Source: Chitinispirillum alkaliphilum | GTDB taxonomy: Bacteria > Fibrobacterota > Chitinivibrionia > Chitinivibrionales > Chitinispirillaceae | Direction: 5' to 3' | DNA: 64,000 nucleotides | NCBI GenBank assembly: GCA_001045525.1 | Contig: LDWW01000004.1 | Location: 124,001 to 188,000 of the forward strand | Part shown: one piece after another, positions 1 to 64,000 of the stretch | How the letters are laid out: each line of letters starts with the position of its first letter | How positions within the stretch are numbered: position 1 is the stretch's first letter | The notes under the pieces: model-generated | What the model was told of the DNA's origin: nothing | The model's input: only the letters and a program-made list of their open reading frames with translations | Database searches by the model: none | Translations under genes and position numbers: made by a program

Positions 1-144
1 ACAATCGATATACAATGGGACCTTCGAAACAGGAATAACAGATATGTGGCAGAGGGAACTTACCTGATAATTATCAATGCAGTTGATGCACAAAATAGAA
101 ATATTCTTAACGAGAGGATTAAAGCTGCAATCAACAGACAATAG
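1..144 (+). CDS. C-terminal end of a secreted protein with FlgD-Ig-like domain (partial)
   Basis: Only the last 47 codons are inside the window; reading frame 1 is open from base 1 to a TAG at 142-144. The visible residues include a Trp-Asp-Leu-Arg-Asn stretch followed by VAEGTYLIIINA. This is the usual pattern of the last strands of FlgD-Ig / sorting-type C-terminal domains (W-D-G-R-x-G...V-x-x-G-x-Y). In that family the domain sits at the end of exported or cell-surface proteins. The tail after it (about 20 polar residues ending NRQ) is longer than usual. The nature of the rest of the protein cannot be seen. A strong terminator follows 28 bases after the stop. Confidence 0.6.
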   Translation, partial: TIDIQWDLRNRNNRYVAEGTYLIIINAVDAQNRNILNERIKAAINRQ

Positions 145-171
145 TAATTCAGTAATCTCATGTTTACAGCA

Positions 172-208
172 GTTCGAACAGAGTTGAGTCTCTGTTCGAA
201 CCTTTTTT
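172..208 (+). terminator. Rho-independent terminator
   Basis: A perfect 12-bp inverted repeat (172-183 with 190-201) encloses a 6-base loop and is followed by a run of six T on the plus strand. It lies 28 bases after the stop of the partial gene at the window start, so it ends that transcript. Confidence 0.9.
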
Positions 209-333
209 ATATAGATTATTCCCTGATAATCATCACAAAAAGTCCGCTCTTCCGGCCAGTGAATAGTTTAGCAGGATTGTAAGATGAGGAGTCTTATGGA
301 TGAAGGTTTCTGAGGTGAAGTTTACTGATATTT

Positions 334-382
334 GCCATGTTCTATGCCTTCCCAAGCCCGGTTTTTCAGCATAGAGCATGGC
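334..382. repeat. Imperfect 14-bp inverted repeat
   Basis: GCCATGTTCTATGC at 334-347 is matched by its reverse complement with one mismatch at 369-382, around a 21-base loop. It lies 40 bases beyond the stop of the minus-strand ankyrin gene. It could form a hairpin at the 3' end of that transcript, but there is no T-run, so I do not call it an intrinsic terminator. Confidence 0.4.
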
Positions 383-421
383 GTACTGTTGGTAAGGTAG
401 TACTCTTCCAAAAAAGGCGTG

Positions 422-1516
422 TCAACTTCTCCCGCGATGATTTCTTATCAGCTGTGCTGCTTCGGTGAATTCATTGTTCTGAGCCATTGCAAGAGGAGTT
501 CTTTCCCTTTTATCCAGCGCATTAACATCTGCACCGTTTTGAATCAGCAATCTTATGACATCTGAATTAGGTTTACCCTGAACATGCCCCAATGCCCCCA
601 CAGTTTCATGAAGCGGAGTGCTTCCGGAGATGCTGACAGCATTCACATCCGCACCGTTACTTACAAGGACCTTGCATACATCCAGTAGTCCCAGACCGGC
701 AGAGGTGTGTAAAGGTGTAATTCCGTTTAGACTCACAGCATTTACCTCAGCCCCCCTGTTTAACAGTAAGGCGACTGTCTTGTGGTGACCACCGGAAGAG
801 GCTGCATGAAGGGGAGTAAGCTGATGGTTATTTCTTATATTTATATCTGCTCCGAATTGAAGCAAAAGCTCAACGATTTCATTTTCTCCATTTAAAGCCG
901 CCCAGAACAGAGGTGTTTTACCCCCATGAACTTTTCCGTCAACATCAGCACCATTCTGCAACAGAACATCAACGGCCTCTCTGTTTTTACTCAATGCAGC
1001 AAGATACAAAGGTGTATCGCCGTTATCACTTCGTTCATTTACCGATTTACCATTTTCTATATGGGTTTCGATGTCCTGCACATAACCGTTGTAGGCAGCC
1101 TCATGCAACGTTTCAAAAATCAAATACTGCGTGGTGATGTTTGCTCTTGAAGAATTACTCTTTTCCCTCAATGACACAGAGAGACTGTCAAAACCAGCTC
1201 TGCGGGCCAGAAATGCCGGAGTAAACTTGCCCTTGTTTGTTATGTCTATAACAGCACCGTTTTGTATAAGGTAGTCAACAACTTCAAAATGTCCATTGGA
1301 TGCAGCAGAGTGCAGAGGCGTATTTCCCCCAACATCACGGCTGTTTACTGCAACCCCATTCTGGAGATAATCTCTAACTTTCTCCAGGTCCCCTCTCCCA
1401 GCAGCAGTATGTATGGTTTCATACCTCACACTTTCTTCTCCACCACAACCATTCAGAATCATAAAAAAAGCACCGGTGCAAAAAACACTTTTGCAGATCT
1501 TAAAAAATTTTCCCAT
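422..1516 (-). CDS. Ankyrin-repeat lipoprotein
   Basis: This 364-residue protein begins with a basic, hydrophobic leader ending in L-N-G-C (Cys24), a lipobox, so it is probably anchored in the envelope. The rest is about eight ankyrin repeats. The recurring signatures NGADVNA and GxTPLHxAA are visible from about residue 35 to 355, with a small break near residues 105-135. Ankyrin repeats bind protein partners; none can be named here. The ATG at 1516 has AGAGG upstream. The gene follows the glycosyltransferase gene at 1595 by 78 bases and may be the tail of the polysaccharide operon. The family call is secure, the function unknown. Confidence 0.88.
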   Translation of the reverse strand: MGKFFKICKSVFCTGAFFMILNGCGGEESVRYETIHTAAGRGDLEKVRDYLQNGVAVNSRDVGGNTPLHSAASNGHFEVVDYLIQNGAVIDITNKGKFTPAFLARRAGFDSLSVSLREKSNSSRANITTQYLIFETLHEAAYNGYVQDIETHIENGKSVNERSDNGDTPLYLAALSKNREAVDVLLQNGADVDGKVHGGKTPLFWAALNGENEIVELLLQFGADINIRNNHQLTPLHAASSGGHHKTVALLLNRGAEVNAVSLNGITPLHTSAGLGLLDVCKVLVSNGADVNAVSISGSTPLHETVGALGHVQGKPNSDVIRLLIQNGADVNALDKRERTPLAMAQNNEFTEAAQLIRNHRGRS

Positions 1517-1594
1517 CCTTTACCTCTTGTTCTAAAAGCACGATTCTACTCTATAATAATTAAACTACTTTCAGCCAAATCACAAATAAACACC

Positions 1595-2608
1595 TTATGA
1601 ACAGTACCAGCTCTCGTATTTCTTCCCGATCACTTCCTGAGAATACTTTAAAGCTGTAGCGAACCCGTTATTCCGGAGTTTTTCGCGTAAAATTGTATCA
1701 CTGAGCACACGTAATAATGTTTTCCCCAGGTCATTTGGTTCACAAAGCATGCCGTCAATGCCGGATGTGATTATTTGATCAGTTCCGTGATTATGAGTTG
1801 CCACCACGGCAGCCCCTCCAGCCATAGCTTCAATCACAGGGACACCGAAGCCCTCATATGAACTGCACATACAGTATACCCATGAGCTGCTATACTCTTC
1901 TATAAGCTTTGAATCTTCGAGACGCCCTAAGTAATCTATGTTTTTACCACAGCAGGGCTGAGGCCCCACAATTCTCAGTCTGCAATCAGGCAGAGCAGGC
2001 AGAACGACTCTTTTGAAAGCATCGATCAATAACTCCCCTCTTTTTCGGGTATAAAAAGTTCCGGCAAAGAGAATTGTTGGGTAGGGTGTCTTAGATTTCC
2101 GGGTGATAAATTTTTTTACCGGGACTGAGCAAGGGATGATTTTACTTACAAATGGCAGACATCTGACAGTATCCTTTGAAATCCCGTTTTTTTTTCCTTT
2201 TCTCAAACATGAGACTAATTCGAAAAGGTAAAAAAGAGCCTGATAGAAAAACCTTTTAATATTTGCCGAATATTGCGCTTCTCTTAATGCGGAACCGTAA
2301 AATGTTCTTACTCTTTTACCAGAACCTTTGCAAAGATAGTCATCTCCGTGATAATGCAGGACGTCAAATTCAGAAGTATTTATTTTCCTGAAAGTTAGGG
2401 CGGGTATGAATTTTCTTATGAATTTTAAGGTGTATTTCCAGGGTAAACGCACATGTTCATAGTTTGCATCATCAGGAGCAGGACTAAAACTGTACACCAC
2501 AACCTTGTGTCCTGAAGTTACGAGGAAACATGCCAGGCGGTGTACCTGATAAGAAACTCCATTGGGCTCGTCGGAAGGAAGATATCTGCTGAAAAAAGCT
2601 ATTTTCAT
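1595..2608 (-). CDS. Family 4 glycosyltransferase
   Basis: GT-B fold glycosyltransferase of about 337 residues. The C-terminal half carries the GT4 E-x7-E pattern (EGFGVPVIE) in a segment starting SSYEGFGVPV, followed by a Gly-rich AMAGGAAVVA. The N-terminus MKIAFFSRYLP is the standard first strand and loop. The frame is open 21 bases further upstream to a TTG, but I chose the ATG at 2608 because AAAGG sits about 7 bases before it and the family normally starts there. It probably adds a sugar from a nucleotide-sugar donor to a lipid-linked or capsular glycan at the inner membrane. It is the last of four clustered glycosyltransferases behind the polysaccharide export genes; donor and linkage cannot be read from sequence. 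Confidence 0.88.
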   Translation of the reverse strand: MKIAFFSRYLPSDEPNGVSYQVHRLACFLVTSGHKVVVYSFSPAPDDANYEHVRLPWKYTLKFIRKFIPALTFRKINTSEFDVLHYHGDDYLCKGSGKRVRTFYGSALREAQYSANIKRFFYQALFYLFELVSCLRKGKKNGISKDTVRCLPFVSKIIPCSVPVKKFITRKSKTPYPTILFAGTFYTRKRGELLIDAFKRVVLPALPDCRLRIVGPQPCCGKNIDYLGRLEDSKLIEEYSSSWVYCMCSSYEGFGVPVIEAMAGGAAVVATHNHGTDQIITSGIDGMLCEPNDLGKTLLRVLSDTILREKLRNNGFATALKYSQEVIGKKYESWYCS

Positions 2609-2652
2609 ATTCCGGCCTTTATGTAACAAATTGTAACAATCTTCAACCGATA

Positions 2653-3591
2653 TTAAACAAAGAGTAGTTTTCTGAATTTAACTGAGCCATAAATCAGTGA
2701 TGCCGTGATTACAAACGGTGCAAAAAACATACTTACCCATTCTTTAAAAAAATAGAAGAAACCAGAAGCAGCCCCGGTTCTACGATAAGTCAAAACTGAA
2801 ACGGCAGTCAGGATTAACAGAACACCCCAAACAACACACTCTCCAAAAACCAATACAAGTGATAATACATGTATAATCAACAATGATAACAATGTTCCTG
2901 AGAATGGGGATCTTAATTGTTTACGAAACATTTTCGGGTGTTTTTTATACAGCAAGGGATCAAACCTGCGATTGTGACAATTTTTTAGCAGGTCCCACCA
3001 CTCGCCTTTTCTGAATCTGTGCTGCACAACGATATCTTTACCAAATCCGATCTTCTCCCCCTTTTGCAACAGCGTAAAGGCAAGGTCCAAATCTTCTCTT
3101 TGTACTGTAAATCTTTCATCAAATCCACCCACAGAGAGGAACTTTTCTTTTCTATAAAAAATATTGTTTGTTCTGTAACCGGGTTTTTCGAGCCTTTTAT
3201 ACTGTTTAATAACTGAAGTAGCATCTACGGGGTGTTCAACGACAGTCTTTCCCTCAACACCACAGATTTCAGCCTTACTGATAAGATACTCATAACCTTT
3301 CTTTAGCCACTGTGTATCAACCACACAATCATCATCGACAAAAGCCACCACTTCATATTTGGAACACTCCACACCTTTGTTCCTTTTTCTGCTTATACTT
3401 TTGTCACTGAGAAATACCCATTTCACAAAACCAAATTCCTGTGCCATCATATCAACAGGGTAATCTGCTACGACAATCAATTCCACTGCGAAATCTGCGT
3501 TATTCCTTGCCGTTTGCAGAGAATGGATCAGATCCGGAATATAATGAGGTCTGTGTGATGAGACTATTACAGAAACACCTTTAACATTCAC
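2653..3591 (-). CDS. Family 2 glycosyltransferase with C-terminal membrane segments
   Basis: 312 residues. The GT-A N-terminus VSVIVSSHRPHYIPDLI is followed by the metal-binding acidic motif VDDDCVVD near residue 90 and a typical acceptor-domain EDLDLAFTLL near residue 167. Two or three hydrophobic stretches after about residue 230 should place it on the inner membrane. The start is a GTG at 3591. It is 18 bases downstream of another family 2 gene and belongs to the same glycosyltransferase run. The role is probably sugar transfer during exopolysaccharide repeat-unit assembly; the specificity is unknown. Confidence 0.86.
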   Translation of the reverse strand: MNVKGVSVIVSSHRPHYIPDLIHSLQTARNNADFAVELIVVADYPVDMMAQEFGFVKWVFLSDKSISRKRNKGVECSKYEVVAFVDDDCVVDTQWLKKGYEYLISKAEICGVEGKTVVEHPVDATSVIKQYKRLEKPGYRTNNIFYRKEKFLSVGGFDERFTVQREDLDLAFTLLQKGEKIGFGKDIVVQHRFRKGEWWDLLKNCHNRRFDPLLYKKHPKMFRKQLRSPFSGTLLSLLIIHVLSLVLVFGECVVWGVLLILTAVSVLTYRRTGAASGFFYFFKEWVSMFFAPFVITASLIYGSVKFRKLLFV

Positions 3592-3609
3592 ATTTAACCC
3601 ACTTTAAAT

Positions 3610-4545
3610 TTACTTTGACCAGTCTGGCTTTCCTTTTTGCGGTACATCTTGAACAGATTTATTCAGTAAAACTTCTGGCAGAAGAGTCCAGGCACATATC
3701 TGCTCGAAAACACTTATAAACAGAAGCATAATAGTTTGTCCGGGTTTCCTTAAAAAATCTGAAAACCTTCTCCTTCGCATGCAGTTCAAAGTATGACGAA
3801 CGAGAAATGAAATGTATGTACCTTTAAAATTAACAGCATTCCTGAAATTTTTATATTCACCAGGGTGTTTTGAAAAAAAATACTTTTCTGCTCTTACTAT
3901 CCCTCTCATTCTTTTTCTACTGTTCATAAGCATTCTAATCAATACGACATTTCTTGCCATATGATCAGCTTTCAGATCAGGAAGGAAGATGATATTCCCT
4001 TCCCTTAAAGCACGTACAGCAATCTCGTGATCCTCACAGAATGGGCCAAGATACTCAAATGTTTCATCGAAACAGCCTATTTTCATAAGCATATCTTTTC
4101 TGTATGCAATATGGCAGGTCAGAAACTGCCCCCCGCACAGATTTTCAACTTCTCTGTCCCATAATCCCTGCCCTGTTCCTGTCACTTTACCCTCAAAACC
4201 AATCACATCATCAGGGGCACTTTTGAGATGTTTTTTTAAAACCTTGTACCACCCCTTTTTCACCTCAACATCATCGTCCAGAAATAAAACCCAATTTCCA
4301 TTCGAGTGTCTTATGCCTATATTTCGTGCTACCGCCATTCCACGATTTTTTGAACATCGCACATACGACACACCAAGTTCAGCACATATATTTTTGTTAA
4401 GGTTTCTTTCAGCTTCACCTGATCCATCATCTATTACACATATCTTTACCTTATTATCTGTTTCTGATTTTAACATCCCAAGACACAGGCTCAAATAGTG
4501 AGGTCTGTTTCTTGTTGGGATAACGATCGAGACCAAAGGTGTCAT
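3610..4545 (-). CDS. Family 2 glycosyltransferase
   Basis: 311 residues with the GT-A start VSIVIPTRNRPHYLSLCLG, the nucleotide-sugar/metal motif FLDDDVEV near residue 90 and the catalytic-side CEDHEIAVRAL near residue 170. A hydrophobic patch (LLFISVFEQICAWTLLP) close to the C-terminus may associate with the membrane. The ATG at 4545 overlaps the stop of the upstream glycosyltransferase in an ATGA junction, so the two are translationally coupled. It is a probable exopolysaccharide repeat-unit transferase of unknown sugar specificity. Confidence 0.87.
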   Translation of the reverse strand: MTPLVSIVIPTRNRPHYLSLCLGMLKSETDNKVKICVIDDGSGEAERNLNKNICAELGVSYVRCSKNRGMAVARNIGIRHSNGNWVLFLDDDVEVKKGWYKVLKKHLKSAPDDVIGFEGKVTGTGQGLWDREVENLCGGQFLTCHIAYRKDMLMKIGCFDETFEYLGPFCEDHEIAVRALREGNIIFLPDLKADHMARNVVLIRMLMNSRKRMRGIVRAEKYFFSKHPGEYKNFRNAVNFKGTYISFLVRHTLNCMRRRRFSDFLRKPGQTIMLLFISVFEQICAWTLLPEVLLNKSVQDVPQKGKPDWSK

Positions 4546-5657
4546 TCTTTTCTCTTCTTTGTTTCTAAAATGCGCTGATATTTATCTTTCAGCACAACTG
4601 CCATATCTGAGTACGAATGTTCTTTACAATATATTTTTGAAGCTGATAACAGGCGACTCCGGGAATCACAATCGAGATAAAGAGTTTCTATTCCCTTACA
4701 TATGCTAAAAGGATCTGAAGCACACAGATATACAGCTTTATATTTCTCATAGATTTCTCTGGACATAGGGATATCAGTTGTAATTACCATAGATCCATTG
4801 CGTAAAAGGTCCCCAATACTCTCAGAAGAACTTCTGTTTGAAAACAGGCAAAGAGCAATGTCCAGATTTCCCAATGCCTTTTCAAACTCACTGTCTCCAA
4901 GCCAACCAGTTATTCTGAATTTATTTTTCCATTGAAGAGAATCTGCTTTGTTTTGAATGGATTTGAGCAGGCCTTCATCTTCAGACCTTCTCAGTCCCCC
5001 GACCCAGGTAAACTTCCAGTTTATCTTAAGCTTTTTCAGAACATTAAATAACAAGTCATAATCGTAATTCGGGTTTATAAAACCTGCGCAGCCAATCTCC
5101 ACATGCCCCTTAGCTCCTAAGGATTTGGGAGTTAACATTTTTATATTCTGTATAGGGTGTCCGGTCACAGTTATCCCTTTTGATTCAACACCCTTATTCA
5201 CGAGGATATTCTTTTGGTATTCGTGATGAACAAATATCATATCAGCCCTGAAATGACATGAAAGATGTTTTACAAATGCTTTCTGAATTGGATGTTTGAA
5301 ATCGTACATTGCTTTTTTCAGAGGTAAAAACGGTCCCTTTAACAAATCTCTTGGGTAGACTCCGGGGAAATGTTCATATACCTCGTGAAGAGTCACGACC
5401 AGAGGTTTTTTTATAGTTTTGCACATTTTTATATACTGATCTTTCCCATTCCTTACAAAAAATCCCGGTTCATACTGGACGTGAACCAAATCGCAGGAGT
5501 TAAGAAGCCCGGGATTACACCTGTCAAATTGCAACCTCTTATTCCAGGGGAGCTGGAAAATTTCTATTCCATGCTCTTTAAGCGCGCTCATATACCTTTT
5601 GGAATATATGGCGATTCCGCATTTGATTTTTTCAGGATAAATCCACCCAACCCTCAT
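4542..5657 (-). CDS. GT-B (family 4-like) glycosyltransferase
   Basis: About 371 residues with the GT4-like N-terminus MRVGWIYPEKIKCGIAIYSK (a first strand and Gly-rich loop) and a weaker C-terminal donor-binding region around LCLFSNRSSSESIGDLLRNG. The classical E-x7-E pattern is not clear. The open frame extends six codons upstream to a TTG, but the ATG at 5657 has AAAGG about 8 bases before it and gives a normal N-terminus. It is the first of the four transferases after the tyrosine kinase gene, from which a 109-base gap without a visible terminator separates it. A role in exopolysaccharide assembly is inferred from context. Confidence 0.8.
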   Translation of the reverse strand: MRVGWIYPEKIKCGIAIYSKRYMSALKEHGIEIFQLPWNKRLQFDRCNPGLLNSCDLVHVQYEPGFFVRNGKDQYIKMCKTIKKPLVVTLHEVYEHFPGVYPRDLLKGPFLPLKKAMYDFKHPIQKAFVKHLSCHFRADMIFVHHEYQKNILVNKGVESKGITVTGHPIQNIKMLTPKSLGAKGHVEIGCAGFINPNYDYDLLFNVLKKLKINWKFTWVGGLRRSEDEGLLKSIQNKADSLQWKNKFRITGWLGDSEFEKALGNLDIALCLFSNRSSSESIGDLLRNGSMVITTDIPMSREIYEKYKAVYLCASDPFSICKGIETLYLDCDSRSRLLSASKIYCKEHSYSDMAVVLKDKYQRILETKKRKE

Positions 5658-5766
5658 CAAACAGCCTTTGAACAATTGTATATCTTACGATTTTTAAATA
5701 GCGTTGTATTTTTCTGAAACATGCATTCTAACCAGTTAGAGAGGGCAGTGCTAAAACGGAACACAC

Positions 5767-7923
5767 TCAGTCTTTTTTTGTCTTATAATAATGATAGTAA
5801 TATTTATAATATCCGTAACTTGTATATCGATCTGAGAGGTTGATATCATTTAAAACAGTTCCATATATTTTTACTCCGATATTTTTCAATGAATTCATAG
5901 CCCGATATGCTATATCCCGATCAGTATGATGAGACTTAATAACCATGAGTAGTCCGTCAACTTTTGTTCCAAGCAGGGCAGCATCGGTAACTGCAATAAT
6001 TGGCGGAGTATCAAAAAATATCATATCAAAGCGGGCTTTAAGGTCATCGATAATCTGAACCATCTTTTGTGAACCTACCAGCTCTGCGGGGTTAGGGGTG
6101 AAAATACCAGCAGATATCAAATACAGGTTTTCTCTCCCTGTAGGTCTTATGATTTTTTCATAATCGGGATTATCGATAAACAGTTCACTGAATCCAGGTT
6201 CCCGTTTCATTCCAAAAATATGATGCTGAACCGGTCTTCGCAAATCAGCATCCACAAGAAGTATTTTCTTTCCCATTTGCGCATAAGCCATAGCCAGGTT
6301 TGATACGGTCAGTGATTTACCTTCTCCTGGACCAGCGGAGGTGAGCAGCACAGTCTGAACCGGATTGTCGGGGCTGACAAAAGACAAATTCGTTCTAAGT
6401 GATCTGTAAGCTTCAGTAATAACAGAATCATCACCGGTAAACGTAAAAACCTGCCTTGGGTACTGGTTTACTGTGAGCTTATCTTTCTTTTTGGACGAAA
6501 ACCTTCGAACTTCTATATCCTTCTTTTTATTGCACACGATATGCGGGATAGTCCCCAATACAGACAGCCTTAGATATTTTTCCACATCTTCATTTGTCTT
6601 AATTGTCGTATCGTTGTATTCTGCGAGAAAAGCCAGTGAAATCCCTAAACCCAGACCTAAAAGAATTCCAAGTGTATAATAACCAGCTTCGTTTTTTGGC
6701 ATTGGAGCCTGAGGCATTTCAGGCATATCCACTATTTTAAGTCCCATGCCACTGGAGCGACTTTTTATACGCTGTTCCTCGGCTTTACTGAGGAGTATAT
6801 TATAAATATTCTCATAGACTTCTCTTGACCTCTGTAGCCGAATTAGCTCAAGAGATTCGCTAAGCATGTGAGGATTGCCCTGTTTGTAAGTCTGAATAGC
6901 GTTTTCGTAGGAATCCAATCTCCTTTTGAACAACTCCAATTCAGCTTCCTTATTGATTACAGATTTGCGCAATTCCTGCCACTGGCGCATGACAGCAGGA
7001 TCTACGGAAGATGTTTGTCTCTGAAACTGCAAAAGCTGACGTTCTGTATCCTTGATTTCTCTGTCTATATTTGACAGCCCAGAAAACCTTATGCCCAGAT
7101 TTTCAAGGCGCATCCGCTCCGTTTCCAACTCTCTGAGGCGAGATCTGAGACGAAGGAATTCAGGTGAACGCTGCCTGTCCGGGGTGATCTTATTCTCAAG
7201 GTTTGCAAGCTGGTTTCTTTCCGCTTCCAGATCTGCTTCCTTAAGCCCTAAATTCGCCAGACTTGACCCATATGCTTCCTGCAGAGTTTTTAGTCCAGGG
7301 GTCGTGCCGTCCTGGATCTGCCCGGTTCTGTCCTTAAACTTCCTGTATTCGTATTCCGCTTCCTCAAGATTGTCTCTTATCAGCCCTAGTTGATTTTCAA
7401 TTTCTTTCAGCGCCCTTCTGGACTCTTCGCTTTCAACTTCCTGGCATCTGTCCCTTAAAAGCTCAGTGCCTATACCCGCAATCATATAGGCCATCTCTTT
7501 TGTTTTACCCCTTGCGTTAAGTCTTAAAAAGGAAGAATAAGGGGTTCTTCTTAAAGATATGTTTGAGTGTATATATCCTCTTATCTGATCTCTGGAATAT
7601 TCGGGGAAAACTTCACTGAAAATTTCCACACCTATACTGTCAAGCAACATTTCCAAAAAAGATCTGCTGTTAAGAATCCCCTCATAAAAACTCAGGGGCC
7701 TAACATTGGTCTGCATCAACGGGTTTACAGATACACCCTGATCCTCTATAACTACCGTAGAATAAGCCTCGAATACATCCTCAATAGAATCCACATAGAA
7801 ATAGGTAGAAGCGGCCACAGAAATGAAGGCAAAGAATATGATTAACCTCCGGCGCATCATGATTGCCAGATAATCTTTAAGAGCAGGTCTGCTTGAGATC
7901 AGTGTTTCATTTATTCCATTCAT
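5767..7923 (-). CDS. Polysaccharide co-polymerase / bacterial tyrosine autokinase (Wzc-like)
   Basis: 718 residues. An N-terminal Wzz-type part has a membrane segment near residues 30-48, a long periplasmic coiled coil (about 180-400), and a second membrane segment near 430-450. The cytoplasmic kinase follows, with Walker A AGPGEGKS starting at residue 530, Walker A' ILLVDADLRRP and Walker B MIFFDTPP. The C-terminal tail contains nine tyrosines in about 14 residues, the usual autophosphorylation cluster of BY-kinases. In this family the protein sets chain length and gates export together with the outer-membrane Wza protein, whose gene lies directly upstream (1-base gap). This is a complete, ordinary example. 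Confidence 0.95.
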   Translation of the reverse strand: MNGINETLISSRPALKDYLAIMMRRRLIIFFAFISVAASTYFYVDSIEDVFEAYSTVVIEDQGVSVNPLMQTNVRPLSFYEGILNSRSFLEMLLDSIGVEIFSEVFPEYSRDQIRGYIHSNISLRRTPYSSFLRLNARGKTKEMAYMIAGIGTELLRDRCQEVESEESRRALKEIENQLGLIRDNLEEAEYEYRKFKDRTGQIQDGTTPGLKTLQEAYGSSLANLGLKEADLEAERNQLANLENKITPDRQRSPEFLRLRSRLRELETERMRLENLGIRFSGLSNIDREIKDTERQLLQFQRQTSSVDPAVMRQWQELRKSVINKEAELELFKRRLDSYENAIQTYKQGNPHMLSESLELIRLQRSREVYENIYNILLSKAEEQRIKSRSSGMGLKIVDMPEMPQAPMPKNEAGYYTLGILLGLGLGISLAFLAEYNDTTIKTNEDVEKYLRLSVLGTIPHIVCNKKKDIEVRRFSSKKKDKLTVNQYPRQVFTFTGDDSVITEAYRSLRTNLSFVSPDNPVQTVLLTSAGPGEGKSLTVSNLAMAYAQMGKKILLVDADLRRPVQHHIFGMKREPGFSELFIDNPDYEKIIRPTGRENLYLISAGIFTPNPAELVGSQKMVQIIDDLKARFDMIFFDTPPIIAVTDAALLGTKVDGLLMVIKSHHTDRDIAYRAMNSLKNIGVKIYGTVLNDINLSDRYTSYGYYKYYYHYYKTKKD

Positions 7924-7924
7924 A

Positions 7925-8827
7925 TCAATCGAACAATCCTATAAAACTCTGAACAACCACAATAAACAAAAGTGCATTATTCATTATTGAAAGCATGGTC
8001 TTCCAGTCAAACCATCTCGAATAAACCAAAATCACATCTCCTTCATTCACCTGGGGCATGTTATCCATATCCCCCTTATCAATAAGCTCCTGAATATCCA
8101 AAACCTCTTCGATTGTTTTTTCATCCACTCCGGAAGACAAACGCCTGACACGTGTGAGATCGGCATTTTCAGAAGGGCCACCTGCAAGATAAATCAGCTC
8201 AAACACATTTGTCTCACCATCCAGTTCAAATGCTCCTGGCTTTTGAACAGCCCCAAGCACTTTAACTTTACGGTTAATATCCTGTTTAAGAACAACCACT
8301 ACATCCTGGTCGTTAAGGGTGGGCATATCTTCCACTTCGCCCCTAAGAAAGAACTCCTTGAGATTTATGTCATAAAAATGATCCGAGCGTCCTCCTTTCA
8401 AAAGCTTGACCCGCTCAAGATTGGCTGAGGGCAAAATCCCACCAGCTTTCTGGATTACTTCCTGAATCGAAGCGCCGTCACGTACTATAACGGGTCCGGG
8501 ATCTGCAACCTGCCCGAGTACGGTTATGGCTATTTCAGGCTTTTCAACTATAGACACAAGTACAAGAGGATGCTCAATATGACCCGCAAGCCTGAAAACC
8601 AGATCATTCATAAGTTCCGAAGTGGTAACATTTACAATTATCTCATCTGCAAGAAGAGGATATGTTATACTCCCATTGTTACCTACAGTATACCTTCCGG
8701 ACAATTCTGGATAGCCTACAACCCTGATGTCAACCACATCTCCTATATCAATTATGGTTGCCTGAGAATGTACAAACAGTCCAGAAAGAGCTACTACTAG
8801 TAATAATACTTTTTCTTTGATTTTCAT
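7925..8827 (-). CDS. Polysaccharide export protein (Wza-like, SLBB domains)
   Basis: About 300 residues with a signal peptide (ending near HSQA), then the polysaccharide-export domain (IDIGDVVDIRVVGYPELSG...) and two SLBB-type repeats (ITVLGQVADPG and VKVLGAVQKPGAF). A hydrophobic C-terminal segment (NNALLFIVVVQSFIGLF) could be a membrane helix. No lipobox is seen, unlike E. coli Wza. The frame is open to a GTG at 8842 that would overlap the upstream stop. I prefer the ATG at 8827 because AAGGAA lies 7 bases before it. It probably forms the outer-membrane export pore for the polysaccharide made by the following genes. Confidence 0.88.
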   Translation of the reverse strand: MKIKEKVLLLVVALSGLFVHSQATIIDIGDVVDIRVVGYPELSGRYTVGNNGSITYPLLADEIIVNVTTSELMNDLVFRLAGHIEHPLVLVSIVEKPEIAITVLGQVADPGPVIVRDGASIQEVIQKAGGILPSANLERVKLLKGGRSDHFYDINLKEFFLRGEVEDMPTLNDQDVVVVLKQDINRKVKVLGAVQKPGAFELDGETNVFELIYLAGGPSENADLTRVRRLSSGVDEKTIEEVLDIQELIDKGDMDNMPQVNEGDVILVYSRWFDWKTMLSIMNNALLFIVVVQSFIGLFD

Positions 8828-8838
8828 TTTAAATTCCT

Positions 8839-9855
8839 TCACCCTGCCGGAGAAAACACAAAAGGATAGGTTACCGTTACCTCACCTTCAGGTATCGCAT
8901 CAAACCTCCACAATCTTATCCTTCGTACTATATCCTGCTCTAATTCCGAGTTTCCGGTTGTGTTACTTATTACATTTACAGAAACGACACTCCCCGAAGC
9001 CGCAATAGTGAACCGAACGGTTATAACACCGCCCAGTTCCGGATTTCTTCTGAGATGTCGCTGGTAGCTCATTCTTAAGCTTGCTCTATGAGAAGTCACT
9101 ATTTTATTGATTGCGGACTGATCCCTTTTAGCAGAGGAGGAAGCCGCTCCCTCTATGCTTTCAGGCCGCTGAATGACAAATTCCCCCCTTCGTGCAAGAT
9201 CTGCAGTTTTTGCACCACCGATACCTGCAACAAGATCGTCGATTGACTCTCTGTGAGATACGCTTACATCCTTCGTTCTTACCAGTTTTTGATCAAGAAC
9301 ATCCACCCGTTCTGTTCGCTGTAATCCTTTTATCCCCTCAATAGCCTCATCCAGATTTCTTGAACGTCTTCTGTCCGGCTCAATGGAACCAAGTACATCT
9401 GCAACACTACCGCCTTTTTTTGTAGTCTCTCCTGTTCCTGTCAGCATACCAAGCACCCCAACGTTTCTTACCTTCTGCTCCACATGCTCAGTTCTCTCCA
9501 CAACAGCCTGCTTTGCCTGTGCTCGTGTTGCGGGTGGGGCTTTTTGTTCACTCAGATCTGATTCACCCTTTGCCGCGTCCCTTTCTGTTCCGGCTTTTTT
9601 AATAGCCTCAGAAACAGTTTGCCCCCTTGGCGGTGGTCTGTCAACTATAAGGCGTGCAAACCTCTCAGGAACCCTTTCAATTTCAAGCGGGTCTTCCTGC
9701 TCTATCTCAATTGTGCTTGAATACATTATAAATGCGATGTGAAGCAGGATGGAGAAAAGCACAACAGCTATAAAACGGGGGTTCAGAGAATTCCAAAAAG
9801 ATCCCCTGACCTCTTCTATCATATAGTTCAGACCGTAAGTGGCCGCCCCTGCCAC
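8839..9855 (-). CDS. TonB-like energy transducer with AgmX/PglI-type C-terminal domain
   Basis: About 338 residues. A single membrane anchor lies near residues 26-45 (RFIAVVLFSILLHIAFIMY). A long charged periplasmic linker follows, then a TonB/AgmX-type C-terminal domain (GGVITVRFTIAASGSVVSV ... IRLWRFDAIPEGEVTVTYPF). In TonB-family proteins this domain contacts a partner outside the inner membrane while the anchor is driven by ExbB/ExbD. The frame is open to a GTG at 9936 that would overlap the ExbD gene by 56 bases without an SD. I use the GTG at 9855 (GGAG five bases before); a TTG at 9879 with GAGG before it is equally possible. It is the last gene of the Exb/STAS module, just before the polysaccharide exporter. 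Confidence 0.8.
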   Translation of the reverse strand: MAGAATYGLNYMIEEVRGSFWNSLNPRFIAVVLFSILLHIAFIMYSSTIEIEQEDPLEIERVPERFARLIVDRPPPRGQTVSEAIKKAGTERDAAKGESDLSEQKAPPATRAQAKQAVVERTEHVEQKVRNVGVLGMLTGTGETTKKGGSVADVLGSIEPDRRRSRNLDEAIEGIKGLQRTERVDVLDQKLVRTKDVSVSHRESIDDLVAGIGGAKTADLARRGEFVIQRPESIEGAASSSAKRDQSAINKIVTSHRASLRMSYQRHLRRNPELGGVITVRFTIAASGSVVSVNVISNTTGNSELEQDIVRRIRLWRFDAIPEGEVTVTYPFVFSPAG

Positions 9856-9880
9856 ATAAACTCCATCCTGTTCTCTCAAC

Positions 9881-10399
9881 TTATCCCTCTCTTTGACGAA
9901 CAGCAAGAGAAAACTGATTGAACTGCTGCTGTCCACAGGTATACATGATTTTCTTCAGCAAAGCGAACCTGATTCTCTTGTCTCCCTGTATCATCACTTC
10001 ACCTTTGAATTCTGTATCATCCGACAAAATGCTGATTCTCTCGGTAGCTTCTCTTCTTCGTCTGAGCCACTCGTAAAGCTGAGGAATAACCAGATCATCA
10101 GACTCAAGTACCTCATCGACTTCAGCCAAGACGGTATTTTCCGCCATTATGTAACGATTATTCACCACAATTGTCACCATCAGCTCCGGAAATTTTTCTG
10201 CACTTGACTCAGGCAGGAGCAAATCCTGGCTGATTGTGATAATTTCTCCCTGCGCAGAAAAACTTTTCAACAGATAGATAAGTAGAATTGTCATCACATC
10301 AATAAGTGATGTCATCTGTGGTTTGAACCCTTTAAGCTGAGTGTTACTTCTGGGCTTGCGCAGCTGTTTTTGCCTTCCCTTTGAAGCCGGAAAACTCAT
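9881..10399 (-). CDS. ExbD/TolR-type proton-channel subunit (catalytic Asp present)
   Basis: 172 residues with one membrane helix near residues 30-48. The sequence MTSLIDVMTILLIYLLKSF contains the conserved proton-binding Asp (Asp34). A periplasmic domain of about 120 residues follows. The family works with ExbB/TolQ proteins to turn proton flow into motion of a TonB-like protein. The start overlaps the STAS gene stop in ATGA. It is the second of two ExbD-like genes in this operon and the only one with the key acid. Confidence 0.88.
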   Translation of the reverse strand: MSFPASKGRQKQLRKPRSNTQLKGFKPQMTSLIDVMTILLIYLLKSFSAQGEIITISQDLLLPESSAEKFPELMVTIVVNNRYIMAENTVLAEVDEVLESDDLVIPQLYEWLRRRREATERISILSDDTEFKGEVMIQGDKRIRFALLKKIMYTCGQQQFNQFSLAVRQREG

Positions 10400-10722
10400 A
10401 TATCCTCTTCTGATTCCAGTATTTTAAAAATTTTATCCAGATTAGTACCTTCAAACATGCCTTTTATAAAACTGTGCGGTTTTAAAAAGACAAGTCTGCG
10501 GTTTTCCTCTTCCAGAAGACGCCAGGAATAAATAAATGCCCCCAGACCATGGCTGTCAATAAAGAAGGTACGGCTAAGATCTACAACGATAGTACCAAAG
10601 GTATTCTTACAATAGTAATCAAGCTTCGCCATGAGTTTGCTGACATTTTCACCTGTAAGCTCACCAACAGGTGCCAATATAGGAACCTCTCCCTTTTTCC
10701 TGCAACGCATTTTCAGACCCAT
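10396..10722 (-). CDS. STAS-domain protein (anti-sigma-antagonist-like)
   Basis: 108 residues, essentially one STAS domain: a central IVVDLSRTFFIDSHGLGAF with the D-S-x-G-L-G phosphorylation-site pattern (Ser57). In SpoIIAA/RsbV-like proteins this Ser is phosphorylated by a partner kinase. It lies between two ExbD genes: its ATG overlaps the upstream ExbD stop by one base, and its stop overlaps the downstream ExbD start by four. This is an unusual place for such a protein and suggests phospho-control or a structural role at the channel. No anti-sigma kinase is nearby. The domain call is strong, the role inferred. Confidence 0.85.
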   Translation of the reverse strand: MGLKMRCRKKGEVPILAPVGELTGENVSKLMAKLDYYCKNTFGTIVVDLSRTFFIDSHGLGAFIYSWRLLEEENRRLVFLKPHSFIKGMFEGTNLDKIFKILESEEDI

Positions 10723-11240
10723 TAGCCCACATCTCCGGATAAACTGATATCAGGGAATTGCGCCTCTCTGCATATATCCATGAATTTAATTATATCATTG
10801 TAAATAATGTCCTCCTCCAAAACCAAAATTATACTGGTCTGAGAAGGGTACTGGAACTTTATGGCCCGTAGAATTGCCCTGAGTTGATCGAACTGATATT
10901 CACCCCTGACCCGCGGAACCAGATCAAGCTTATCCCCTGTTCCCACGATACGGAATCCACTTGACGTTACAACCAGTGAAATATCCAGATCCGTTCTCTC
11001 CTCCTGTGCAGTCTCATCCCCTTCCCCCGCCTGTGTGGAGGAAGGGAGCGAGAAATCAATAACCGCCAGATGTGTGAATACCGCCATTGAAACCAGAAAA
11101 GGGATCAGTACCATAAACAGATTCATCACCGGTGTAACATCGAGGTCAATCTGCTCCACATCTTTTCCTGTATTTTTTTTCGGCCGTCGAAATACAGGAA
11201 AAGCCTTTTTCATATCTTTATTTGAATCATCACCAGACAT
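10722..11240 (-). CDS. ExbD/TolR-like protein lacking the membrane Asp
   Basis: 172 residues with a cytoplasmic basic N-terminus, one membrane helix near residues 38-58 and a periplasmic domain. At the position of the family's proton-binding Asp the sequence reads TPVMNLFMVLIPF, with Asn40 in place of Asp. A helix-breaking Pro47 follows. It may therefore be a non-conducting structural partner of the second ExbD, which keeps Asp. The gene starts 11 bases after ExbB and is followed by the STAS gene with a one-base overlap. The periplasmic part resembles other ExbD proteins (RAILRAIKFQYPSQTSIILV). Confidence 0.82.
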   Translation of the reverse strand: MSGDDSNKDMKKAFPVFRRPKKNTGKDVEQIDLDVTPVMNLFMVLIPFLVSMAVFTHLAVIDFSLPSSTQAGEGDETAQEERTDLDISLVVTSSGFRIVGTGDKLDLVPRVRGEYQFDQLRAILRAIKFQYPSQTSIILVLEEDIIYNDIIKFMDICREAQFPDISLSGDVG

Positions 11241-11251
11241 ACGTACCTCTG

Positions 11252-11884
11252 CTAAGTTCTTCTCTGGGCAAATAGAAAGTTAAGCAGTCTGACCGAACTT
11301 TCATCAATTTCCTCTATAAGATTATTTGACTTGGCCCCAAGAACAGAGTACATGATCATACAGGGAATGGCGACAATCAGCCCCATTGCAGTAGTGTTCA
11401 TGGCAATTGCAATGCCCTGAGCAAGCACAGTTGACTTTTGGGCCGGATCGGCAGCTCCAAGCGCCCCAAAAGCCTGCTGGAGTCCGAAAATTGTTCCAAG
11501 GAGCCCAAGAAGAGTAGAGATGTTGGCAAAGAGTGACAAATAATGAGTACGTCTCTGAATGCGGGGCAGCTCTCTGAGAGCAACCTCATCCACTGCATTC
11601 TGGATTTCCTGATCAGGCTCCTGTTGCATATAGTGCCACACAGCTGATTCCAAAATGGAAGCAAGTGGGTTTTCCATCCTTGCACAAAGCTGACATGCTT
11701 TCTCCGGTTCACCGTTTCGCACCAGTCGGGTAATTTGAGTAAGCAACGCTTTTGAGTTTATCCTGCAATGAATGTAGTAGTAGATAATACGCTCGATAAT
11801 TACGGCGAATGAAAATGCCGATACAAAGACTATCGGGTACATCCAATTCCCGCCATCCTGAAAAAACTGAGCTACAACCTCCAT
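11252..11884 (-). CDS. MotA/TolQ/ExbB proton channel protein
   Basis: 210 residues with three hydrophobic segments (near residues 15-35, 108-130 and 150-178). The conserved ExbB/TolQ core SLFANISTLLGLLGTIFGLQ and the following AIAMNTTAMGLIVAIPC are present. The family forms the pentameric inner-membrane stator that houses the ExbD helices. AAGGAGG precedes the ATG at 11884. It is the first gene of the Exb-STAS-TonB module and has its own near-consensus promoter about 70 bases upstream. Confidence 0.92.
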   Translation of the reverse strand: MEVVAQFFQDGGNWMYPIVFVSAFSFAVIIERIIYYYIHCRINSKALLTQITRLVRNGEPEKACQLCARMENPLASILESAVWHYMQQEPDQEIQNAVDEVALRELPRIQRRTHYLSLFANISTLLGLLGTIFGLQQAFGALGAADPAQKSTVLAQGIAIAMNTTAMGLIVAIPCMIMYSVLGAKSNNLIEEIDESSVRLLNFLFAQRRT

Positions 11885-11955
11885 TTAACCTCCTTAAAAC
11901 ATACTCGTTCACAGTTTTGGGGCTGATTATAATTATTTATCCCAAGCATCACCAA

Positions 11956-11984
11956 ATTTTACCATTGATCTATCTCACTGTCAA
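11956..11984 (-). promoter_or_regulatory. Sigma70-type promoter for the ExbB operon
   Basis: On the minus strand TTGACA (11984-11979) and TAAAAT (11961-11956) are separated by exactly 17 bases, with the ExbB start about 70 bases downstream. The -35 box overlaps the stop codon of the preceding small gene. This makes an internal promoter that can drive the channel and polysaccharide genes separately from the TPR genes upstream. Confidence 0.7.
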
Positions 11985-12268
11985 TGATCTGTTATATTAA
12001 GCCTTGGATTATGGGAAAAAGGCTGCATAATCTGTGGCTCAAAAGATTTTTTCAGTTCAATATTCCTGAATACCGGTCTTTCCTTGGGGAGAAAAATCAT
12101 GACCTGCGGTTTATCTACCCGCCCTTCAATCTGAAGTCCCACAGTGAATGTGATGACACCCGGTTGTTCAATTCTGTAACTGACTTCCTCTTCTTCAGAA
12201 GATAAAGCCGGTATAGTAGATAATAACAGCATGGAGATTAGAAAAACAAATCTTTCACACCACTTCAT
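11981..12268 (-). CDS. Small secreted protein of unknown function
   Basis: 95 residues with a clear signal peptide (hydrophobic FVFLISMLLLSTIPALS), then about 70 residues that may form a small beta domain (VITFTVGLQIEGRVDKPQVMIFL). The ATG overlaps the stop of the large TPR lipoprotein gene (ATGA), so the two are coupled. I do not recognise the family. Its place between the TPR lipoprotein and ExbB suggests a periplasmic partner of the same machine. Confidence 0.72.
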   Translation of the reverse strand: MKWCERFVFLISMLLLSTIPALSSEEEEVSYRIEQPGVITFTVGLQIEGRVDKPQVMIFLPKERPVFRNIELKKSFEPQIMQPFSHNPRLNITDH

Positions 12269-15195
12269 TTTTCCTCCCTTAAATTGGAGCTGATTTCAGG
12301 AAACTGATAAACATCTTTTCGCGTCTGCTCAGGGGTAATTTCGCTATGCCCTGGAAGTCTGGGGACTAACTTATACGATTGTACCATGGCAGACATCAGG
12401 GGCAAAAAGCCAAATTCCCCATCTTCACCTTTTGATATTTTTACCGCAAGCATATTGTTTCCCCGACGCAATTGTCCTTTGAGATCAGCTCTTAACAGTC
12501 CACCCTCTGCACGGGAGAGCGGAAGTTTTTCATCATTGAGAAAAGCTGTAACGTCTCCAAACGCAGCCATTGAAAAAGAGGCATCGTATGGTACATCCTC
12601 AAGAGAAAACATTCTTCTGAAATAAACGGTTTCAGCTGGTATATACTCTTCACTTTCACTTAAATAATTCTGACCGTACCACATAGGAGACGGAACATTG
12701 TCTGCAATATCGGGGTTGACTAAAGATTCTGCTGCAACCCGATGCGGTATATCCCAGTAACTGTCATCGTAGCCACGCCTGAGCCACCCGCTTTCATCCT
12801 GAACATGATCTGTAACTCTCCACTGTCTTCCTGAAGAGAACCTAATTGTGATTACGGTATCGACCCTTTCACCATATGCAGCAGGATTTTCCTGAAACAG
12901 GCGGACATATGCATGCTTTAAATATTCGCCATCAGCGTAGTTGTTTTTTGCAAATTCAAGCACTGTGGAATAGATATCCAGAGCCTGTTCCTGAAGCTGA
13001 AGGCCTACATCTTCAAACCGTATCACGTACTCCTCTTTTTCATGCTCTGAGATATCCGAGGGAAATGGCGGGTTATATAAAGCCTTATTAGCAAGAAGAT
13101 CGAAATATCTGCCTCTTTCAAAGAGAAGTGTAGCAATGCGCTCTCTTATCAGACGGAAATCGACACCCTCGATCCCATATGCCTCAGCTATTTTCAATCC
13201 TTTCAGATATGCATCCAGTGCTTGACTTTCATATCTTTCCACCTGTCCAGCCAACTGTGTCATGTAAACGAAACGCTCGTACCTGTCAAACGCCTCGGGC
13301 ATAGGAGCATCACGGGCAATACGAACAATTTCAAAGTGATTGTCACCCACCGAAAGGGATGTGGAAGATATTTTTCTACTTGCCATATTATAAAATTCAT
13401 CAATCTGGCTGTAAGTCGAACCCATTTCCAAAACAGTCAGGAACAGATCAATCGCTCTCTGCTGATACGGGGCGATTTTCTGAAGCAGCTGAAATTTTCG
13501 CGCCATAAGAGCCATACCCTCAAGATCTGTAACCGTTTCTGCATCGGTGGCAATCCTGGCCAATGACTTATAATTCTCTGCAGCCATAAAGGGTAAGGCG
13601 GTAATTTTACTTCTTGAGCGGGATATGTATTCATCCTCAAGTTTTTCCCTTATGCCTATCTCAACATTTCTCTCATGGTAATACAGAGCCTTATCAATGT
13701 AAAACCTCTCAACAGCTTCAGCTATGCCCAGTTCAAGAGTCAACTGTTCATCCAAACTGACATCAACGGGCCTTTGCTGTTTGAAAATGCCGTTTGCGAA
13801 ATCCTCATGTGCCTGCCCAATCTGAAAAATACCACGTGTTGTCCACTCCAAAACCCCAAACTGGATAGCAGAAGTATAGGAATCCACAGCCTCTTCAAGT
13901 AACTCATTTTTTTCTCTCAGCAGAGTTCTGTATCTTGCCCTGGGGAGTACAAGCTCAACAGAGTTCATTCTTTCATGATAGATCTCTCCTATTGTAAACT
14001 GAGCTTTTGCTGCATAATAAGCGTTAAGCCCACTGGGTTCACTCATTCTCCTGAAAGTACTTACCGTGTGTGAAAACTGCCTGATCGCTTCGGCCTCTCT
14101 GTTTTGCATGTAAAGAGCAATCCCTCTCATGCACAACGCCTGGATTATCCTGTCAGCATCATTGCCAAATCTTCTGGAAAATTCATCGGTAACTCTCTCT
14201 GCGCTTTCCCAATCCTGTATTGTCCCGTACAATTCGCCAGCCCTGAACAATACATCTGCAGCATCTCTATGTTCAGGATAGAGCTGAACCATTCTTTCAA
14301 AAGTTGCAGCAGCCTCTCTGAACTTTCCACTGTTCTCGAAGCTGAACCCAGCATTGTATATCGCGCTTGGCGCAAGTTCAGACTGAGGATATCTTGCCAC
14401 CAGGCGCAAATAACTTTCAGCAGCATTATCCCACTGATTAAGTTTCTCGTAACATTTGGCGATTCGAAACTGTGCTCTTGGCAAATGAGTGGAATTTTCG
14501 TATCTGTTGATAAGGCGCTGAAAGACAAGTATCGCCCTTGACCACTGCATCTGTCTCTCATAAGCCAGACCAGCATTAAGCAAGGACACGTCTGCAAATT
14601 TCACATCCGGAAATTCAATGGCGACCCTTTCATACTGTGCTGCTGCATTTGCAAAATTTTCCTGCTGCTCATACTGCTCAGCCTGTCTGAATATCGACTC
14701 AGCAATACGTATTATAGCTTCCCTGCTATCCTCTCCTTCGGGCACAGCATCTTTAAGTTTTCTGTACCAGCTCTGAGCATCCTCAAACCTTTGTTCCTCA
14801 TAGTATGCCTGGGCAATCATCCTGATCGCTTCAAAGGAGTAATTTGTCTGTGGGTATTCTTGTACAATTTTTCGATACACACTTCGGCTTTTATCAAACA
14901 TTCTGTTATTGTAATACAGTGATGCCTTTATGGCGATTACCTCAGGACGCTTGGGGCTTTCAGGGTTAAGTGCGAGATAGTTTTCAGAGGCCTGAAGCAT
15001 CAACGATGATGCCCGGGACAGGTTTTGGCTTAGCTCAGGCTGCTCCCCGGTAACTTCTTCCGGGTCCCCGATTTTCTCCTTCGCCTTTTCTTCTGAGTCC
15101 GATAATTCCGGGCTCTGCTCCAGCACAACCCCCTCTTTCACAGATGCACATCCGCAAAGAAACAGAAACAACGTGAATACAAATATCTTTTTCAT
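12265..15195 (-). CDS. Large TPR lipoprotein
   Basis: About 976 residues. The leader MKKIFVFTLFLFLCGC ends in a lipobox with Cys16. From about residue 60 to 400 there are repeated TPR units of the YbgF/BamD type (for example SIYNAGFSFENSGKFREAAA). More irregular helical repeats follow to about 780. The last 150 residues look like a beta-sandwich, galactose-binding-like domain (YDDSYWDIP ... VYFRRMFSL ... NNMLAVKI). The frame is open 19 codons further, but the ATG at 15195 has GGAGG 7 bases before it and overlaps the upstream stop as ATGA. It is probably a scaffold in the envelope, partnered with the second giant TPR protein. Confidence 0.85.
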   Translation of the reverse strand: MKKIFVFTLFLFLCGCASVKEGVVLEQSPELSDSEEKAKEKIGDPEEVTGEQPELSQNLSRASSLMLQASENYLALNPESPKRPEVIAIKASLYYNNRMFDKSRSVYRKIVQEYPQTNYSFEAIRMIAQAYYEEQRFEDAQSWYRKLKDAVPEGEDSREAIIRIAESIFRQAEQYEQQENFANAAAQYERVAIEFPDVKFADVSLLNAGLAYERQMQWSRAILVFQRLINRYENSTHLPRAQFRIAKCYEKLNQWDNAAESYLRLVARYPQSELAPSAIYNAGFSFENSGKFREAAATFERMVQLYPEHRDAADVLFRAGELYGTIQDWESAERVTDEFSRRFGNDADRIIQALCMRGIALYMQNREAEAIRQFSHTVSTFRRMSEPSGLNAYYAAKAQFTIGEIYHERMNSVELVLPRARYRTLLREKNELLEEAVDSYTSAIQFGVLEWTTRGIFQIGQAHEDFANGIFKQQRPVDVSLDEQLTLELGIAEAVERFYIDKALYYHERNVEIGIREKLEDEYISRSRSKITALPFMAAENYKSLARIATDAETVTDLEGMALMARKFQLLQKIAPYQQRAIDLFLTVLEMGSTYSQIDEFYNMASRKISSTSLSVGDNHFEIVRIARDAPMPEAFDRYERFVYMTQLAGQVERYESQALDAYLKGLKIAEAYGIEGVDFRLIRERIATLLFERGRYFDLLANKALYNPPFPSDISEHEKEEYVIRFEDVGLQLQEQALDIYSTVLEFAKNNYADGEYLKHAYVRLFQENPAAYGERVDTVITIRFSSGRQWRVTDHVQDESGWLRRGYDDSYWDIPHRVAAESLVNPDIADNVPSPMWYGQNYLSESEEYIPAETVYFRRMFSLEDVPYDASFSMAAFGDVTAFLNDEKLPLSRAEGGLLRADLKGQLRRGNNMLAVKISKGEDGEFGFLPLMSAMVQSYKLVPRLPGHSEITPEQTRKDVYQFPEISSNLREEK

Positions 15196-18100
15196 CTTGC
15201 AGCCTCCGCTTCCTGTCTGAGGAGGTTTTGTGAGGCCACAATTGCATTCCACGCCGCAGTCTCTCTGTACTTACTGTCAGGATAGCGTCTGGAAACAGCC
15301 ATGTACTCTTGTGCCGCCCTTTCATATTCACCGAGAGAAAAAAGGATCTCAGCATAATTATAATGACACTCATTTGCCCTTGGAGAATCAGGGTAAGCCC
15401 TTACATACTCATCATATGCCTCCATGGCAGATTCATATACCTCAACAGAACTATTCTGCAACGCAAACTGATGCATCGCTATAGCAGCATCGTACAGATG
15501 TCTGGCAGCAGCACTGTCAGCCCTGCCTATCAGGTCCAGGTCCTGTTGCAGAGAGGCCCATTCCCCGTTGCGATTATACCTTTTGAAATATTCAAATTTC
15601 AATTCAGCGGACTGGTACACCGGCAAATCCCTTTCCCTAAGAGCTAAATACTCACTCTCAACGAAAGGACTTTTTCTATACTCCGGATAGGTCTGGAGCA
15701 GAGCAGCATACGTTTTTTGAGAAAGCTGATATCTTCCCTGCTCCCTGTAAACCGAAGCCAGGCGGTGGAGGACCTGAAACCCTCTCTCTTTGTCCTGAAG
15801 TCTCTCAACGAAGGCCATTGCACGCTCAAAACCCCTCTGCCCTGTGATATCTGTTTCGGAAAAACTTATCGCAATATAGTCCACACTTTCCCTTTCAAGC
15901 ATTGCCGCTGCACCTCTGCCATCACCCAGTTCAAGCAAAGCAAGAAAGGAGCTTATGGCTTTATCGGGATTAGACAACCGATACTGCGTCCAGGCTAACT
16001 TGTAAAGTGCCTGATCAAACCATTCGCTCTGCGGGTATTTTAGTACAGCCTGATACTTTCTCAGTGCATTCTCCAATCGTCCTGTATCGAAATAGTGTTC
16101 TCCCGCATACATCCATGCCTGAGGAGCATGCACACTGCGGGGAAAATTTTGAGCCACATTTTTCATATAAAACAGTGCACTGTCAGGTTGTGAGAGATCA
16201 GAAAAACACCACGCCAGACTATAGGAAGCAGAAGCCGCGGTTTCTTCAGATGCATGCAGGGCTAGAACTTTCCTGAATTCTGAAATACTCAGGGAATGAT
16301 TGATTTCAGGAGCAGCAGGCCTGCGCGGTTTAATCATATCTTTGCCATCATTGAAGAGTGAAATCTGCTCCATGTATTCAATCAGGTCAGTCTCATACTC
16401 TTCATACTCACGCAGATACCTTTCTGTCTCCCTCGAATAATAAAGTTCTCCAAGATGATATCTGAAATACGCTTCATCCTCAGGGCGGAGCGAAAAGCTG
16501 TTCAGAAAGTCATTTATTTGACTGGTCAGATTGCTGTAAGCTGTCACTTTATGCTTCTCTTCAAGCTGAATCAAAGAGTCTATCTGGAAAGAGAAAGTCT
16601 CACTTGTCGCATGGGATTGTTCATGATCCGGATCCTGAATGGATGAAAGTTGCTGCTGATAGCCGAGAACAGATTTGCGCCAATCCAAATACTCAAGTTC
16701 CCAGTTATACCTAAGCAGCCTCATCTCCACTTGCAAAACCAGGGTGCGATTGACAACATCTCTTATTCTCTGACGGTTTCTCCTTGAGTGGTGGATTTGA
16801 ACAGCACCATTCTCAGCGTCCTCACCAATGACAGCCAAAAAGAGAGAATCTGCCCTATGAAGCATTATTTCCCTTTTGTCTGAGAAATCGCTCTCATGGA
16901 ACGTACCGGTATGGTAATGCCGATTTATGAATTGTTGCACCCCTTCAGCCCTGCGATACAAAGAAGATATCCACTTGTGATCTCCTCTTTGCTCTTCCTG
17001 CAAATTTTCAAGTAAATTTTGCATCTGATTTATCGACCGGGTTAGGCGCTTGGACTCTTCAGGGGTCAGTCTGTTTTGCTTCCTTTCCTCAAGTTCATTG
17101 ACCAGATTTGCAATCCGCCTCTCCTCCCTGTCTACAAAAAGAACTCTCTGCCATTCCCTTTGAGCTTTCTGAATGTAGTGCTTTGACAGAACGTAAGCTC
17201 CTTCTGCAGCATAGGCAGACTGTGGGTATAAATTGAGAAGTTTCCTTAAAGTCCTCTCTGCACTTTCATTCATACCCTTGCCAATATAACACCACGCAAC
17301 CCCGTATAATATCCGGTCAATATTTTGATCTCCCTTAAGCAGTGCAAAATACTCCTCCAGAGCTCTGTCATAATGCCCCATCTCATAATCCATCTCAGCA
17401 ATCGATATCCTGATATTTCTTGCAGCCTCTCTGTCTTTTTCACCCGAAGGTCTGAAGCGCAGAGCACTCTCCATAACATTTCTAGCCATAGAAGCATCTC
17501 CTGAGAGCAAATAACTCCGGCCCAAAGCATGCATTACATGCAAAGCATATGGGTGGTTTCTTGCAACCATAGCAGCAAGTTCACTATAGAGATTGCTCTC
17601 CGCCCCCGAAGCAATACCACCCTCTATAGTCAGCCATATCAGCAGGTTTCTCTCAGCCCCCCTGAAATCAGACATGTCAAGATCAGTTCCCTCTCTCCAC
17701 AACTCATTATACCGCCCCAGTGCAAAGAGACTCTGAATTTTCATTGAAATTTTATGTTCGTCGATACCCTGTTTTTCAATCGAGGCAACAGCATCGGCAT
17801 ATCTTCCGGTCGAGAACTGAGCTTCTAAAATCAAACGTTTTAGTTCAGCGAGTTGTTGAGAATCCCGATAACGATTCATCATAAGCATCAGTCTTTCATA
17901 CGCCAACTCGTTTTTTTCTTCACTGAGAAACTTTCTTACCCTGCGTATTTCGATATTAAACATAAAATCCTGATCTGCAGAGGAACTGTGCCTGACAATC
18001 TCATCCTTAATGGCTTCAAGTTTTTCTGATACTCTACCTGAACGCTGCCCCAATCCACTCCTGAGTATATCCAAAAACTCTTCAACTTCCGATACACTTT

Positions 18101-18650
18101 CTTTTCTCTCATACTTCATAACACCGGAAACATTATCAACTATAGCGATAACTCTATCAATATCTTCCCATACCCTGTCAATTTCCTTTAGGATACCGAG
18201 CATTTTTTCTATTCTCATCCTGCTTTCCTGCTCAAAAAAATCAAACATTCCATCCGCAGGTCCCGAGACAATCATCTCCCGCATGATCCCAACCGCCTCA
18301 ACCAAAGGAGGCTTTAGAGCTTCTGTTCTTGTATTAAGTTGTTGATTTTGTCCCTCAGCAAAACTTATCATCCTATCGACTCTAACCATCAGTTCATCAT
18401 CAAACCCAGTGACCCTTGCGGGAAAGAGCTGAAAGTACCTCAGGTCAACCAACATATCAGATATCGCACCTAATTCCTCATCGATAAGATTAATTTTGTC
18501 CCACTGGGAACCGAATCTCCTTACCAATGCGTCTCTTTGCTGCCAATCATAATCAGAGCGGGCATAAACGGAAAAAGACAAAACCAGAACAGCCAGCAAC
18601 ATAGTAGTCGCCACTTTTCCAACTTTGCCTATTTTAAGAAATGTAAACAT
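15192..18650 (-). CDS. Giant secreted TPR protein
   Basis: 1152 residues with a signal peptide (TTMLLAVLVLSFSVYA). An N-terminal helical, coiled-coil-rich part (residues about 40-260) leads into many TPR repeats. Examples are YNELWREGTDLDM, EYFALLKGDQNIDRILYGVA and SASYSLAWCFSDLSQPDSALF. The C-terminal YbgF-like repeats are the clearest (ANECHYNYAEILFSLGEYE). It is likely periplasmic. The stop overlaps the start of the TPR lipoprotein. Proteins of this type serve as multi-partner scaffolds; the exact function is unknown. Confidence 0.82.
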   Translation of the reverse strand: MFTFLKIGKVGKVATTMLLAVLVLSFSVYARSDYDWQQRDALVRRFGSQWDKINLIDEELGAISDMLVDLRYFQLFPARVTGFDDELMVRVDRMISFAEGQNQQLNTRTEALKPPLVEAVGIMREMIVSGPADGMFDFFEQESRMRIEKMLGILKEIDRVWEDIDRVIAIVDNVSGVMKYERKESVSEVEEFLDILRSGLGQRSGRVSEKLEAIKDEIVRHSSSADQDFMFNIEIRRVRKFLSEEKNELAYERLMLMMNRYRDSQQLAELKRLILEAQFSTGRYADAVASIEKQGIDEHKISMKIQSLFALGRYNELWREGTDLDMSDFRGAERNLLIWLTIEGGIASGAESNLYSELAAMVARNHPYALHVMHALGRSYLLSGDASMARNVMESALRFRPSGEKDREAARNIRISIAEMDYEMGHYDRALEEYFALLKGDQNIDRILYGVAWCYIGKGMNESAERTLRKLLNLYPQSAYAAEGAYVLSKHYIQKAQREWQRVLFVDREERRIANLVNELEERKQNRLTPEESKRLTRSINQMQNLLENLQEEQRGDHKWISSLYRRAEGVQQFINRHYHTGTFHESDFSDKREIMLHRADSLFLAVIGEDAENGAVQIHHSRRNRQRIRDVVNRTLVLQVEMRLLRYNWELEYLDWRKSVLGYQQQLSSIQDPDHEQSHATSETFSFQIDSLIQLEEKHKVTAYSNLTSQINDFLNSFSLRPEDEAYFRYHLGELYYSRETERYLREYEEYETDLIEYMEQISLFNDGKDMIKPRRPAAPEINHSLSISEFRKVLALHASEETAASASYSLAWCFSDLSQPDSALFYMKNVAQNFPRSVHAPQAWMYAGEHYFDTGRLENALRKYQAVLKYPQSEWFDQALYKLAWTQYRLSNPDKAISSFLALLELGDGRGAAAMLERESVDYIAISFSETDITGQRGFERAMAFVERLQDKERGFQVLHRLASVYREQGRYQLSQKTYAALLQTYPEYRKSPFVESEYLALRERDLPVYQSAELKFEYFKRYNRNGEWASLQQDLDLIGRADSAAARHLYDAAIAMHQFALQNSSVEVYESAMEAYDEYVRAYPDSPRANECHYNYAEILFSLGEYERAAQEYMAVSRRYPDSKYRETAAWNAIVASQNLLRQEAEAAR

Positions 18651-18676
18651 ATTTTCCGTTTCACTGTTCTGACTAA

Positions 18677-19906
18677 TTAATCATCAGAAATACTTTCTAT
18701 TCTTCGTTGAATTTCCTGAAGACGTTCTTTTGCATCTAAATTTTCATCTCTTGTTACCTCTTCCCTGATTAGAGTCTGCAGCCTCTCATCAAAGTCGATC
18801 CTCACCGGCTCTCGCTTTTTCTTCAAAAGCATATAACTTCTCAGCATCTCGGCAGTGTTTCGTCTATGCCGTATAGGGATAGTCAATGAGACATCAATTT
18901 TCCATTTCACAAACCAGGGATCGAAGGGATCTTTGATACCTCTTCTAACTTCATCTGCAAATCTGCTCGTATCTTTATTGTGCTCTTTATTATATTGATC
19001 ATTGAGAAATTTCAGATGTTCACGGTTAATGCCAGACTGCTGATTTACACTTAATAAGAGTGGCAGAGAAACAGACAAAACCGCTCCACCCGGATATCTT
19101 ACATTACCACCCAGTGTTAAGTAACTTGGGTTTTCAGTAAAATAAACCAGCCAGCGTTTATCCCCCATCTCAAATTCCTTTGGCTCGAGAAAGTTTTGAA
19201 AGGCTTGGAGTGAATAAGTGACAAACAGATCAAAATCGTAGGCACTGTAAATAATGCCCGCATCAATAAGATACTGGTAGTTGGTTCTCATATCCCTCTC
19301 AAGGGGCATCCTCAAACCCAGATTTGTAATCAGTCTCAAAGGGACTCTTCTATGACGAGCAATAAAGTCGATCTCATGGATCAGTCTCCCTTCTACAGCA
19401 CCTCCTTCCAGCACATACCCATCCGGCATAAACCCACGATACCCTCCTATGGTAGGAGGTCCTTCCGTGAAGTTATGAACATATCCAAGTGACAGTGCTG
19501 TCCCGGAGAAACGAATATTATCATTGTCAGGAAGAGTCAGCTTTAATTCTCCAGAAACCGATCCCGGGCTAAAAGCCCAGGAGAGAGGTCTGGATTCCAG
19601 AGTAAAGCTACAGAAATCCAGCACCCCTACTCTCAACCGAGCCTCAGGAAAAGCCCTGGCATTTGAAACCCATCTCCTTTTCTCTCTTCTTATACTGTCT
19701 AGATTTATCGGAGATTCATCCCAGACATGACCGACCGCTCCTATCTCAAACCAAATATCTCCCTGTGCAGTTGTGTTGGCAGTCCTGCAGTTATAAAACC
19801 TTTCGCCCCGGTCCCGTATATCCTTAACCTGAGCACCGAGCGGCACAAGCTCTGCAACAGCAGCACAAATCACCAGTTTCACAAAGATTATTGTTCTGAA
19901 ATCCAT
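18677..19906 (-). CDS. Predicted outer-membrane barrel protein with C-terminal coiled coil
   Basis: 409 residues. A signal peptide (ending near VPLGAQ) is followed by about 300 residues of alternating, aromatic-rich strands (FDLFVTYSLQAFQNF, YLTLGGNVRYPGGAVLSVSL). The C-terminal tail is charged and helical (KERLQEIQRRIESISDD). The layout matches the next gene upstream (19915), including a shared PSYLTL segment, so the two look like distant paralogs. I infer an outer-membrane barrel with a periplasmic helical tail; no named family is recognised. It lies 26 bases before the giant TPR gene. Confidence 0.68.
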   Translation of the reverse strand: MDFRTIIFVKLVICAAVAELVPLGAQVKDIRDRGERFYNCRTANTTAQGDIWFEIGAVGHVWDESPINLDSIRREKRRWVSNARAFPEARLRVGVLDFCSFTLESRPLSWAFSPGSVSGELKLTLPDNDNIRFSGTALSLGYVHNFTEGPPTIGGYRGFMPDGYVLEGGAVEGRLIHEIDFIARHRRVPLRLITNLGLRMPLERDMRTNYQYLIDAGIIYSAYDFDLFVTYSLQAFQNFLEPKEFEMGDKRWLVYFTENPSYLTLGGNVRYPGGAVLSVSLPLLLSVNQQSGINREHLKFLNDQYNKEHNKDTSRFADEVRRGIKDPFDPWFVKWKIDVSLTIPIRHRRNTAEMLRSYMLLKKKREPVRIDFDERLQTLIREEVTRDENLDAKERLQEIQRRIESISDD

Positions 19907-19914
19907 AAAAAAAC

Positions 19915-20976
19915 CTAATCCAAAGACCTAAGCAGCTGCTCTATTTCACTGATTTTATTCTCGATTTCTTCCCTGCGTCTCAACGCTTCTTCTTCCCTGT
20001 CAAAATCAAATGATGATTCCCCATCAAACCTCTCCAACTCGGCTCTGAGATTTTCCCTTTCATGCACAACCTGTCTCACCAGATCTTCTTCAGCTTCACT
20101 CTCCCGTTCCTTAAAAATCAGAGTTCTGACAGCCTCTGTATTTGACTCCCTGAACAAAAGCGGTACTTCCATTCCAAGTGAAAGAGTCAGGTATGATGGG
20201 TTGAGGCCATTTCTGCTTTTAAGATCATTGTAAACCAAAACCCTCACTGACCCAAGTAACCTGAAATTATTTCTGAACCGATATTTAATTCCCGGCTCAA
20301 TAAACAAAAGAGCCTGATCATAACTTTCATCACCCGGAAAACTACTCCTGCGTTTCTCTTTATATGCCCCATATCTGATGTCAATGAAGTAGCTGTGCCT
20401 GTAGAGCTTCCACTCCAAAGCTGCCCTCAGAGAAAGCTGATCGTATACGTGAAGCAAAACGGGATCATCTACAAACGAGCCCTTGAAATACACCTTCAGA
20501 GGCAGCCAGTCAACAAGGGCTATCCAATCCAGATCAACAACAAGCCCAAGCGTTATAAAAGAATCGAAATCGGGTTTATCGGGCGAAGCCGTCCCGCCTA
20601 AGGTATCTGCAACAGTTGATAGTACGAGGTCCACAATTCCGGCAATTCCGAAAAATCGCAATCTGTCATTTCGAGGTGTAGTGACCTGCATCGATACCCC
20701 CAATGGACCGATTCCCTGTCTGTTTATTACTCCCCTGCCAGAAAACTGGATCATTTCGGCTACACCAATTGCCCCACCCATATACAAACCCGCACTCATG
20801 TCATTAAGACCAATCCCTCCGCGGGATATACAATACGCGGTTATATTGCCACTACTGAGCACATTGGAGGCAGGGATATTTACAGTCCCCTCATTTCTCC
20901 CACGGCGAACCTCCGGGTTTGCATAGGCAAAGACAGCACTTAGCATAATCACAGAAATCATACTTGTGAAATTCAT
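19915..20976 (-). CDS. Predicted outer-membrane barrel protein, paralog of the next gene
   Basis: 353 residues with a signal peptide (MISVIMLSAVFAYA). Beta-strand-rich stretches follow (FFGIAGIVDLVLSTVAD, YRFRNNFRLLGSVRVLVY, PSYLTLSLGMEVPLLF). From about residue 285 the C-terminus is a charged coiled coil ending in EEIENKISEIEQLL. It shares the barrel-plus-coil plan and the PSYLTL strand with the protein at 18677. It starts 5 bases after a small HTH gene, suggesting one operon. It is probably an outer-membrane partner of the TPR/Exb system, by context only. Confidence 0.68.
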   Translation of the reverse strand: MNFTSMISVIMLSAVFAYANPEVRRGRNEGTVNIPASNVLSSGNITAYCISRGGIGLNDMSAGLYMGGAIGVAEMIQFSGRGVINRQGIGPLGVSMQVTTPRNDRLRFFGIAGIVDLVLSTVADTLGGTASPDKPDFDSFITLGLVVDLDWIALVDWLPLKVYFKGSFVDDPVLLHVYDQLSLRAALEWKLYRHSYFIDIRYGAYKEKRRSSFPGDESYDQALLFIEPGIKYRFRNNFRLLGSVRVLVYNDLKSRNGLNPSYLTLSLGMEVPLLFRESNTEAVRTLIFKERESEAEEDLVRQVVHERENLRAELERFDGESSFDFDREEEALRRREEIENKISEIEQLLRSLD

Positions 20977-20981
20977 AAATC

Positions 20982-21239
20982 CTAAATTCCCCTGACCTTT
21001 TTACCTGATACCACCACGGGAATGAGTGTAGTGTCATTAAAGCGCTTGCCATTTTTCCTGAGGCTCCTCTTATAACGCTTTAACTCCTCAACGTTTGCCT
21101 TGGTGAAAAGTCGCCACCCGTGAATATTCCTTTTATCCGTAATATTCAGTGACGGTTCTTCCAGCCAACGCTTAAGAGTCGAAACAGAGACCCTTAGTTT
21201 TTTGGCCACCTGCCCAGTCGTCAAATAGTTACATTCCAT
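20982..21239 (-). CDS. Small MerR-like helix-turn-helix regulator
   Basis: 85 residues. The N-terminus LTTGQVAKKLRVSVSTLKRW is a MerR/excisionase-type winged HTH, followed by a wing (RNIHGWRLFTKANVEELKRY) and a basic tail. The frame is open to a TTG at 21257; I use the ATG at 21239, which has GGAGG 11 bases upstream. It heads the long minus-strand operon of barrel, TPR and Exb genes. A dyad lies 28 bases before it, so it may regulate itself and the operon. Ligand and targets are unknown. Confidence 0.75.
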   Translation of the reverse strand: MECNYLTTGQVAKKLRVSVSTLKRWLEEPSLNITDKRNIHGWRLFTKANVEELKRYKRSLRKNGKRFNDTTLIPVVVSGKKVRGI

Positions 21240-21266
21240 CCTTCCATTACCCTCCAAAGCTTGTCA

Positions 21267-21280
21267 TACAATATGTTGTA
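21267..21280. promoter_or_regulatory. Candidate operator dyad upstream of HTH gene
   Basis: TACAATATGTTGTA is an inverted repeat (TACAA / TTGTA around four bases) located 28-41 bases before the HTH start codon. It overlaps a weak minus-strand -10 (TATGAC) with TTGTTT 17 bases before it. The position fits autoregulation by the MerR-like protein. Confidence 0.35.
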
Positions 21281-21489
21281 CTGCAAAACAAAAACCACAC
21301 CGTATATTGATAGCTTTTGCAAACTCTTGTTTTTCAGTTATTTAGACCATCCACAAAACTAACCAACAACCAGTCTGTTAACCTGAACATCTTATTATAT
21401 ATCATACCATTTTTCTGTTTAATTTTAAACCAAAATCATTATTGCTTAGGAATAATTCAGGTTAAATTTTAATTGAAGGTGGAAAATAT

Positions 21490-21519
21490 TTGATTTTCAG
21501 TGTTCCCTAATCCTATTTT
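21490..21519 (+). promoter_or_regulatory. Possible promoter of the tRNA-Arg gene
   Basis: TTGATT at 21490 and TATTTT at 21514 with an 18-base spacer, 23 bases before the tRNA. The match is moderate; it is called mainly because of its position. Confidence 0.35.
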
Positions 21520-21541
21520 ATGAAACTGATTGAAAATCCTT

Positions 21542-21615
21542 GCGGCCATAGCTCAATTGGATAGAGCATCTGACTACGGATCAGAAGGTTTGGGGTTCGA
21601 CTCCCTATGGCCGTG
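21542..21615 (+). tRNA. trnR: tRNA-Arg (anticodon ACG)
   Basis: A full cloverleaf can be folded by hand. The 7-bp acceptor stem (GCGGCCA with TGGCCGT, first pair G-U) is followed by a D arm with GCTC/GAGC. The 5-bp anticodon stem TCTGA/TCAGA encloses the loop CTACGGA. A 5-base variable loop and a T arm with TTCGACT complete it. The anticodon ACG reads CGN arginine codons after deamination to inosine. The 3' CCA is not encoded. A terminator follows at once. Confidence 0.95.
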
Positions 21616-21627
21616 TTTAAGATGAAA

Positions 21628-21670
21628 CCCCGGAATCCTTTTAAATCAAGGTTTTCGGGGCTTTCTCTTT
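21628..21670 (+). terminator. Terminator after tRNA-Arg
   Basis: The arm at 21628-21640 pairs with 21648-21660 (12 of 13 positions including one G-T). The hairpin is followed by a T-rich tract CTTTCTCTTTT, 12 bases after the tRNA. Confidence 0.85.
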
Positions 21671-21820
21671 TAGGCTTCTTCAACAATTTTTTTTCCTGCC
21701 AAATACCTACTAAATAATTGTGGCCAAAAGCGTGGAATGCACAGATAGTGTTATTTTAACTAAGAGCATAGATAATGAGGTGTTTTACTTTTTTGTCCAA
21801 AAAACGCAATGGGAGCGGTT

Positions 21821-22225
21821 TTACTCGGGGATAAATCTCAATGTCACATCCTGGAGATCAAAACCCTCAATCAATTCCGCATTACTCAGAAATTGAACGA
21901 ATATTCTCCTGGCATCCTCAAGTATTAGCATTTGGCTTTGCAGAATATAAATCGGCCCTACCCGACAGTTAATATATGCACTATCTTCTTTTCGCGGATA
22001 ATCACCCATAACGTAGTGCCTGAAACCGTTCTGTCTATATTGTCGTGCCTCTACAGTAAGCCTGAGAGGTGCTCCTGCAACCTGAACGTAGCTTCCGGTA
22101 AGGAGCTCTGTGAGTGAAAAAAAGCAGCGCCTTTTGGGGTGAAGTGTATTCAGAAGCGTAAGCATTTCTTCTGTTTCGGGATTTTCTATGGGAGATATGT
22201 TATCTCCTTCGAATCGAAAACTCAT
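21821..22225 (-). CDS. Unknown protein in the radical SAM cassette
   Basis: 134 residues, soluble, no signal peptide. Visible features are an N-terminal polar segment, a central SLTELLTGSYVQVAGAPLRL and a C-terminal DLQDVTLRFIP strand. I do not recognise the family. An ATG also exists four codons upstream, but the ATG at 22225 has GGAGG about 5 bases before it. It follows the radical SAM gene by 36 bases on the same strand, so it is probably the third gene of that operon. A partner, recognition or immunity-type role is possible but only guessed. Confidence 0.7.
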   Translation of the reverse strand: MSFRFEGDNISPIENPETEEMLTLLNTLHPKRRCFFSLTELLTGSYVQVAGAPLRLTVEARQYRQNGFRHYVMGDYPRKEDSAYINCRVGPIYILQSQMLILEDARRIFVQFLSNAELIEGFDLQDVTLRFIPE

Positions 22226-22261
22226 ATTTCCCTCCATTGACTATAGAGTTGAGCTGCGTTT

Positions 22262-23263
22262 TTATATCCAACAATTACTATCTTTAGTCTTATAATCTCC
22301 GCTTGTTGCGTATGCCAGACATTTCAATCCACCATTACAACTTGTTTTGTAATAGCAATCAAAACAGTTACTGTCCAAGTTGTTTATATCGCGAATATCC
22401 TCAAGTATTTCCGAGTTTTCATATAACTCATTTAGATTATCAGATAACAGATTACCTACTTTGATCGGAAGTCTTCTGCAGGGCACTAAATCACCATTTG
22501 AAAGAATGGCTAACAGTGAAACACCTGCAGAACAACTATAGGGTCGCCCCCCACACAACAGAAACTGTAAAGCTCTTTCTGCCAGAATTTCTGTTTCAGA
22601 AAATATGAAATACTTATCCTTCAGTTTTTCCTTATTAATCAGATCACAAAGTGTTTTGAATTGCTTCGTGGTCATTTGAAGATTATCTGATTTTCCATTT
22701 GGCAGATATCGGTCTGTCCATATCTTAAATGCTCTGTATCTTCGGGCAATCTTTACAACATGTGGATAATCCATAAAATTTTCTGAGTTCGCGGTAAAAG
22801 AAATGACTGTTGGTATACTCAGTTTGCGGTAAACTTTTAGCGATTCAATAATCTTTTTATAACTCCCCATTCCTCTAATTGAATCATTTCTCTCTCTTTT
22901 TCCTTCTAAGCTAATCTGAACAAAATCAGGTCGGTAATTCTCCAGTTGGTTAAGTACACTTTTTGAAGAAATAAATCCGTTTGAGAGTATTCCAAAAGAA
23001 AACATTTTTGTTTCCCGTACTTTTCTAATCAGATCTACTATATCGGTTCTTAAAAAAGGCTCTCCTCCTGTAAGATTAATATGTGCGTGTGATATTCCTT
23101 TTGTTTTGACAAACATCTGTAGTTGAACTAAAATTTGCTCAAAGTCGTGAAAAGCTAATCCATTGTAATTATAATCTCTTTGATAGCAATGCCTGCATCT
23201 CAAATTACAGTTATCTGTTATATGCCACTGAAAAACTATCGTGTTAGATGGAGCTATATTCAA
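22262..23263 (-). CDS. Radical SAM/SPASM peptide-modifying enzyme
   Basis: 333 residues. The N-terminus carries the radical SAM cluster motif C-x3-C-x2-C (Cys19, Cys23, Cys26 in CNLRCRHC) and the downstream NLTGGEPFLR, which binds the SAM amino group. The C-terminal third is a Cys-rich SPASM region (SNGDLVPCRR, then CFDCYYKTSC, CNGGLKC and a final Cys) that should hold auxiliary Fe-S clusters. Enzymes of this plan install thioether or C-C crosslinks in ribosomal peptides. The only available start is a TTG two bases after the stop of the Gly-Gly-Cys membrane protein, because an in-frame TGA lies just upstream. Translation therefore seems tied to that gene, and its Cys-rich tail is the obvious substrate candidate. 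Confidence 0.9.
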   Translation of the reverse strand: MNIAPSNTIVFQWHITDNCNLRCRHCYQRDYNYNGLAFHDFEQILVQLQMFVKTKGISHAHINLTGGEPFLRTDIVDLIRKVRETKMFSFGILSNGFISSKSVLNQLENYRPDFVQISLEGKRERNDSIRGMGSYKKIIESLKVYRKLSIPTVISFTANSENFMDYPHVVKIARRYRAFKIWTDRYLPNGKSDNLQMTTKQFKTLCDLINKEKLKDKYFIFSETEILAERALQFLLCGGRPYSCSAGVSLLAILSNGDLVPCRRLPIKVGNLLSDNLNELYENSEILEDIRDINNLDSNCFDCYYKTSCNGGLKCLAYATSGDYKTKDSNCWI

Positions 23264-23265
23264 AA

Positions 23266-24228
23266 TTAATCACAACCCCCACATCCTCCCCCACATCCCC
23301 CACAGCCCCCACAGCCTCCACAGCCTCCACAGCCTCCACAGCCTCCACAGCCTCCACAGCCTCCACAGCCCCCTTCACCGCCGCCTCCACCGCGGACAGT
23401 CCCACAGCCCATTGTAGAACCGGGACGGTTATCAAGAAGTGCTGTACTTTCCAATAACTCGCCAAATTGGGTGTCAATAAAAGAATTTATTCCAAATATT
23501 GCAATTCCGTATAAAAGATTATCATCCACAAGCAAATCAGCAGTTTCGTCTGAAGTTTTCAACCATTCAAATCTTTGGGCTGTTCTTTGTAACAGCATTT
23601 TTCCAAGTGCAGTTATAACACCTGGTCTGGCAACTCTGTATAGAATGACAGTTGTCAGAATTAGCAACAAAAACAGATATCCACTTGGTTTATCTCGAAC
23701 TAAACCAAAATAAAGTTTAGTTCCCCCAATTCCCCAAAGGATCACAAGACCCCAAAAGAAACCTTTCCAATGTTGATTTATTTGTGCTGAATCTGGAATC
23801 AGATGTAGTTCTTCTAATCTGGCTTTATTAGGCCGAATAATTTTTTTTATACTATCAATAGAATAAGTTAGGTATAGATCCCTGTATTTGATAGGCTTTT
23901 TAATGTAGTTATAGATTGCTGTTTCAAGAGTGTTAAATTTCGAAATATCAGTTTGCTTTTGCTCAAGAACAATCGCATTTTTTTTAATCGAAATATCAAC
24001 AGCTTTTTGACGCCATAAATTGAAAACACTCATAACAATTGCACCGTATACTCCACTTTTTAGAATCGCAATATCCAGTGGTTCTAATTTGGTTGGTTCA
24101 GGAATTTCAAAATCAGATGTACAATCACAGGGGACATAATGCCTAACATTTAATAACACAACAATTGCATACAGTGTGAACAAAAACATAAACTGAGAGC
24201 CTGGAATACTTACCAGATAATCGATCAT
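23266..24228 (-). CDS. TIGR04222-like membrane protein with (Gly-Gly-Cys)n tail
   Basis: 320 residues. The N-terminus (MIDYLVSIPGSQFMFLFTLY, a membrane helix) and a following LEPLDIAILKSGVYGAIV match, from memory, the TIGR04222 type of membrane protein known for low-complexity Cys/Gly tails. Two further helices lie near residues 155-195. After a soluble stretch the last 35 residues consist of eleven Cys spaced by Gly-Gly (one spacing is three Gly), ending in Asp. The frame is open 17 codons further, but the ATG at 24228 has GAGGAGG 5 bases before it. The tail is the likely substrate of the radical SAM enzyme encoded next. Its function after modification is unknown. Confidence 0.87.
   Translation of the reverse strand: MIDYLVSIPGSQFMFLFTLYAIVVLLNVRHYVPCDCTSDFEIPEPTKLEPLDIAILKSGVYGAIVMSVFNLWRQKAVDISIKKNAIVLEQKQTDISKFNTLETAIYNYIKKPIKYRDLYLTYSIDSIKKIIRPNKARLEELHLIPDSAQINQHWKGFFWGLVILWGIGGTKLYFGLVRDKPSGYLFLLLILTTVILYRVARPGVITALGKMLLQRTAQRFEWLKTSDETADLLVDDNLLYGIAIFGINSFIDTQFGELLESTALLDNRPGSTMGCGTVRGGGGGEGGCGGCGGCGGCGGCGGCGGCGGCGGCGGGCGGCD
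23272..23373. repeat. 9-bp tandem repeat encoding the Gly-Gly-Cys tail
   Basis: Six perfect copies of a 9-base unit (plus-strand ACAGCCTCC) occupy 23311-23364. Diverged units extend this to 23272-23373, covering eleven Cys codons. On the coding strand each perfect unit contains GGAGG. Copy number can change by slippage without breaking the frame. Confidence 0.9.
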
Positions 24229-25058
24229 ATCATCCTCCTCAAGTTCAACACTAATGTTGCGCATACCTGATATGGTCAAATACTATCAGGTTAATATTTT
24301 TTATCAATGTTTCACAGTGGACCTGAACCAAAATTTTTTTCAAATAAAAAAAACTCCCTAAGTTCAGATACAGCAAATGAGAAAAAGTATTTGGAGAGAG
24401 TAGATGACACCCGAAAAGCTATCAAGTCAAGATATATTCTGATATATAGAAATATGGTAAAAAGTGTAATAGGAAATTCATGCACGCCACCATTGGCCGG
24501 GAATAATACTGCATGTTTCTTATCACAACAAATTAGACAAAACACACATTTCCTAATATGTGAAATAAATTTGATGTACTTCTTGCAACCAAGAATCAAT
24601 ATACTGCTAATTGATCTCCGGGAGCAAGCTATTTGAGCGTATTTATGTAGGAGTAGCTCAACTTCTGTTCTTCAACAAACCCAAGAGAACTTGCATCAGT
24701 TAATGTGTGTCGGACAATATTTCACCCGATATTGGTCCCTATTTGGTAAGCAAATCAATTTCATCTCCTATGGCTCCCGGAAGTACAGTAACCAAACCCC
24801 CTTCGATTGTCAAAACCCGCTGTAGTAGACTCAAAATTGAGAACCATAAATTTCAGAACCAAAGCAACCCAATTCCTTAGCCCAGTTCACCCTGCACGAC
24901 ATGAAGAAGCAGACTCTTTACGCGCTTCTCCCAGCTATTTTGGGAGAATTGTGTTCAGTCTTTAGTACTGGCCTTACAGGACAAAAGAAGCGATGAGTAT
25001 TTTACTGATAGCAATTTGATACTCTGCAGGGCGGCTTTTCCATCGATTCTGCCGGTTC
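24229..25058. other. Gene-poor interval upstream of the radical SAM cassette
   Basis: I find no convincing gene in these 830 bases. Short open frames on both strands lack ribosome sites and protein-like composition. The interval holds one copy of the dispersed intergenic repeat (24564-24672) and a small 8-bp hairpin near 24930-24955 (TTCTCCCA / TGGGAGAA). Confidence 0.6.
24564..24672 (+). repeat. Dispersed intergenic repeat, copy A
   Basis: It contains the shared core AATCAATATACTGCTAATTG, then CTCCGGGAGCAAGCTATTTG, and aligns by eye with the copies at 26946, 28869 and 32990. It lies 336 bases upstream of the minus-strand Gly-Gly-Cys gene. Confidence 0.6.
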
Positions 25059-25613
25059 CTATCCTTTACTTACAATCCTGGTTTCAGGAGTGAATGTAAT
25101 TTCGCTATCCCCAAATTCCATTGCTCTTAATGCAAACTCAATATCAGCTTCAGTTCTCTTTAGCTCTTTTGCCATTTCGGAAATAGGGATTTGAACTTTT
25201 CTGTCCATCATTTTGATAATAGCTTCCTCAATCTTTTCTTTATTCCTAAAAGCTATGATTCCGGCAATAACAATGGGTATACCGAAGTACCAATATCCGA
25301 TTGCAAGAAAGGACCCAAAAATTATTGAAAGCAGACCTCCTGCTTTATTTTTTCCTGCAAAAATTGCAACTGAACACCCCCCCAAAATGACAGAGTAGAG
25401 AGCTAAATAGATGACACTTTCCAACACATTTGCATTTAGGGCGCTTTCTTCATGTCTGAGATACCAAAACACAAGCAAAGTAAATCCCAGTGAAAGCATG
25501 CTGACAAGTAAGATTAATGTTGCAGATATTTTCACCGATATTGGCAGACGTACCCTAAATTTCGATTTTCCCCCGTACTTGCTATCGTCATATTTCTTTA
25601 CAATTTCTTCCAT
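25059..25613 (-). CDS. Small multi-pass membrane protein with C-terminal HTH-like segment
   Basis: 184 residues. The cytoplasmic N-terminus is followed by about four membrane helices (residues 28-50, 62-82, 90-105, 108-122; ISATLILLVSMLSLGFTLLV is the first). A soluble C-terminus of about 60 residues (VQIPISEMAKELKRTEADIE) resembles a winged-helix arrangement. It follows the gene at 25629 by 15 bases and was probably transcribed with it. Family not recognised; the helix count is by eye. Confidence 0.68.
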   Translation of the reverse strand: MEEIVKKYDDSKYGGKSKFRVRLPISVKISATLILLVSMLSLGFTLLVFWYLRHEESALNANVLESVIYLALYSVILGGCSVAIFAGKNKAGGLLSIIFGSFLAIGYWYFGIPIVIAGIIAFRNKEKIEEAIIKMMDRKVQIPISEMAKELKRTEADIEFALRAMEFGDSEITFTPETRIVSKG

Positions 25614-25628
25614 TTCTGACCCTTTATG

Positions 25629-26039
25629 CTAATTTTGAATTTTTTCTTCCAGACATGCTAAAATTATATCGCAATTTTCTTCATACTTTTTTTTATCCCT
25701 GAAGATAAACTTGAACTCCTTAGTTCCATCATTGATTATAAGTTTACCTGTTGACAAAGCGCCTTTGGGCATTAATTGTGCTCTTAAGATGCCTTCATAT
25801 GTTAATGAATAGTTTTTTTTATCACTTGTCTCAATGCTTTTTAGCGTCAGTTCTTCCAGCTGCTCCGAACGCTTATTGGACATGTGGGTTGCAATACCCT
25901 GTCCTATAACACCAAAAAGAGCGTTCCATCCACCGGTACTGCCGGTTTTTGCGCAAAGAATTCTTTTATCGGTAAAAAACAGGTCATAGTCACAGAAACC
26001 CAGTTTTGCACGAACTATACCTCTTCTTTCTTCTGACAT
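25629..26039 (-). CDS. Unknown cytosolic protein (possible PH-like fold)
   Basis: 136 residues, no signal peptide. The order of strands, with YDLFFTDKRILCAKTGS at the start and a later KEFKFIFRDKKKY followed by a terminal helix, resembles bacterial PH-like membrane-associated domains. That is a weak impression. AGGAGG lies 5 bases before the ATG. It is upstream of the membrane protein at 25059 in an apparent two-gene unit. Confidence 0.65.
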   Translation of the reverse strand: MSEERRGIVRAKLGFCDYDLFFTDKRILCAKTGSTGGWNALFGVIGQGIATHMSNKRSEQLEELTLKSIETSDKKNYSLTYEGILRAQLMPKGALSTGKLIINDGTKEFKFIFRDKKKYEENCDIILACLEEKIQN

Positions 26040-26247
26040 TTTTTCCTCCTATGGGAGATGTGATGTGCTAAATGATCAATAATTTCAGTAATTATCGGGT
26101 AAATTCATTATCAGGGGTAGACTGTACCACCCTGGTTCCCAATCCTTCCACTTTTTTTCTGCACTGTATATATTTTGAATGGCAGTAAATGTTACAAGCA
26201 TATTACCAGCTGATATGATAAATCATCTAAATCACGATTTACACAGT

Positions 26248-26826
26248 TCAGATATTTTCATATGTTAAAAACGACCAGAAGGAGTTCCCTCCTTCTTTTA
26301 ACACCAGTTTCCAGTTTCTTTTCACCAGTTCTGCATTTAAATGCCTGTTGACAAAACCATGTGCCATCACAACAATATGCTGCGCCTCACTTTCGTGATT
26401 AACAAGATACTCTGCTGCATTTTTGATTCTGTTCTTAAATTCCATATACGATTCTGAGTTTTCGCTCCAACCAAATCTCCATAAAATCCGTAGAATCACT
26501 AACCAGGCAAAAAGGGGGAGTTTTACGTTTTTACAGATACCGTGAGGCAGTTGCGCTTCATTGAGAAGTTTACAAGTATCGAATCTTTTTATACCTAAGC
26601 GAGAGAAAGATTCTGAGGTCCTTTTTAATTCACTGCAGATAAAAACATCTCCATCTGAAATGACATCTTTCACTTTTATTGGTTCAAGACCCGATTGGTA
26701 AAGTTCGCTGCTGTTCCAGGCTCTGATAAACATACCCATTTCCGATCCAGATATTATGGAAAACGGAGAGTAATCTTCTTTCGCTTTGGGTTTTCCGTGT
26801 CTGATTAGTGTTATTCTTCTTTTCAT
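26248..26826 (-). CDS. Histidine phosphatase superfamily protein
   Basis: 192 residues. The N-terminal LIRHGKPKAK contains the R-H-G motif of the phosphoglycerate-mutase-like family, whose His is phosphorylated during catalysis. The second conserved part is visible as CSELKRTSES (the Arg of the phosphate pocket) and VVMAHGFVNRH (the second His). It should act as a cytosolic phosphatase on a small molecule or a protein; the substrate is unknown. It stands alone, with a copy of the dispersed repeat upstream of its start. Confidence 0.82.
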   Translation of the reverse strand: MKRRITLIRHGKPKAKEDYSPFSIISGSEMGMFIRAWNSSELYQSGLEPIKVKDVISDGDVFICSELKRTSESFSRLGIKRFDTCKLLNEAQLPHGICKNVKLPLFAWLVILRILWRFGWSENSESYMEFKNRIKNAAEYLVNHESEAQHIVVMAHGFVNRHLNAELVKRNWKLVLKEGGNSFWSFLTYENI

Positions 26827-26945
26827 CTTGCATTAACCTAAACTCAAATTCTCATAATAGTAGTCAGAGCAAATAAGTGTAAAATGATTTATATGATTTG
26901 TTCTGAAAATACACTATTCCCATATAGTAACTTTTAATTTCAAAA

Positions 26946-27157
26946 CTGACAGGCAATTTGACATTCCTTATACAACAAGGAATCAATATACTGCCAATTA
27001 CTCTCCCGTAGCAAGCAATTTGAGAGGGCTTATTGTGTAAATGTATCCCAACTTCGCTTAGTTCCGATAAGATGCTCGCATTTCCGGAAGATTTTTTGAC
27101 GAAGTGTACAATCGTGTGACAATGGTTTGTACCCAAAAAAAACACTTTTAGCTTAAG
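26946..27157 (+). repeat. Dispersed intergenic repeat, copy B (longest)
   Basis: It begins CTGACAGGCAATTTGACATT and contains AATCAATATACTGCCAATTA and TAGCAAGCAATTTGAGAGGG. It ends with GTTTGTACCC plus an A-run and CTTTTAGCTT, which matches the end of copy C. It lies about 120 bases upstream of the minus-strand phosphatase gene. Apparent small open frames here are repeat sequence. Confidence 0.6.
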
Positions 27158-27648
27158 ATTAAAGGCTCATATGAGTTGGCCGAAGGCCTTTTACTGGTTT
27201 TCAGCTTACTCTCTTAAAGATCTGTTGAGTCCGGTTCTGCAACTTTTTACAGAACTTCAAAACATGTCCTTAGCAACGTGTTGACGGAAATATGACTGAC
27301 ACATCGTTAAAATGATTAGTAATGGTTTGAGCCAATATTTGTCTTATAACAGTATCTTCTATGGTAGTAGCGATCATTTTCCATGTGTATCGTCTGTTTC
27401 GCGAAAAACAGCTTGTAGCCAAAAAGTATTTGGCAGTATATTGTTACTGTTTGTATAAGACATCAAGCTTACTGAAAAACAGGTCTAAATGTGATAACGG
27501 TACCTTGTTCGTTTTAAAACGACAAGAAAATATTTTAGGTAAATATAAGATTATAATCCCAGCCTTACCCAGAACATCATTTGAGAAGTGATAAATATCA
27601 ATGCTGAAACAGCTTGATAGGTAAAACCAAATTTAAGGAGATTGTTTA
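27158..27648. other. Non-coding interval before the AgmX-like gene
   Basis: 491 bases with high A+T. I see no supported gene; the 76-codon plus-strand frame at 27361 has no ribosome site and an unlikely composition. A very short GGCC-GAA-GGCC hairpin followed by TTTT lies near 27180-27195. Confidence 0.5.
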
Positions 27649-28863
27649 ATGAGTAACCTAAATGCAGTCACAAAAAAAAGGATCTTTTTAACAACTGCGG
27701 TGTTGCTCTGTCTGACCGGTATGTATGGAACCAGAGGGTCGGTCTATGCATCAGAAAATAAATTAGTGACTGCTATTGTTACCGACTCATTCGTAACTGT
27801 AAGTGCAAACGGTGGCTTTATGCCAAGCCTTTTTTACAGAGAACATTATAAATATGTTTGTCGATATGATCGCACCGAGCATATTCTGCAAAGCGACAAA
27901 CCTGCTATTCATCCAGAAACAGAAAGAGCGTTTTCCGAGGATGAGCTTGAGGATATACTATACTATTTAGCAGATAACGGGGATCTTATTGAACGGCTAT
28001 ATACCAGACAGGGTGAGTTGATCACTGACCCAGATGGAGCTTATTTAGAGAACGTCAATGTTGGGGATACTGTTTTTACCCTTACAAAACCCAAAAAAAT
28101 GATCGTTGTAGATAATCCCGAATATTTCAGCAAGAGACCGCTTTCATTAAATGACGAATTAAGAAACAAGCTCCACTGGATCAGGGACAGGTATTCTGAT
28201 GCTATTGACATTGATCGGATTATTATTGCTTTGGAAAGGGAATTCAGAAGCGGAATAGTCTCAGAAATTGAGAACATCGCAAGGTGTGTTGGGTTTGTTA
28301 AAGTTGACTATGCCAAACTGGCATCCTGCAATGCAACCGAGCAACCAGCGGTTTCTGCCGACATGTCTGGAATAGGCGGTTACTCAGAAGGCATCGATGA
28401 AGTACTTTCAGGTATTAGTTCTTCAGGGAATGGAAAAAGACGCATTACCGGAATCGGGTCAGATACAAGACATTTTCAGGGTGACAAACTCGTCAATGGG
28501 CTTATCAGTAGTGAAGGTTCTGGGCAAAAAACCACCCCTACGAATTCACTAAGGGGCGCAGCTCCTACTGGTGGTAGGAGCAGAGGTAGTATTCAGGGTG
28601 TGGTCATGCAAAATGTAACTGCATTGCGTTACAGCTATAGCCAACGTCTACATGAAGTGCCGGAACTTGAAGGAAAGGTTACCGTTAAATTCGCTATCAA
28701 TGAATCGGGCAATGTCATCTTTGCAGAAGTAACTGAATCCACAACCGGCGATCCTGAATTCGATCTCCAGATTATTGGTAGAGTTAAGACTTGGAATTTC
28801 GGCAGAATTAATATACCAGGAGATGTGACGGAAGTTGTTTATCCGTTTTATTTTAAACCTTGA
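27649..28863 (+). CDS. Exported protein with TonB/AgmX-type C-terminal domain
   Basis: 404 residues. A signal or anchor segment (RIFLTTAVLLCLTGMYG) is followed by about 300 residues of unrecognised sequence. The C-terminal domain (EGKVTVKFAINESGNVIFAE ... VKTWNFGRINIPGDVTEVVY) closely follows the pattern of the TonB-like protein encoded at 8839, including a preceding LRYSYSQRLHEVPEL. AAGGAG lies 8 bases before the ATG. Unlike that gene it has no ExbB/ExbD neighbours, so it may use the channel encoded at 9.9-11.9 kb or be non-energised. The hydrophobic N-terminus could be cleaved, which would exclude a TonB role. Confidence 0.75.
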   Translation: MSNLNAVTKKRIFLTTAVLLCLTGMYGTRGSVYASENKLVTAIVTDSFVTVSANGGFMPSLFYREHYKYVCRYDRTEHILQSDKPAIHPETERAFSEDELEDILYYLADNGDLIERLYTRQGELITDPDGAYLENVNVGDTVFTLTKPKKMIVVDNPEYFSKRPLSLNDELRNKLHWIRDRYSDAIDIDRIIIALEREFRSGIVSEIENIARCVGFVKVDYAKLASCNATEQPAVSADMSGIGGYSEGIDEVLSGISSSGNGKRRITGIGSDTRHFQGDKLVNGLISSEGSGQKTTPTNSLRGAAPTGGRSRGSIQGVVMQNVTALRYSYSQRLHEVPELEGKVTVKFAINESGNVIFAEVTESTTGDPEFDLQIIGRVKTWNFGRINIPGDVTEVVYPFYFKP

Positions 28864-28868
28864 ACTAA

Positions 28869-28940
28869 CTGATAGGAAATTTGACTTCTTTGTACAGACA
28901 AGAACAGCATACTACTATTCGCTAACTGAGAGCCTGCTGT
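28869..28940 (+). repeat. Dispersed intergenic repeat, copy D (short)
   Basis: CTGATAGGAAATTTGACTTC and the following CAAGAACAGCATACTACTAT align with the beginning of copy B, with several differences. It starts 6 bases after the stop of the AgmX-like gene. Confidence 0.45.
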
Positions 28941-29008
28941 CCGGGTGGGTTACTATATGCCTGTAGCTCACAATTGCCTTATAACTTGCAAAAAGTATTC
29001 ACTTCCAC

Positions 29009-29089
29009 ATGGAAGAGTTTGGTATTACCAGACAAGCTGTTCATCAAATATTGAAAAAAGTACAGATTAATCCCCCGCGCTGCTTTTAA
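29009..29089 (+). pseudogene. Fossil of a helix-turn-helix protein
   Basis: A 26-codon stretch reads MEEFGITRQAVHQILKKVQI and then stops. This is a convincing HTH (x-x-x-G-I-T-R-Q-A-V-H-x-I-L-K-K), like the start of a transposase or regulator. It is cut off on both sides and sits beside repeat copy D. There is no ribosome site, so I treat it as a remnant. Confidence 0.35.
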
Positions 29090-29153
29090 TCCTGAGCGCA
29101 AAGAAAACAACAGGAAGTGTAGTGATGAAAGATGCCCTCTTTCATCACTGTTT

Positions 29154-30170
29154 TCACCTTACAATCAGATGTCCAAAGGAGTGCATAGTATCACCTCGCC
29201 CTGTATCATTTACATCAAACCGATAATATCCGGCGGGCAAGCTCATTTGTTCAGGTGACAGCACAAAAGAGCCATCATTCAACTCTCCAAACCATTGCCC
29301 GACTCTCTTGCCGATCAGGTTATATGCGGCTATTCTGATTGTGCCATTAGCCTTTGTGTCTGGCAGTGAAAATTTAAGGGAGCCATTTGGCATGGACTGT
29401 ACTCTACCTGAAAAAGATCTTTTTGTTTTAATGCATTTAGTCAGTGAGGCTGTTTCTTCTATGGCAGTAAGGAACATTTCAAGCGGAACAGATACCCCGA
29501 TATAATCCTTGTGGATAATCTCATCATTGTCATTCAAAAAGAAGGCATCAGGAGGAATGAATATGTTTTCTATAGTTTCCATAGATTGAGTATACCAACG
29601 AGGACTTGGAGGACAAATACCTCTGTGCCCTACGTTGCCTTCGAGCATACTGAGATCATCTGACATATCATTTGAGAATCCCAAAACCCTGTTCCCACAA
29701 AGAGATGTATAAGATTTTGCATTAAACTGAATAATAGAAAACCTGTATCCATCATGTATTCGGCCGTCTTCCGGTTTGAGCACTGTTTCTATGTGCACAA
29801 ATATGCTGTCTTTATTTACAGACTCAAAGGGATCACAATCCGGATCATCCTCTAAACAAATATGAACTATTGTTTCATATGAATAATCCAAAGCGCATGA
29901 ATCTACTGTTGCAATATAGACGTTTTCATGACTGTTATAACGATCCATCAGTTTTTCCAGCATTTCACTTCTTCTGATAGTATCTCCCGGCGGAGGCTCT
30001 GTCCCAATAATAAAGTTACCAGTACTTTTCAACACCTGAAGATCAGGCTGGATGGAGATGGTATCGAGCCTTATTGCTATAATTTCCACAACGCACGATG
30101 CCCAGCAGTTTTGCAGGAGAACTAAACTGAAAAACCAGGCTGTGATATAGATGTGGATAAGCTTACACAT
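29154..30170 (-). CDS. Secreted protein with sorting-type C-terminal domain
   Basis: 338 residues. The signal peptide is near residues 8-24 (YITAWFFSLVLLQNCWA). The middle part is rich in Asp and Cys pairs and not recognised. The last 80 residues (IRIAAYNLIGKRVGQWFGEL ... LPAGYYRFDV) have the layout of FlgD-Ig/type-A sorting domains seen on surface proteins. GAGGAG precedes the ATG by about 7 bases. It stands alone between divergent neighbours. It is probably exported to the surface; function unknown. Confidence 0.75.
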   Translation of the reverse strand: MCKLIHIYITAWFFSLVLLQNCWASCVVEIIAIRLDTISIQPDLQVLKSTGNFIIGTEPPPGDTIRRSEMLEKLMDRYNSHENVYIATVDSCALDYSYETIVHICLEDDPDCDPFESVNKDSIFVHIETVLKPEDGRIHDGYRFSIIQFNAKSYTSLCGNRVLGFSNDMSDDLSMLEGNVGHRGICPPSPRWYTQSMETIENIFIPPDAFFLNDNDEIIHKDYIGVSVPLEMFLTAIEETASLTKCIKTKRSFSGRVQSMPNGSLKFSLPDTKANGTIRIAAYNLIGKRVGQWFGELNDGSFVLSPEQMSLPAGYYRFDVNDTGRGDTMHSFGHLIVR

Positions 30171-30518
30171 TTGTTTTTCTCCTCTCCTCGTGGATAAACA
30201 ACAGGTAGGTAAAGTATGGTGCTAATATAATTTGAAAAAGGGAATAGGTATATTTAAATTTTGACAAAATGTATAATGATTGTTCTGACCTGCCCATAGA
30301 GAGTTAGAACAAAATGAGTTTTGACATTCGAATTCGTTTTTGAAATGAAAGTTCACTTATTAGCATACGCCTGGTCCATAAAGCATTTTGAAAATTCCTG
30401 GTGGACTAAACTTATATTATAGCAGCAAAAAGAGATATTCTAACGAATAATTATATCATGTCCAGAAGGCATTGTTCTCCGGTGAGAGAATCATTGGAAA
30501 AACGTAAGGAACTACATT
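30171..30518. other. Divergent intergenic interval
   Basis: 348 A+T-rich bases between divergently transcribed genes, so promoters for both must lie here. TTGACA occurs at 30261 and 30321, but neither has a good -10 at 16-18 bases, so I assign no promoter. Confidence 0.4.
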
Positions 30519-31952
30519 ATGAAAAAAGGTCTTTTTTTTGGCATCGTTTTTTTGGGATTTATAAGTGTCGGATGGTTTTCCATCACTGGTGCCATAAGAA
30601 ATGTTGGCGATTACCCTCAACCAGGTGGTTACGATACAAGTTGTCAAAATAAAATGACATCCAAAAAATTTGAAGATTGCCATCAACCAGGTAGTTACGA
30701 TACAAGTGATCAAAAGAAATTAGAAACCGAAGAGTTCTGGGAGATTTTCAGAAAGATGTTGGATCCTGATCAACCAGACAGTCTATGCAACAGGTTACTC
30801 TATAGATCGAATGGTATCGCTGGTATCGCTCGGTGCCTTGCATTACATTTTCCACCTTCTTTAGTTAAAACGGCGATTGGTGTTTCCCCATTCATCGGAG
30901 GACCTCACAAAGCTGATTCCTGCGACTGGTCAAATACCCGAAGTTTTGGATATTATAATCCAGAGTTTGTCAGAAGAGCAACAGAGCTGCTTATTCCGGA
31001 ACGCGAATCCCTTCTATCAAAAATCTTGGAGCCCTATTATGTGAGACGGCTTCGGCACCCTGCACGGCTACTCTATATTGCTCACAGGGTCTTGACTCAA
31101 AACCCTGAATTATCCGAAACACTGGTTTCTATATACAATAGAGATAGGAATTCGGATGAAGGAATGTGTTCTGGAAGCACACGGGAAATAATGTTTATTC
31201 TATCGCTAAAGGATGAGACATCGCTTGTAGAAAACTATCTCACCAACAATAACAAAGTGTTTAATCAACAGGTAGTGCTATTCTGGTTGCGTCGCATGAT
31301 AGACGGCTCCATTAACCAGTTCCATGATGGATTGGTAAAGATGATATCGGTATTTGATCCCAAATTTTATAACATGTGGATTGGTACACCGGAATTTTTC
31401 ACCCGATGTTTTATTGAAGACCCATTTGTGACTGCTGATTATGATAGTTGGTACATTGTAGCTCAGGAAAAACTGCAGAGAAACCGTAAACTGATGCAGC
31501 AATTCGCTTCACAATGGCAGATATTTTGTGACACTGCAGCCGTCACGGGCAGGCAAGTGAGACTATTCCGCAGTAATGACGTCTCTTCCCCTCCTCCAAG
31601 TGATCATATTATCTACCGGCATATCACAGGTATTGGGGAGTGTGCAGGAGACACCACTGACATCAATTTTGGCTGGGAGAGTATCAGTATCAACCGTGAA
31701 TCTATATCTGTTGCTTATTATTTCAACGGGTTTTCCGGGCTGGATTTGGAAAGAGGTATGACAGTCGGACAGGTCGAAAACCTTCTTGGAACCCCTGCCC
31801 GTAAAAACGCTCACTTCATGACTTATCTGTCCAGTAGTGCGTCCGACGAATTGCATGGAGACTTTTTTACCGATAAGAGTGAACTGTTTATATTGTTCTT
31901 TGTTGATGGAAGTCTTGAGGTAGTAAAAGAAATTTGGATTGGGTCCTGTTGA
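30519..31952 (+). CDS. Unknown membrane-anchored protein with BamE/SmpA-like C-terminus
   Basis: 477 residues. An N-terminal hydrophobic segment (GLFFGIVFLGFISVGWFSIT) acts as signal or anchor. Residues about 33-68 contain a duplicated PQPGGYDTS / HQPGSYDTS unit with a 22-residue period. A large helical, unrecognised middle follows. Near residues 415-470 the sequence GLDLERGMTVGQVENLLGTP is the pattern of BamE/SmpA-like small domains, where a G-M-T-x-x-Q-V-x-x-L-L-G-x-P motif is characteristic. AAGGA precedes the ATG. It is a single-gene unit of unknown function. Confidence 0.7.
   Translation: MKKGLFFGIVFLGFISVGWFSITGAIRNVGDYPQPGGYDTSCQNKMTSKKFEDCHQPGSYDTSDQKKLETEEFWEIFRKMLDPDQPDSLCNRLLYRSNGIAGIARCLALHFPPSLVKTAIGVSPFIGGPHKADSCDWSNTRSFGYYNPEFVRRATELLIPERESLLSKILEPYYVRRLRHPARLLYIAHRVLTQNPELSETLVSIYNRDRNSDEGMCSGSTREIMFILSLKDETSLVENYLTNNNKVFNQQVVLFWLRRMIDGSINQFHDGLVKMISVFDPKFYNMWIGTPEFFTRCFIEDPFVTADYDSWYIVAQEKLQRNRKLMQQFASQWQIFCDTAAVTGRQVRLFRSNDVSSPPPSDHIIYRHITGIGECAGDTTDINFGWESISINRESISVAYYFNGFSGLDLERGMTVGQVENLLGTPARKNAHFMTYLSSSASDELHGDFFTDKSELFILFFVDGSLEVVKEIWIGSC
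30617..30714 (+). repeat. In-frame 66-bp duplication in the N-terminal coding region
   Basis: A 32-base unit beginning TCAACCAGGTGGTTACGATA at 30617 recurs with a few changes at 30683. The 66-base spacing keeps the frame and duplicates 22 residues. Confidence 0.75.
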
Positions 31953-32049
31953 CCACATTGATTCCGGATGTTTGGTCAGACCAGCATGAATGCCGTTTGC
32001 TGTCTCCAGATGCCACTAATGTCACCAGGTTGTCAATATGGGATTGTAT

Positions 32050-32949
32050 CTACCTACATAAAATCCACTGACCACTTTTTTGGCAAAGAAACAGGTTTAG
32101 GCTGAAAACGATGCCAGATTCTAAGCTAACAGATTCAAGAGGAGTGTTCCCATTTTGGTCAGTAATTTCAATTAGACGCCCTTGAGCATGATAAGTGATT
32201 TTGAACTCATTGGGATTTAGAGGCTGCATATTCCATAAAGGATCGGAAAACAATTCATCATTGAAAAAGGAGCTCTGATCTTCAAGACGTTCCTCAATAG
32301 AGAAACCATAAGCTCGGGCAAGCTCTCTGGTTTTGACAGAGAGCACTGAGGAAAGACCGGTATAATCTTTTTGCGAAAGCATGGTGTGTATGGTTTCAAT
32401 AAAAGTTGTGAGAGATTCTCTGTCTAAATTCTCTTCATTCAATATGTCGGCATCTTGCCATATCCAATCACCATACGGAATATCAAAAGTAATGTTTTTT
32501 TCAACTATAACCGGAAATACGGTGTCATCTTCACCAGTCCATTCTATTTTGCCGACAGTGGTTTCTTTAAGCTCCGGTTCCCTATACATCAGTATTTCCA
32601 TTTCAAAGGATTGCCCAGCAGGGTCATTTGTTTGAGAAGTGTCCTGTGATATTACAACTCGAACTGTATTTTCTCCATTTATTGCCCATTGATTAACACT
32701 TAAGGTTCTGCTGAGTGCTCTGAGATTGGATTCTATAAGTACCCCATTGATATAAACATCGACACTGGTTTTAAAACAACTTGCCCTTAATCGAATATAG
32801 GCCATCTCTGCTCCTTTAGAAGTGTGGTTTTCCGTTTCTTTTCCATTCACTCCTGCTGCAAAGATAAAGAAAAAGACAAATAACAGAGATGCATGTTTTT
32901 GAATATTTAGTAAAAGTCCTAATTTACTCAAATTGACTATATTTGACAT
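32050..32949 (-). CDS. Unknown exported protein
   Basis: About 299 residues. A hydrophobic leader lies near residues 18-38 (ASLLFVFFFIFAAGVNG). A beta-rich domain follows (YIRLRASCFKTSVDVYINGV ... NTVRVVISQD), resembling a carbohydrate-binding-like or decorated Ig fold. The C-terminal 130 residues (helix plus sheet) look like an NTF2- or snoaL-type partner but are not diagnostic. The ATG at 32949 has AAGGA about 10 bases before it; a TTG six codons upstream is less likely. It stands alone, with repeat copy C upstream. Confidence 0.68.
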   Translation of the reverse strand: MSNIVNLSKLGLLLNIQKHASLLFVFFFIFAAGVNGKETENHTSKGAEMAYIRLRASCFKTSVDVYINGVLIESNLRALSRTLSVNQWAINGENTVRVVISQDTSQTNDPAGQSFEMEILMYREPELKETTVGKIEWTGEDDTVFPVIVEKNITFDIPYGDWIWQDADILNEENLDRESLTTFIETIHTMLSQKDYTGLSSVLSVKTRELARAYGFSIEERLEDQSSFFNDELFSDPLWNMQPLNPNEFKITYHAQGRLIEITDQNGNTPLESVSLESGIVFSLNLFLCQKSGQWILCR

Positions 32950-32989
32950 ACTAATATTTCCTTCCAAAAGAAATAGCTGTTACAGATCG

Positions 32990-33122
32990 GCTTTATACAA
33001 ACAATAAATATACTACGGATTGCTCTCCGGCAGCAAGTTATTTGAGGGGGTAGTTCAAGATGGCGTATCAAATATGACAATACGGTTGCATTGGCTTGTA
33101 ACAAAAAAACATCTTTCAGCTT
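32990..33122 (+). repeat. Dispersed intergenic repeat, copy C
   Basis: It contains AATAAATATACTACGGATTG, CTCTCCGGCAGCAAGTTATT and, at the end, GGCTTGTAACAAAAAAACAT, matching copy B. It lies 40 bases upstream of the minus-strand gene start at 32949. The rest of the interval 33123-33510 holds no gene I can support. Confidence 0.6.
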
Positions 33123-33510
33123 TTGTCAGACTTTTTCAATATGTATGTTCTGCTTAACATTGTAGTAGAATAATAATTCTCGCACAAAAAGAGCAGACTG
33201 TGTTCTGTAAGTCACCTCCTCCTGTACATCACCTTCGGTAGTGGAGTATCCCATTCGACATGTTCACCCTTTTTAAACTTATTTCTGCTCATTTAGACTA
33301 CCCCTTTTTTTTGAAGATTTCCTAAAACGCCGTGCCATGCATATTCTGCGCGCAAAATGGAGATACCAGATCACACCAGCTGTTCCAGCTGATATAATTC
33401 AGCAGTACCCCTTTCAATTAATTTTCTATCCCTATTTCACGTAATATTATAGAGCCAACAAGCCATATAGTTTGGTGTATACCCATTACATATAGATGGA
33501 GGCTGGTATT

Positions 33511-34170
33511 ATGATTTCCAAACATGATTTCCAAAAAAACAATCCGAACCTTTCGGAAGGGATGAAGGCCTATTCTCAGGATGGAGAAAATTTGGGGAAA
33601 GTGGTAGCCCTGGAGGAGGATCATCTGTTGATTGAAAAAGGATTTTTCTTCCCGAAGGATTTTAGTTTCAGATATGACGATATACAGAGTATTGGGGATA
33701 ATGAGTTAATTATAAATCAGAAAAAGGCAGATCTTGACGTCTGGAAAGATGAACAATACAAAGGCTGGGATGAATACGATAAAGCAAACCAGCTGGATAT
33801 CCCTGTGAAAGAGGAAGAACTGGAAGCAAGAAAGGTTGCCCGTGAAAAAGGCGCAGTTCGTGTTCGCAAGGTTGTACATACTGAAATGAAAACCTTCTCT
33901 GTTCCGGTTTCAAAAGAAGAGATTGTTATAGAAAGGGAGAAATATCCTGAAGGAAAAGAAGTAAAACCCGGAGAGAAAGCATTCAAGGAGGAAGAGGTCC
34001 GTATTCCCCTGGCAGAAGAGGAAGTTGAGACCACAAAGCGCCCGGTCAAAAAAGAAGACGTACATGTGAAAAAGAAAACAGTTACAGACAAGGAGCAGGT
34101 AAGTGGTGAAGTCAAGAAGGAAGATGTAAAAATTGACAAAGAAGATGAGGGTAGACGCAGGGCGGCATAG
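33511..34170 (+). CDS. PRC-barrel/DUF2382 (YsnF-type) stress protein
   Basis: About 219 residues. The first 75 residues form a PRC-barrel-like domain (GMKAYSQDGENLGKVVAL ... FSFRYDDIQSI). A typical DUF2382 domain follows, with paired RVRKVVHTEMKTFSVPVSKE and EVETTKRPVKKEDVHVKKKT strands, and the tail is very rich in Lys and Glu. The family occurs in stress-response settings; its biochemical role is not established. The ATG at 33511 has GGAGG 8 bases before it; an ATG five codons upstream lacks one. Cytosolic, single gene. Confidence 0.88.
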   Translation: MISKHDFQKNNPNLSEGMKAYSQDGENLGKVVALEEDHLLIEKGFFFPKDFSFRYDDIQSIGDNELIINQKKADLDVWKDEQYKGWDEYDKANQLDIPVKEEELEARKVAREKGAVRVRKVVHTEMKTFSVPVSKEEIVIEREKYPEGKEVKPGEKAFKEEEVRIPLAEEEVETTKRPVKKEDVHVKKKTVTDKEQVSGEVKKEDVKIDKEDEGRRRAA

Positions 34171-34231
34171 ACCGCAAGGAGCAGCATATTTACACTGCGT
34201 ATAACAGACCATGCGTTAACACGATGTTTTG

Positions 34232-34263
34232 GGTAGAGGACGGGGAATCTCCGTCACTCTACC
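34232..34263 (+). other. Strong hairpin after the PRC/DUF2382 gene
   Basis: GGTAGAG (34232-34238) pairs with CTCTACC (34257-34263). Inside, GACGG pairs with CCGTC across a single bulged A. It lies 61 bases after the gene stop. There is no T-run, so it is not a standard terminator. Confidence 0.5.
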
Positions 34264-34756
34264 TATACTCTGCCAAAAGCTCCGTTTACATAATCTAAGC
34301 ATGAAGGTACCTACGAGCTTGCAAACTCTACGATGACATATTATCATCGGAAAGCTGCTCGAGCGGTGTATATATGAACACAGCATTTGGTTTTCACCGG
34401 AATTACTCTGCTGTTTTAGAACTTTCTCAGGATTTGTGCACCTATGGTGCGGCAGGAATTCATATTTTACGCACTCATAGCACACCGTTTAAGGATTTTC
34501 AATGATAACGCGAGTTGAAGATGGCTGGTTTCTCGGTCCCGGTATAATGAGCACAGGTTCACCAGATTAATACCTATATCATCCTCACTGAGGCACCAGA
34601 GGAGAAAAGAGTCAAGTGAGTATATAAAAAATCTTCTCGAAAAATTACCCTTCGAAAAAAAAATATTGATTCTTACCTGCCGTGGATTATTAAATTGTAA
34701 ACAGCTAATGGGCGATATGCAGTTTACCCAAAGGCTTACATAGAGGTATAAAAAAT

Positions 34757-34905
34757 GTTGGCAGGCCGCTCAAAAAACCATAGGGGCGAGGGTTGAGTTT
34801 ACAGTGGCCAAGTCGAACGGTCTTCGCACAGCCCTATAAACGAGGTACCGATTTCGCAACCTGAGGGAGAGCCTGTAAGGGAATCGGTGCCGTCCTCGGC
34901 AGCCA
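34757..34905 (+). ncRNA. Candidate structured RNA of unknown class
   Basis: Several pairings can be drawn by hand on the plus strand. ATAGGG (34780-34785) pairs with CCCTAT (34832-34837). This encloses a hairpin formed by GTGGCC and GGTC..CAC (34804-34829). A longer helix follows: CGAGG plus ACCGATT (34841-34853) pairs with AATCGGT plus CCTCG (34882-34898). The segment is clearly richer in G+C than its surroundings and lacks coding potential. Size and layout recall transposon-guide or HEARO-like RNAs, but no IscB/TnpB gene is present. The opposite strand could be the transcribed one. Confidence 0.35.
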
Positions 34906-35179
34906 CCCAATTCATTCCTGTTCTTTTATTTTTGAGACCGCCTCTGCTTTCCCCTCTAAAAAATTTCTCTTATCCCTTCAAATAAGTGACTCACTTCTGT
35001 ATATTGCAAAATCTATCCCCCTTTTCTATCTTATATGCAATCGGTAGAAATGGCCTGGGACTCTGGTTTTCATAATACTCATCAAAAGTTAAGACCCTTG
35101 GGCGGGTGGTAAGAAGGACAAGACCTGTTGGCACTGACTATCGGACTCAGAAAAAACATATGGTTTGGGAGTTGAAAAG

Positions 35180-35593
35180 ATGAAAGCCCTCTTTCTACTA
35201 ATTGCCTTAATCTGCTGCTCGCAGATTTACTCAGGTAACGGTAATACGATAAAAGTTTTTAATTATAGGTTGAATCTTCATAACTGCACAATACAATTGG
35301 AATCACAAGAAAAAACAATCACCCACAGTTTCGATTTTGAAAATGTTGGCATCTGTAGAATTGTAACACACGCAAACACCTCAGTAGTAACCACTCATTT
35401 TATAAATGGTTCTTACATATTCTTCATTGAAAACAATTATGTATACGAAGATGGATGCATTTCTGAATTCACCGCTTTTGCTGTACACAGAGAAAAAGGC
35501 TTACTGACAACTCCGCTGATAAAAAAATCAGGGACCTGCTTGCAAACTCAGGAACAGAAAGCTTTTGAGTATTTTTCCGATATACTTAAATAA
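35180..35593 (+). CDS. Small secreted protein of unknown function
   Basis: 137 residues with a signal peptide (MKALFLLIALICCSQIYSG). The mature part has four or five Cys and a Ser/Thr-rich, strand-like composition (TIQLESQEKTITHSFDFENV). The ATG at 35180 follows GGGAG by about 8 bases; a TTG five codons upstream is also open. No family recognised, no operon partners. Probably periplasmic or secreted. Confidence 0.65.
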   Translation: MKALFLLIALICCSQIYSGNGNTIKVFNYRLNLHNCTIQLESQEKTITHSFDFENVGICRIVTHANTSVVTTHFINGSYIFFIENNYVYEDGCISEFTAFAVHREKGLLTTPLIKKSGTCLQTQEQKAFEYFSDILK

Positions 35594-35738
35594 CCGACAA
35601 TCAAAATTGTTGACATAGAATACTTTTTTTTCAGACAAAGAGACGATCCTTTAACCGTGCGCCTTCTGCCTTCCGATGCTTTGCTTCAATGGCAGCCTTG
35701 TTACAACAAAAAGTGAGCCACAAACAGGAGTTTTCCAA

Positions 35739-36595
35739 ATGTCGCATTTAACCGGAACCATATTCCGTCCCTACAGGCCTTCGCCTGGCAGGCACCTACA
35801 CTCTCTCCGTTGCCGAGACAGTGCTGGAACTTATGTATCCCTTCACAATAGGCCTGGCGATTAATGGGCTTATCGAAGTCCGGGGAATAACAAGTGTGAT
35901 ACCGTTGGTGGTGGTCTGGCTTTGCCAGGCCGCTGTCGGGGGCGATTTATCAGTTGGTGGTATCCCGTCTTGTAGCAGGAATTTATCGACGGTTAGCTGA
36001 CAAGCTTGTTTTAAGTCAACGTGACACAGAGACTTCCACCAGCGAGGTTGCAGCCCGCGTGGATATGGTGGAAAAGGTATGTGATGCACTGACAGAGGTG
36101 GTTCCGCTGCTTTTAAGCGGTGTAGTGGGCATCATTGTATCGGCATTTATGCTGTTCACCTACAACCTGCACGCCGGAGCGGTCGCCGTTATCCTAATAG
36201 TGGTAATCGGTTTGTTACAATGGCGGTTTAGTATTAGTGCCCTTAACCTGAACGAGCAGATAAACACCCGTCGTGAGTCTCAGGTAAGTATCATAGAGAA
36301 ACGTAAAAAAGCTGGGGTAACCGCCCACTTTAAAGCGATCACACGACTCAACGTCCGTTTCAAGGACATCGAGACCGGTACGTGGGCCATTGCTGATATC
36401 TTTTCTCTTGCAGCTTTGCTGGCAGTGCTGTTTCTGATCGCCGGAATTAACATATACGAGGTCGGATCAATATATGCCATGGTAACCTACGTCATGACAC
36501 TCACCGATTCGCTGGAGGATGCTCCGTATCTTGTAGATGAAGGTGCCCATTTCTATGATGTGTCTTCACGCGTTGCTGAAAAGATGACCCTGTGA
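35739..36595 (+). pseudogene. Frameshifted ABC-type six-helix membrane protein
   Basis: Three consecutive frames together spell one protein. Frame 1 gives MSHLTGTIFRP from the ATG at 35739 (GGAG upstream). After about 35770 the second frame gives LAGTYTLSVAETVLELMYPF and more. After about 35935 the third frame runs GAIYQLVVSRLVAGIYRRLA to the stop at 36595. The sum is about 280 residues with six hydrophobic segments and no ATPase domain, like the stand-alone ABC six-transmembrane-domain proteins. The two shifts, each equal to one extra base, make it a pseudogene unless they are sequencing errors. It is somewhat richer in G+C than its neighbours, so transfer is possible. Confidence 0.7.
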
Positions 36596-36733
36596 AAACA
36601 ATGTATTATGTTTTTACAGCGGGAAGATCAACACAAAAAAACTGTCAGCTTTACCTGTGCAGACCTGGCCACTCAACATTATATTATTGACTGAAGTGAC
36701 ACTCAGTACCGCAAATTTCTATCCTTATGGATC

Positions 36734-37294
36734 TCATCCAATCTCTATCAATATCTCGTTTCTTCGCAGAAACCAAGGCTTAAATGGAGGATCGTAGCGT
36801 GCCCATATGGGATCACCCTTCTCTTCGATCCCTTTTTGTCGCATGGCTGTGCGCAACCGATCCAGATGAGAAAGGTAGCGTTTCTCGGACCATGAACCGG
36901 AATAGCGGATGGCAGCCATACGACGCGGCGGGATTTTTCTGAAATGAATCCGCTCATCCAGCGGCTTGGGGAGAGTCTCGATCCTAAACTGGGAAGGCAT
37001 CATGAACTGCACCAGGAAGCGGTCATCTCTCTTCTCTGAAGCCATTTCCGCCACCGGGGCGGTCATGGCAATTCTGATCCCCTTTGTCTGAGTCACCGGG
37101 GCGGTCATGGCAAGCTTCTCCGATCGCCTGTTCTTACCAAAGATGTAGCCCGCCAGCCTTCTAAAGCCTTCCGTGCCAGCGGATTGCCTAACGCCTTCAA
37201 CTTCCGTCTCTGCCACGATGTAGGGTTCGTATTTCCTGATTTCGAAATCTTCGTATCGTCTCTCTACAACATAGCGGGGTTGTTCATAGCCCAT
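36734..37294 (-). CDS. SOUL-family heme-binding protein
   Basis: 186 residues covering a full SOUL domain. The conserved start YVVERRYEDFEIRKYEPYIV, the repeated MTAPVTQ / MTAPVAE segments and the ending DPIWARYDPPFKPWFLRRNE are family hallmarks. No signal peptide. SOUL/HBP proteins bind heme or tetrapyrroles; whether this one does cannot be judged. AAGGAA precedes the ATG. Single gene in an accessory region. Confidence 0.93.
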   Translation of the reverse strand: MGYEQPRYVVERRYEDFEIRKYEPYIVAETEVEGVRQSAGTEGFRRLAGYIFGKNRRSEKLAMTAPVTQTKGIRIAMTAPVAEMASEKRDDRFLVQFMMPSQFRIETLPKPLDERIHFRKIPPRRMAAIRYSGSWSEKRYLSHLDRLRTAMRQKGIEEKGDPIWARYDPPFKPWFLRRNEILIEIG

Positions 37295-37538
37295 GTTTTA
37301 TTTCCTTTTTACCCATGGTTACCGTGTACTCGGTTACCTGACAAGTCATAAACGTAATCTAATTACGTGCCAAAGACCAGTTATCGACCAGAAATTCAAA
37401 GGAAAATTTTTACCCGAGAAGTAGTGCTGATAATACCCACTGCAGGCAAACCACCCCTTCACTGCACCATGAAAAGCAACAGACTTGCGGCCTTTTGATC
37501 CCTTGCGCTTCAGGAATGCCCATTCGAGCATCCGGTTT

Positions 37539-37849
37539 AGAGACGCCATGACATAACGGTAGAGACGCCATGACATAACGGTAGAGACGCCATGACATAA
37601 CGGTAGAGACGCCATGACATAACGGTAGAGACGCCATGACATAACGGTAGAGACGCCATGACATAACGGTAGAGACGCCATGACATAACGGTAGAGACGC
37701 CATGACATAACGGTAGAGACGCCATGACATAACGGTAGAGACGCCATGACATAACGGTAGAGACGCCATGACATAACGGTAGAGACGCCATGACATAACG
37801 GTAGAGACGCCATGACATAACGGTAGAGACGCCATGACATGGCGTCTCT
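37539..37849. repeat. 22-bp minisatellite (13 perfect units) ending in a REP palindrome
   Basis: Thirteen apparently identical copies of AGAGACGCCATGACATAACG plus GT run from 37539 to 37824. A fourteenth begins at 37825 but changes after 16 bases into the perfect inverted repeat AGAGACGCCATG-A-CATGGCGTCTCT (37825-37849). The array ends 7 bases from the stop of the RAYT transposase gene. Because 22 is not a multiple of three, all three minus-strand frames stay open across it; the resulting long frames are not genes. Confidence 0.95.
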
Positions 37850-37856
37850 ATGATAT

Positions 37857-38477
37857 TTAACGATGGCCCATATTGAAAAAACAATCCGCATCCCATTTGG
37901 CGGGATTATTCCGTATATATTGCCGTATGCGGAATAATTCCTGTTCGTTTCGAACAATATGATCGTGGAATCGTGTTTGCCATGAAAAATTTTTCAGACC
38001 GGTTTTCCTGATTTTTTTTGTTACCTGTTGTTTGAATTGTCCAATGATTGCGCCCAAAACCCCCGATTTCCATTGTGGGTTTTTACCGTATTGGGGGATA
38101 GAGACGCCATGGCGTGGCGTCTCTGCGGAATCGTTACCGGTTATCATATTTGGTCCATGGCATGGTTTTTCCACAATGGGATCATCACCCATCTTTTTAT
38201 TTGTGCCATTATCAATATGAACGATCGCATGAAAATGGTTAGGCATGACAACAAAATCATCAGCAATCACGTTTCCCCTGATCGAAAATGTACGCCCCCA
38301 TTCATCGTATACAATTTTTCCATAGCGATTTAAATTCATTGTATTGTTTTCAACACTTCCAAAAATTGATCTCCTGTTCTTCACACAAATTGTAATGAAA
38401 TAATATGCCGATGCGGAGTAATCCCATCTTTGCAATCGCGCAGATTCAATTCGGTATTTATTACGATACAGTGCCAT
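37857..38477 (-). CDS. REP-associated tyrosine transposase (RAYT, Y1 HUH family)
   Basis: 206 residues. The N-terminal RWDYSASAYYFITICVKNRR, the metal-binding H-U-H motif in MPNHFHAIVHI and the C-terminal FHDHIVRNEQELFRIRQYIR plus NNPAKWD are typical of RAYT/IS200-like proteins. The Tyr of the YIRNNP segment is the expected nucleophile. Between them a variable stretch (about 105-135) is encoded partly by a copy of the REP-like palindrome. GGAG lies 5 bases before the ATG. These enzymes cut single-stranded DNA at hairpins and are thought to spread REP sequences; the array just downstream is the natural substrate. Confidence 0.92.
   Translation of the reverse strand: MALYRNKYRIESARLQRWDYSASAYYFITICVKNRRSIFGSVENNTMNLNRYGKIVYDEWGRTFSIRGNVIADDFVVMPNHFHAIVHIDNGTNKKMGDDPIVEKPCHGPNMITGNDSAETPRHGVSIPQYGKNPQWKSGVLGAIIGQFKQQVTKKIRKTGLKNFSWQTRFHDHIVRNEQELFRIRQYIRNNPAKWDADCFFNMGHR
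38100..38124. repeat. REP-like palindrome inside the RAYT gene
   Basis: AGAGACGCCA (38100-38109) and TGGCGTCTCT (38115-38124) are perfect arms around five bases. The arms equal those of the palindrome at the end of the minisatellite. It lies in frame within the transposase gene, coding for ETPRHGVS. Confidence 0.85.
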
Positions 38478-38638
38478 TGATTCTCCATGTCTGCGATTTT
38501 CTGCTGGAGATGCTTACCTCTCAAAAACATTGAGAATACCAATTTGAATTGTGATTTACATATTTCACGACTTGCAATCCTGTTCTCCCACAAAGAACAA
38601 AGGCTGCAATCGGACCTAACATTCAGATCATTTTGCAC

Positions 38639-38866
38639 CTAAGATCCCAACAAATCCTCCATTGTTTGGCCCTGTAGTATGAAATACGACCTCCCGTTGG
38701 AATGAACCATTTCCAAATGATAGATAAGATCCGGAACCAGTGATGTAAATGACGCCTCGTAATGTTCGTTTCCAGTTGCCTGAAACTGGTCCGGGCACAC
38801 CGTGACATCATACCCGATATCGCCGGAATTGTCTTTGCCGAACAACCTGAAACAATCGTTGTCCAT
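38639..38866 (-). CDS. Small acidic protein of unknown function
   Basis: 75 residues with a natural composition (MDNDCFRLFGKDNSGDIGYD ... NGRSYFILQGQTMEDLLGS), soluble and acidic. It begins 24 bases after the stop of the lipoprotein-like gene at 38890 on the same strand. There is no strong ribosome site; a CTG start overlapping the upstream stop is possible and would add about 12 residues. No family recognised. Another minus-strand frame (38623-38877) overlaps it and looks less protein-like. Confidence 0.5.
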   Translation of the reverse strand: MDNDCFRLFGKDNSGDIGYDVTVCPDQFQATGNEHYEASFTSLVPDLIYHLEMVHSNGRSYFILQGQTMEDLLGS

Positions 38867-38889
38867 TGGAAGATCATTAGTTCGAAGTT

Positions 38890-39669
38890 TCAGTTCATTT
38901 CCCGCTTTTTCGTCGGCTTATCAGTTTCTGCTCTACTATCTGTAACTGTTTTTTCCACAGATGCCACTTCTGATTCAGGCTCAAGTTTCTCTATCATTGT
39001 AATCTCGACACTATCTCCGGTCACCGACAGCCTCTCGCCCAGCGCAAGCCTGAAACCCAATCGCTGGGTTTCAGGCCACTCATTAATCAATGCCCCCCTT
39101 TTTCTTTTGAGAACACAAACATAGAATGTATCCTCATCGACAGCACTCATTGGGATATCATTTCCCATGCGATGATCCCTCATCGATTCAATCGTGCGGG
39201 TCAACACCTGCCCGTTGTCAACAAGTCTGTATTCATCAAACCGGGTATTGCTACTATCTTTGAAAACCCAATAATTCGACCCGGTCTCCGAAATAAAGGC
39301 CATACGATTCTCATTTCTGCCTCCCTCCGCAATTCCAGTCCCGCGCGCGAAAACAGGTATTTCTTTTATACCATCAAGGAGGTCTGTCAAGAATGTGTCG
39401 TCTCTGGAAATACTCACCGCAAATCCGGCGGCTGGCTGTGTCCTGAACTGAAAGGCAAACGGTTCCCTGCTGATTGTCACGGTCTGCCCGTTTCCTACCG
39501 GAACACTTCTTCCCCTCTGCTCAATATACAGCGCAAAGCCTTCTGAGGGAATACTGAGCTTCCCCTCTGCTTGTTTCTCCTGCATTCTGGTTTTCAAAGA
39601 CTGTGAACAATTAATACCGCAAATCAGAACAGACAAGCAAAGGACTGGAAGTAGTTTTTTGACATTCAT
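38890..39669 (-). CDS. Exported protein of unknown function (possible lipoprotein)
   Basis: 259 residues. A signal peptide (LLPVLCLSVLICGINC) ends near a Cys, but the residue before it (Asn) fits a lipobox poorly. The mature domain has strand-rich segments (GFALYIEQRGRSVPVGNGQT, EPFAFQFRTQPAAGFAVSIS). A charged tail of about 40 residues ends in KKREMN. GGAGG precedes the ATG by about 7 bases. It may form a two-gene unit with the small protein downstream. No family recognised. Confidence 0.72.
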   Translation of the reverse strand: MNVKKLLPVLCLSVLICGINCSQSLKTRMQEKQAEGKLSIPSEGFALYIEQRGRSVPVGNGQTVTISREPFAFQFRTQPAAGFAVSISRDDTFLTDLLDGIKEIPVFARGTGIAEGGRNENRMAFISETGSNYWVFKDSSNTRFDEYRLVDNGQVLTRTIESMRDHRMGNDIPMSAVDEDTFYVCVLKRKRGALINEWPETQRLGFRLALGERLSVTGDSVEITMIEKLEPESEVASVEKTVTDSRAETDKPTKKREMN

Positions 39670-40255
39670 TTGTTCTCCTCCATTAACCAGAACACTTCAA
39701 GTGCAGGAATTTGTAAGTAATAGAATTCATCCGGTAAAATTAATTATAAGCAATAGTAAAAAAACAATCACCTTTACACAATAAATCATACCCCCCCTAG
39801 TCTTCAATAATTATTTTTTTAAAAATCGCCGCCCATTCTGGTTAAGTATGGAAAGTTAGAAAAAGGATCGTTAGCACCCGAGACTCATGAGAACATTCAA
39901 AAGCTAAGGAAAAGGAATATAATCAGAGATATTCTGGTAGCCTGCAGCTCCCTTTTCCTGCGAGGCAGTATAAATTCCCGACCGCATTGAAGGGGGTTGT
40001 GTAAAATCCCGATGAGGTCCGCCGAAAAGAGAGCTGTGAGTGATATTTTACTTTACGGGTGTTTTGGGTGATAATTCAAAATACAAATTTCTAACTGCTT
40101 TTCATAGTTTAATCAGAGTAGCCAAATTGCCTTATTCAAAGAAATAATAAACGACGGGAAATAATGAGAAGAACAAGCACACTGAATTCTCATCTCATCC
40201 CCAAACGTCCAGTTTCTTCACTGATATGCCCAAGACTGAAAGGTGAAAATGTGCC
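39670..40255. other. Divergent intergenic interval
   Basis: 586 bases without a supported gene, between two genes transcribed away from each other. It must hold promoters for both, but no convincing -35/-10 pair is seen. A C-run at 39791-39797 and a T-rich stretch are the only low-complexity features. Confidence 0.45.
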
Positions 40256-41554
40256 ATGTATCTGTCAAATATCAATATCTATCTGTTTTTGTTGTTAATT
40301 CCAATCTCAAGTTTTGGTGATGTTGAAAACAACTCAGACATCACCTTTACCCCTTCCGGGAGTTATTATGTCTATGAGCCAAATAGAGAACCTCATTTCT
40401 ATATTCTCGAGCTTGAAGAAAACAGTGCAAAAAAAATATGGGGAGAGGATACCGCAACCTTCACCATAAGAGGCTCCTACCCGGTATTTGAGGGTATCGG
40501 TAAAAATGGTGAAATAGTGACCAATATCGTTTTCTATTCACCTTACGCAGCCTGGGTTGTATCCGAGTATGGACTGGCATCACCAATTTTCTCCAAAACG
40601 GAGCTGCCTGAAGAGCTCCTGGGAAGATGGGTACATTCAGACCCATTTAAAGAGCATAGCGAAATCCTTACTATTGACAAAAGTAGTTTTATTGTTGAAG
40701 ATATTTCAATTGAAATGCTGAGCGGTGCTAACCCCGATGGAGGCTTTGAGCTATTTTTGAGACAAGATGGCTCCATAAAAGGTCAGGTTTCGATTGACAC
40801 CCATGGTGAGCTACTCATTATAGAACGTGATGGCTATACGTCATTTTTGTCTCGGCCAGATCGTTCCTTTGCAGAATCGGTTAGCGGACCAATCCCTGCA
40901 CCCGGTACGATGTTCAGTTATGGTGAAGCTGCTTTTATTGTTCAAGATGGGTATGTAGAACTCAATGATGAGTATCTCAGGTATTGGCCAACTATTCGTG
41001 AGACCGCTTTTATTAACGAAGATGGAGAACGGGAAACGATTGAATCTAAAAAAATCTCTCAAAATCCCATTATTAAAACCCAGGGGCCGTTACTCAAAGT
41101 TCAAGGGGACCAGGAAGACTCTACAACCATTTACTATATCCTCTGTTCTGATACAAAAGCCTGGGTATTTCATTCCAATGAATTCTCGACCACCTTCATG
41201 GCTCCAGTGGTTTGGAACAATTTGAAGATCCCACATGGCCTTTGGGGTATGCCCTATCTGGTTTATGATCCACAAATAGATTCGCAGAGATGGAATACTG
41301 CTGAGTTCTCTGCGAAACCCAATGCATCCCCGACGGTTTTTTGGAATTATATACATTATGGTGATATTGAATTAAGTACTGCTACAGACGATTACCTTTA
41401 TTCAACTTGTGGTACTCGCTGCCGCTTTTTTCAAATTTGTGAATCGTCATGGTTGATAGAAATTGCCAATGATTACAATCCTGTAACTCTCACCATATTA
41501 TATAAGGATGAATTTCCAAAGTGGGGACATTTTCTGACAGGTTACAATGAATAA
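40256..41554 (+). CDS. Unknown exported protein
   Basis: 432 residues. The signal peptide (IYLFLLLIPISSFG) is followed by a strand-rich sequence with many aromatic residues (FTPSGSYYVYEPNREPHFYI, GLWGMPYLVYDP). No repeated or catalytic motif is evident. AAAGG lies upstream of the ATG at some distance. Single gene; function unknown. Confidence 0.7.
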   Translation: MYLSNINIYLFLLLIPISSFGDVENNSDITFTPSGSYYVYEPNREPHFYILELEENSAKKIWGEDTATFTIRGSYPVFEGIGKNGEIVTNIVFYSPYAAWVVSEYGLASPIFSKTELPEELLGRWVHSDPFKEHSEILTIDKSSFIVEDISIEMLSGANPDGGFELFLRQDGSIKGQVSIDTHGELLIIERDGYTSFLSRPDRSFAESVSGPIPAPGTMFSYGEAAFIVQDGYVELNDEYLRYWPTIRETAFINEDGERETIESKKISQNPIIKTQGPLLKVQGDQEDSTTIYYILCSDTKAWVFHSNEFSTTFMAPVVWNNLKIPHGLWGMPYLVYDPQIDSQRWNTAEFSAKPNASPTVFWNYIHYGDIELSTATDDYLYSTCGTRCRFFQICESSWLIEIANDYNPVTLTILYKDEFPKWGHFLTGYNE

Positions 41555-41851
41555 TCGAGAAAGGATATTGCTGATGTAGTGGCTTTGACAGGGAGCGACC
41601 CTGCTCAGTTCTGCCAACAGTAGTAAACTGGCAAGGACTAAACAGTCTGTACCCGGGATGTCCTTGCATTACAGCATATTGAAACTGCAGATTCTGTTTT
41701 ACAATTGGCACATGAATTATATACCTCAGAATCTTACAGACAGGAACATCTGTGCGGGGGTGCTGTTTTCCCACGTATCGATCAACCAAGATGTAAACGT
41801 CAGTGTCTTGACTATCTGCCGAATATCCAACTCCCAATTTACATATCATTC
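41555..41851. other. Short interval between convergent genes
   Basis: 297 bases with no hairpin-plus-T terminator and no gene that I can support; small frames on both strands lack ribosome sites. Confidence 0.4.
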
Positions 41852-42817
41852 TCAGAGCTCTATTTCAAACCCCGCACTGATATTCCACAGATGATCAGTT
41901 TGGTCAATGTCTTTAAGGTTAGCCAGTGGATGAAATGTTTCTAATGTCAAAAAAAACGCAAACGCATCACTAATCACATAAACATTCTCAATGCCAAAGC
42001 TGTAGTGATTGATCTGCAAAGTCCGCTGGTCTCTGACAATCCCCCAGTCGATACCTAACAGGGCAAAAGGTGTTACCGATAACTTTTGGGAGAACAGTTC
42101 GATATCCCATCCTGTGGACAATTCATAGAATCCCCCTTTCACCTCTTTGAGATCAGAAACCGATTCAAAATCAACAAATATCCCGGATTCAAATCTTTTC
42201 GAAACCAGCGCACCAACTTCAACCGTAAAGAGATTATTAAGGAATGTAGTTGCGACCCCTGCAGAAATATCAACAGTACCGATCTCAAATCCGTATTCTG
42301 CAGCAATTGAAAATTCAGCATACCTTTCTGTGAGTGCTGAAAGGATGACTCCTGAAAAAATGAAGTCTGCTATGGAATAACCAATTTCGGCTTGAACGAC
42401 CTGTCGCTCCGGAAGATTATCAATCCCCTCTGATATGTAAGAACTACTCCAGATAACCGAGCCGAAAAAAGTGTCTCCATTCTCACCGGCCCGAATCGTA
42501 GCGGGTGTGAGGAGTACAAACACAGCAAAAATCAAAAAATCGATTTTTATTAACACCCAAGATCCAGTCAAACGGCTGACCATTTCTTTATGCAGGCAGC
42601 GTTCATTGTGCTGCGGCAAAACTTCACCCATGGAAGAGATCTCCAGATTAAGTGCTCCTAAAAAAGACTCACGCTGCCGATCTGGCATTATATTGACTAT
42701 TTCATTCTGATCTTTTACATTCATACAGTGAAACAGTTCTTTGCCAAGCGATGGGCCTGCTATATTGAGCAAATCTAGCTTTTGTTCTGTACTGTTCCAA
42801 AACAGATTGTCTAACAC
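41852..42817 (-). CDS. Outer-membrane protein fused in frame to a MgtE_N/FliG-like segment
   Basis: The continuous frame gives 321 residues. Residues 1-78 (LDLLNIAGPSLGKELFHCMN, then QNEIVNIMPDRQRESFLGAL) look like the helical MgtE_N/FliG-type domain. At residue 79 a good signal peptide begins (MVSRLTGSWVLIKIDFLIFA ... IRA). Beta strands of an outer-membrane barrel follow, ending in a typical terminal strand (LWNISAGFEIEL). A cytosolic domain before a signal peptide makes little sense topologically. The barrel may really start at the ATG at 42583 (about 243 residues), with the upstream part a decayed gene. The start of the long form is a GTG. Confidence 0.6.
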   Translation of the reverse strand: MLDNLFWNSTEQKLDLLNIAGPSLGKELFHCMNVKDQNEIVNIMPDRQRESFLGALNLEISSMGEVLPQHNERCLHKEMVSRLTGSWVLIKIDFLIFAVFVLLTPATIRAGENGDTFFGSVIWSSSYISEGIDNLPERQVVQAEIGYSIADFIFSGVILSALTERYAEFSIAAEYGFEIGTVDISAGVATTFLNNLFTVEVGALVSKRFESGIFVDFESVSDLKEVKGGFYELSTGWDIELFSQKLSVTPFALLGIDWGIVRDQRTLQINHYSFGIENVYVISDAFAFFLTLETFHPLANLKDIDQTDHLWNISAGFEIEL

Positions 42818-42911
42818 TGGCAGAAAGAGGAGACAAAATTTTCTCCAGCCGCCTTGGAGACCTGCGCAGCACTGCTTTATTTATCTGATATTTTAAAAAT
42901 GGTGTTTTCAT
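42702..42911 (-). pseudogene. Upstream fragment in another frame, probably the lost N-terminus
   Basis: From an ATG at 42911 with AGGA before it the frame reads MKTPFLKYQINKAVLRRSPR and RLEKILSPLSASVRQ. It then overlaps the frame of the gene at 41852. The end of this piece and the start of the next together resemble one MgtE_N-like domain, suggesting a frameshift near 42800-42815. Confidence 0.4.
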
Positions 42912-43118
42912 TGTATTCCTCACTCACTGTTATATTCGTAAATAATAGTTTTTTTTATCAATTCCCGGCAGTACAGAGAAGCATCCTCTATGCCATCGTT
43001 GAGCAAAAAATTTTGATGCACAGTGCCATGCAGATTTGACAATTCTGCATGGCCACAGATTCCTGTAATCTATACAAACTTCTGGGTCCATAGTTTTCCT
43101 TTCAAAAAAGTATCTTTA

Positions 43119-44513
43119 TTACCCAGCCATTTCAATAATATGAGGCATAAGCAATGCTACACTTGTAAAATAGATAACAAGTCCGCTCATATCCTTTATG
43201 GTTGTGATAATCGGATCAGCTCCTGCGGCCTGATCAAATCCCATTTTAATAAGGACAAAAGGCACCATAAAGCCCAGCGATACGCCTATAGTTATTGTCA
43301 GGGCAAGAGAAATACCAACAGCCCACCCAAGTTCCGGCATCCCCTGCCAAATAGCAGCAATGAAACCACCGAGAGCACCCAGAATACATCCCATACCAAA
43401 CCCATGTACAGTTTCCCTGAGCCACTGTTTAAAAAAACGCTTCAGATCAATTTGCCCCAGTACCATACCACGGGTAAAAATGGTTGAAGACTGTGTCCCT
43501 ACGTTACCCCCCATATCCATAATAACAGGAATAAACATAGCGGTTGCGGCTATAGCATCAAGGATATCTTCAAAGGCCCCAATAACAGCCCCGGCCAGCA
43601 TACCCCCTGCGAGGGTGAACAGAAGAAAAGGTACACGGACTCCAATTACATGGAAAAAACTGCCATGGAGAAGTTTATGACTTCGGTCAGTTTCTTTGTG
43701 TGTCCAATCAAGAAGTCCGGCCTTGTCGAACATATCATCAGTCACGCTCTCCCGTATTGCTTCCATGGCATCATCCGCCGTAAGTATTCCCACGATATGA
43801 TTACCACTGTCAACAACGGGAAGTTCCACTACTCTCAGATACTGCAGGTGCCGGGCTGCTTTCTCCTGTGGGTCCAGTGCCTGCACTGAATTTGTATTGT
43901 TGGAGTTTAGCAATGAGCCAACCGTTCTGGATGCATCAGAGACCATTACAGTATTAACTGGTATGTAGCCATTTAATCTGAATTCGTCATCGACTATATA
44001 AATGTATCTTGGATCCCTGCTCTCATCTTTAATCAGTTTTTCCCTGATTAAATCCTGTGCATTACCAACAATATCATCAGTCTTGAAGGTAAGATAATCG
44101 GGTGACATAATACGACCGACAGTATCATGGGGATAGCCCATCAGTTTTTCTGCCACACGCTGAAGTTTAAGCGGCATGCATTCCAAAAAATTACGTGCAT
44201 TTCGTACTGGCATTTCGTCAAGCACCTTTACAAGGTCATCTGCGGCAAGGGTAGAAAGATAGTACACTGCATCCTCCTTTGAGATACTGTGTACAACATT
44301 GTTTTTAACTACATCTTCAAGGAGAAAGAAGACCTTCGTTAAAAACTCTTTCGGGAATGTCGCGAAAAATTTTTCCAGTTCCTCCCTTGAGGCATTATTC
44401 AAGCCTGCAGCAATGTCCTCAGCTTTCATGGTTTTGGCTGTCTCGACAGCTTGTTCCGGATGATTATTAACAATTGCGTTTAATTCATCAAATCTGTTTT
44501 GTGTATTTTCCAT
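43119..44513 (-). CDS. mgtE: Magnesium transporter MgtE
   Basis: 464 residues with the complete MgtE plan. The helical N-domain spans residues 1-125 and the paired CBS domains about 135-260 (for example VVELPVVDSGNHIVGILTAD). The C-terminal transmembrane domain has five helices (about 285-460, including MDMGGNVGTQSSTIFTRGMV, the conserved N-x-G-x-Q/S-ST-pore segment). In this family the N and CBS domains sense cytosolic Mg2+ and close the channel. Single gene, ATG at 44513. The fragment at 42.6-42.9 kb resembles its N-domain. Confidence 0.95.
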   Translation of the reverse strand: MENTQNRFDELNAIVNNHPEQAVETAKTMKAEDIAAGLNNASREELEKFFATFPKEFLTKVFFLLEDVVKNNVVHSISKEDAVYYLSTLAADDLVKVLDEMPVRNARNFLECMPLKLQRVAEKLMGYPHDTVGRIMSPDYLTFKTDDIVGNAQDLIREKLIKDESRDPRYIYIVDDEFRLNGYIPVNTVMVSDASRTVGSLLNSNNTNSVQALDPQEKAARHLQYLRVVELPVVDSGNHIVGILTADDAMEAIRESVTDDMFDKAGLLDWTHKETDRSHKLLHGSFFHVIGVRVPFLLFTLAGGMLAGAVIGAFEDILDAIAATAMFIPVIMDMGGNVGTQSSTIFTRGMVLGQIDLKRFFKQWLRETVHGFGMGCILGALGGFIAAIWQGMPELGWAVGISLALTITIGVSLGFMVPFVLIKMGFDQAAGADPIITTIKDMSGLVIYFTSVALLMPHIIEMAG

Positions 44514-45191
44514 TGGTAAACCCTGTTCTCTATACGAAATGTTTAAATCCGTAAATTGTTACATAGTTAACTGCAGTTTAGGCAATAGAATACCTATGGC
44601 TGCAAAAATGAGCGATTTCGGTAACAGTCCGAAATGTATCAGAGTAATTATTACTGAGCCGCAAGCCGTAAGGAGACGGGTAAGCTTAGATATCACCGCT
44701 TACCGGTGCCCAAACGGCATTCTCGGGTATGGATGGAATTTTTCCCAGAAGCTTTTTCTGCGACAGGTAGTAACAATACACCTATGGCAGCTTTTAATGG
44801 CCGGGCAAAAAACAATGTAAGAAAAAGTTGGTGCTGTAATCATTTCCGCTTTTCCTGGTATAAGATCCGGTGCTACTGTACCGCACCCGGTCTCAGGAAA
44901 GCGAAAACTGTCAGTATGACATTGCTTTCAAGGTGAGCACTGCGGTCGGTAGCTTAATAACAGAATTCATAATCATATGCTTGCGACACAAAGGAACATT
45001 ATCACAACTGTCATAGTCATCAGGCATTCCGCTACCTCCCTTCTGAAGTGAATAAAACTGAAACATGTTTTCGAACGGGATAAAAATAATAAAGAACGAA
45101 TCTCAACGCAATAAACCTTTTCCGTACTATGAATACATACCAGAGGATATAACCTGATTTTTTGCACTGCAGTATCTCAAGAGGGGACCGC
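44514..45191. other. Non-coding interval with a long imperfect hairpin
   Basis: 678 bases without a supported gene. At 44847-44903 CGCTTTTCCTG and CAGGAAAGCG pair with one bulge. Inside, CCGGTGC pairs with GCACCCGG with one bulge, giving a long stem. No T-run follows. Plus-strand frames at 44539 and 44706 have poor composition and no ribosome site. Confidence 0.5.
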
Positions 45192-45911
45192 CTACAACAC
45201 CCTGTTTTTAAACCGCCCCAACAGCACCCAGTACCAGAAGATCGTACAAGCTGTAAAACCAAGCAGGCTCAAAAAGAGCCACACTCCCCGGGTGAACATC
45301 ACCGGTACAATCCAGAATGATGGTAAAAGAGCAAATGGCACTTGCAGAACTGTTGAGGGAATAAGATATGCAGCCAGCGGTATGAAAAAATAGAGTCCCC
45401 CGATCTTTGTCAACGCAAGCCCTTCAATCTTGTTTTCTGCAGTTGAAGCGATGAATAGAAGAAACAGCCCTCCATTAAGCGATGCAACAAGAGCAGTTGA
45501 AAAGATTGCCGACAGGGGCACATCGATCAGTCCGTTAAACAGCAAAACCACTGAATAAAGTATGAAGCTGAAAGCAGAGGTAATCACCAGTCGGTAACGG
45601 ATATATCCTCTGTTTGTAAGAGGGGTTACCGAAAGGGCTGTGATAATACTCTCATCTCTTTCATCCAGTGTTATAAAGCTGAATACACTACCCGACAGCA
45701 TAGCCATCATTAGTGCAAGAAACGTAACCATCATCAGATAGTGTTCGGATAAATCAAAGGTAAACTGTTCATAGATAAGATTGTTCAAAAAAGGGACAGC
45801 CATTCTTATGAAAAGAATCAAAACAACCGGGGATAAGAAAATCATATACAGCATTGGATCTCGTCTTATGGACCTTAGATCAGCAGAGAACAGTGTGATA
45901 TATTTTGTCAT
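45192..45911 (-). CDS. ABC-2 type permease subunit (second)
   Basis: About 239 residues with six hydrophobic segments (for example MLYMIFLSPVVLILFIRMAV and FSFILYSVVLLFNGLIDV). The start MTKYITLFSADLRSIRRDP is the common cytosolic N-terminus of ABC-2 permeases. The frame is open 57 codons further but would run through the preceding gene; the ATG at 45911 is two bases after that gene's stop and has GGGGG before it. With the permease at 45914 and the ATPase at 46593 it forms one exporter; the substrate is unknown. Confidence 0.85.
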   Translation of the reverse strand: MTKYITLFSADLRSIRRDPMLYMIFLSPVVLILFIRMAVPFLNNLIYEQFTFDLSEHYLMMVTFLALMMAMLSGSVFSFITLDERDESIITALSVTPLTNRGYIRYRLVITSAFSFILYSVVLLFNGLIDVPLSAIFSTALVASLNGGLFLLFIASTAENKIEGLALTKIGGLYFFIPLAAYLIPSTVLQVPFALLPSFWIVPVMFTRGVWLFLSLLGFTACTIFWYWVLLGRFKNRVL

Positions 45912-45913
45912 AA

Positions 45914-46606
45914 TTACCCCCGTTTTTGCAGGTAGTCTGAAAAGTATCTCTGTGCCTTGACTGAAAATATCAGATTCCATAAGATAAGGATAAAAAGAGC
46001 CTGGATCATCTGAACTGGTGGGACATGACCAAAATAGGCTGATGTGAGTACGATGCAGGAGTGGGTAGGTAGAAAGTTCCACAATAAAGAGTCATAGATA
46101 CCAAAATAGCCGAGTAATGGTAAAAACATTGGAAAAAGTACAACCATTGCGATTGCAAAATAGCTGTTTACACTTGTAGCTTTCAGCCCCAGCATGCAGC
46201 CAAACAGGATAAAGAGAGATGATGTCAATCCGATACCTGCAATAACGGGTATTATACTGTAAGGGAAACCGGCTCCACCCAGCAGAATGCAAAGACTTAC
46301 CAGAAGAGACAGTACGGTAAGTGATACAACTTTACTGACAAGGTACTCACGTGGTCTCAGTGGGGTGATAAATAGTGCATCCAGAATACCCTGCCCCCGC
46401 TCCAGCAATAAAATACCACCGATAAAAAAGAAACCAAGCACCGCTGAATCTGAAAGTATTAAAAGTACAGCAAAAGGTTCGACCAAATAATCGGGCAGAT
46501 TTCTGAGCAAAACAATATACACCACAAGAATAAATGCATACACAAAGTAGAATCCGTGCCGGTATTGGAAGCGCAGATCTGCAGTAATTGCCTTAATTTG
46601 TCTCAT
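45914..46606 (-). CDS. ABC-2 type permease subunit (first)
   Basis: About 230 residues with six hydrophobic segments. The region LLERGQGILDALFITPLRPR is the conserved ABC-2 loop (E-R-x-x-G-x-L-D-A-L-x-x-x-P). The ATG at 46606 overlaps the ATPase gene by 14 bases; the open frame begins with a GTG seven codons earlier. It pairs with the downstream permease as the two halves of the membrane channel. Confidence 0.86.
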   Translation of the reverse strand: MRQIKAITADLRFQYRHGFYFVYAFILVVYIVLLRNLPDYLVEPFAVLLILSDSAVLGFFFIGGILLLERGQGILDALFITPLRPREYLVSKVVSLTVLSLLVSLCILLGGAGFPYSIIPVIAGIGLTSSLFILFGCMLGLKATSVNSYFAIAMVVLFPMFLPLLGYFGIYDSLLWNFLPTHSCIVLTSAYFGHVPPVQMIQALFILILWNLIFSVKAQRYFSDYLQKRG

Positions 46607-47459
46607 GCAGTTCTCTTCCCGTAACACTTATAAAGACATCCTCCAGCGTCGCTTCCATGCTGTGAATGGTTTCAAGCTCTCTTTCTTTAAGGATGCCAAG
46701 GAAACTGCTGTTTTTATACAGGTCCTGAATCGGGAATGTTTTGGAGTTAACACCACTGTTATCGCGGTACTCAACTTTCACAAGTTTTTTGCCATACTGA
46801 AGTTTGAGTTTTCTTGGTGAATCTGTAAGCACAATGGTTCCATCAATAATGAATGCTACCCTGTCGCAGAGTTCATCTGCCACAGCCATGTTGTGAGTCG
46901 TGAGAAAAATGGTCGTTCCTTCACGTTTCTTTTGTTTTATGATTGAGACAATTTCACGGGCATTCACTGGATCCAGGCCTGATGTCGGCTCATCCAGAAA
47001 AAGTAACGATGGTTTGTTTACTAGCCCGCGGCAGAAGTTAAGCCTCATTTTCATGCCCTTGGAAAAACTGCTGACTTTCACACCCGCATCGCTTTCAAGA
47101 CCGACCATTTTCAGAAGCTCTTCTGGCTTTGCTGTTTCCCCCTTGTACAATCCGGAAAAATACCTGAGGTTTTCAAGTGCTGTAAACCTGGTATAAAGGT
47201 TAGGGAATTCAAATACCACACCTATATTTTCATAGTAATCAGGTCCGCTCCTGCTTATATTGTTATTACCTACCAATACTGTCCCGCTGTATCTCTTCAG
47301 AAGCCCGATGAGTATCTTTTGTGTAGTGCTCTTCCCGGAACCGCTTGGTCCAAGAAAACCAAACACCTCACCTTTTTTGATCGAAAAGCTGAGGTCGTGA
47401 AGTGTTTCGGTCTTTTTCCCGCTATAAGTAAACCGAAGATTATTTACTTCAATCATCAT
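46593..47459 (-). CDS. ABC transporter ATP-binding protein
   Basis: 288 residues with Walker A GPSGSGKST, signature SSFSKGMKMRL, Walker B LLFLDEPTSGLDP and the H-loop LTTHN, all in place. The C-terminal extension of about 80 residues after the nucleotide domain is typical of ATPases paired with ABC-2 permeases. Two ATG codons lie in tandem; GGAG is 4 or 7 bases before them. The genes downstream encode its two permeases. Confidence 0.95.
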   Translation of the reverse strand: MMIEVNNLRFTYSGKKTETLHDLSFSIKKGEVFGFLGPSGSGKSTTQKILIGLLKRYSGTVLVGNNNISRSGPDYYENIGVVFEFPNLYTRFTALENLRYFSGLYKGETAKPEELLKMVGLESDAGVKVSSFSKGMKMRLNFCRGLVNKPSLLFLDEPTSGLDPVNAREIVSIIKQKKREGTTIFLTTHNMAVADELCDRVAFIIDGTIVLTDSPRKLKLQYGKKLVKVEYRDNSGVNSKTFPIQDLYKNSSFLGILKERELETIHSMEATLEDVFISVTGRELHETN

Positions 47460-47487
47460 TGTGCTCCATCGGAGGAATCAGAAACTA

Positions 47488-48291
47488 TCACACATTCTCA
47501 ATAAACTCCATGACTGTACTATTAAATAAATCACACTCATCGAGATTTGCAAAATGTCCGGACTGTGCAAAATCGGCTACCCGTATCTTTTCATTGGCTT
47601 CGATTACTTTTTCCACCTTTTTTAAACATTTATTGATGGATTTGTCATACCTGCCCCTTATAATGAGGTAGGGGATCCGGAGTTCTGTAAGCAAATCCAG
47701 GTAATTGTAATTACCGATGTTTGCCCTTATCAGATGTGCAACGTGTTTTGAATCCATCATGAGACTGACAATCTCATTTGCAACTGCACTGTGTGGGGTA
47801 GATTGCTTTGCAGTAAACCTTAGATACTTCTCCGGTTTTTTCCGTATCATTCTTTCATCGGTCTTGCTTATCATTTTAACAATCCAGGAAGGGTATGACA
47901 GTTTTGGACAGGTACCAAATGTCACAAGGGATTGAATTGTTTCAGGAGACTTTTTTATCATTTCAAAGCCTGTTAGACCACCCGCGGAATTACCCACCAA
48001 ATGAACTTTTTCCACACCCGTTTCATTAAGTACATACAGTACATCTTCAGCGAGCTTAGGAAGTTTGAAATCTTCTGACTTGTACTGTTTCTCTTTAAAA
48101 TAGCTGCTATGCCCATGTAAACCGATGCTTAACACGAAATATTTCTGACTAAAAAAGCACAGTTGTTTTTGAAACTGAATCGGATGAGCACCCGCTCCAT
48201 GTAAAAAGAGAAGTGCGGGTTTTTTGTTCTTTTCCCCGCTTGAGTGCACTTCGAGAAATGTTTTTTTCTTGAGAATGTAAGATTTATTCAT
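47488..48291 (-). CDS. Alpha/beta hydrolase
   Basis: 267 residues. The oxyanion region LLFLHGAGAHPIQFQ, the nucleophile elbow HLVGNSAGGLTG (Ser in G-N-S-A-G) and the late His of AQSGHFANLDE match the fold. The Asp is likely in LIIRGRYDKSI. No signal peptide, so cytosolic. Substrate unknown. It lies between the ABC exporter and a membrane protein in a same-strand series with short gaps. Confidence 0.9.
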   Translation of the reverse strand: MNKSYILKKKTFLEVHSSGEKNKKPALLFLHGAGAHPIQFQKQLCFFSQKYFVLSIGLHGHSSYFKEKQYKSEDFKLPKLAEDVLYVLNETGVEKVHLVGNSAGGLTGFEMIKKSPETIQSLVTFGTCPKLSYPSWIVKMISKTDERMIRKKPEKYLRFTAKQSTPHSAVANEIVSLMMDSKHVAHLIRANIGNYNYLDLLTELRIPYLIIRGRYDKSINKCLKKVEKVIEANEKIRVADFAQSGHFANLDECDLFNSTVMEFIENV

Positions 48292-48305
48292 TTATCTGCG
48301 CGACC

Positions 48306-48767
48306 TCAGATCACTATCAAAGCTGAAAATAACCCAAACAAAAGGCTGTAGATAATCGCTTCAAACTGTATGGTCCAAAACACCTTCTTTTGTACAAACT
48401 CTTTTTTCAGGTAAACCAGACCTTCAATGGTGTTTGAAAAGGGGATTGCACTTGAAAAGTCAGCATAGACAAACATAAGGGTACTCATGAAAAGGAACTG
48501 CATTCCAAAAGAGAGCTGTGTTAAAAAAGGCAATACAGGATAAAGTACAGCTGACATCAAAATGGCCCTTATAAGCTGTGACGGAAACAAAAGCTTGCCG
48601 ATTCTCTGGGCTTCCTGTTTGTCTTCCATGTTTCTGAAAAACGATTTATACAGGCGATCCTTGCCGGAGTACATCTTTTGGGCGAGCTGAAAATCTATTA
48701 CTCCTGCAATGATGTAGCACACAAAGTGAACTACGAAAAACAACAGGCTGAATCTTAAATACAACAT
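48306..48767 (-). CDS. Small membrane protein of unknown function
   Basis: 153 residues with four hydrophobic segments (FSLLFFVVHFVCYIIAGVID, AILMSAVLYPVLPFLTQLSF, FLFMSTLMFVYADF and a last IIYSLLFGLFSALIVI). AAAGGA precedes the ATG. It sits 15 bases after the serine-hydrolase gene and 14 before the alpha/beta hydrolase, so it belongs to that operon. Family not recognised. Confidence 0.75.
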   Translation of the reverse strand: MLYLRFSLLFFVVHFVCYIIAGVIDFQLAQKMYSGKDRLYKSFFRNMEDKQEAQRIGKLLFPSQLIRAILMSAVLYPVLPFLTQLSFGMQFLFMSTLMFVYADFSSAIPFSNTIEGLVYLKKEFVQKKVFWTIQFEAIIYSLLFGLFSALIVI

Positions 48768-48782
48768 GACAGATCCTTTCGT

Positions 48783-49865
48783 TCATTTGCACTTTAACAT
48801 TGGATGAATCACCTTAGAAAGCATGAACCTAAGGGCTTTTTGTTTATAGGAATCATGGTTGAATGTTCCGACAATAATAGATTCAGTTTTGGGGTGATAA
48901 AACATGAACGCACCGGTTACCCCAACACATCCCCAGCAATTGTATTTTTCGGGCATTAAGATCGGTATTGTTTTGAATTTCCAGATAGAGTAGCCATAGC
49001 TAAGTCCCGGAGCAGCGCCTCCCATCGGAAGATCATCTGACAACATTCGTTTAAGGGTCTCTTCTTTAAGAATTTTGTTTTGCACAAGAGCTTTCATGAA
49101 AACAAGGTATTCATCAAGTGGTGCAACTACACTGGCGCCGGCATGATCTATTGAAGCAATTCCTTCCAACCCTGTAAAATCCACTCCATCAATGAATGCT
49201 GCGGCAGCAGGATACTTTGATGGCTCTTCAGGCTTTGAGTAGTCATTCATGTATGCATGCTTCATTTCAAGAGGATTAAATATCAGCTCGTGCACGACTT
49301 TCTGAAAAGGCTTTTGTGTGATATTTTCAATTATCAATCCAAGCAGATAATAATTTGTATCTGTATAAAGATGTCTTTTCCCGGGTTTGAATTTGGGATG
49401 AAGGTTATTTTTTCCCCACAATACAGCGTCCCTGGTTGATATCCTGAACTGTGGATCACTTATGCGCATTTTTAGTAAAGGAAAAAATACATCATCCAGT
49501 CCGGATGATTGCTGGAGAAGGTGGTACACTTTGATTTCATCAGAGTAGTCGGTACCTTTATACACATGAAGTCCGTCCATCAGATCATTATCGAGATGTT
49601 TTGAAATCCTGTCATCAAAGGAGAGGTCACCTCTTTCATGGAGCATCCCAATAATAGTGGCAGTGAATAGCTTACCTACGCTTGCCAGGTGATTGGGCTG
49701 ATGAATGTTAGCTGTAACATCCCCGGTTTTACCTTTCGCCAAATTAAGTGATACACCCAGTTTCTCTGAATGAACAAGCAGATATGCATTCTTTACATTT
49801 TGGTCTTTTTGAACCTGCCCGCGAAAAGAACAATCTATTTTATCAACCACTTGCCTTATGTTCAT
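48783..49865 (-). CDS. Serine hydrolase of the beta-lactamase/class C esterase family
   Basis: 360 residues. The S-x-x-K motif is SVGK (Ser62, Lys65) in HLASVGKLFTATI. The usual Y-x-N region appears as YTDTNYYLLG, with Asp at the third position as in many esterase-like members. A C-terminal GCVGVTGAFMFYHP fits the H/K-x-G-like region. No signal peptide, so it is more likely a cytosolic esterase or peptidase than an exported beta-lactamase. It stands in the ABC-hydrolase series. Confidence 0.88.
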   Translation of the reverse strand: MNIRQVVDKIDCSFRGQVQKDQNVKNAYLLVHSEKLGVSLNLAKGKTGDVTANIHQPNHLASVGKLFTATIIGMLHERGDLSFDDRISKHLDNDLMDGLHVYKGTDYSDEIKVYHLLQQSSGLDDVFFPLLKMRISDPQFRISTRDAVLWGKNNLHPKFKPGKRHLYTDTNYYLLGLIIENITQKPFQKVVHELIFNPLEMKHAYMNDYSKPEEPSKYPAAAAFIDGVDFTGLEGIASIDHAGASVVAPLDEYLVFMKALVQNKILKEETLKRMLSDDLPMGGAAPGLSYGYSIWKFKTIPILMPEKYNCWGCVGVTGAFMFYHPKTESIIVGTFNHDSYKQKALRFMLSKVIHPMLKCK

Positions 49866-49882
49866 AAGATTACCTTCTTATT

Positions 49883-50197
49883 CTATGATCTGAATTTCAC
49901 CGCTGTTCCGTACACCATAACCTCAGCAGCCCCCATGGCAACATTTCCCGATGCATACCGGATGTTTACTACCGCATCGGCCCCAAGTTTTTCAGCCTCC
50001 TGAACCATCCTCTTTGTTGCAAGTGCTCTTGCATTGTTAAGCATTTCGCTATATGATTTCAGTTCTCCGCCAAACATCATTTTGAGCCCGGATAAAATAT
50101 CATTGCCCAAATTCTTTGCCTGTATAGTCGTTCCTTTGACAATGCTTATTGTCTCCAGTTCTTTTCCGCTTATAAAATCAGTATTTACCAAGATCAT
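49883..50197 (-). CDS. YbjQ/UPF0145-type heavy-metal-binding domain protein
   Basis: 104 residues spanning the whole YbjQ family. LETISIVKGTTIQAKNLGND, the central helix with LNNARALATKRMVQEAEKLG and the closing ADAVVNIRYAS are characteristic. The family forms small multimers; function is poorly known. AGGGGG precedes the ATG, and the gene overlaps the upstream small membrane protein by 20 bases. Confidence 0.92.
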   Translation of the reverse strand: MILVNTDFISGKELETISIVKGTTIQAKNLGNDILSGLKMMFGGELKSYSEMLNNARALATKRMVQEAEKLGADAVVNIRYASGNVAMGAAEVMVYGTAVKFRS

Positions 50198-50429
50198 TGT
50201 CTTCCCCCTTTTTTAGCTCTTTTATCCTTTGCCAGGCTACAATCATAAGTAAAATTACAAAAGCAGACATAATTATCGTTACAAGAGATCTTACCCATGC
50301 CAGATTTATTAATTCAGTAAAGACCCATTGATAAAAAAATGCCCACATAAGTACTGCCGATATCAACGAAACCGAGATAGTCAAAACCACGATAAGTTCT
50401 TTTTTAAGTGTACAGTTTTTCATCTGCAT
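50178..50429 (-). CDS. Small two-helix membrane protein
   Basis: 83 residues with two helices (LIVVLTISVSLISAVLMWAF and LVTIIMSAFVILLMIVAW) and a charged tail. The stop is 20 bases inside the YbjQ gene, suggesting coupling. No family recognised. Several such small membrane proteins lie in a row here (50475, 50700). Confidence 0.65.
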   Translation of the reverse strand: MQMKNCTLKKELIVVLTISVSLISAVLMWAFFYQWVFTELINLAWVRSLVTIIMSAFVILLMIVAWQRIKELKKGEDNDLGKY

Positions 50430-50474
50430 TTATCACCATTGCTTATATTTTTTTTCATATCCATTTGCTCAGAA

Positions 50475-50675
50475 TCATGGAGTGATTCTGAGTTCTTCAT
50501 TGAATCGGGGCTGGCTTATACCCCCGGAATTTTGGGCTATTTCAGACTGGCTATCCTCAAGTTCTGTATCAGCTGTCCTGATTCGTTGCGCAATTGTTAA
50601 ACTCAGCATAATGAGCATAACAGAGCTAAATACAACGAGCTTAACATAACCTCTTTTTGTTTTTTGTCGCTCCAC
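50475..50675 (-). CDS. Small single-helix protein
   Basis: 66 residues with one N-terminal helix (LVVFSSVMLIMLSLTIAQ) after a basic start, then a polar tail. The start is a GTG with AAGGGG about 7 bases before it. It probably forms a type II anchored protein. No family recognised. Confidence 0.5.
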   Translation of the reverse strand: MERQKTKRGYVKLVVFSSVMLIMLSLTIAQRIRTADTELEDSQSEIAQNSGGISQPRFNEELRITP

Positions 50676-50699
50676 GACACACCCCTTGGTCCAAGTATA

Positions 50700-50864
50700 T
50701 CACTTTGTATTTTCTTTGTCTGACCTGAACGGAATAATGAACCAAACAAACCATACAAACCAAACCACCCAGATAGACTGAAGTAATTCGCCCTGTATTA
50801 TCCCTGTAATCCCCCGAATTCCAAGCAGGCCCAAAAATCCCAGTGGCCAGTATTTTCTGTACAT
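50700..50864 (-). CDS. Tiny Trp/Phe-rich membrane protein
   Basis: 54 residues from an ATG at 50864 with GAGGAG about 6 bases before it. The sequence begins MYRKYWPLGFLGLLGIRGIT and contains a run of alternating Trp, Val and Phe (VVWFVWFVWFII). It ends in a charged tail. Good ribosome site and composition support a real gene despite the length. Two membrane passes are likely. It lies between the acetyltransferase gene and other small membrane proteins on the same strand. Confidence 0.6.
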   Translation of the reverse strand: MYRKYWPLGFLGLLGIRGITGIIQGELLQSIWVVWFVWFVWFIIPFRSDKENTK

Positions 50865-50895
50865 ATATTACTCCTCTCTAATGAAAACTGATAAT

Positions 50896-51537
50896 TCATT
50901 TTTTCCCGTTTCTGCAGGCCGACATTCTGAACATGTGATAAATTGTCAGGTCTCCGCCTTGTTTTGTCTCCACTGTTTTATACCCCACACGCTCATAAAG
51001 TGCGTGGTTCTTTTTGTCTGCAGTGAAAAGATACACCCCACAATTGTTTGGGTCAGCTTCGTTTTCCCGGTGCACATGGGCAAGCAGCATTTTACCTATT
51101 CCCATATTCTGAAATTCCGGATGAACAGCAATAGCGTAAAGAGTGGAGTAATGTCCCCTTATACTTTTAGGAACAGCAATAGCCTTCATGACAGACTTAG
51201 CTCTTTTTAACCGAACTTTCATAAACATTTTTGCCAAAACAGGGAGCCTGTGCAGTAACAACTGAGTACGCTTTAAAAAGGCGAGCTTTCTGTTATTTTT
51301 AAGTATGGCAACACCAGCCACTCTACCATCCTTGCAGACTGTTACTATTCGGTATCCGCTTTTATGAATAACCATTATTTCTGCAGCGATCATCTTTTGA
51401 AAAAATTCACGGGTGCTTTTTCTTGAGAAATCGAAGATGTAGCTGTTTACCCCTTCACTCATGAATGCTTCAGAATAGACCTTTGCAGCTTCTTCCGCAC
51501 AACTCTCATCGAAATTTACAATTTTTAAGTCTTCCAT
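50896..51537 (-). CDS. GNAT acetyltransferase
   Basis: 213 residues. The acetyl-CoA motif A is visible as LYAIAVHPEFQNMGIGKMLL, with Q-x-x-G-x-G. It is followed by the usual hydrophobic strand (GVYLFTADKKNHALYERVGY). The first 60 residues are a longer N-terminal arm. AGG lies 5 bases before the ATG. It is 2 bases downstream of a receiver-only response regulator, so both share the sigma54-type promoter. Substrate unknown. Confidence 0.88.
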   Translation of the reverse strand: MEDLKIVNFDESCAEEAAKVYSEAFMSEGVNSYIFDFSRKSTREFFQKMIAAEIMVIHKSGYRIVTVCKDGRVAGVAILKNNRKLAFLKRTQLLLHRLPVLAKMFMKVRLKRAKSVMKAIAVPKSIRGHYSTLYAIAVHPEFQNMGIGKMLLAHVHRENEADPNNCGVYLFTADKKNHALYERVGYKTVETKQGGDLTIYHMFRMSACRNGKK

Positions 51538-51539
51538 GA

Positions 51540-51956
51540 TTACCTGTCTTTCTCTTTTGACAGTGCTGATTTTACTTTTGCAATAAGTTCAGATGTATCA
51601 AATGGTTTGATCAGGAAATGTACTATATCTCTTTTTGCCAAGGCATCCAGAATCTCTTCCCCCTTATAGGCAGTTATGACCATGGTTGGAACTGCAGGAC
51701 CCTGTTTTCTGAGAGTATCGATAAATTCGAGCCCGCTCATACCAGGAAGCTGAATATCTGTAATTATAAGATCAAAAGAAGATTCTTTATTTTTACCAAG
51801 CATATCAAGTGCATTTTCAGCATTGAGTGAAGTAGCTACCTTATACTCCTGCCTCTTAAGTATGAAAGCGATTGAATGAAGAAGTTCCTTTTCATCCTCA
51901 ACAATGAGAAGTTTAATTCTGCCGTTATAATTTTTTCTGCTTAAATTCTGTTTCAC
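51540..51956 (-). CDS. Single-domain response regulator
   Basis: About 138 residues containing one receiver domain. The acidic pocket VEDEKE, the phospho-acceptor in LIITDIQLPGMSG, the Thr/Ser of VITAYKG and the Lys of FLIKPFDTSE are present. There is no output domain. The frame is open to a GTG at 51992, but the sigma54-type promoter places the transcript start close to that base. I therefore prefer the GTG at 51956; neither has a strong ribosome site. It probably relays phosphate or contacts a kinase such as the one at 53945. Confidence 0.85.
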   Translation of the reverse strand: MKQNLSRKNYNGRIKLLIVEDEKELLHSIAFILKRQEYKVATSLNAENALDMLGKNKESSFDLIITDIQLPGMSGLEFIDTLRKQGPAVPTMVITAYKGEEILDALAKRDIVHFLIKPFDTSELIAKVKSALSKEKDR

Positions 51957-51992
51957 TTTGTTACCAGACCTTTGCGAGTAAAAAACATACAC

Positions 51993-52522
51993 TCATGAAA
52001 CTATTGGGTTTGTATGCAGTAACTGTGCCAAAGCGGGAGCAAAGAGCGTATACTTGCAAATAACAGTGTGTTACGGTTTTTTTACAGGGCGCTATTTATA
52101 CTACACCAATGTGAAAAAACTCAACATGGCGTTCTAAATTCCCCCGAGGAGGGACTCATAAGGCAGGAAATCTTAAAATAAAATAACAGAACTTCTCCCC
52201 CAGGATCCGGCCGCGAAATCGGCATCGTTTTTTCTTATTATTGATGGCTACATAATAAGAGCACTGTCGGGGCAACTGTGGCACCCGACAACGTCTGCAA
52301 AAAGCTGGAAAATGATATTGTTTTTTATTGGTGAATTATTATCTGGAATTCTCCGATCAAAATATGAAGCAAAACCGCTTCACTCTAACCCACTTGCCAC
52401 AGATTCTTGCGAGTGAGGGGACACTGGAGTTTGGGCACAGATACCCTATCCTACCCCCTTAGCGCTAATCAAAAAATATCCCTATATACACTTATAGATT
52501 AGTTTGTATACCTGTCCCAACT
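51993..52522. other. Interval between receiver gene and NtrC-like gene
   Basis: 530 bases without a supported gene. It contains the sigma54-type promoter near 52014-52031 and a perfect 10-bp palindrome TTAGCGCTAA at 52459-52468. No T-run terminator is seen for the upstream regulator gene. Confidence 0.55.
52014..52031 (-). promoter_or_regulatory. Sigma54-type (-24/-12) promoter
   Basis: On the minus strand the sequence TTGGCACAGTTACTGCAT has the invariant GG and GC dinucleotides separated by exactly 10 bases. It agrees with most of the TGGCAC-N5-TTGC consensus. It lies just before the receiver/GNAT unit. A sigma54 activator (52523) is encoded directly upstream, which supports the call. Confidence 0.6.
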
Positions 52523-53938
52523 TCAGTTCCTGGGATTATTAATCCTCTTATTTAGCGCTGAACGGGTGATTCCAAGCATTTTTGATGCAATGGATTGATT
52601 ATTATCAGCCCTTCTTAAGGCTTCCTCTACAAGCAACAGTTCAATCTCCTTTATAGTTGGAAGTTGCTCAGGAAAGAGCATTTTTTCATTAGCACCCTGG
52701 GGCAGAGAGGAGTAAATTTCTTTGAATTGTTTGTGCCCTCCAGACCTGTTTATATGTTCCTGGAAAGTGGCCATTGAGAGCACTCCACCCTGATGACGAC
52801 TTACTGCGTCATAGACCATTCCACGCAACTCCCTTACATTCCCCGGAAAACAGTGGGTTCCAAGAAGAGTGTAAAGTTCCTTTGGAAACGAGGGGGATTT
52901 TTTTTCCAGTTCTTTTGCTGCAGAAGTGACAAAATATTCAAGCAGAACGGGAATATCTTCTTTACGTTCCCGAAGAGGAGGAAGAGCAATGTGGTGACTT
53001 TGCAATCTGTAGTACAGGTCTTTTCTGAAGGTGCTGTTTTCGGAAAAAGGATCAACCGAAGCGTTGGTTGCAACAACCACTCTTGCATCACTATAGCTGA
53101 GTTTATCCGACCCTACAGCATAAAAACTTCGGTCTTCAAGAAGTCTAAGCAGCTTGACCTGTGATTCAACTTTGAGTTCTCCGATTTCATCGAGAAACAG
53201 AGTGCCTCCGTCAGCTTTGGAGAGAAAACCGGCGCGGTTTTTTTCTGCTCCGGTAAAGGCCCCCTTTTCATGCCCGAACAGTGCATCGGAAAACAGTGTA
53301 TCATCAAGACCAGCCACATTTACCGCAACGAAATCTCCGGTGCGTCCGCTGCAGTTGTGAATTGCACGGGCAATAAGTTCTTTACCGCATCCGGTCTCAC
53401 CGGTAATCATAACAGGCAAGTTTGTAGGAGCAATTGCTTCAATATATTTGAATATGGAAAGCATGGACTTATCTTTGGTAATTATCTTATCAAAAGCAGA
53501 ACTGTTTTCATTTGTATCAGAGAGAAACATCTTTTTCAGCCGTGCATTTTCAAGAACGATTTCACTGTGTTCAACAGCTTTCTTTACAGTGGTTACAAGC
53601 CTGGCTTTGTCTATGGGCTTTACAATGTAATCAAACGCTCCGTTTCTCATGAAGTTAACAGCACTTTCGATCTCATTGACAGCAGTCACCATGATAACAG
53701 GTATATTGGGGTATCTTGATTTGATTTCGGGCAGAAGCTCTTCTCCTGAAATATGAGGCATCATTATATCAAGCAAAATCACCTTGACATTATTTTGGGA
53801 GAGGATATCGAGAACCTGCCTGCTATCCTGGCATGTCTTTACGTTTTTATATCCGGAAGTACGGAGTACAAATGATGCACTTTGTAAAAACTGTCCCTCA
53901 TCATCAACCAGCAAAACAGCCCTGTCACAGTCTGACAT
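52523..53938 (-). CDS. NtrC-family sigma54-dependent response regulator
   Basis: 471 residues. The receiver domain has the phospho-acceptor Asp in [13 protein letters not shown] and the Lys in [11 protein letters not shown]. The AAA+ domain carries Walker A GETGCGKE, the sigma54-contacting GAFTGA loop, Walker [13 protein letters not shown] and the R-finger region FRKDLYYRL. The C-terminus is a Fis-type HTH ([18 protein letters not shown]). It is the third-to-last gene of a two-component set: its ATG lies 6 bases after the histidine kinase gene. The sigma54-type promoter 0.5 kb downstream is a likely target. Confidence 0.96.
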
Positions 53939-53944
53939 ATAAGG

Positions 53945-56425
53945 TTACTCCTTTTCATACGGAAGCGACACAGTAGCAGTTGTGCCTTCACCCGGAATCG
54001 ATTTTATTATCAGTTCACCATTGTGATTTTTTGCAATACTGTAGGATATGGAAAGCCCCAGACCAGTACCACCACTGTCGCGCTTGGTGGTAAAGAACGG
54101 ATCCATTATATGCTTCAGGTTTTCCTGTGCAATCCCCCGGCCTTCATCTGAAACAGTAATAAACACGCTGGATGAAGGGGTGTTGTAGTGGGTCGAAACA
54201 GTAATTTTTTCCTTAGTACTTCTAAGGGCCTGGCATGAATTGGTTATGATGTTTATCAGTACCTGCTCGATTTGCTGCCGGTTTCCACGGATCTTTGGCA
54301 AATTGGGATCCAGTTTGGCAGCAAAGTTATTTGTTGACTTTTTAATAAGATTTCCCAAGATCAGCATTCCGGATTCTATGATCTGATTTATATCCAGGAG
54401 CTGCTGCATATCACCTGTATCCTGTCGGGCAAAATCCTTCAAACTGTTAACGATGTTTTTTATCCTTTCAGCACCTTCACCTATACCACTTAAAAGCAAT
54501 TCAGCCTCATTACGCACCTCTTTGTAGGGAAGACCGGCGATGAAAAACTCTCCCTTTTCAGCTTCACAGGAGTCAAGTACAGATACCGCATCCCTCCATA
54601 TATCAAGCATACTCTCACTGTTAAGAAGAATAAAATTGTTGGGATTGTTTATCTCATGGGCAACCCCCGATACCAAAATTCCAAGCGACACCATTTTATC
54701 TGCCTGTATCAGCTGCCGTTCGTGCCGTTTTGCAAGTGCCTGTGCTTTTCTGATCTCGGTAACATCAGTACCAGTAATCAACACCCCTGTGAGTTTTCCG
54801 TTTTCATAAAGCCGGGTCTGGTTGCTTGAAAACACTATGTAATGAACCGAACCATCTTTTGCAATAACCTGGTTGTCTCTTGGAGGAATAGTTTCTCCGT
54901 TAAACCTTTTCTTTAAAACAGAAGCTGTATGACGGTGATCTTCTTCCGGAATAAAATCCATTGCCGGTTTTCCTACAAGATCTCTCTTTTCATAGCCAAG
55001 CGACTTGATGAAGCTTATGTTTACATCTCTTATAATACCATCTGTATCTATGACAATATTGCCTGCCGGGCTATGTTCGAAAAGAAATCTGTACCTTTTC
55101 TCCGAATCAGCTAAGGCTTCCTGTGCAGATTTTACATCAGTGATATCATCGATTATTCCTTCCAGGGCAATTAATTCGCCCTTGTCAGAATAAACACCTC
55201 TCCCTTTTTCCCATACCCACTTACATTTTCCATCTTTGGTACGGATCTGATATTCGAGGACAAAATCTTTATTATCTGTAATCGAATTACGGATTGTCTC
55301 CTTTATGGTTTTTGCATACTGTGGCAATATAAGATCGCTGTAGGTGACTCCACCGCCCTCTGTGAGGTCCTCAGGTGAATATCCTGTCAGATCTTTACAT
55401 CCATCACTAACAAATTCAAAACCCCACCCCTCGTCATTTCTGCACCTGTATGACATCCCCGGCAGATTCTTCAAGAGTGTGGATATACGCCTTTCACTTT
55501 CCCTGAGTGTTTTTTCTGTTTTTATTCTCTCTTCTACTTCGGCCCTTAACTGATCAATGGTTACAGCCAACTCTGAAGTACGGTCTGAAACTATTTTTTC
55601 GAGGCTTTCCTTATGACTCTGCAATTCTTTTTGGGTCTGCCGCAATCCGGTAATATCGATTCCTGTCGATACTATGTACAGGACCTCTTCATCATCACCG
55701 AGAATAGATGTGTTATGCCAGCTTATTAACCGTTTTTCCCCGGTTCTGCTAATCCAGTGGTTTTCGAATTGATTCGAGGTACACTCTTTTGTCAGGAGTG
55801 ACCGGGCTACTGAAGAGACGCTTTCGTATTCGGATTCGGGGAGTAATGTGTCAAAAAAACTTTGGTTTCTTACTTCTTCAAATGTGTACCCGGTTAACTG
55901 TTCACAGGCTCTGTTGAATCGTATGATCCTTGCATCTCTGTCAAACACAAGTTGAAGAGCACCACCGGTATCAAATATTGCATTTGAAAGGTCTCTCTCC
56001 CTCTGAAGTGCTTTTTCTGTCTGTTTAAGTCTGGTAATATCGTTTCCGACACAAAGCACTTCCTCAGTTTCTCCCTGACTGTTTAACAGCGCCTTGTTTG
56101 ACCATGACACCCAAACTTTACGTCCATCTTTACATATATTCTCGTTTTCTGTTGACGCATAATGGCCAGTGTTTTTAAACAGGTCTGAAATTTTTTCAGA
56201 AAGATCCATACCTGAGGAATCTGTGGCGGGAACGATAGTCCCAACAGCATTCTTTCCAACAATTTCCTCTCTTTTATACCCGAAGAAAGAGCATGCGAAG
56301 TCGTTGAAAAAAGTCACTGTACCATTGATGTCCAGTTTTAGAATGATGCTGTTGGCAAACTGCACCATTTCATTGAGGCTTTTTTCTGATTGTTTCAGGG
56401 TATTGGGCGAGGAGGTATCATTCAC
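53945..56425 (-). CDS. Multi-PAS sensor histidine kinase
   Basis: 826 residues without membrane helices. Four PAS domains follow one another (about residues 15-135, 145-265, 310-430 and 440-565). Each shows the G-Y/F...E-D pattern and linkers such as GVLITGTDVTEIRKAQALAK. A coiled-coil linker precedes the H-box VAHEINNPNNFI. The ATPase domain has the N-box LINIITNSCQAL, the G1 VSDEGRGIA and the G2 GGTGLGLSIS. It is cytosolic, so its PAS domains sense an internal cue. It phosphorylates the adjacent NtrC-like regulator by family logic. The start is a GTG at 56425; a dyad lies about 40 bases upstream. Confidence 0.95.
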   Translation of the reverse strand: MNDTSSPNTLKQSEKSLNEMVQFANSIILKLDINGTVTFFNDFACSFFGYKREEIVGKNAVGTIVPATDSSGMDLSEKISDLFKNTGHYASTENENICKDGRKVWVSWSNKALLNSQGETEEVLCVGNDITRLKQTEKALQRERDLSNAIFDTGGALQLVFDRDARIIRFNRACEQLTGYTFEEVRNQSFFDTLLPESEYESVSSVARSLLTKECTSNQFENHWISRTGEKRLISWHNTSILGDDEEVLYIVSTGIDITGLRQTQKELQSHKESLEKIVSDRTSELAVTIDQLRAEVEERIKTEKTLRESERRISTLLKNLPGMSYRCRNDEGWGFEFVSDGCKDLTGYSPEDLTEGGGVTYSDLILPQYAKTIKETIRNSITDNKDFVLEYQIRTKDGKCKWVWEKGRGVYSDKGELIALEGIIDDITDVKSAQEALADSEKRYRFLFEHSPAGNIVIDTDGIIRDVNISFIKSLGYEKRDLVGKPAMDFIPEEDHRHTASVLKKRFNGETIPPRDNQVIAKDGSVHYIVFSSNQTRLYENGKLTGVLITGTDVTEIRKAQALAKRHERQLIQADKMVSLGILVSGVAHEINNPNNFILLNSESMLDIWRDAVSVLDSCEAEKGEFFIAGLPYKEVRNEAELLLSGIGEGAERIKNIVNSLKDFARQDTGDMQQLLDINQIIESGMLILGNLIKKSTNNFAAKLDPNLPKIRGNRQQIEQVLINIITNSCQALRSTKEKITVSTHYNTPSSSVFITVSDEGRGIAQENLKHIMDPFFTTKRDSGGTGLGLSISYSIAKNHNGELIIKSIPGEGTTATVSLPYEKE

Positions 56426-56463
56426 CGTGCTTAGACCTTCTGTTTGTGAACTGATCAGTGGAA

Positions 56464-56477
56464 GATGTTAAAACATC
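56464..56477. promoter_or_regulatory. Candidate operator dyad upstream of the kinase gene
   Basis: GATGTTAAAACATC has perfect 6-base arms around AA and lies 39 bases before the kinase start codon and 144 bases before the divergent DUF362 gene. It could bind a dimeric regulator of either gene. The call rests on symmetry and position only. Confidence 0.3.
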
Positions 56478-56620
56478 AAAATATTTGTTTACCTGAGGCA
56501 GATTCAAGCCCACCTGAGTTCACGTTTTGAACGCAGCTGAGGAAAGTTTATATGAAGAGTGGCATCAGTATTGTTTTGTTTTTCTGAATAAACATGAATG
56601 TAATCAAGCCGGGAGAAACT

Positions 56621-57484
56621 ATGAAAAGTGTTGTTTCTGTCTCACATAGTGAAATTCCGGAGATTGGGCTAAAAGGGGCGCTCGACAATATCAGTCATTT
56701 GGAGGATATCTTTAAGGGAAAACATGTGGCAATAAAGCCAAATGAAACCTGGGCATCGGCTCAGGACCTTACAGCCTGCACACAATCTGACACACTAAAG
56801 GCTGTTATTGGTTATGTAAAACAGTTCAAACCCAAAAAAATCACCGTTACAGGAGGGTCGGGGGGAGCAAAAACTGAACAGATTTTTTCACTTCTTGGAT
56901 TTAATCATGTCATTGAAAAAGAAGGTGTGGAATTCTTTGATCACAATAAGCCACCATTTGAAAAAGTGGCCCTTGAGTATGGGCCGACACAGGAAATTGT
57001 GGTAAACCCACATATTTTTTCATTTGACACAATTGTTTCATTGGCTCAGTTGAAGGTACATGCCAAGGCTGAGGTGACCCTTACCATGAAAAATATTGCT
57101 ATGTCCTTTCCCTGTGCAGACTATTATGGGTATCCAAGATACACTTATAAGCATTCTCACCAGATTTTTTTCAGCGATCTGCACGGCTTTATTGCATCCA
57201 TGTGTCATCGTTTTCCCATACATCTGGGGATAATCGCAGGGCACCCTGCAATGGTGGGAACAGGGCCGATCGGTGGTAAAACATTTGAATCCGGGTTGTA
57301 TTTGGCATCACGAGATTACGTCTCGGTGGATAGCATAGGAGCCCAGATACTTGGAAAGCCCAATGTTTCTCATATCATGCTTGCTCAGGAGTATGGTGAT
57401 GGAATTTCAGATCCGGAGGATATAGAGATAAGAGGAATGGGTTTGGAGCAGGCAATTGATTCATTTGCCGGGGATCAGATCTGA
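56621..57484 (+). CDS. DUF362-family protein
   Basis: About 287 residues. KHVAIKPNETWASAQDLTAC, then VTGGSGGAKTEQIFSLLGF and the later VVNPHIFSFDTIVSLAQLKV follow the DUF362 plan. MKNIAMSFPC, AGHPAMVGTGPIGG and DYVSVDSIGAQILG continue it. No ferredoxin-type Cys cluster is attached, unlike many members. The ATG at 56621 has GGGAG 5 bases before it; an ATG nine codons upstream is less likely. The reaction is unknown. Single gene, divergent from the kinase. Confidence 0.88.
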   Translation: MKSVVSVSHSEIPEIGLKGALDNISHLEDIFKGKHVAIKPNETWASAQDLTACTQSDTLKAVIGYVKQFKPKKITVTGGSGGAKTEQIFSLLGFNHVIEKEGVEFFDHNKPPFEKVALEYGPTQEIVVNPHIFSFDTIVSLAQLKVHAKAEVTLTMKNIAMSFPCADYYGYPRYTYKHSHQIFFSDLHGFIASMCHRFPIHLGIIAGHPAMVGTGPIGGKTFESGLYLASRDYVSVDSIGAQILGKPNVSHIMLAQEYGDGISDPEDIEIRGMGLEQAIDSFAGDQI

Positions 57485-57535
57485 AATGGATGGAGGTATT
57501 TTGGGTTTTTTATTGTAATGGGGTTTGGTGATATT

Positions 57536-57622
57536 GGGGACAGAGCTGCTTTATCTTTTTTGATATTTTTGACTCTTTTTTCAATTTTAAAATTCGGTTC
57601 AATGAGATGGGGACAGAGCTGC
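57536..57622 (+). repeat. Two direct GGGGACAGAGCTGC repeats
   Basis: Identical 14-mers at 57536-57549 and 57609-57622, 73 bases apart, just downstream of the DUF362 stop and beyond the 3' end of the RAYT gene. Confidence 0.85.
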
Positions 57623-57729
57623 ATTTAGTTCTGTACTCATTTTTATTATTCTCTCATCAAAAATTTCCAAATCTTAATCATTTCAAAATACAACAATTAT
57701 AAACAGGAGGGGTTTTGACCAAAACCAGG

Positions 57730-58674
57730 TTAAACAGTAGCCTTTCTCGACAATCTTAATGCAGAACTTGCATTAATCATCAAGAACTCAGCAGTTTTTA
57801 CTGCGGTGTATCCATAAAGGTGAATAGCTTTTCTGCAAAACTCTGCGCGTACTTGAGACACCGCACACTTTCTTCCCCTTTTCATTATCATTTCCGGAGG
57901 AATCTGCTTTTTCAGGCAGATCGATTTGAGCAGATCCGGCAATTCCGGCCGGTTAGTTATATCCTTTAGCAGAATTTCCTTTGATTTACGTGCGTATTCC
58001 AAGGCTTTGCGGATAAAATCAGCACTGCCTTTTACACGAGTATCAGTGAAAAGTTTCTCTTCTTCCTCACTCACGGGCATAAAAGCAGGTTTCTTTGCAT
58101 ACCAATCATTTTTTTTGACTCCACGGCCAGAGCTCATCCAATCCAGATAGCACTCCCTGGCAGCTGTAATATCATCTCCAAACCTGCTCAATATATTGTG
58201 AGTTGACACCCAGCTATGTTTACTGTGTCCCATCACCGTAGCATGACTGGCCCAGGGGTATCTCACAAGCTCATCCAAATCAGAGCAAATTTTACCACGT
58301 ACCGGGTTAAGGTTAACATACCGAATCAGTTCACGTATATACCAGTATTCCTGAGCTACTGTGGATTTAAAACGCTCGCCAAACACATGGCCACTTCGCC
58401 TGTACTTATAGTTGTAATAAGTAGCATAGGAAGTATTTATTCTTTGCATTATTAGCGATAGAGAAACTGTTTTGGGGCGGAGAATAAGGTGATAATGAGT
58501 CCCCATCAAAGCAAAACCGTAGCATTCACAGTCACTTTGGGTAATCACTTCCCCTATTTTGGTGAGCAGAAATTTCTTGTCGTTATTATCCCTGAAAAGC
58601 AATAACTCAGGCAGACCACGTGACATTACGTGGTGTATCTCTCCGGGAAGAGAGATGCGCGCTTTTCTGGGCAT
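57730..58674 (-). CDS. REP-associated tyrosine transposase (Y1 HUH family, long form)
   Basis: 314 residues. The start MPRKARISLPGEIHHVMSRG, the metal-binding H-x-H in LMGTHYHLILRP and the nucleophile region YWYIRELIRYVNLNPVRGKI identify the Y1/RAYT family. The last 120 residues carry helices and a basic end (ASSALRLSRKATV), perhaps a DnaA-like or HTH DNA-binding extension. No ribosome site lies before the ATG. It is different from the RAYT at 37857 and comes with its own repeat type (GGGGACAG). It likely cuts the hairpins made by those repeats. Confidence 0.92.
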   Translation of the reverse strand: MPRKARISLPGEIHHVMSRGLPELLLFRDNNDKKFLLTKIGEVITQSDCECYGFALMGTHYHLILRPKTVSLSLIMQRINTSYATYYNYKYRRSGHVFGERFKSTVAQEYWYIRELIRYVNLNPVRGKICSDLDELVRYPWASHATVMGHSKHSWVSTHNILSRFGDDITAARECYLDWMSSGRGVKKNDWYAKKPAFMPVSEEEEKLFTDTRVKGSADFIRKALEYARKSKEILLKDITNRPELPDLLKSICLKKQIPPEMIMKRGRKCAVSQVRAEFCRKAIHLYGYTAVKTAEFLMINASSALRLSRKATV

Positions 58675-58745
58675 GGATCAAATATAGGTTGCAATCAAAA
58701 TGTCGGCAATAAAAATCTTTTCCAAGTTGTAAAACAAAAAAAGGC

Positions 58746-58825
58746 AGGTCTGTCCCCGTACCATCAACCCGTAAAAGGTAGGTCTGTCCCCACTTTCAAA
58801 CCTTCACTAAAGCAGCTCTGTCCCC
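58746..58825 (-). repeat. Three inverted GGGGACAG-type repeats
   Basis: On the plus strand AGGTCTGTCCCC occurs at 58746-58757 and 58780-58791, and GCAGCTCTGTCCCC at 58812-58825. They are reverse complements of the motif on the other side of the RAYT gene. Confidence 0.85.
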
Positions 58826-58870
58826 CCATCAATATCCTCCTCCCCAGTCTCATTACGTATATTATAAAAC

Positions 58871-60058
58871 ATGAAGAAATCTATCCTGTCAGTTGCACTC
58901 TTTTCCATATCCACAATGCTTATCTATCTGAGCGGTACGTCCAAAACAGTGTATGAAGCCGTTAAGATTTCACCACAGGTTTTTTTTGTTCTCATCGGGT
59001 TAGTTGTTGCCGCATGTGTTAAATTCAACAAAAGCAGGATCTCATTTATCCTTCTTCTGCTTCTGTTATGGTTTTTCAAAGAGAATATCCCCCTGATATC
59101 AAACATTCCTCAAAACGAATTTATTATCTTTTTCTCATTCAATGTCTCTTTACTAGTTGTTTCAAATGAAAGAGGTGTTTTATCTGTTCACGGGGCAAAA
59201 AAAACAGCAGTCATTGCCGGGCAGCTCATTCTTCTATACATTATAACTTTTTCTGAACAATCATTTTACTTCCAGTCTCAAAACAGGATAGTGAGAGCGA
59301 TCCATTATGCCTTCAATAATGAGAAATTGTTCATTCCCTTTGCCTTTATGTTTGTGGCATCATCAAAAAATATATTTACAGAAAAGAACCCAGCTCTTGC
59401 AGCAACCACAGGCTGTATTTTAGGATTTATACTACTTTTTTTATTCAGAGCTCCTTTAACAGAAATCACTGTTGCCACAGGACTATTAACAGTATTCATC
59501 GGACTCCTTCTTTCTATACATACAACATCATATACTGATGAGCTTACAAGTCTCCCCGGCAGAAGAGCATATAATGAATACACTGCGACCTTAGGATCCA
59601 AATACACAATTGCCATGGCAGATATAGACCATTTTAAAAAATTTAACGACACTCACGGCCATGATACGGGTGATGAGGTTCTTAAAATGGTCGCAAAGCT
59701 CTTATCAGAGATTGGGGGAAGTGGAAAAGCTTTTCGGTTTGGAGGGGAGGAGTTCGTGCTCGTTTTCAACGGAAAACTAAAGGAGCAAACAGCAGAGCAC
59801 CTCGAAGCTATACGGAAAAAGATATCAGAAACACCATTAATAATCAGAAAGAAAAGGAAAACTCCGGCAAAAAAGAACGTTTCAGGCAAGAACAGCCGCA
59901 TGAAAAGAAAATCTTCGGATAGAAAAACACTCAGAGTTACAATTAGTTTGGGGGCAGAGGATTCCTCAAACGATAAACAGCCCGAAAAAGTAATGAAAAA
60001 TGCGGATATCAAACTCTACAAATCCAAAAAAGCCGGAAGGAACAGGGTTACAATCTAA
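58871..60058 (+). CDS. Membrane-bound diguanylate cyclase (GGDEF)
   Basis: 395 residues. About seven hydrophobic segments occupy residues 1-215, followed by a GGDEF domain from about 218. The substrate-binding IAMADIDHFKKFNDTHGHDT and the active-site FRFGGEEFVLVF (GGEEF) are intact, so it should make c-di-GMP. The R-x-x-D inhibitory site five residues before GGEEF is absent (GSGKAF). A very basic insertion (KKRKTPAKKN ... RMKRKSSDRK) interrupts the domain near residues 318-345, before the last strand. There is no clear ribosome site. It stands alone beside the RAYT element. Confidence 0.92.
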   Translation: MKKSILSVALFSISTMLIYLSGTSKTVYEAVKISPQVFFVLIGLVVAACVKFNKSRISFILLLLLLWFFKENIPLISNIPQNEFIIFFSFNVSLLVVSNERGVLSVHGAKKTAVIAGQLILLYIITFSEQSFYFQSQNRIVRAIHYAFNNEKLFIPFAFMFVASSKNIFTEKNPALAATTGCILGFILLFLFRAPLTEITVATGLLTVFIGLLLSIHTTSYTDELTSLPGRRAYNEYTATLGSKYTIAMADIDHFKKFNDTHGHDTGDEVLKMVAKLLSEIGGSGKAFRFGGEEFVLVFNGKLKEQTAEHLEAIRKKISETPLIIRKKRKTPAKKNVSGKNSRMKRKSSDRKTLRVTISLGAEDSSNDKQPEKVMKNADIKLYKSKKAGRNRVTI

Positions 60059-60447
60059 CGTGGGCACACACAAGAAGTTTTTGGACCTTGCAGGTTCTTT
60101 CAATTTTTGCCAGCCGTCTTTGATTGTTCACTCCTTCTTTGCTTAATCCCGGGGATCCACCGAGCCTCGCCAGCACTCCAAAAATACATTTTTCTACATT
60201 TCCCCCGAAACACACCACTCAAGCCGGGGTTATTTCAACATTATTACTCCTCACAATTTCACATGTATAGAATATTGTCAAAATCAGAAAGTATACATAT
60301 GCCAAAAAGGTTGATAAAATCATCAAATCGTTAAGGCGTACACAATGCTGATTGAGAAAACAGAAAAAAAATTTACACAATGAAATAGCTATTATTTAAT
60401 TTATCTCTTTAATTCTTCATCTGCTATTCACTTTCCTAGGAGGCAAA
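60059..60447. other. A+T-rich interval before the LPP20-like gene
   Basis: 389 bases with no gene that I can support. A plausible promoter (60372-60400) for the following gene is the only feature I see. Confidence 0.5.
60372..60400 (+). promoter_or_regulatory. Possible sigma70-type promoter
   Basis: TTTACA at 60372 and TTTAAT at 60395 with a 17-base spacer, 48 bases before the next ATG. A moderate match in a very A+T-rich region. Confidence 0.35.
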
Positions 60448-61275
60448 ATGATAAAGTCTGCAAGAATAATCTCTTTGGTGGCATGCGGTATCAGCCTTGC
60501 ATTTTCACAGATTCAACCGATCGTAAATGATGATCTGGGAGAAGGTAGTGTTGATTGGGGCAGTAGGACAATACTTGCCACTGGAATCGGAGCCCCTAAC
60601 CCCGAGCTCCCCACAGCAACTCAACGCCCATCAGCTACAAGGGCGGCTCAAATGATCGCATTGAGGAATGCAATCGAAACAGTCCGCGGAATCACCCTGA
60701 ATTCATCTACAACAGTTGAAAACCTCATGGTTACCAACGACCGTATTAACACCAGCGTGGAAGGCTTTGTACGTGGATTTCAGCAAAAGGGGCGCACAAG
60801 ATACATGAGTGATGGAACAGTTGAAATCACTATGGAAATTCCTCTTGACCAGATATCTATGGAAGTACTGGGTAACGAACTAAACGATTCTCCATCAACA
60901 TCCGTTTTTCAGGGTCAGAAAGCAAGCACACCCACCATTTTCACCGGACTTGTGATTGATGCAAGAGAGTTGGACATCAGACCTGCTTTAAGTCCTAAAG
61001 TTTTGGATGAGAATGGGCTTGAAGTATATGGCAGTGCTTACGTCTCAAGGGAATGGGCTTCAACTCATGGGATCGTTGGGTACTCAAGGGAGCTAAGTGA
61101 AGCAGCCAGGATGGATCGTGTAGGGGACACTCCGGGCATGGTCAAAGCAATAAGAGCTTCCGGCCCAAACCGTGCAGATATAGTGATTTCCAACAATGAT
61201 GCCGCAGATATACGCAGTGCATCTGAAAACCTGAAATTCCTCTCAGAGTGTCGGGTTATCATAGTTATAGATTAA
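60448..61275 (+). CDS. LPP20-like exported protein
   Basis: 275 residues. The leader IISLVACGISLAFSQ could be cleaved after AFSQ or, less likely, lipidated at Cys13. From about residue 45 the sequence ATRAAQMIALRNAIETVRGI ... VEGFVRGFQQKGRTRYMSDG follows the LPP20/flagellar-assembly-lipoprotein pattern (R-A-A-x-x-A-x-R-x-L/A ... V-x-G). The C-terminal half is a Flg-like domain (EVYGSAYVSREWASTHGIVG). AGGAGG precedes the ATG by 5 bases. It precedes the TPR+SLH lipoprotein by 74 bases and probably works with it in the envelope. Confidence 0.78.
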   Translation: MIKSARIISLVACGISLAFSQIQPIVNDDLGEGSVDWGSRTILATGIGAPNPELPTATQRPSATRAAQMIALRNAIETVRGITLNSSTTVENLMVTNDRINTSVEGFVRGFQQKGRTRYMSDGTVEITMEIPLDQISMEVLGNELNDSPSTSVFQGQKASTPTIFTGLVIDARELDIRPALSPKVLDENGLEVYGSAYVSREWASTHGIVGYSRELSEAARMDRVGDTPGMVKAIRASGPNRADIVISNNDAADIRSASENLKFLSECRVIIVID

Positions 61276-61349
61276 GCAGTTTGGTTTGATCAGTTTGTAA
61301 TAAAAAACACTATTCATACACTACTCACCAGAAAATTGGGAGTCCAAGC

Positions 61350-62552
61350 ATGAACATTTCTAATTTATTTAAATTTGCAGGTTTACTTACAGCCTTCTCT
61401 TTTCTCATATTTTTGTCCGGCTGCTCTAAGGGACGTATGGCCGAAGGTCACATGGACACTCCGGAAACCCACTACCGGCAGGGAATGAGATACTGGAATG
61501 ACGGTGACTATAAACGGGCTGAAGAGCACTTCAAGTTAGCAGAATCTCTCGACAGAAGATTCGCCCCGGCAGTAGCGGGTCTGGCACTTACCACCGCGAA
61601 AAATGCCCAGCAGGCTTCAGAGGTAAGGGAATCTGAAAATTTATTCAGAGATGCTCACAGGCTTGCAGACAGAGCCAAAAGGCTTGACAGAAGAACGCCG
61701 GAACCATGGATTGCAAAAGCACTGGTTATAAGCATGGAACACGAGGGTGAGGAGTTAGGACGATGGTTCAGAAGTATGGAAAGGGAGTTTGAAGGCGCAC
61801 TGAATGTGGACCCGGATAACCCAGAGGTGTACTACCACAGAGGTCTTGCCTATAAGAGGACTTTTCAGTTCACCAAAGCAGGAAATGATTTCCGCAAGAT
61901 TATTGAACTCAATACTCGCTTTGTTGGTGCTGCAGACCGTGAATGGCAGCAGATCCAGATGATTGAAAGAGCCGCCCCCGGCACTCAGGTTGGAAAACAG
62001 ATCGCCTTGGTTGATAGGATTTCAAGAGCAGATATCGCTGCGCTGTTTATCTCTGAGCTGCGCATTGACAGACTAATCAGCAGAAGAGGACACAGAAACT
62101 ACGACACACACTTTCAGGCCCCCGAAGACCCAAGAGCAATGGAAGTAAATCAGATCATTACCAAAGACAAGGTTACCGATCTCGACGGGCACTGGGCCAG
62201 AAATTTCATCATGGATATTGTGGATCTTCAGATCAGGGGACTTGAACCTTATCCGGATCGTACTTTCAAGCCAAATGAACTGATTACCAGAGGAGAATAC
62301 GCTATGATGGTTGAAGATGTAATTATCTCCATTATGGGTGACCCTTCAATGGCAACGATGCACATCGGAACACAAAGCAGATTTCCCGATGTGAACCCAT
62401 CCCATCCGGCTTATAACGCGATATGCAATGCTGTGGACAGAGGAATCATGTCAGCTGAGATGAACGGTGAGTTTGGTTTGCAGCGTCACGTCTCCGGACC
62501 AGAGGCTTTGCTTGTGATAAGAAATCTCCAGGAACTGAACAGAGTAGAATAA
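61350..62552 (+). CDS. TPR and SLH-domain lipoprotein
   Basis: 400 residues. The lipobox L-S-G-C gives Cys25. Residues about 40-200 contain two or three TPR-type repeats (HYRQGMRYWNDGDYKRAEEH; VYYHRGLAYKRTFQFTKAGN). The C-terminal 110 residues include SLH-domain motifs (VTDLDGHWARNFIMDIVDLQ ... PYPDRTFKPNELITRGEYAM, then FPDVNPSHPAY). SLH domains bind cell-wall polymers, so the protein may tether the outer membrane to peptidoglycan or a secondary polymer. GGGAG precedes the ATG. A terminator follows the stop. Confidence 0.88.
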   Translation: MNISNLFKFAGLLTAFSFLIFLSGCSKGRMAEGHMDTPETHYRQGMRYWNDGDYKRAEEHFKLAESLDRRFAPAVAGLALTTAKNAQQASEVRESENLFRDAHRLADRAKRLDRRTPEPWIAKALVISMEHEGEELGRWFRSMEREFEGALNVDPDNPEVYYHRGLAYKRTFQFTKAGNDFRKIIELNTRFVGAADREWQQIQMIERAAPGTQVGKQIALVDRISRADIAALFISELRIDRLISRRGHRNYDTHFQAPEDPRAMEVNQIITKDKVTDLDGHWARNFIMDIVDLQIRGLEPYPDRTFKPNELITRGEYAMMVEDVIISIMGDPSMATMHIGTQSRFPDVNPSHPAYNAICNAVDRGIMSAEMNGEFGLQRHVSGPEALLVIRNLQELNRVE

Positions 62553-62574
62553 CATCACTATTTCGGTAAATTAG

Positions 62575-62609
62575 GGTGTGTGATCAAATCGATTGCACAC
62601 CTTTTTTTT
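62575..62609 (+). terminator. Rho-independent terminator
   Basis: GGTGTGTGATC (62575-62585) pairs with GATTGCACACC (62591-62601), with two wobble pairs and a 5-base loop, and is followed by eight T. It ends the LPP20-TPR/SLH transcript. Confidence 0.88.
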
Positions 62610-62680
62610 ACCAATTATTCAGCAACTCCCGATCTTTGAAAAACCTCAATTATCACCATGATAACTGGTTTTGAATAACA

Positions 62681-63217
62681 CTAAGGGTTTAAAATATGAT
62701 CTATTTTTTCCAAAAGAGCTGCATTCATTTCCGGCGTGTACCCCTGAGAGATATATGAAACCTGTCCCAGGCGGTTTATGTAGACAGTATAGGGAAGAGC
62801 TCTTGTGAATTCGTATCTCCGGGCGACAATACCTAAGCGGTCATGAATTACCGGGCCGGTTAGCTTAAGTGTCTCAACCATCTCTCTTTGTTCATCACCA
62901 TACGAATTATCAACAGATATGTAGACGATTCTCAATCCCTCATCATACAGTGAATCTGTTACAGACTGGAGAAAAGGAAGCTCCAGCCAACACGGTGCAC
63001 ACCAGGTGGCAAAAAATGCCACGATCACTGCATGTTCTCTCTCAGACTCAAGCCAGGCATCCATGTAAAAACGCTCCATCTCTTTATCATTCTGATTGGG
63101 TAAGCGAAATATTGGAGCAGAACGCCCAATTAAATCAGAAGATTGCACAGTGAAAAAAAACACCGAAAGAAAAAGTATACTACTAATGCCTTTAAAGCCG
63201 AAAACAGTCCCGTTCAT
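62681..63217 (-). CDS. TlpA-like thioredoxin-fold protein
   Basis: 178 residues. A signal or anchor segment (ISSILFLSVFFFTVQS) is followed by a thioredoxin fold with the redox motif C-A-P-C in FFATWCAPCWLELPFLQ. The downstream cis-Pro (RALPYTVYINRLG) matches TlpA/ResA. It should act outside the cytoplasm on disulfides, for instance in cytochrome or envelope protein maturation. Single gene, transcribed towards the TPR/SLH gene. No membrane partner such as DsbD is in view. Confidence 0.9.
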   Translation of the reverse strand: MNGTVFGFKGISSILFLSVFFFTVQSSDLIGRSAPIFRLPNQNDKEMERFYMDAWLESEREHAVIVAFFATWCAPCWLELPFLQSVTDSLYDEGLRIVYISVDNSYGDEQREMVETLKLTGPVIHDRLGIVARRYEFTRALPYTVYINRLGQVSYISQGYTPEMNAALLEKIDHILNP

Positions 63218-63373
63218 GGCTGGATCTCCAAATGATGAGGTTTAACGAGAGTAATTGTACATTGCTTTGGATTAATTGGCAACATACACAATGCCATTTC
63301 AGTAATGTTTATTCTATACATTTTATACCTTATGCGAAAATAGTTAATTCCTAAAAAATTGCACACTACACTT

Positions 63374-64000
63374 TTATTCAGGGTAAACAATCTCCATCTT
63401 TAACCCATACTCATCGGTCTCTCTGTTTTCAGGCACAGACCTGATGTTCTTGTTTTCTAAAAATGCAGTCAGTGCAAGGACCATTGAATCCAGTATATCA
63501 TCCAAAAAAAGTTTCCCACGATATGATTCTGCCGCATACTCCACTATTTCATGAGAATCGTGATATAATGCGCTAAGTATATCCATTCTTTCGATATGCC
63601 CCGCTTCTGTTTTTTTATTATGTACAAGGTCTCTTTTAGCCAGTTTCTTAAAACACAGTTCGGGGTGAGATTCTCTTAGTACTTCCCGCGCAGCTTTTGC
63701 TGTTTGCAGGAAATTATCAGCTTCCCTGATCTTTGGCACAATGTTCCAGCTCTGTTTGGAAAGCCCCTTGCCGGTGTACTTTTTATTTATACGGTTTGCA
63801 TCGGTGTAATCACTACAATACAGAGCTTTCCTGCAGGGTACATTAAACACTGCTGATGCCCTTTTGCCTCCAAGCATTTTTCTGGCTAACACATCACATG
63901 ACCTCTGTTTACCTCTGCATCCGACGATACCAACCGGTATGTCTATAAGCAGAAGAGATGAATCACTCCGTTCACTCCAAAGTGAGAAAAGATTGGGATA
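63374..64000 (-). CDS. DUF429 protein (N-terminus outside the window)
   Basis: The frame is open from the stop at 63374 to the window edge, giving at least 209 residues. Visible hallmarks of DUF429 are LLLIDIPVGIVGCRGKQRSC, a following ARKMLGGKRASAVFNVPCR, and GKGLSKQSWNIVPKIREADN with RESHPELCF. The family is predicted to adopt an RNase H-like nuclease fold. An internal GTG at 63892 is only an apparent start. The missing N-terminal part should contain the first Asp of the fold. Confidence 0.85.
   Translation of the reverse strand, partial: YPNLFSLWSERSDSSLLLIDIPVGIVGCRGKQRSCDVLARKMLGGKRASAVFNVPCRKALYCSDYTDANRINKKYTGKGLSKQSWNIVPKIREADNFLQTAKAAREVLRESHPELCFKKLAKRDLVHNKKTEAGHIERMDILSALYHDSHEIVEYAAESYRGKLFLDDILDSMVLALTAFLENKNIRSVPENRETDEYGLKMEIVYPE

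Follow-up and report, generated by a model that had tools for sequence, protein, structure and literature searches.

Fibrobacterota is a phylum of chitin and cellulose degraders, and in one of its members, Chitinispirillum alkaliphilum, the genes of an ExbBD/TonB-type motor run directly into those of a Wza/Wzc polysaccharide exporter. The question raised by this locus is what such a motor does beside a sugar-polymer pump. (The window is the whole stretch of DNA that was analysed, 64,000 nucleotides of contig LDWW01000004.1, and all coordinates refer to it.) Within one branch of the phylum, the motor, the giant scaffolds that go with it, and a pair of outer-membrane barrels are always inherited together with the export pump, usually in a single operon; the system suggests a machine that uses inner-membrane energy to move or lay down surface polysaccharide.

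The operon is an uninterrupted run of 13 minus-strand genes (5767-21257), in the order HTH regulator, bar353, bar409, TPR1, TPR2, small exported protein, ExbB, ExbD1, STAS protein, ExbD2, TonB-like protein, Wza, and Wzc; its spacers are at most 96 bp, and the majority of the genes abut or overlap. The reading frames named in the original prediction are present on the minus strand where it had placed them, with their Pfam domains confirmed; the extent that it gave (8839-21239) holds the genes described, but the functional unit reaches on to 5767 (Wzc) and to the glycosyltransferases. The first gene (20982..21257, alternative ATG start 21239) encodes a MerR-like HTH regulator (MerR_1, 4.8e-9), found at the same place in all relatives whose sequence covers that place. 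The largest gap, 96 bp (11885..11980), is a module boundary: in the distant family f11 the break in the operon falls at precisely this point. (A promoter-like TTGACA-17-TAAAAT lies by this gap at 11984-11956 on the minus strand; it is only suggestive, as the region contains about as many promoters and terminators as expected by chance.)

The two genes that follow the regulator, bar353 (19915..20976; 15-sequence alignment) and bar409 (18677..19906), encode exported outer-membrane barrels with C-terminal coils. Profile comparison identifies them as paralogues (hhalign E 3.8e-21); neither has a match in Pfam or NCBIfam, and a search of solved structures with the barrel profile found none. The AlphaFold model of bar409 (pLDDT 69.7, pTM 0.67) has about 12 strands and a periplasmic C-terminal helix (residues 351-408), and its best matches among known structures (VIA) are 12-strand barrels, with Z of 19.9 to FapF, 18.7 to KdgM, and 17.6 to NanC, although a pLDDT of about 70 limits the strand count. 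FapF serves in polypeptide secretion, and KdgM and NanC are 12-strand sugar porins.

TPR1 (15192..18650) is a 1152-aa exported scaffold with TPR arrays (Pfam), whose sole match elsewhere in its own genome is the TPR protein of the Glt-type core complex. TPR2 (12265..15195) starts at an internal ATG that gives 976 aa and is a lipoprotein with a lipobox Cys35 (ORF numbering) invariant in 14 of 14 sequences. The GltC family model of NCBIfam matches neither protein, and a contig scan with TPR2 gave matches in Fibrobacterota only, though the same patterns also missed f11 and f13 members. The C-terminal domain of TPR2 is homologous in sequence to rhamnosidase 3w5m (E 1e-14), and its model (pLDDT 86.5) has a Z of 12.3 to GH2 domains; it is a jelly roll akin to GH78/GH2 sugar-binding domains, with sugar binding predicted. 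(In GH2 enzymes the jelly-roll fold has non-binding structural roles as well.) The next gene (11981..12268) encodes a small exported protein of 95 aa with the family motif KPQVMIFLPKE, which keeps its position in relatives and has a weak relative between TPR and ExbB in the core complex of another genome (G166).

Beyond the gap lies the motor. The ExbB/TolQ-type ring protein (11252..11884; MotA_ExbB, 1.8e-28) is 72-88% identical to its relatives and is followed by ExbD1 (10722..11240; ExbD, 2.1e-13), a STAS-domain protein with a D-S-x-G-L-G motif (10396..10722; STAS, 1.3e-12), and ExbD2 (9881..10399; ExbD, 3e-13). ExbD1 carries Asn40 in place of the ion-binding Asp and ExbD2 keeps Asp34, each invariant in 14 of 14 sequences. 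(The Asn was considered as a hallmark of the barrel/Wza system and rejected; the core-complex and uptake motors of the genome share it, which makes it a trait of this phylum's paired-ExbD motors.) The STAS protein, which probably has a regulatory role, is missing from two related loci (L035 and L045) and from the f11 motors. The TonB-like protein (8839..9936, start codon uncertain) matches TonB_C in Pfam (2.9e-6), but its tail scores higher as the AgmX/PglI (NF033768, 1.4e-26) and GltG (NF033760, 3.9e-29) type of NCBIfam, and the AgmX-type remark of the original prediction holds for this tail domain. NF033768 reaches 92.5 bits against a cut-off of 40; the GltG profile reaches 101.7 bits against a whole-protein cut-off of 650, the alignment lying at the profile's C-terminus. 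Two residues of the transmembrane helix are invariant, S62 and H66, which form the SxxxH coupling motif. The motor had been called proton-driven; an ion-driven motor is supported, but the ion may be either the proton or sodium, given the sodium-dependent pumps of C. alkaliphilum (PMC4814513).

ExbB-ExbD-TonB genes beside sugar-porin-like barrels could also mean that the barrels take up sugars, iron, or vitamins in the classical TonB manner, and a Fibrobacter TPR/ExbBD cluster has been interpreted as importing cellodextrin (PMC6851124). Here such uptake is very improbable, and this alternative, raised with the original prediction, is weakened: neither barrel has a Plug or TonB_dep_Rec domain (Pfam), the same genome holds a separate cluster of ExbBD, TonB, and a TonB-dependent receptor (L031), and ExbD2 groups in a tree with its own genome's core complexes and not with the uptake motors (support 99/94). 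The operon's motor is distinct both from this nutrient-uptake cluster and from the genome's Glt-type core complex.

The run ends with the Wza/OPX protein (7925..8842; Poly_export and two SLBB domains, Pfam) and Wzc (5767..7923), a chain-length co-polymerase with a tyrosine autokinase domain (Wzz/GNVR/AAA in Pfam; NF008568, 1e-55; TIGR01007, 1.8e-55). Four minus-strand glycosyltransferase genes come after Wzc; those at 4542-5675, 3610-4545, and 1595-2629 match GT4/GT2 families, and that at 2653-3591 resembles GT2 by sequence only. A GT4 adjoins Wzc in the relatives too. Features of the Wzx/Wzy pathway are present, with an OPX protein and a tyrosine-kinase co-polymerase side by side plus glycosyltransferases; a Wzx-type flippase adjoins Wzc in f11, and no Wzy polymerase was matched among the genes scanned, a part of the cluster. 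The genome has six OPX genes and five ExbD loci, linked only in this operon's pair.

In Wza, Pfam finds no Wza_C at E 0.01, as in class 3/D1D2 OPX proteins, which depend on a barrel partner (PMC9603273, PMC9601211), and no outer-membrane barrels other than bar353 and bar409 were recognised in the cluster. These two might therefore be the polymer exit of an energised export channel, replacing a non-spanning Wza and opened or driven by the TonB-like arm, a role that would suit both their nearest folds (FapF, then KdgM and NanC) and their strict co-occurrence with Wza. Yet the known OPX-partner porins have 18 strands (PMC9601211) and a pore of 12 strands is narrow, the lumen in the model (pLDDT 70) could be either open or closed, and the hydrophobic, conserved C-terminal segment of Wza might itself reach a membrane; the channel reading is possible but rather doubtful.

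The tie between motor and exporter rests on gene order and co-occurrence, which, with the gene content, domain homologies, and conserved motor residues, are direct observations. The order from HTH to Wzc is the same in all order-level relatives whose contigs permit the check (STAS is missing in two), and the TonB-Wza junction is kept in 14 of 14 cases within the order. Because this order recurs in every sufficiently long related locus while the parts share about 35-85% protein identity, the arrangement is not due to chance. Conservation of gene order was the main test attached to the original prediction, which passed it. All 25 of the 167 Fibrobacterota genomes that have the barrels also have the cognate Wza subfamily, found without barrels in three further genomes, all incomplete (Fisher 9e-27, the 167 genomes not being independent). 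The set is jointly absent from several genera of family f1, from family f7, and from G031, whose congener G025 has it. In f11 the barrel/TPR operon is separate from an ExbB-ExbD-ExbD-TonB-Wza-Wzc operon, and six f11 genomes have motor-Wza-Wzc with no barrels nearby; the motor-export link therefore stands by itself. G166 has barrels and motor together without Wza, its parts probably being on separate loci. (In G153, which is 79% complete, the cognate motor was not found; its best ExbB, at 233 bits, was rejected because the tree places it among nutrient-uptake motors.)

This separability of modules (f11, G166), along with a single HTH gene and a STAS protein that suggest joint control, would fit mere co-expression, in which capsule export and an envelope-maintenance motor are induced together, for example in cyst formation or attachment, and stay physically uncoupled. 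However, f11 retains motor and Wza-Wzc together despite the lost barrel link, and the pairing with one Wza subfamily is near-exclusive; co-expression alone is quite improbable.

The preferred reading, with chances that we judge evenly balanced, is that the operon may encode a single machine that spans the envelope and serves just one Wzx/Wzy-type polysaccharide, its motor handling the polymer at the outer surface. ExbB and the ExbD1/ExbD2 pair would form an ion-driven inner-membrane motor, and the GltG-tailed TonB-like protein would transmit the motor's force through the periplasm. The scaffolds would be TPR1 and TPR2, an outer-membrane lipoprotein that would contact the polymer through its GH2/GH78-type sugar-binding-like domain, and the two 12-strand barrels, with their periplasmic coils, would hold the complex fast in the outer membrane. 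Once Wzc and Wza had made the polymer and delivered it from the inner membrane, the motor complex would pull, spread, or deposit it at the outer surface, much as Myxococcus Agl-Nfs acts on the Exo spore-coat polymer, which AglRQS-Nfs moves, with AglR contacting NfsG (PMC3858216). That these parts form one complex, that energy is coupled to it, that it acts on the polymer, and that the energised step is deposition and not export are inferences. (A shared operon alone is no proof of a shared complex.) An ion-driven trans-envelope machine tied to polysaccharide export and capsule or surface deposition, as first proposed, is supported by the gene order and the near-perfect co-occurrence with Wza.

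The same parts, namely a GltG-type tail, paired ExbDs, large TPR proteins, and barrels, recall Glt, and Fibrobacterota live attached to chitin or cellulose (PMC4814513); the motor might accordingly move outer-membrane complexes as in Myxococcus gliding, with the polysaccharide as slime or adhesin. Such motility or attachment is unlikely, and the gliding that had been suggested gains no specific support: the likeness to Agl/Glt is to a widespread core complex, known since 2011 in non-gliding bacteria without an assigned function there (PMC3169522), and the genes linked here are for export, not motility. Pfam finds no FHA domain on the GltG-like protein; no small MglA-like GTPase is evident in an Arf-family search that is a weak test, its weak matches being mostly long, translation-GTPase-sized frames; and the flagellar protein FliG does not separate carriers from non-carriers, being common in both.

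On its gene set and domain matches, the system is most likely related, at some distance, to the Agl-Glt/Nfs core complex (gltD, E, G, C and aglRQS; Luciano 2011, PMC3169522; Wartel 2013, PMC3858216). Both have ExbB with two ExbDs (AglR, Q, S), a GltG-type TonB tail, a large exported TPR protein, a TPR lipoprotein, outer-membrane barrels, and a tie to polysaccharide (Exo, slime). Among the gliding accessories, the GltJ model reaches 36.7 bits against a cut-off of 450. In contrast to the Myxococcus complex, the operon here lacks FHA and has a STAS protein, a paralogous pair of barrels (predicted at about 12 strands) without a named counterpart, and a sugar-binding-like domain on its TPR lipoprotein; Wza and Wzc lie inside it, but in Myxococcus exo and nfs/agl occupy different loci. 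Fibrobacter succinogenes FSU_2397-2403 (PMC6851124) shares the TPR-TPR-ExbB-ExbD-ExbD-TonB order and the GltG-type tail, and its counterpart in this genome is likely L030 (G000:C2:181-190 kb), but this type is without barrels of this family and without Wza/Wzc and is almost phylum-wide, as against 25-28 of 167 genomes for the operon. With the composite OPX/beta-barrel translocon (EpsY/EpsX, Wza/Wzp; PMC9601211, PMC9603273) the operon shares an OPX protein without Wza_C, an obligately co-occurring barrel, and a Wzc-type co-polymerase. Unlike that translocon, it has barrels predicted to have about 12 rather than 18 strands (AlgE/PgaA-like), in two copies, joined to a motor and a TPR scaffold. 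Synthase-dependent export (AlgK/AlgE, PgaA, BcsC) likewise sets a TPR scaffold beside an outer-membrane barrel for polysaccharide; here there are Wza/Wzc and an ExbBD motor and no synthase, and the likeness is one of architecture.

A literature search for an ExbBD motor linked to Wza/Wzc, or for an energised outer-membrane polysaccharide step, found no precedent. The operon may offer such a step in secretion; that it does so by an ExbBD/TonB-type power source, with a Wzx/Wzy polymer exported or loaded by way of the two 12-strand barrels, which sugar-binding TPR lipoproteins would hold, is a tentative suggestion. In Myxococcus the polymer link is known by experiment and the genes lie apart, whereas here a related motor, sugar-binding-like domain included, is genetically locked to a single Wza/Wzc pair throughout an entire order and outside it as well. 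Whether motors of this kind arose for the handling of surface polysaccharides can now be tested directly.

The minus strand from 21257 to 5767 carries a single run of genes in which intergenic gaps do not exceed 96 bp and the majority of genes overlap or touch. In order of transcription it encodes a MerR-like HTH protein, two predicted outer-membrane barrels (bar353 and bar409, which are paralogues), TPR1 (1152 aa), TPR2 (976 aa counted from an internal ATG, with a lipobox Cys invariant across 14 relatives), a small exported protein (95 aa), ExbB, ExbD1, STAS, ExbD2, a TonB-like protein, Wza (Poly_export and two SLBB domains), and Wzc, which carries a tyrosine-kinase domain; glycosyltransferase genes come after Wzc. 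The original prediction had read these genes correctly. The TonB-like protein has a tail of AgmX/PglI type (1.4e-26) and GltG type (3.9e-29), both far better matches than generic TonB_C. Within its transmembrane helix, S62 and H66 are kept by all relatives, and their spacing fits SxxxH, the motor-contact motif of TonB. The TonB His is itself conserved (PMC12204202). A 404-aa protein encoded outside the operon (27649-28863, plus strand) has a C-terminus that matches the profile of this TonB/GltG tail. Elsewhere, tRNA-Arg lies at 21541-21616 and upstream of it a group (21821-24279, minus strand) in which a radical SAM/SPASM protein adjoins a 138-aa ORF (21821-22237) and a membrane protein with weak resemblance to MauE, possibly a small peptide-modification cluster; the glycosyltransferase stretch has an ankyrin-repeat protein (422-1516, minus strand) at its far end.

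The window's genome (~4.4 Mb, 160 contigs) has Chitinispirillum/Chitinispirillaceae MAGs as its closest named relatives. TPR1 is present in 17 further genomes of the same order (36-57% identity, some only as contig-end fragments). The gene order, which would have told against the original prediction had it varied, is the same in these relatives: reading the neighbours of TPR1, the order from HTH to Wzc is identical at every same-order locus on a sufficiently long contig, and the TonB-Wza junction is kept in 14/14. The STAS gene is absent from two loci (L035, L045). Searching 84,980 species genomes with a TPR2 alignment brought up 14 loci with the same gene order, many in genomes already counted through TPR1; all are Fibrobacterota, at a sensitivity too low to rule out other phyla.

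Among 167 Fibrobacterota genomes, bar409 is found in 25. The Wza subfamily belonging to the system (E <= 1e-45) is found in all 25 and otherwise only in G026, G030, and G036, genomes that are 68-83% complete. ExbB at the cognate level (over 260 bits) occurs in 26 genomes, namely 24 of the 25 barrel genomes plus G026 and G030. The exception is G153, whose best ExbB was rejected as a cognate motor by its tree position among uptake motors. Fisher's test for co-occurrence of barrels and Wza gives 9e-27, with genomes that are not independent of each other; more telling are the joint absences of the set inside the clade, in genera g4, g5, g7, and g10 of the window's family, in family f7, and in G031, which shares a genus with G025, where the set is present.

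Beyond the order, the set breaks at defined seams. G166 (family f13) has an unbroken HTH-to-TonB run, with Wza-Wzc on a different contig. Six genomes of genus g37 (family f11) carry the set in two pieces: a freestanding barrel/TPR/small module (seen only in part on the short stretches of G155 and G157) and, at a locus away from it, ExbB-ExbD1-ExbD2-TonB-Wza-Wzc; in G158 genes for a Wzx-type flippase and glycosyltransferases come next. The link between motor and export genes therefore does not simply follow from their place in the barrel operon. The f11 split point, between small and ExbB, is the site of the window's largest intergenic gap, where a promoter-like match (11 of 12, extended -10) is among the region's two best, with regional counts near chance. 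In g37 the motor operon is without STAS, and a STAS-bearing protein of 287-314 aa is encoded close to the barrel/TPR module, at a distance of a few genes (L074:17619-18482, L081:18873-19817).

Three kinds of motor are set apart by the trees. Besides the system, the window's genome has a Glt-type core complex (L030; TPR-TPR-ExbB-ExbD-ExbD-TonB with a GltG-type tail), which resembles F. succinogenes FSU_2397-2403 (PMC6851124) and the core complex of Luciano et al. (PMC3169522), and an uptake cluster (L031; ExbB-ExbD-ExbD-TonB-receptor, with a Plug domain and a tail that is not GltG-type). The ExbD2 tree places system and core motors together versus uptake motors (support 99/94); in the ExbB tree the system sits in a group of its own, moderately supported (83/79). 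The ion-binding position is Asn in every copy of ExbD1 and Asp in ExbD2, an asymmetry rejected as system-specific because core and uptake motors also show it. Of the six OPX (outer-membrane polysaccharide export) genes and five ExbD loci of the window's genome, only one of each is linked to the other. A second adjacency is seen in genus g13 (G025, G031), where an OPX protein (Poly_export and SLBB, 530-572 aa) is encoded directly upstream of ExbB-ExbD-ExbD (L118:3452-6882, L119:3889-7427); in L118 TonB and a TonB-dependent receptor follow, L119 is arranged alike, and this motor belongs to a group other than the system's.

Sequence comparison relates the C-terminal 220 residues of TPR2 to domains that bind sugar in rhamnosidase 3w5m (1e-14) and in GH2 enzymes. 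In structure comparison their model (pLDDT 86.5) resembles sugar-binding domains of GH2 at Z 10-12, and its best 50 structural matches are all glycoside hydrolases. By sequence and model, this domain is related to sugar-binding domains and is a putative binder. It is present in G166 (131 bits) and weaker in f11. The GH2-like jelly roll recurs at residues 1442-1597 (E 4e-10) of the 1747-aa core-complex TPR of G166 (L107:2-5245); a sugar link may thus be older than the operon. In that complex a protein weakly related to the small exported one (L107:5308-5616, 15.8 bits) lies between TPR and ExbB, as in the window. For bar409, AlphaFold (12 sequences, pLDDT 69.7, pTM 0.67) gives a model with ~12 strands and C-terminal helices at residues 351-408, which best matches FapF (Z 19.9), a COG4313 channel (19.7), KdgM (18.7), and NanC (17.6).

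Parts, linkage, and co-inheritance are established; how the system works is inferred, probably as follows. Ion flow would drive ExbB with ExbD1/ExbD2; a GltG-like arm would pass force via the TPR scaffold on to the barrels and to TPR2, the latter in contact with polymer from Wzc-Wza; and the complex would lay down or move that polymer. Because C. alkaliphilum, which makes lipid cysts, depends on sodium-dependent pumps (PMC4814513), the motor ion could be sodium. The chief rival holds that the barrels themselves are the polymer exit pore, consistent with a system Wza that is without Wza_C, like class 3 OPX proteins (PMC9603273, PMC9601211). Of the roles originally predicted, capsule or surface transport is favoured by the conserved linkage with Wza-Wzc and by co-inheritance; gliding is less favoured. 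The alternative of uptake, named originally as a refuting outcome, is less favoured too.

The closest experimental precedent for the proposed laying down or moving of polymer is AglRQS-Nfs, which moves Exo polymer round the spore after its export, with AglR touching NfsG (PMC3858216). The system shares its motor and GltG tail with the Glt/Nfs core complex and probably works like it, but the FHA feature of GltG is missing and the TonB-like protein falls below the whole-protein GltG cut-off. Consequently, we call the system a divergent relative, a variant that is not itself a member of Glt or Nfs.

Follow-up and report, generated by a model that had tools for sequence, protein, structure and literature searches.

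Cys-tailed TIGR04222 proteins often adjoin MNIO genes and a subset of them are likely MNIO substrates, while MNIO is missing from about a third of TIGR04222-bearing genomes (Antoine et al. 2025, PMC12452194). MNIO enzymes acting with a partner protein yield copper-binding 5-thiooxazoles (PMC12668002), and a radical SAM/SPASM enzyme, SbtM, removes four hydrogens to form a thiooxazole (PMC11002830). The locus analyzed here lies in a 64,000-nucleotide stretch of the Chitinispirillum alkaliphilum genome (the window; genome G000) and pairs a Cys-tailed TIGR04222 gene with a radical SAM/SPASM gene. An earlier note on this DNA had called the arrangement a system not known to it from earlier descriptions. 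The general idea is in fact in print, modification by MNIO enzymes having been proposed for Cys-tailed TIGR04222 proteins (PMC12452194), and to that extent the note was not quite right; the radical SAM version of Cys-tailed TIGR04222 modification we did not find reported, and in the main text of PMC12452194 radical SAM appears only in the reference list and in a table footnote on ChrH, not as a partner.

Organization of the locus

All genes of the locus are on the minus strand. The TIGR04222 gene (23266..24228) encodes a 320-aa membrane protein, the putative substrate, and starts at an ATG at 24228 behind a GAGGAGG Shine-Dalgarno sequence, the same place at which its homologues begin; the mechanically derived ORF reaches 24279, beyond this real start. 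The protein scores 88.5 bits against the TIGR04222 profile (curated cut-off 43), which places it in the family, and 11 of its 14 Cys lie within the last 45 residues, so the Cys-rich tail described in the earlier note is real. This Gly-Gly-Cys tail (23269..23400) ends in -GGCD and is encoded by a minisatellite in which a 9-bp unit recurs 8.9 times (97% match). Elsewhere in the window, whatever the frame, 35 consecutive residues hold at most 7 Cys, so the tail is not a product of chance.

The radical SAM/SPASM gene (22262..23263, 333 aa) starts at a TTG 2 bases downstream of the TIGR04222 TAA. Its product, a putative maturase, matches Radical_SAM (PF04055, 76.8 bits) and SPASM (PF13186, 29.8 bits), both above the Pfam cut-offs, and carries the CxxxCxxC motif together with a CxGGLKC signature at its SPASM end. 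A third gene (21821..22225, 134 aa) follows 36 bases on; these positions and spacings are as the earlier note gave them. The third gene is an orphan: searches of Pfam, NCBIfam, PHROGs and PADLOC gave no match, plasmid, phage and viral-contig sequences contained no relative, and the PDB yielded nothing beyond chance level.

Among 168 genomes of the host's own phylum, one other (G004, same family but another genus) holds a TIGR04222 protein above the cut-off, and there all three genes recur in an identical arrangement. A blastn comparison of the window with the G004 stretch gave a single common block of 2725 columns at 82% identity, which delimits a cassette (21781..24490) with differing flanks. 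Protein identities are 71–72% for the TIGR04222 protein and 84% for both the enzyme and the orphan, and dN/dS values of 0.42 (TIGR04222 core), 0.23 (enzyme) and 0.20 (orphan) indicate purifying selection on all three genes. The orphan is thus a real gene; it is confined to these two genomes within the phylum and occurs in two of the five genomes that carry the TIGR04222-Cys/SPASM pair, which puts it outside the conserved core as a lineage-specific accessory of the cassette.

The upstream region (24280..24335), delimited by alignment with that of G004, contains a sigma-70-like promoter, TTGATA-16-TAGTAT, which is a consensus match only, of a kind no commoner here than in shuffled sequence. It also contains GGTTCAGGTCCACTGT (24300–24335), identical in G004 and not repeated within the window, a possible regulator site. 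A tRNA-Arg gene (21541–21616) lies about 165 bases past the end of the homology block; no tRNA is present on the 19-kb G004 stretch, so insertion at a tRNA is unsupported as a general rule.

Hydropathy gives the TIGR04222 protein and its homologues the order helix 1, a Lys/Arg-rich domain of about 110–150 residues, one or two helices, then Lys/Arg, and the positive-inside rule places the Lys/Arg-rich domain in the cytoplasm. Ahead of the tail, a fourth hydrophobic helix stands out in the homologue from G180, a Bacillota genome, and is weaker elsewhere, including the window protein. With three helices only, the tail would be in the cytoplasm with the enzyme; with a fourth, C-terminal helix spanning the membrane it would be outside, as Antoine et al. 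predict (PMC12452194). Single-sequence AlphaFold2 models (pLDDT 33 and 39) were too poor for fold comparison.

Conservation of the pair and its enzyme clade

We searched for TIGR04222 in 25 genomes holding relatives of the enzyme, in the host's own phylum, and in samples, rather than a full survey, of the phyla to which a Bacillota, a Desulfobacteraceae, a Chloroflexota and a Prolixibacteraceae genome belong. Six genomes had a Cys-tailed TIGR04222 protein that was complete, short and above the cut-off. Scores outside the window were 97.7 bits in G004, 98.8–111.8 bits in G180, G634 and G946, and 107.6 bits in G1021. A SPASM gene lies directly downstream in five of the six (G000, G004, G180, G634 and G1021), with frames that overlap or stand 2 bases apart; outside Chloroflexota, every complete Cys-tailed TIGR04222 gene found (5/5) has an adjoining SPASM gene. 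G634 and G1021 represent one class in the phylum of the Desulfobacteraceae genome. Since the 168 genomes of the host's phylum exclude the genomes of the other loci, the six genomes represent three phyla or more. The earlier note had made conserved adjacency in other genomes the test of its reading, and the pair is indeed conserved, in five genomes from three phyla. The lack of an adjacent peptidase or exporter, which that note pointed out, also holds and extends to all five radical SAM loci, whose ORF lists show no peptidase or transporter as part of the unit and hence none of the neighbouring genes that would accompany leader removal or export of a RiPP.

Several other matches were discarded. 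Weak hits in the host's phylum (L003–L005) fell under the cut-off and, from the surrounding ORFs, lie in unrelated genes; Chloroflexota matches of 500–680 aa were set aside as DUF2207-type, judging by their length and by L096 and G852, the two that were inspected; two further matches in G946 have no Cys tail. In G180, a run of arsenic-resistance-like genes, identified by eye as ArsR, arsenate reductase, ArsD, ArsA and Acr3-like, lies about 2.7 kb from the pair (L094:12601-16599).

The sixth genome, G946 from the phylum Chloroflexota, is the sole MNIO-linked case found here: an MNIO gene (PF05114, 217.6 bits) occupies the position of the SPASM gene. The closest NCBIfam model for this MNIO is BufB, at 177 bits, below its cut-off. 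In the C. alkaliphilum genome, the one examined in this respect, there is no MNIO (PF05114), and thus no adjacent MNIO of the kind that marks a bufferin-type system. By alignment, the GGCGGCGG region is common to the radical SAM-linked tails and the MNIO-linked tail of G946, whereas the final residue is Asp in all five radical SAM-linked tails and not in the MNIO-linked one. Tail length differs between G000 and G004.

The five TIGR04222-linked enzymes form one clade (support 100/97) in a tree of 49 rows, comprising these five, 32 SPASM relatives and 12 SbtM. The core Cys of CxxxCxxC are invariant in an alignment of four enzymes, and the SPASM spacing of the clade, CX2CX5CX5C, is unusual compared with the CRGC-type ending of others. 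CxGGLKC occurs in 5/5 linked enzymes and in 0/35 others checked (the 32 SPASM relatives and three SbtM), and the SPASM ends of the nine further SbtM read CGGC or CRGC; the signature therefore offers a handle for finding this enzyme class. Beyond its close G004 counterpart, the window enzyme is 41% identical to the G634 enzyme and 37% to the G180 enzyme. It is at most 33% identical to the best 80 loci in a scan of 85,000 genomes, a scan built on two peptide patterns only that missed G180's own TIGR04222-linked enzyme. The viral contigs searched yielded distant SPASM enzymes only and no TIGR04222 relative. The earlier note had coupled enzyme and tail, and this is borne out: the two occur together in three phyla, and the SPASM enzymes concerned all belong to one specific clade.

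Proposed modification of the tail

Starting from the conserved pair, the dedicated clade, the common terminus and the enzyme swap, all evident at the sequence level, we propose that the two genes form a unit and that the radical SAM/SPASM enzyme, dedicated to this task, would modify the C-terminal Cys-Gly tail of the TIGR04222 protein in place. The modified tail would stay attached to the membrane through that protein, in line with the earlier note's remark that the presumed substrate remains part of a membrane protein. The SPASM enzyme would correspond to the MNIO enzymes, which depend on iron and oxygen and take this position beside other TIGR04222 proteins, but would work without oxygen, its hosts being assumed to live anaerobically. 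Its most likely product would be a heterocycle of the 5-thiooxazole type, formed at some Cys by loss of 4 H each. The membrane-tethered tail could then bind copper or another soft metal. We assign this reading as a whole, with both the independence from oxygen and the thiooxazole product, a probability of roughly 0.45.

Its parts differ in strength. That the Cys tail is the substrate of the SPASM enzyme is very probable. Thiooxazole chemistry on the tail comes close to an even chance: to our knowledge, thiooxazole formation is the one chemistry common to an MNIO and a SPASM enzyme acting on Cys, and because both enzyme types occupy the same place here, we infer it for the tail. MNIO products nevertheless include others besides thiooxazole. 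A role in metal binding is suggested more tentatively; the conserved core holds no metal gene. Equally tentative is the broader proposal that MNIO and the new radical SAM/SPASM clade, two unrelated enzyme families, both equip this membrane-protein tail with one and the same thiooxazole metal ligand, the latter without oxygen; the result would be a membrane-tethered metallophore produced by way of non-homologous enzyme replacement.

The earlier note had envisaged a tail that is thioether-crosslinked or assembled into a metal or Fe-S site, and such a site would fit either chemistry, thiooxazole or thioether. Crosslinking would join Cys sulfur to the alpha-carbons of neighbouring Gly, as in sactipeptides or ranthipeptides, and give a compact, cyclised, membrane-anchored tail. 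SPASM peptide maturases commonly make thioethers, PapB (112.8 bits) and StsB (80.4 bits) match the window enzyme, and the solved structures nearest to it in sequence include 5wgg and SkfB 6efn, both of thioether-forming enzymes. The PapB and StsB models, however, score below those of SbtM and ACGX, and no sactipeptide or ranthipeptide family reached its curated cut-off on the window enzyme among the matches listed. In known sactipeptides Gly seldom serves as the acceptor, and a similar tail adjoins an MNIO in the same position, a family from which we know of no sacti-type thioethers. Given that MNIO and the thiooxazole precedent of SbtM, we do not favour crosslinking by thioethers and regard it, though possible, as rather unlikely.

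We consider two further explanations improbable. The tail might go unmodified, its Cys repeats binding metal as thiolates like metallothionein or forming a neutral repeat, with the SPASM enzyme directed at another target. Such a tail would accord with the existence of Gly/Ser-rich tails without Cys among the related DUF2207 proteins, with the capacity of a 9-bp minisatellite to expand neutrally, and with the unequal lengths in G000 and G004; yet in three phyla the gene for the Cys tail is accompanied by a SPASM enzyme of one particular clade, the radical SAM-linked tails preserve the GGCGGCGG region and a final Asp, and the enzyme itself is constrained (dN/dS 0.23). The enzyme might instead carry out a different radical reaction on the tail, such as one at the C-terminal Asp or an epimerisation. 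The Asp that ends 5/5 radical SAM-linked tails and not the MNIO-linked one, and the clade's unusual CX2CX5CX5C spacing, point in that direction, but no characterised SPASM family of such a kind is close, and the repeated Cys are the more obvious target.

With one substrate family and two non-homologous enzymes that alternate in the neighbouring gene position, the fate of TIGR04222 tails becomes directly testable. Should both enzymes give the same heterocycle, this would be a case of non-homologous replacement in post-translational chemistry and would extend thiooxazole metallophores to whole membrane proteins.

Comparison with known systems

In sequence, the TIGR04222 domain is remotely akin to DUF2207_C: PF20990 matches the G180 homologue at E=1.7e-7 and the G004 homologue at E=4e-4, both under the curated cut-off. 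Gly-rich tails are common to DUF2207 (PF09972/PF20990) and TIGR04222 proteins, but DUF2207 proteins have an extra N-terminal domain and the examples inspected end in GGGGW/SW without Cys, unlike the window protein.

Among the enzyme families in NCBIfam, SbtM (TIGR04082) scores highest, at 156.6 bits with the window enzyme and 145.8 bits with the G180 enzyme; the ACGX, TIGR04053, NirJ and AhbD models score nearly as high. The window enzyme is not an SbtM: its score is well below the cut-off of 350, it covers only profile positions 198–501, lacking the N-terminal ~197 positions, and it falls in a clade separate from the 12 SbtM. In the SbtA/SbtM system (TIGR04081/TIGR04082), the substrate has a hydrophobic N-terminus and repeated Cys/Sec-Gly-Gly, resembling an anchored -Cys-Gly-Gly- tail, whereas the window substrate is a 320-aa multi-helix TIGR04222 protein whose tail has no Sec codon. 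Beside SbtM genes at L137, L138, L140 and L141 we observed SbtA-like Sec peptides with hydrophobic N-termini, several with a lipobox-like Cys, and repeats of S-Sec-Gly-Gly or S-Sec-Ser-Gly.

ACGX (TIGR04340) is the second-best match of the window enzyme and the best match of the G634 enzyme; the window enzyme was rejected as a member (147.3 bits vs cut-off 400; separate in the tree). The ACGX system is named for a Cys-Gly motif, and the SPASM end of a true member, in L087, is CRGC rather than CxGGLKC. In L087 (uncultured Clostridiales RUG363), that enzyme (5929-7017, 500.9 bits vs cut-off 400) lies two genes downstream of a TPM-domain-like protein (3438-4388; E=5e-4, just under the cut-off) ending in (Ser-Ser-Cys)n. 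The closest relative of the window enzyme without a TIGR04222 partner, in a Desulfobacteraceae genome (L011:5977-7525), is followed by a 93-aa PqqD-like protein and a 54-aa peptide ending KPLKITCRQCSSCHGCR, and this cluster looks like one for peptide maturation.

The MNIO-TIGR04222 system shares with the window locus the substrate family, a Cys/Gly/Ser-rich C-terminus, an adjoining modification gene and, in G946, the GGCGGCGG end. It differs in the enzyme, which is an MNIO there and a radical SAM/SPASM enzyme here.

Follow-up and report, generated by a model that had tools for sequence, protein, structure and literature searches.

The locus studied here, in Chitinispirillum alkaliphilum, raises the question of how a transposase gene came to lie beside a tandem array built from part of its own REP hairpin, and whether the enzyme took part in making that array. 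The window, that is, the whole stretch of DNA analysed, has a length of 64,000 nucleotides, and the locus contains the following features:

37538-37823, plus strand: half-REP array of 13 exact 22-bp units TAGAGACGCCATGACATAACGG, recognized as a sequence repeat
37824-37840, plus strand: last, partial array unit of 17 nt, common to the left part of the complete REP
37824-37850: complete REP palindrome TAGAGACGCCATGACATGGCGTCTCTA, which closes the array 3' of the RAYT stop codon, with its GTAG foot on the array side
37857..38477, minus strand: RAYT-like (TnpAREP) HUH/Y1 transposase ORF of 206 aa, assigned by motifs, profiles and predicted fold
38099-38124: internal REP palindrome AGAGACGCCATGGCGTGGCGTCTCT, with a 25-nt core of 10-5-10, in frame within the RAYT ORF

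The first-pass annotation described thirteen exact 22-bp units, closed by a complete palindrome 7 bases from the RAYT gene. Both observations were reproduced: the units start at 37538, and the 7 positions from the palindrome end to the RAYT stop codon leave 6 bases between them. Because the stop codon of this minus-strand ORF lies six bases beyond the palindrome, the array is 3' of the gene. With the partial unit included, the array extends from 37538 to 37840 (303 bp) and merges into the closing palindrome, and the copy number of 13 may be inexact because an array of 303 bp is read here from a draft genome of 160 contigs.

The closing palindrome (37824-37850) is a perfect 13-1-13 structure, TAGAGACGCCATG-A-CATGGCGTCTCTA. 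Its array-side foot is GTAG, whereas its far-end foot is CTAT, a decayed form of CTAC. Each unit consists of the foot and the arm to about 4 nt beyond the dyad, followed by AACG(G), and the GTAG foot is kept in every unit except the first, which is preceded by TT. The unit had been taken for the left half of the palindrome; it does contain the left arm, but it is slightly more than a half, covering 17 of the 27 nt, with the match stopping 3.5 nt beyond the dyad. The core 11-mer GAGACGCCATG was found 17 times in the window with at most 1 mismatch, against 0.46 expected by shuffling, and the folding of both palindromes as single-stranded DNA is strong (z of -7.5 and -5.7). The single far arm of the closing REP is 94% complementary to the array units and can pair with every one of them, so misalignment would be favoured. 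The short AACG filler is possibly a remnant of the second arm (AACG versus GGCG) or of the downstream TTTAACG. There was no Rfam match for the array or the REP element, and no match to the array in viral contigs. Intrastrand triplex repeats (PMC4666352) were ruled out as the identity of the array, their motif being different.

The identification of the minus-strand ORF as a RAYT, and of the palindrome as the REP of this adjacent gene, was also proposed in the first-pass annotation, and both are supported. The Pfam model Y1_Tnp gave 23.2 bits (cut-off 23), the NCBIfam model of the REP-associated tyrosine transposase gave 61 bits, under its cut-off of 80, and a profile built from relatives matched PDB 4er8, the E. 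coli RAYT, with E 2e-9. The top PDB match of the AlphaFold model was again 4er8 (the E. coli RAYT-REP complex, E 1.4e-6), followed by the IS608 and ISDra2 transposases; its core has a pLDDT mostly above 90, and residues ~90-137 are low, at about 47-66. The RAYT motifs are intact, namely the HUH motif NHFH (H81, H83), W166 Q167, and YIRNNP with the catalytic-type Y187. Sequence and predicted fold thus both point to a RAYT. Quentin et al. (2018; PMC6006769) equate subclass 2.4 TnpAREP with RAYT group 4 and list for it the motifs NH[IFV]H, WQ and YIxNNP, a long double-foot REP of the type GT[AG]G ... C[TC]AC, and REPs within the gene, in frame, between HUH and Tyr. The protein motifs of our ORF (NHFH, WQ, YIRNNP) fit this subclass, and the locus resembles it further in its long palindromic REP with a GTAG foot and in the in-frame REP placed in a peripheral loop of the ORF between HUH and Tyr. 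It differs from those REPtrons in having no upstream REP, no REP elsewhere in the genome, a far foot of CTAT instead of CTAC, and an array of 13 half-REP units, of which the sections of the paper covered here make no mention.

The internal palindrome had been overlooked in the first-pass annotation. It encodes residues ~118-126 (AETPRHGVSI), inside the low-confidence loop, and the feet of this copy are decayed. The loop that carries it, between the HUH and tyrosine motifs, is predicted by the model to be disordered. Among the 93 related RAYTs having both motifs, 68 have a palindrome between them, while codon-shuffled ORFs gave a mean of 3.5 of 104. Intragenic palindromic elements have been reported (Rickettsia RPE and intragenic GTAG/CGTC REPs; PMC3733652), and they likewise encode, in frame, a peptide of the host protein; here, in contrast, the host gene is the REP's own transposase. 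Long tandem repeats were also seen in the RAYT loops of three Fibrobacterota relatives: a 9-bp unit x22 around an intact internal REP (L044), a 15-bp unit x27 (L048), and units of 21/42/66 bp (L042). These repeats indicate that this loop is a general expansion site.

We then consider how far the REP has spread. The first-pass annotation had named absence of the palindrome elsewhere as half of the case against its reading, and a genome-wide count found it absent beyond the locus. All 16 occurrences of the 12-mer AGAGACGCCATG in the 4.43-Mb draft genome fall within this locus, and the full palindrome with at most 3 mismatches occurs in 2 copies, both at the locus; a dispersed REP family in the own genome was therefore ruled out. 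No second REP palindrome was found upstream of the RAYT gene. Since the palindrome lies nowhere else in the genome and has no upstream copy, we regard this as a reduced REP-RAYT locus. In the strict REPtron (Nunvar et al. 2010), by comparison, the gene is between two inverted REPs and the cognate REP is abundant in the genome, whereas here only the downstream REP is present and the REP is confined to the locus. The single other genome from the genus lacks such a RAYT, and no long array (at least 3 units) of this REP type was found in 166 other genomes of the phylum. With two complete palindromes only and no such array in the 166 genomes, the locus stands out in its phylum as an isolated extreme. 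Four genomes of the same phylum have footed REPs of the same general type, in 1-15 copies, and the REP core of this locus is also present in a few related genomes. The Fibrobacter sp. MAG contig JAAYYB010000229.1 comes from a same-family relative, with the RAYT and REP as in L028/G016. Apart from the RAYT, the window encodes a second Y1 transposase of the long kind (314 aa; 57730-58674, minus strand), and the own genome gave another five Y1 hits at Pfam level, of which four are long.

Studies have shown that whole-REP tandem clusters occur beside RAYTs (PMC3116915, PMC3733652). The tandem REPIN/BIME clusters (Bertels and Rainey 2011, PMC3116915; Nunvar et al. 2010, PMC2817692; Di Nocera et al. 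2013, PMC3733652) are like our array in their head-to-tail amplification of a REP, also beside a RAYT. However, their units are whole REPs or REP pairs with flanking DNA, whereas the unit here is about half a REP plus ~5 nt, and one intact REP ends the array. We defined a half-REP array as a tandem unit with one REP arm but not a whole REP. Such arrays were found at 16 of 104 RAYT loci in many phyla, against a mean of 2.4 (maximum 7) when REPs were swapped between loci (500 swaps); whole-REP arrays were found at 8 of the 104 loci (0.3 with swapped REPs, maximum 3). An initial half-array count restricted to foot-defined REPs had missed those in which the foot lies within a long arm (L029, L027); the arrays were recounted. 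In their common anatomy, an arm that starts at the GTAG foot and stops near the dyad carries a short filler and is joined to one intact REP. Half-REP arrays were also found in other genomes, in 7 of the stretches around 40 REPs mostly away from RAYTs; among them are a 15-bp unit repeated 8.8 times in Flavobacterium and one of 20 bp repeated 6.2 times in Planktothrix. Half-hairpin copying thus looks like a general way in which REPs grow. No description of half-REP arrays was found in the open-access literature searched. What is new here is the half-REP array; whole-REP clusters beside RAYTs and REPs inside genes were known already. A nested amplification, of module plus half-unit, was observed in Microcystis upstream of the RAYT (L207 and L209), where direct modules of ~390 bp each end in a 14-bp half-REP array of ~9-13 units and then a full REP.

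In 22 unique half-duplications, the dyad-side breakpoint was at most 2 nt from the dyad in 14 and at most 4 nt in 20 (binomial P ~0.002 and ~0.0005, respectively, under a uniform null over the positions that the search allows, estimated at 16; the 22 cases are not fully independent because some share a REP family). The filler between half-units was mostly 0-7 nt, AACG being that of the array at 37538-37823. Half-copies were then compared in one test on all palindromes with an arm of at least 10 in the sampled sequence. An adjacent half-copy was present at 41 of 204 REP palindromes and at 4 of 140 other hairpins (P ~1e-6), and within the stratum of arm 10-16 and loop at most 2 at 29 of 153 REPs and 0 of 33 other hairpins (P 0.003); much of this sequence was chosen for holding REPs, so these comparisons are valid within this sample. 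Under a narrower initial REP definition the counts were 36/182 and 9/162, and the definition was widened because most of the nine non-REP cases were REPs missed at first; one of the four remaining non-REP cases is still REP-like (L281). Repeat periods were divisible by 3 in 38 of 45 cases inside RAYT ORFs and in 17 of 46 outside (P 4e-6), which indicates that the reading frame is selected and that arrays arise regardless of frame.

Array length also changes between orthologs. In three Microcystis species, whose RAYT proteins are 92% identical and carry the same internal REP, the downstream REP is preceded by +0, +1 and +3 half-units, one count per species; the unit CGTAGGGATAATTC begins one base ahead of the foot and covers the arm as far as the dyad. 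In Planktothrix (three species), an extra 15-bp half-unit is present in one of the three orthologs. Related RAYTs of Flavobacterium have the internal REP GTAGAGACGCACTGCAGTGCGTCTCTAC in common, with small changes, and differ both in the number of its 15-bp half-units and in the arm repeated, so that the protein carries runs of NVETH or SASLP. This in-frame expansion of the internal REP, which gives protein repeats and can involve either arm of the one palindrome, is seen in the Flavobacterium loci L325, L326, L327 and L331.

Taken with the anatomy of the array, these data lead us to believe, with a probability of about 0.72, that this is a reduced REP-RAYT locus of the subclass 2.4 type in which a hairpin-seeded duplication of half a REP was followed by expansion through misalignment. 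The locus carries an HUH transposase gene and two copies of its own REP hairpin, one within the coding sequence and the other directly 3' of it. In the downstream copy, a segment running from the GTAG foot almost to the dyad was duplicated beside the intact REP, as the array anatomy and similar events in relatives show. This event was probably seeded by the hairpin, through template switching or breakage at the folded structure during replication, and two identical 22-bp copies would then have grown to 13 units by misalignment or slippage. Against this explanation stand the AACG filler, for which it gives no account, and the isolation of the case within its phylum. Situated outside the gene and with a period not divisible by 3, the array itself is most likely a by-product with no coding function.

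The first-pass annotation attributed local amplification to the enzyme. Local amplification of the REP is well supported, by its recurrence at other loci and by the length change between orthologs; a part of the enzyme in the amplification is possible, and the data on gene proximity and cut site do not bear it out. In such a reaction, the RAYT would bind the foot and hairpin on single-stranded DNA and nick beside the foot; half-units would then be added through strand transfer or primed synthesis. Studied RAYTs do cut and join single-stranded REP DNA, cutting at CA/CT dinucleotides (PMC8266576), the HUH and Tyr motifs of the ORF (38477..37857) are intact, and the GTAG foot, the RAYT recognition element, is kept in the units. 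The rarity of half-arrays at non-REP hairpins, the short-loop stratum included, speaks for the RAYT making the first cut. Against this, half-copies were not commoner near the RAYT gene (25 of 138) than more than 500 bp away from it (16 of 66, P 0.35), which rules out a special array density next to the gene, and which action in trans would permit. Moreover, the dyad-side breakpoints showed no CA/CT enrichment (5 seen, 3.8 expected), and the REP has not spread in its own genome. None of these three results helps the reading of a RAYT cut. We give an array made by the RAYT clearly less than even odds, and consider it doubtful that the RAYT supplies the nick. A broader and quite tentative speculation is that a RAYT-dependent reaction leaves half-REP arrays behind: acting in trans, the enzyme would add units spanning foot to dyad wherever a cognate REP lies. 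Arrays would then be a record of earlier RAYT activity, and where the internal REP is the target they would also make the RAYT loop change rapidly.

An ordinary minisatellite, in which a duplication arose by chance, simple replication slippage extended it and the palindrome is incidental, is improbable. Identity across all thirteen units is what slippage typically produces, as is a period that is not a multiple of 3, and the density of tandem repeats is generally higher around RAYT genes, at 0.54 per kb, than in the flanks, at 0.17 per kb. Bacterial VNTRs also share with our array the exact head-to-tail units, and with its relatives the varying number between orthologs. However, the unit boundaries here are fixed by the hairpin foot and dyad, and slippage alone would not be expected to yield a recurring foot-to-dyad unit, breakpoints clustered at the dyad, attachment to an intact REP, or the contrast with other hairpins. 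A selected element, functioning as a transcribed structure at the 3' end or as a decoy for titrating or regulating the RAYT, seems to us very improbable. The array is directly downstream of the stop codon, on the transcribed side, and in single-stranded form its last units and the REP can fold into one extended hairpin (57 nt, -17.5 kcal/mol). Nevertheless, the other phylum genomes examined have no such array, unit number and even the amplified arm differ between orthologs, and Rfam gave no match. Hairpin-seeded duplication of half a REP, with later misalignment, is the explanation that we prefer.

The multiplication of REPs has long been an open question, and RAYT action is known mainly from in vitro evidence. 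Half-REP arrays with foot and dyad breakpoints are a recurring physical trace of the fate of REPs in living genomes, one that lends itself to counting, to comparison between strains, and to reproduction in a test host that has or lacks the enzyme. Through its internal REP, the transposase has an expansion hotspot built into its own coding sequence.

Some neighbouring features of the window were also recorded. A gene of the SOUL heme-binding family (36734-37294, minus strand) contains an exact 20-bp direct repeat, 42 bp apart; no homolog was found in 24 related genomes, so a comparison through this neighbour gave no empty site. A strong 12-5-12 palindrome without a GTAG foot, GCCTGAAACCCAATCGCTGGGTTTCAGGC (39048-39076), lies inside the ORF 38890-39669 that adjoins the RAYT. 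Elsewhere, in 22262-24279 (minus strand), an ORF ends in a (Gly-Gly-Cys)n tail that comes from a 9-bp minisatellite at 23291-23370, and the ORF that follows it directly is radical-SAM-like, with CxxxCxxC and a C-terminus rich in Cys; the two look like a peptide-modification pair.
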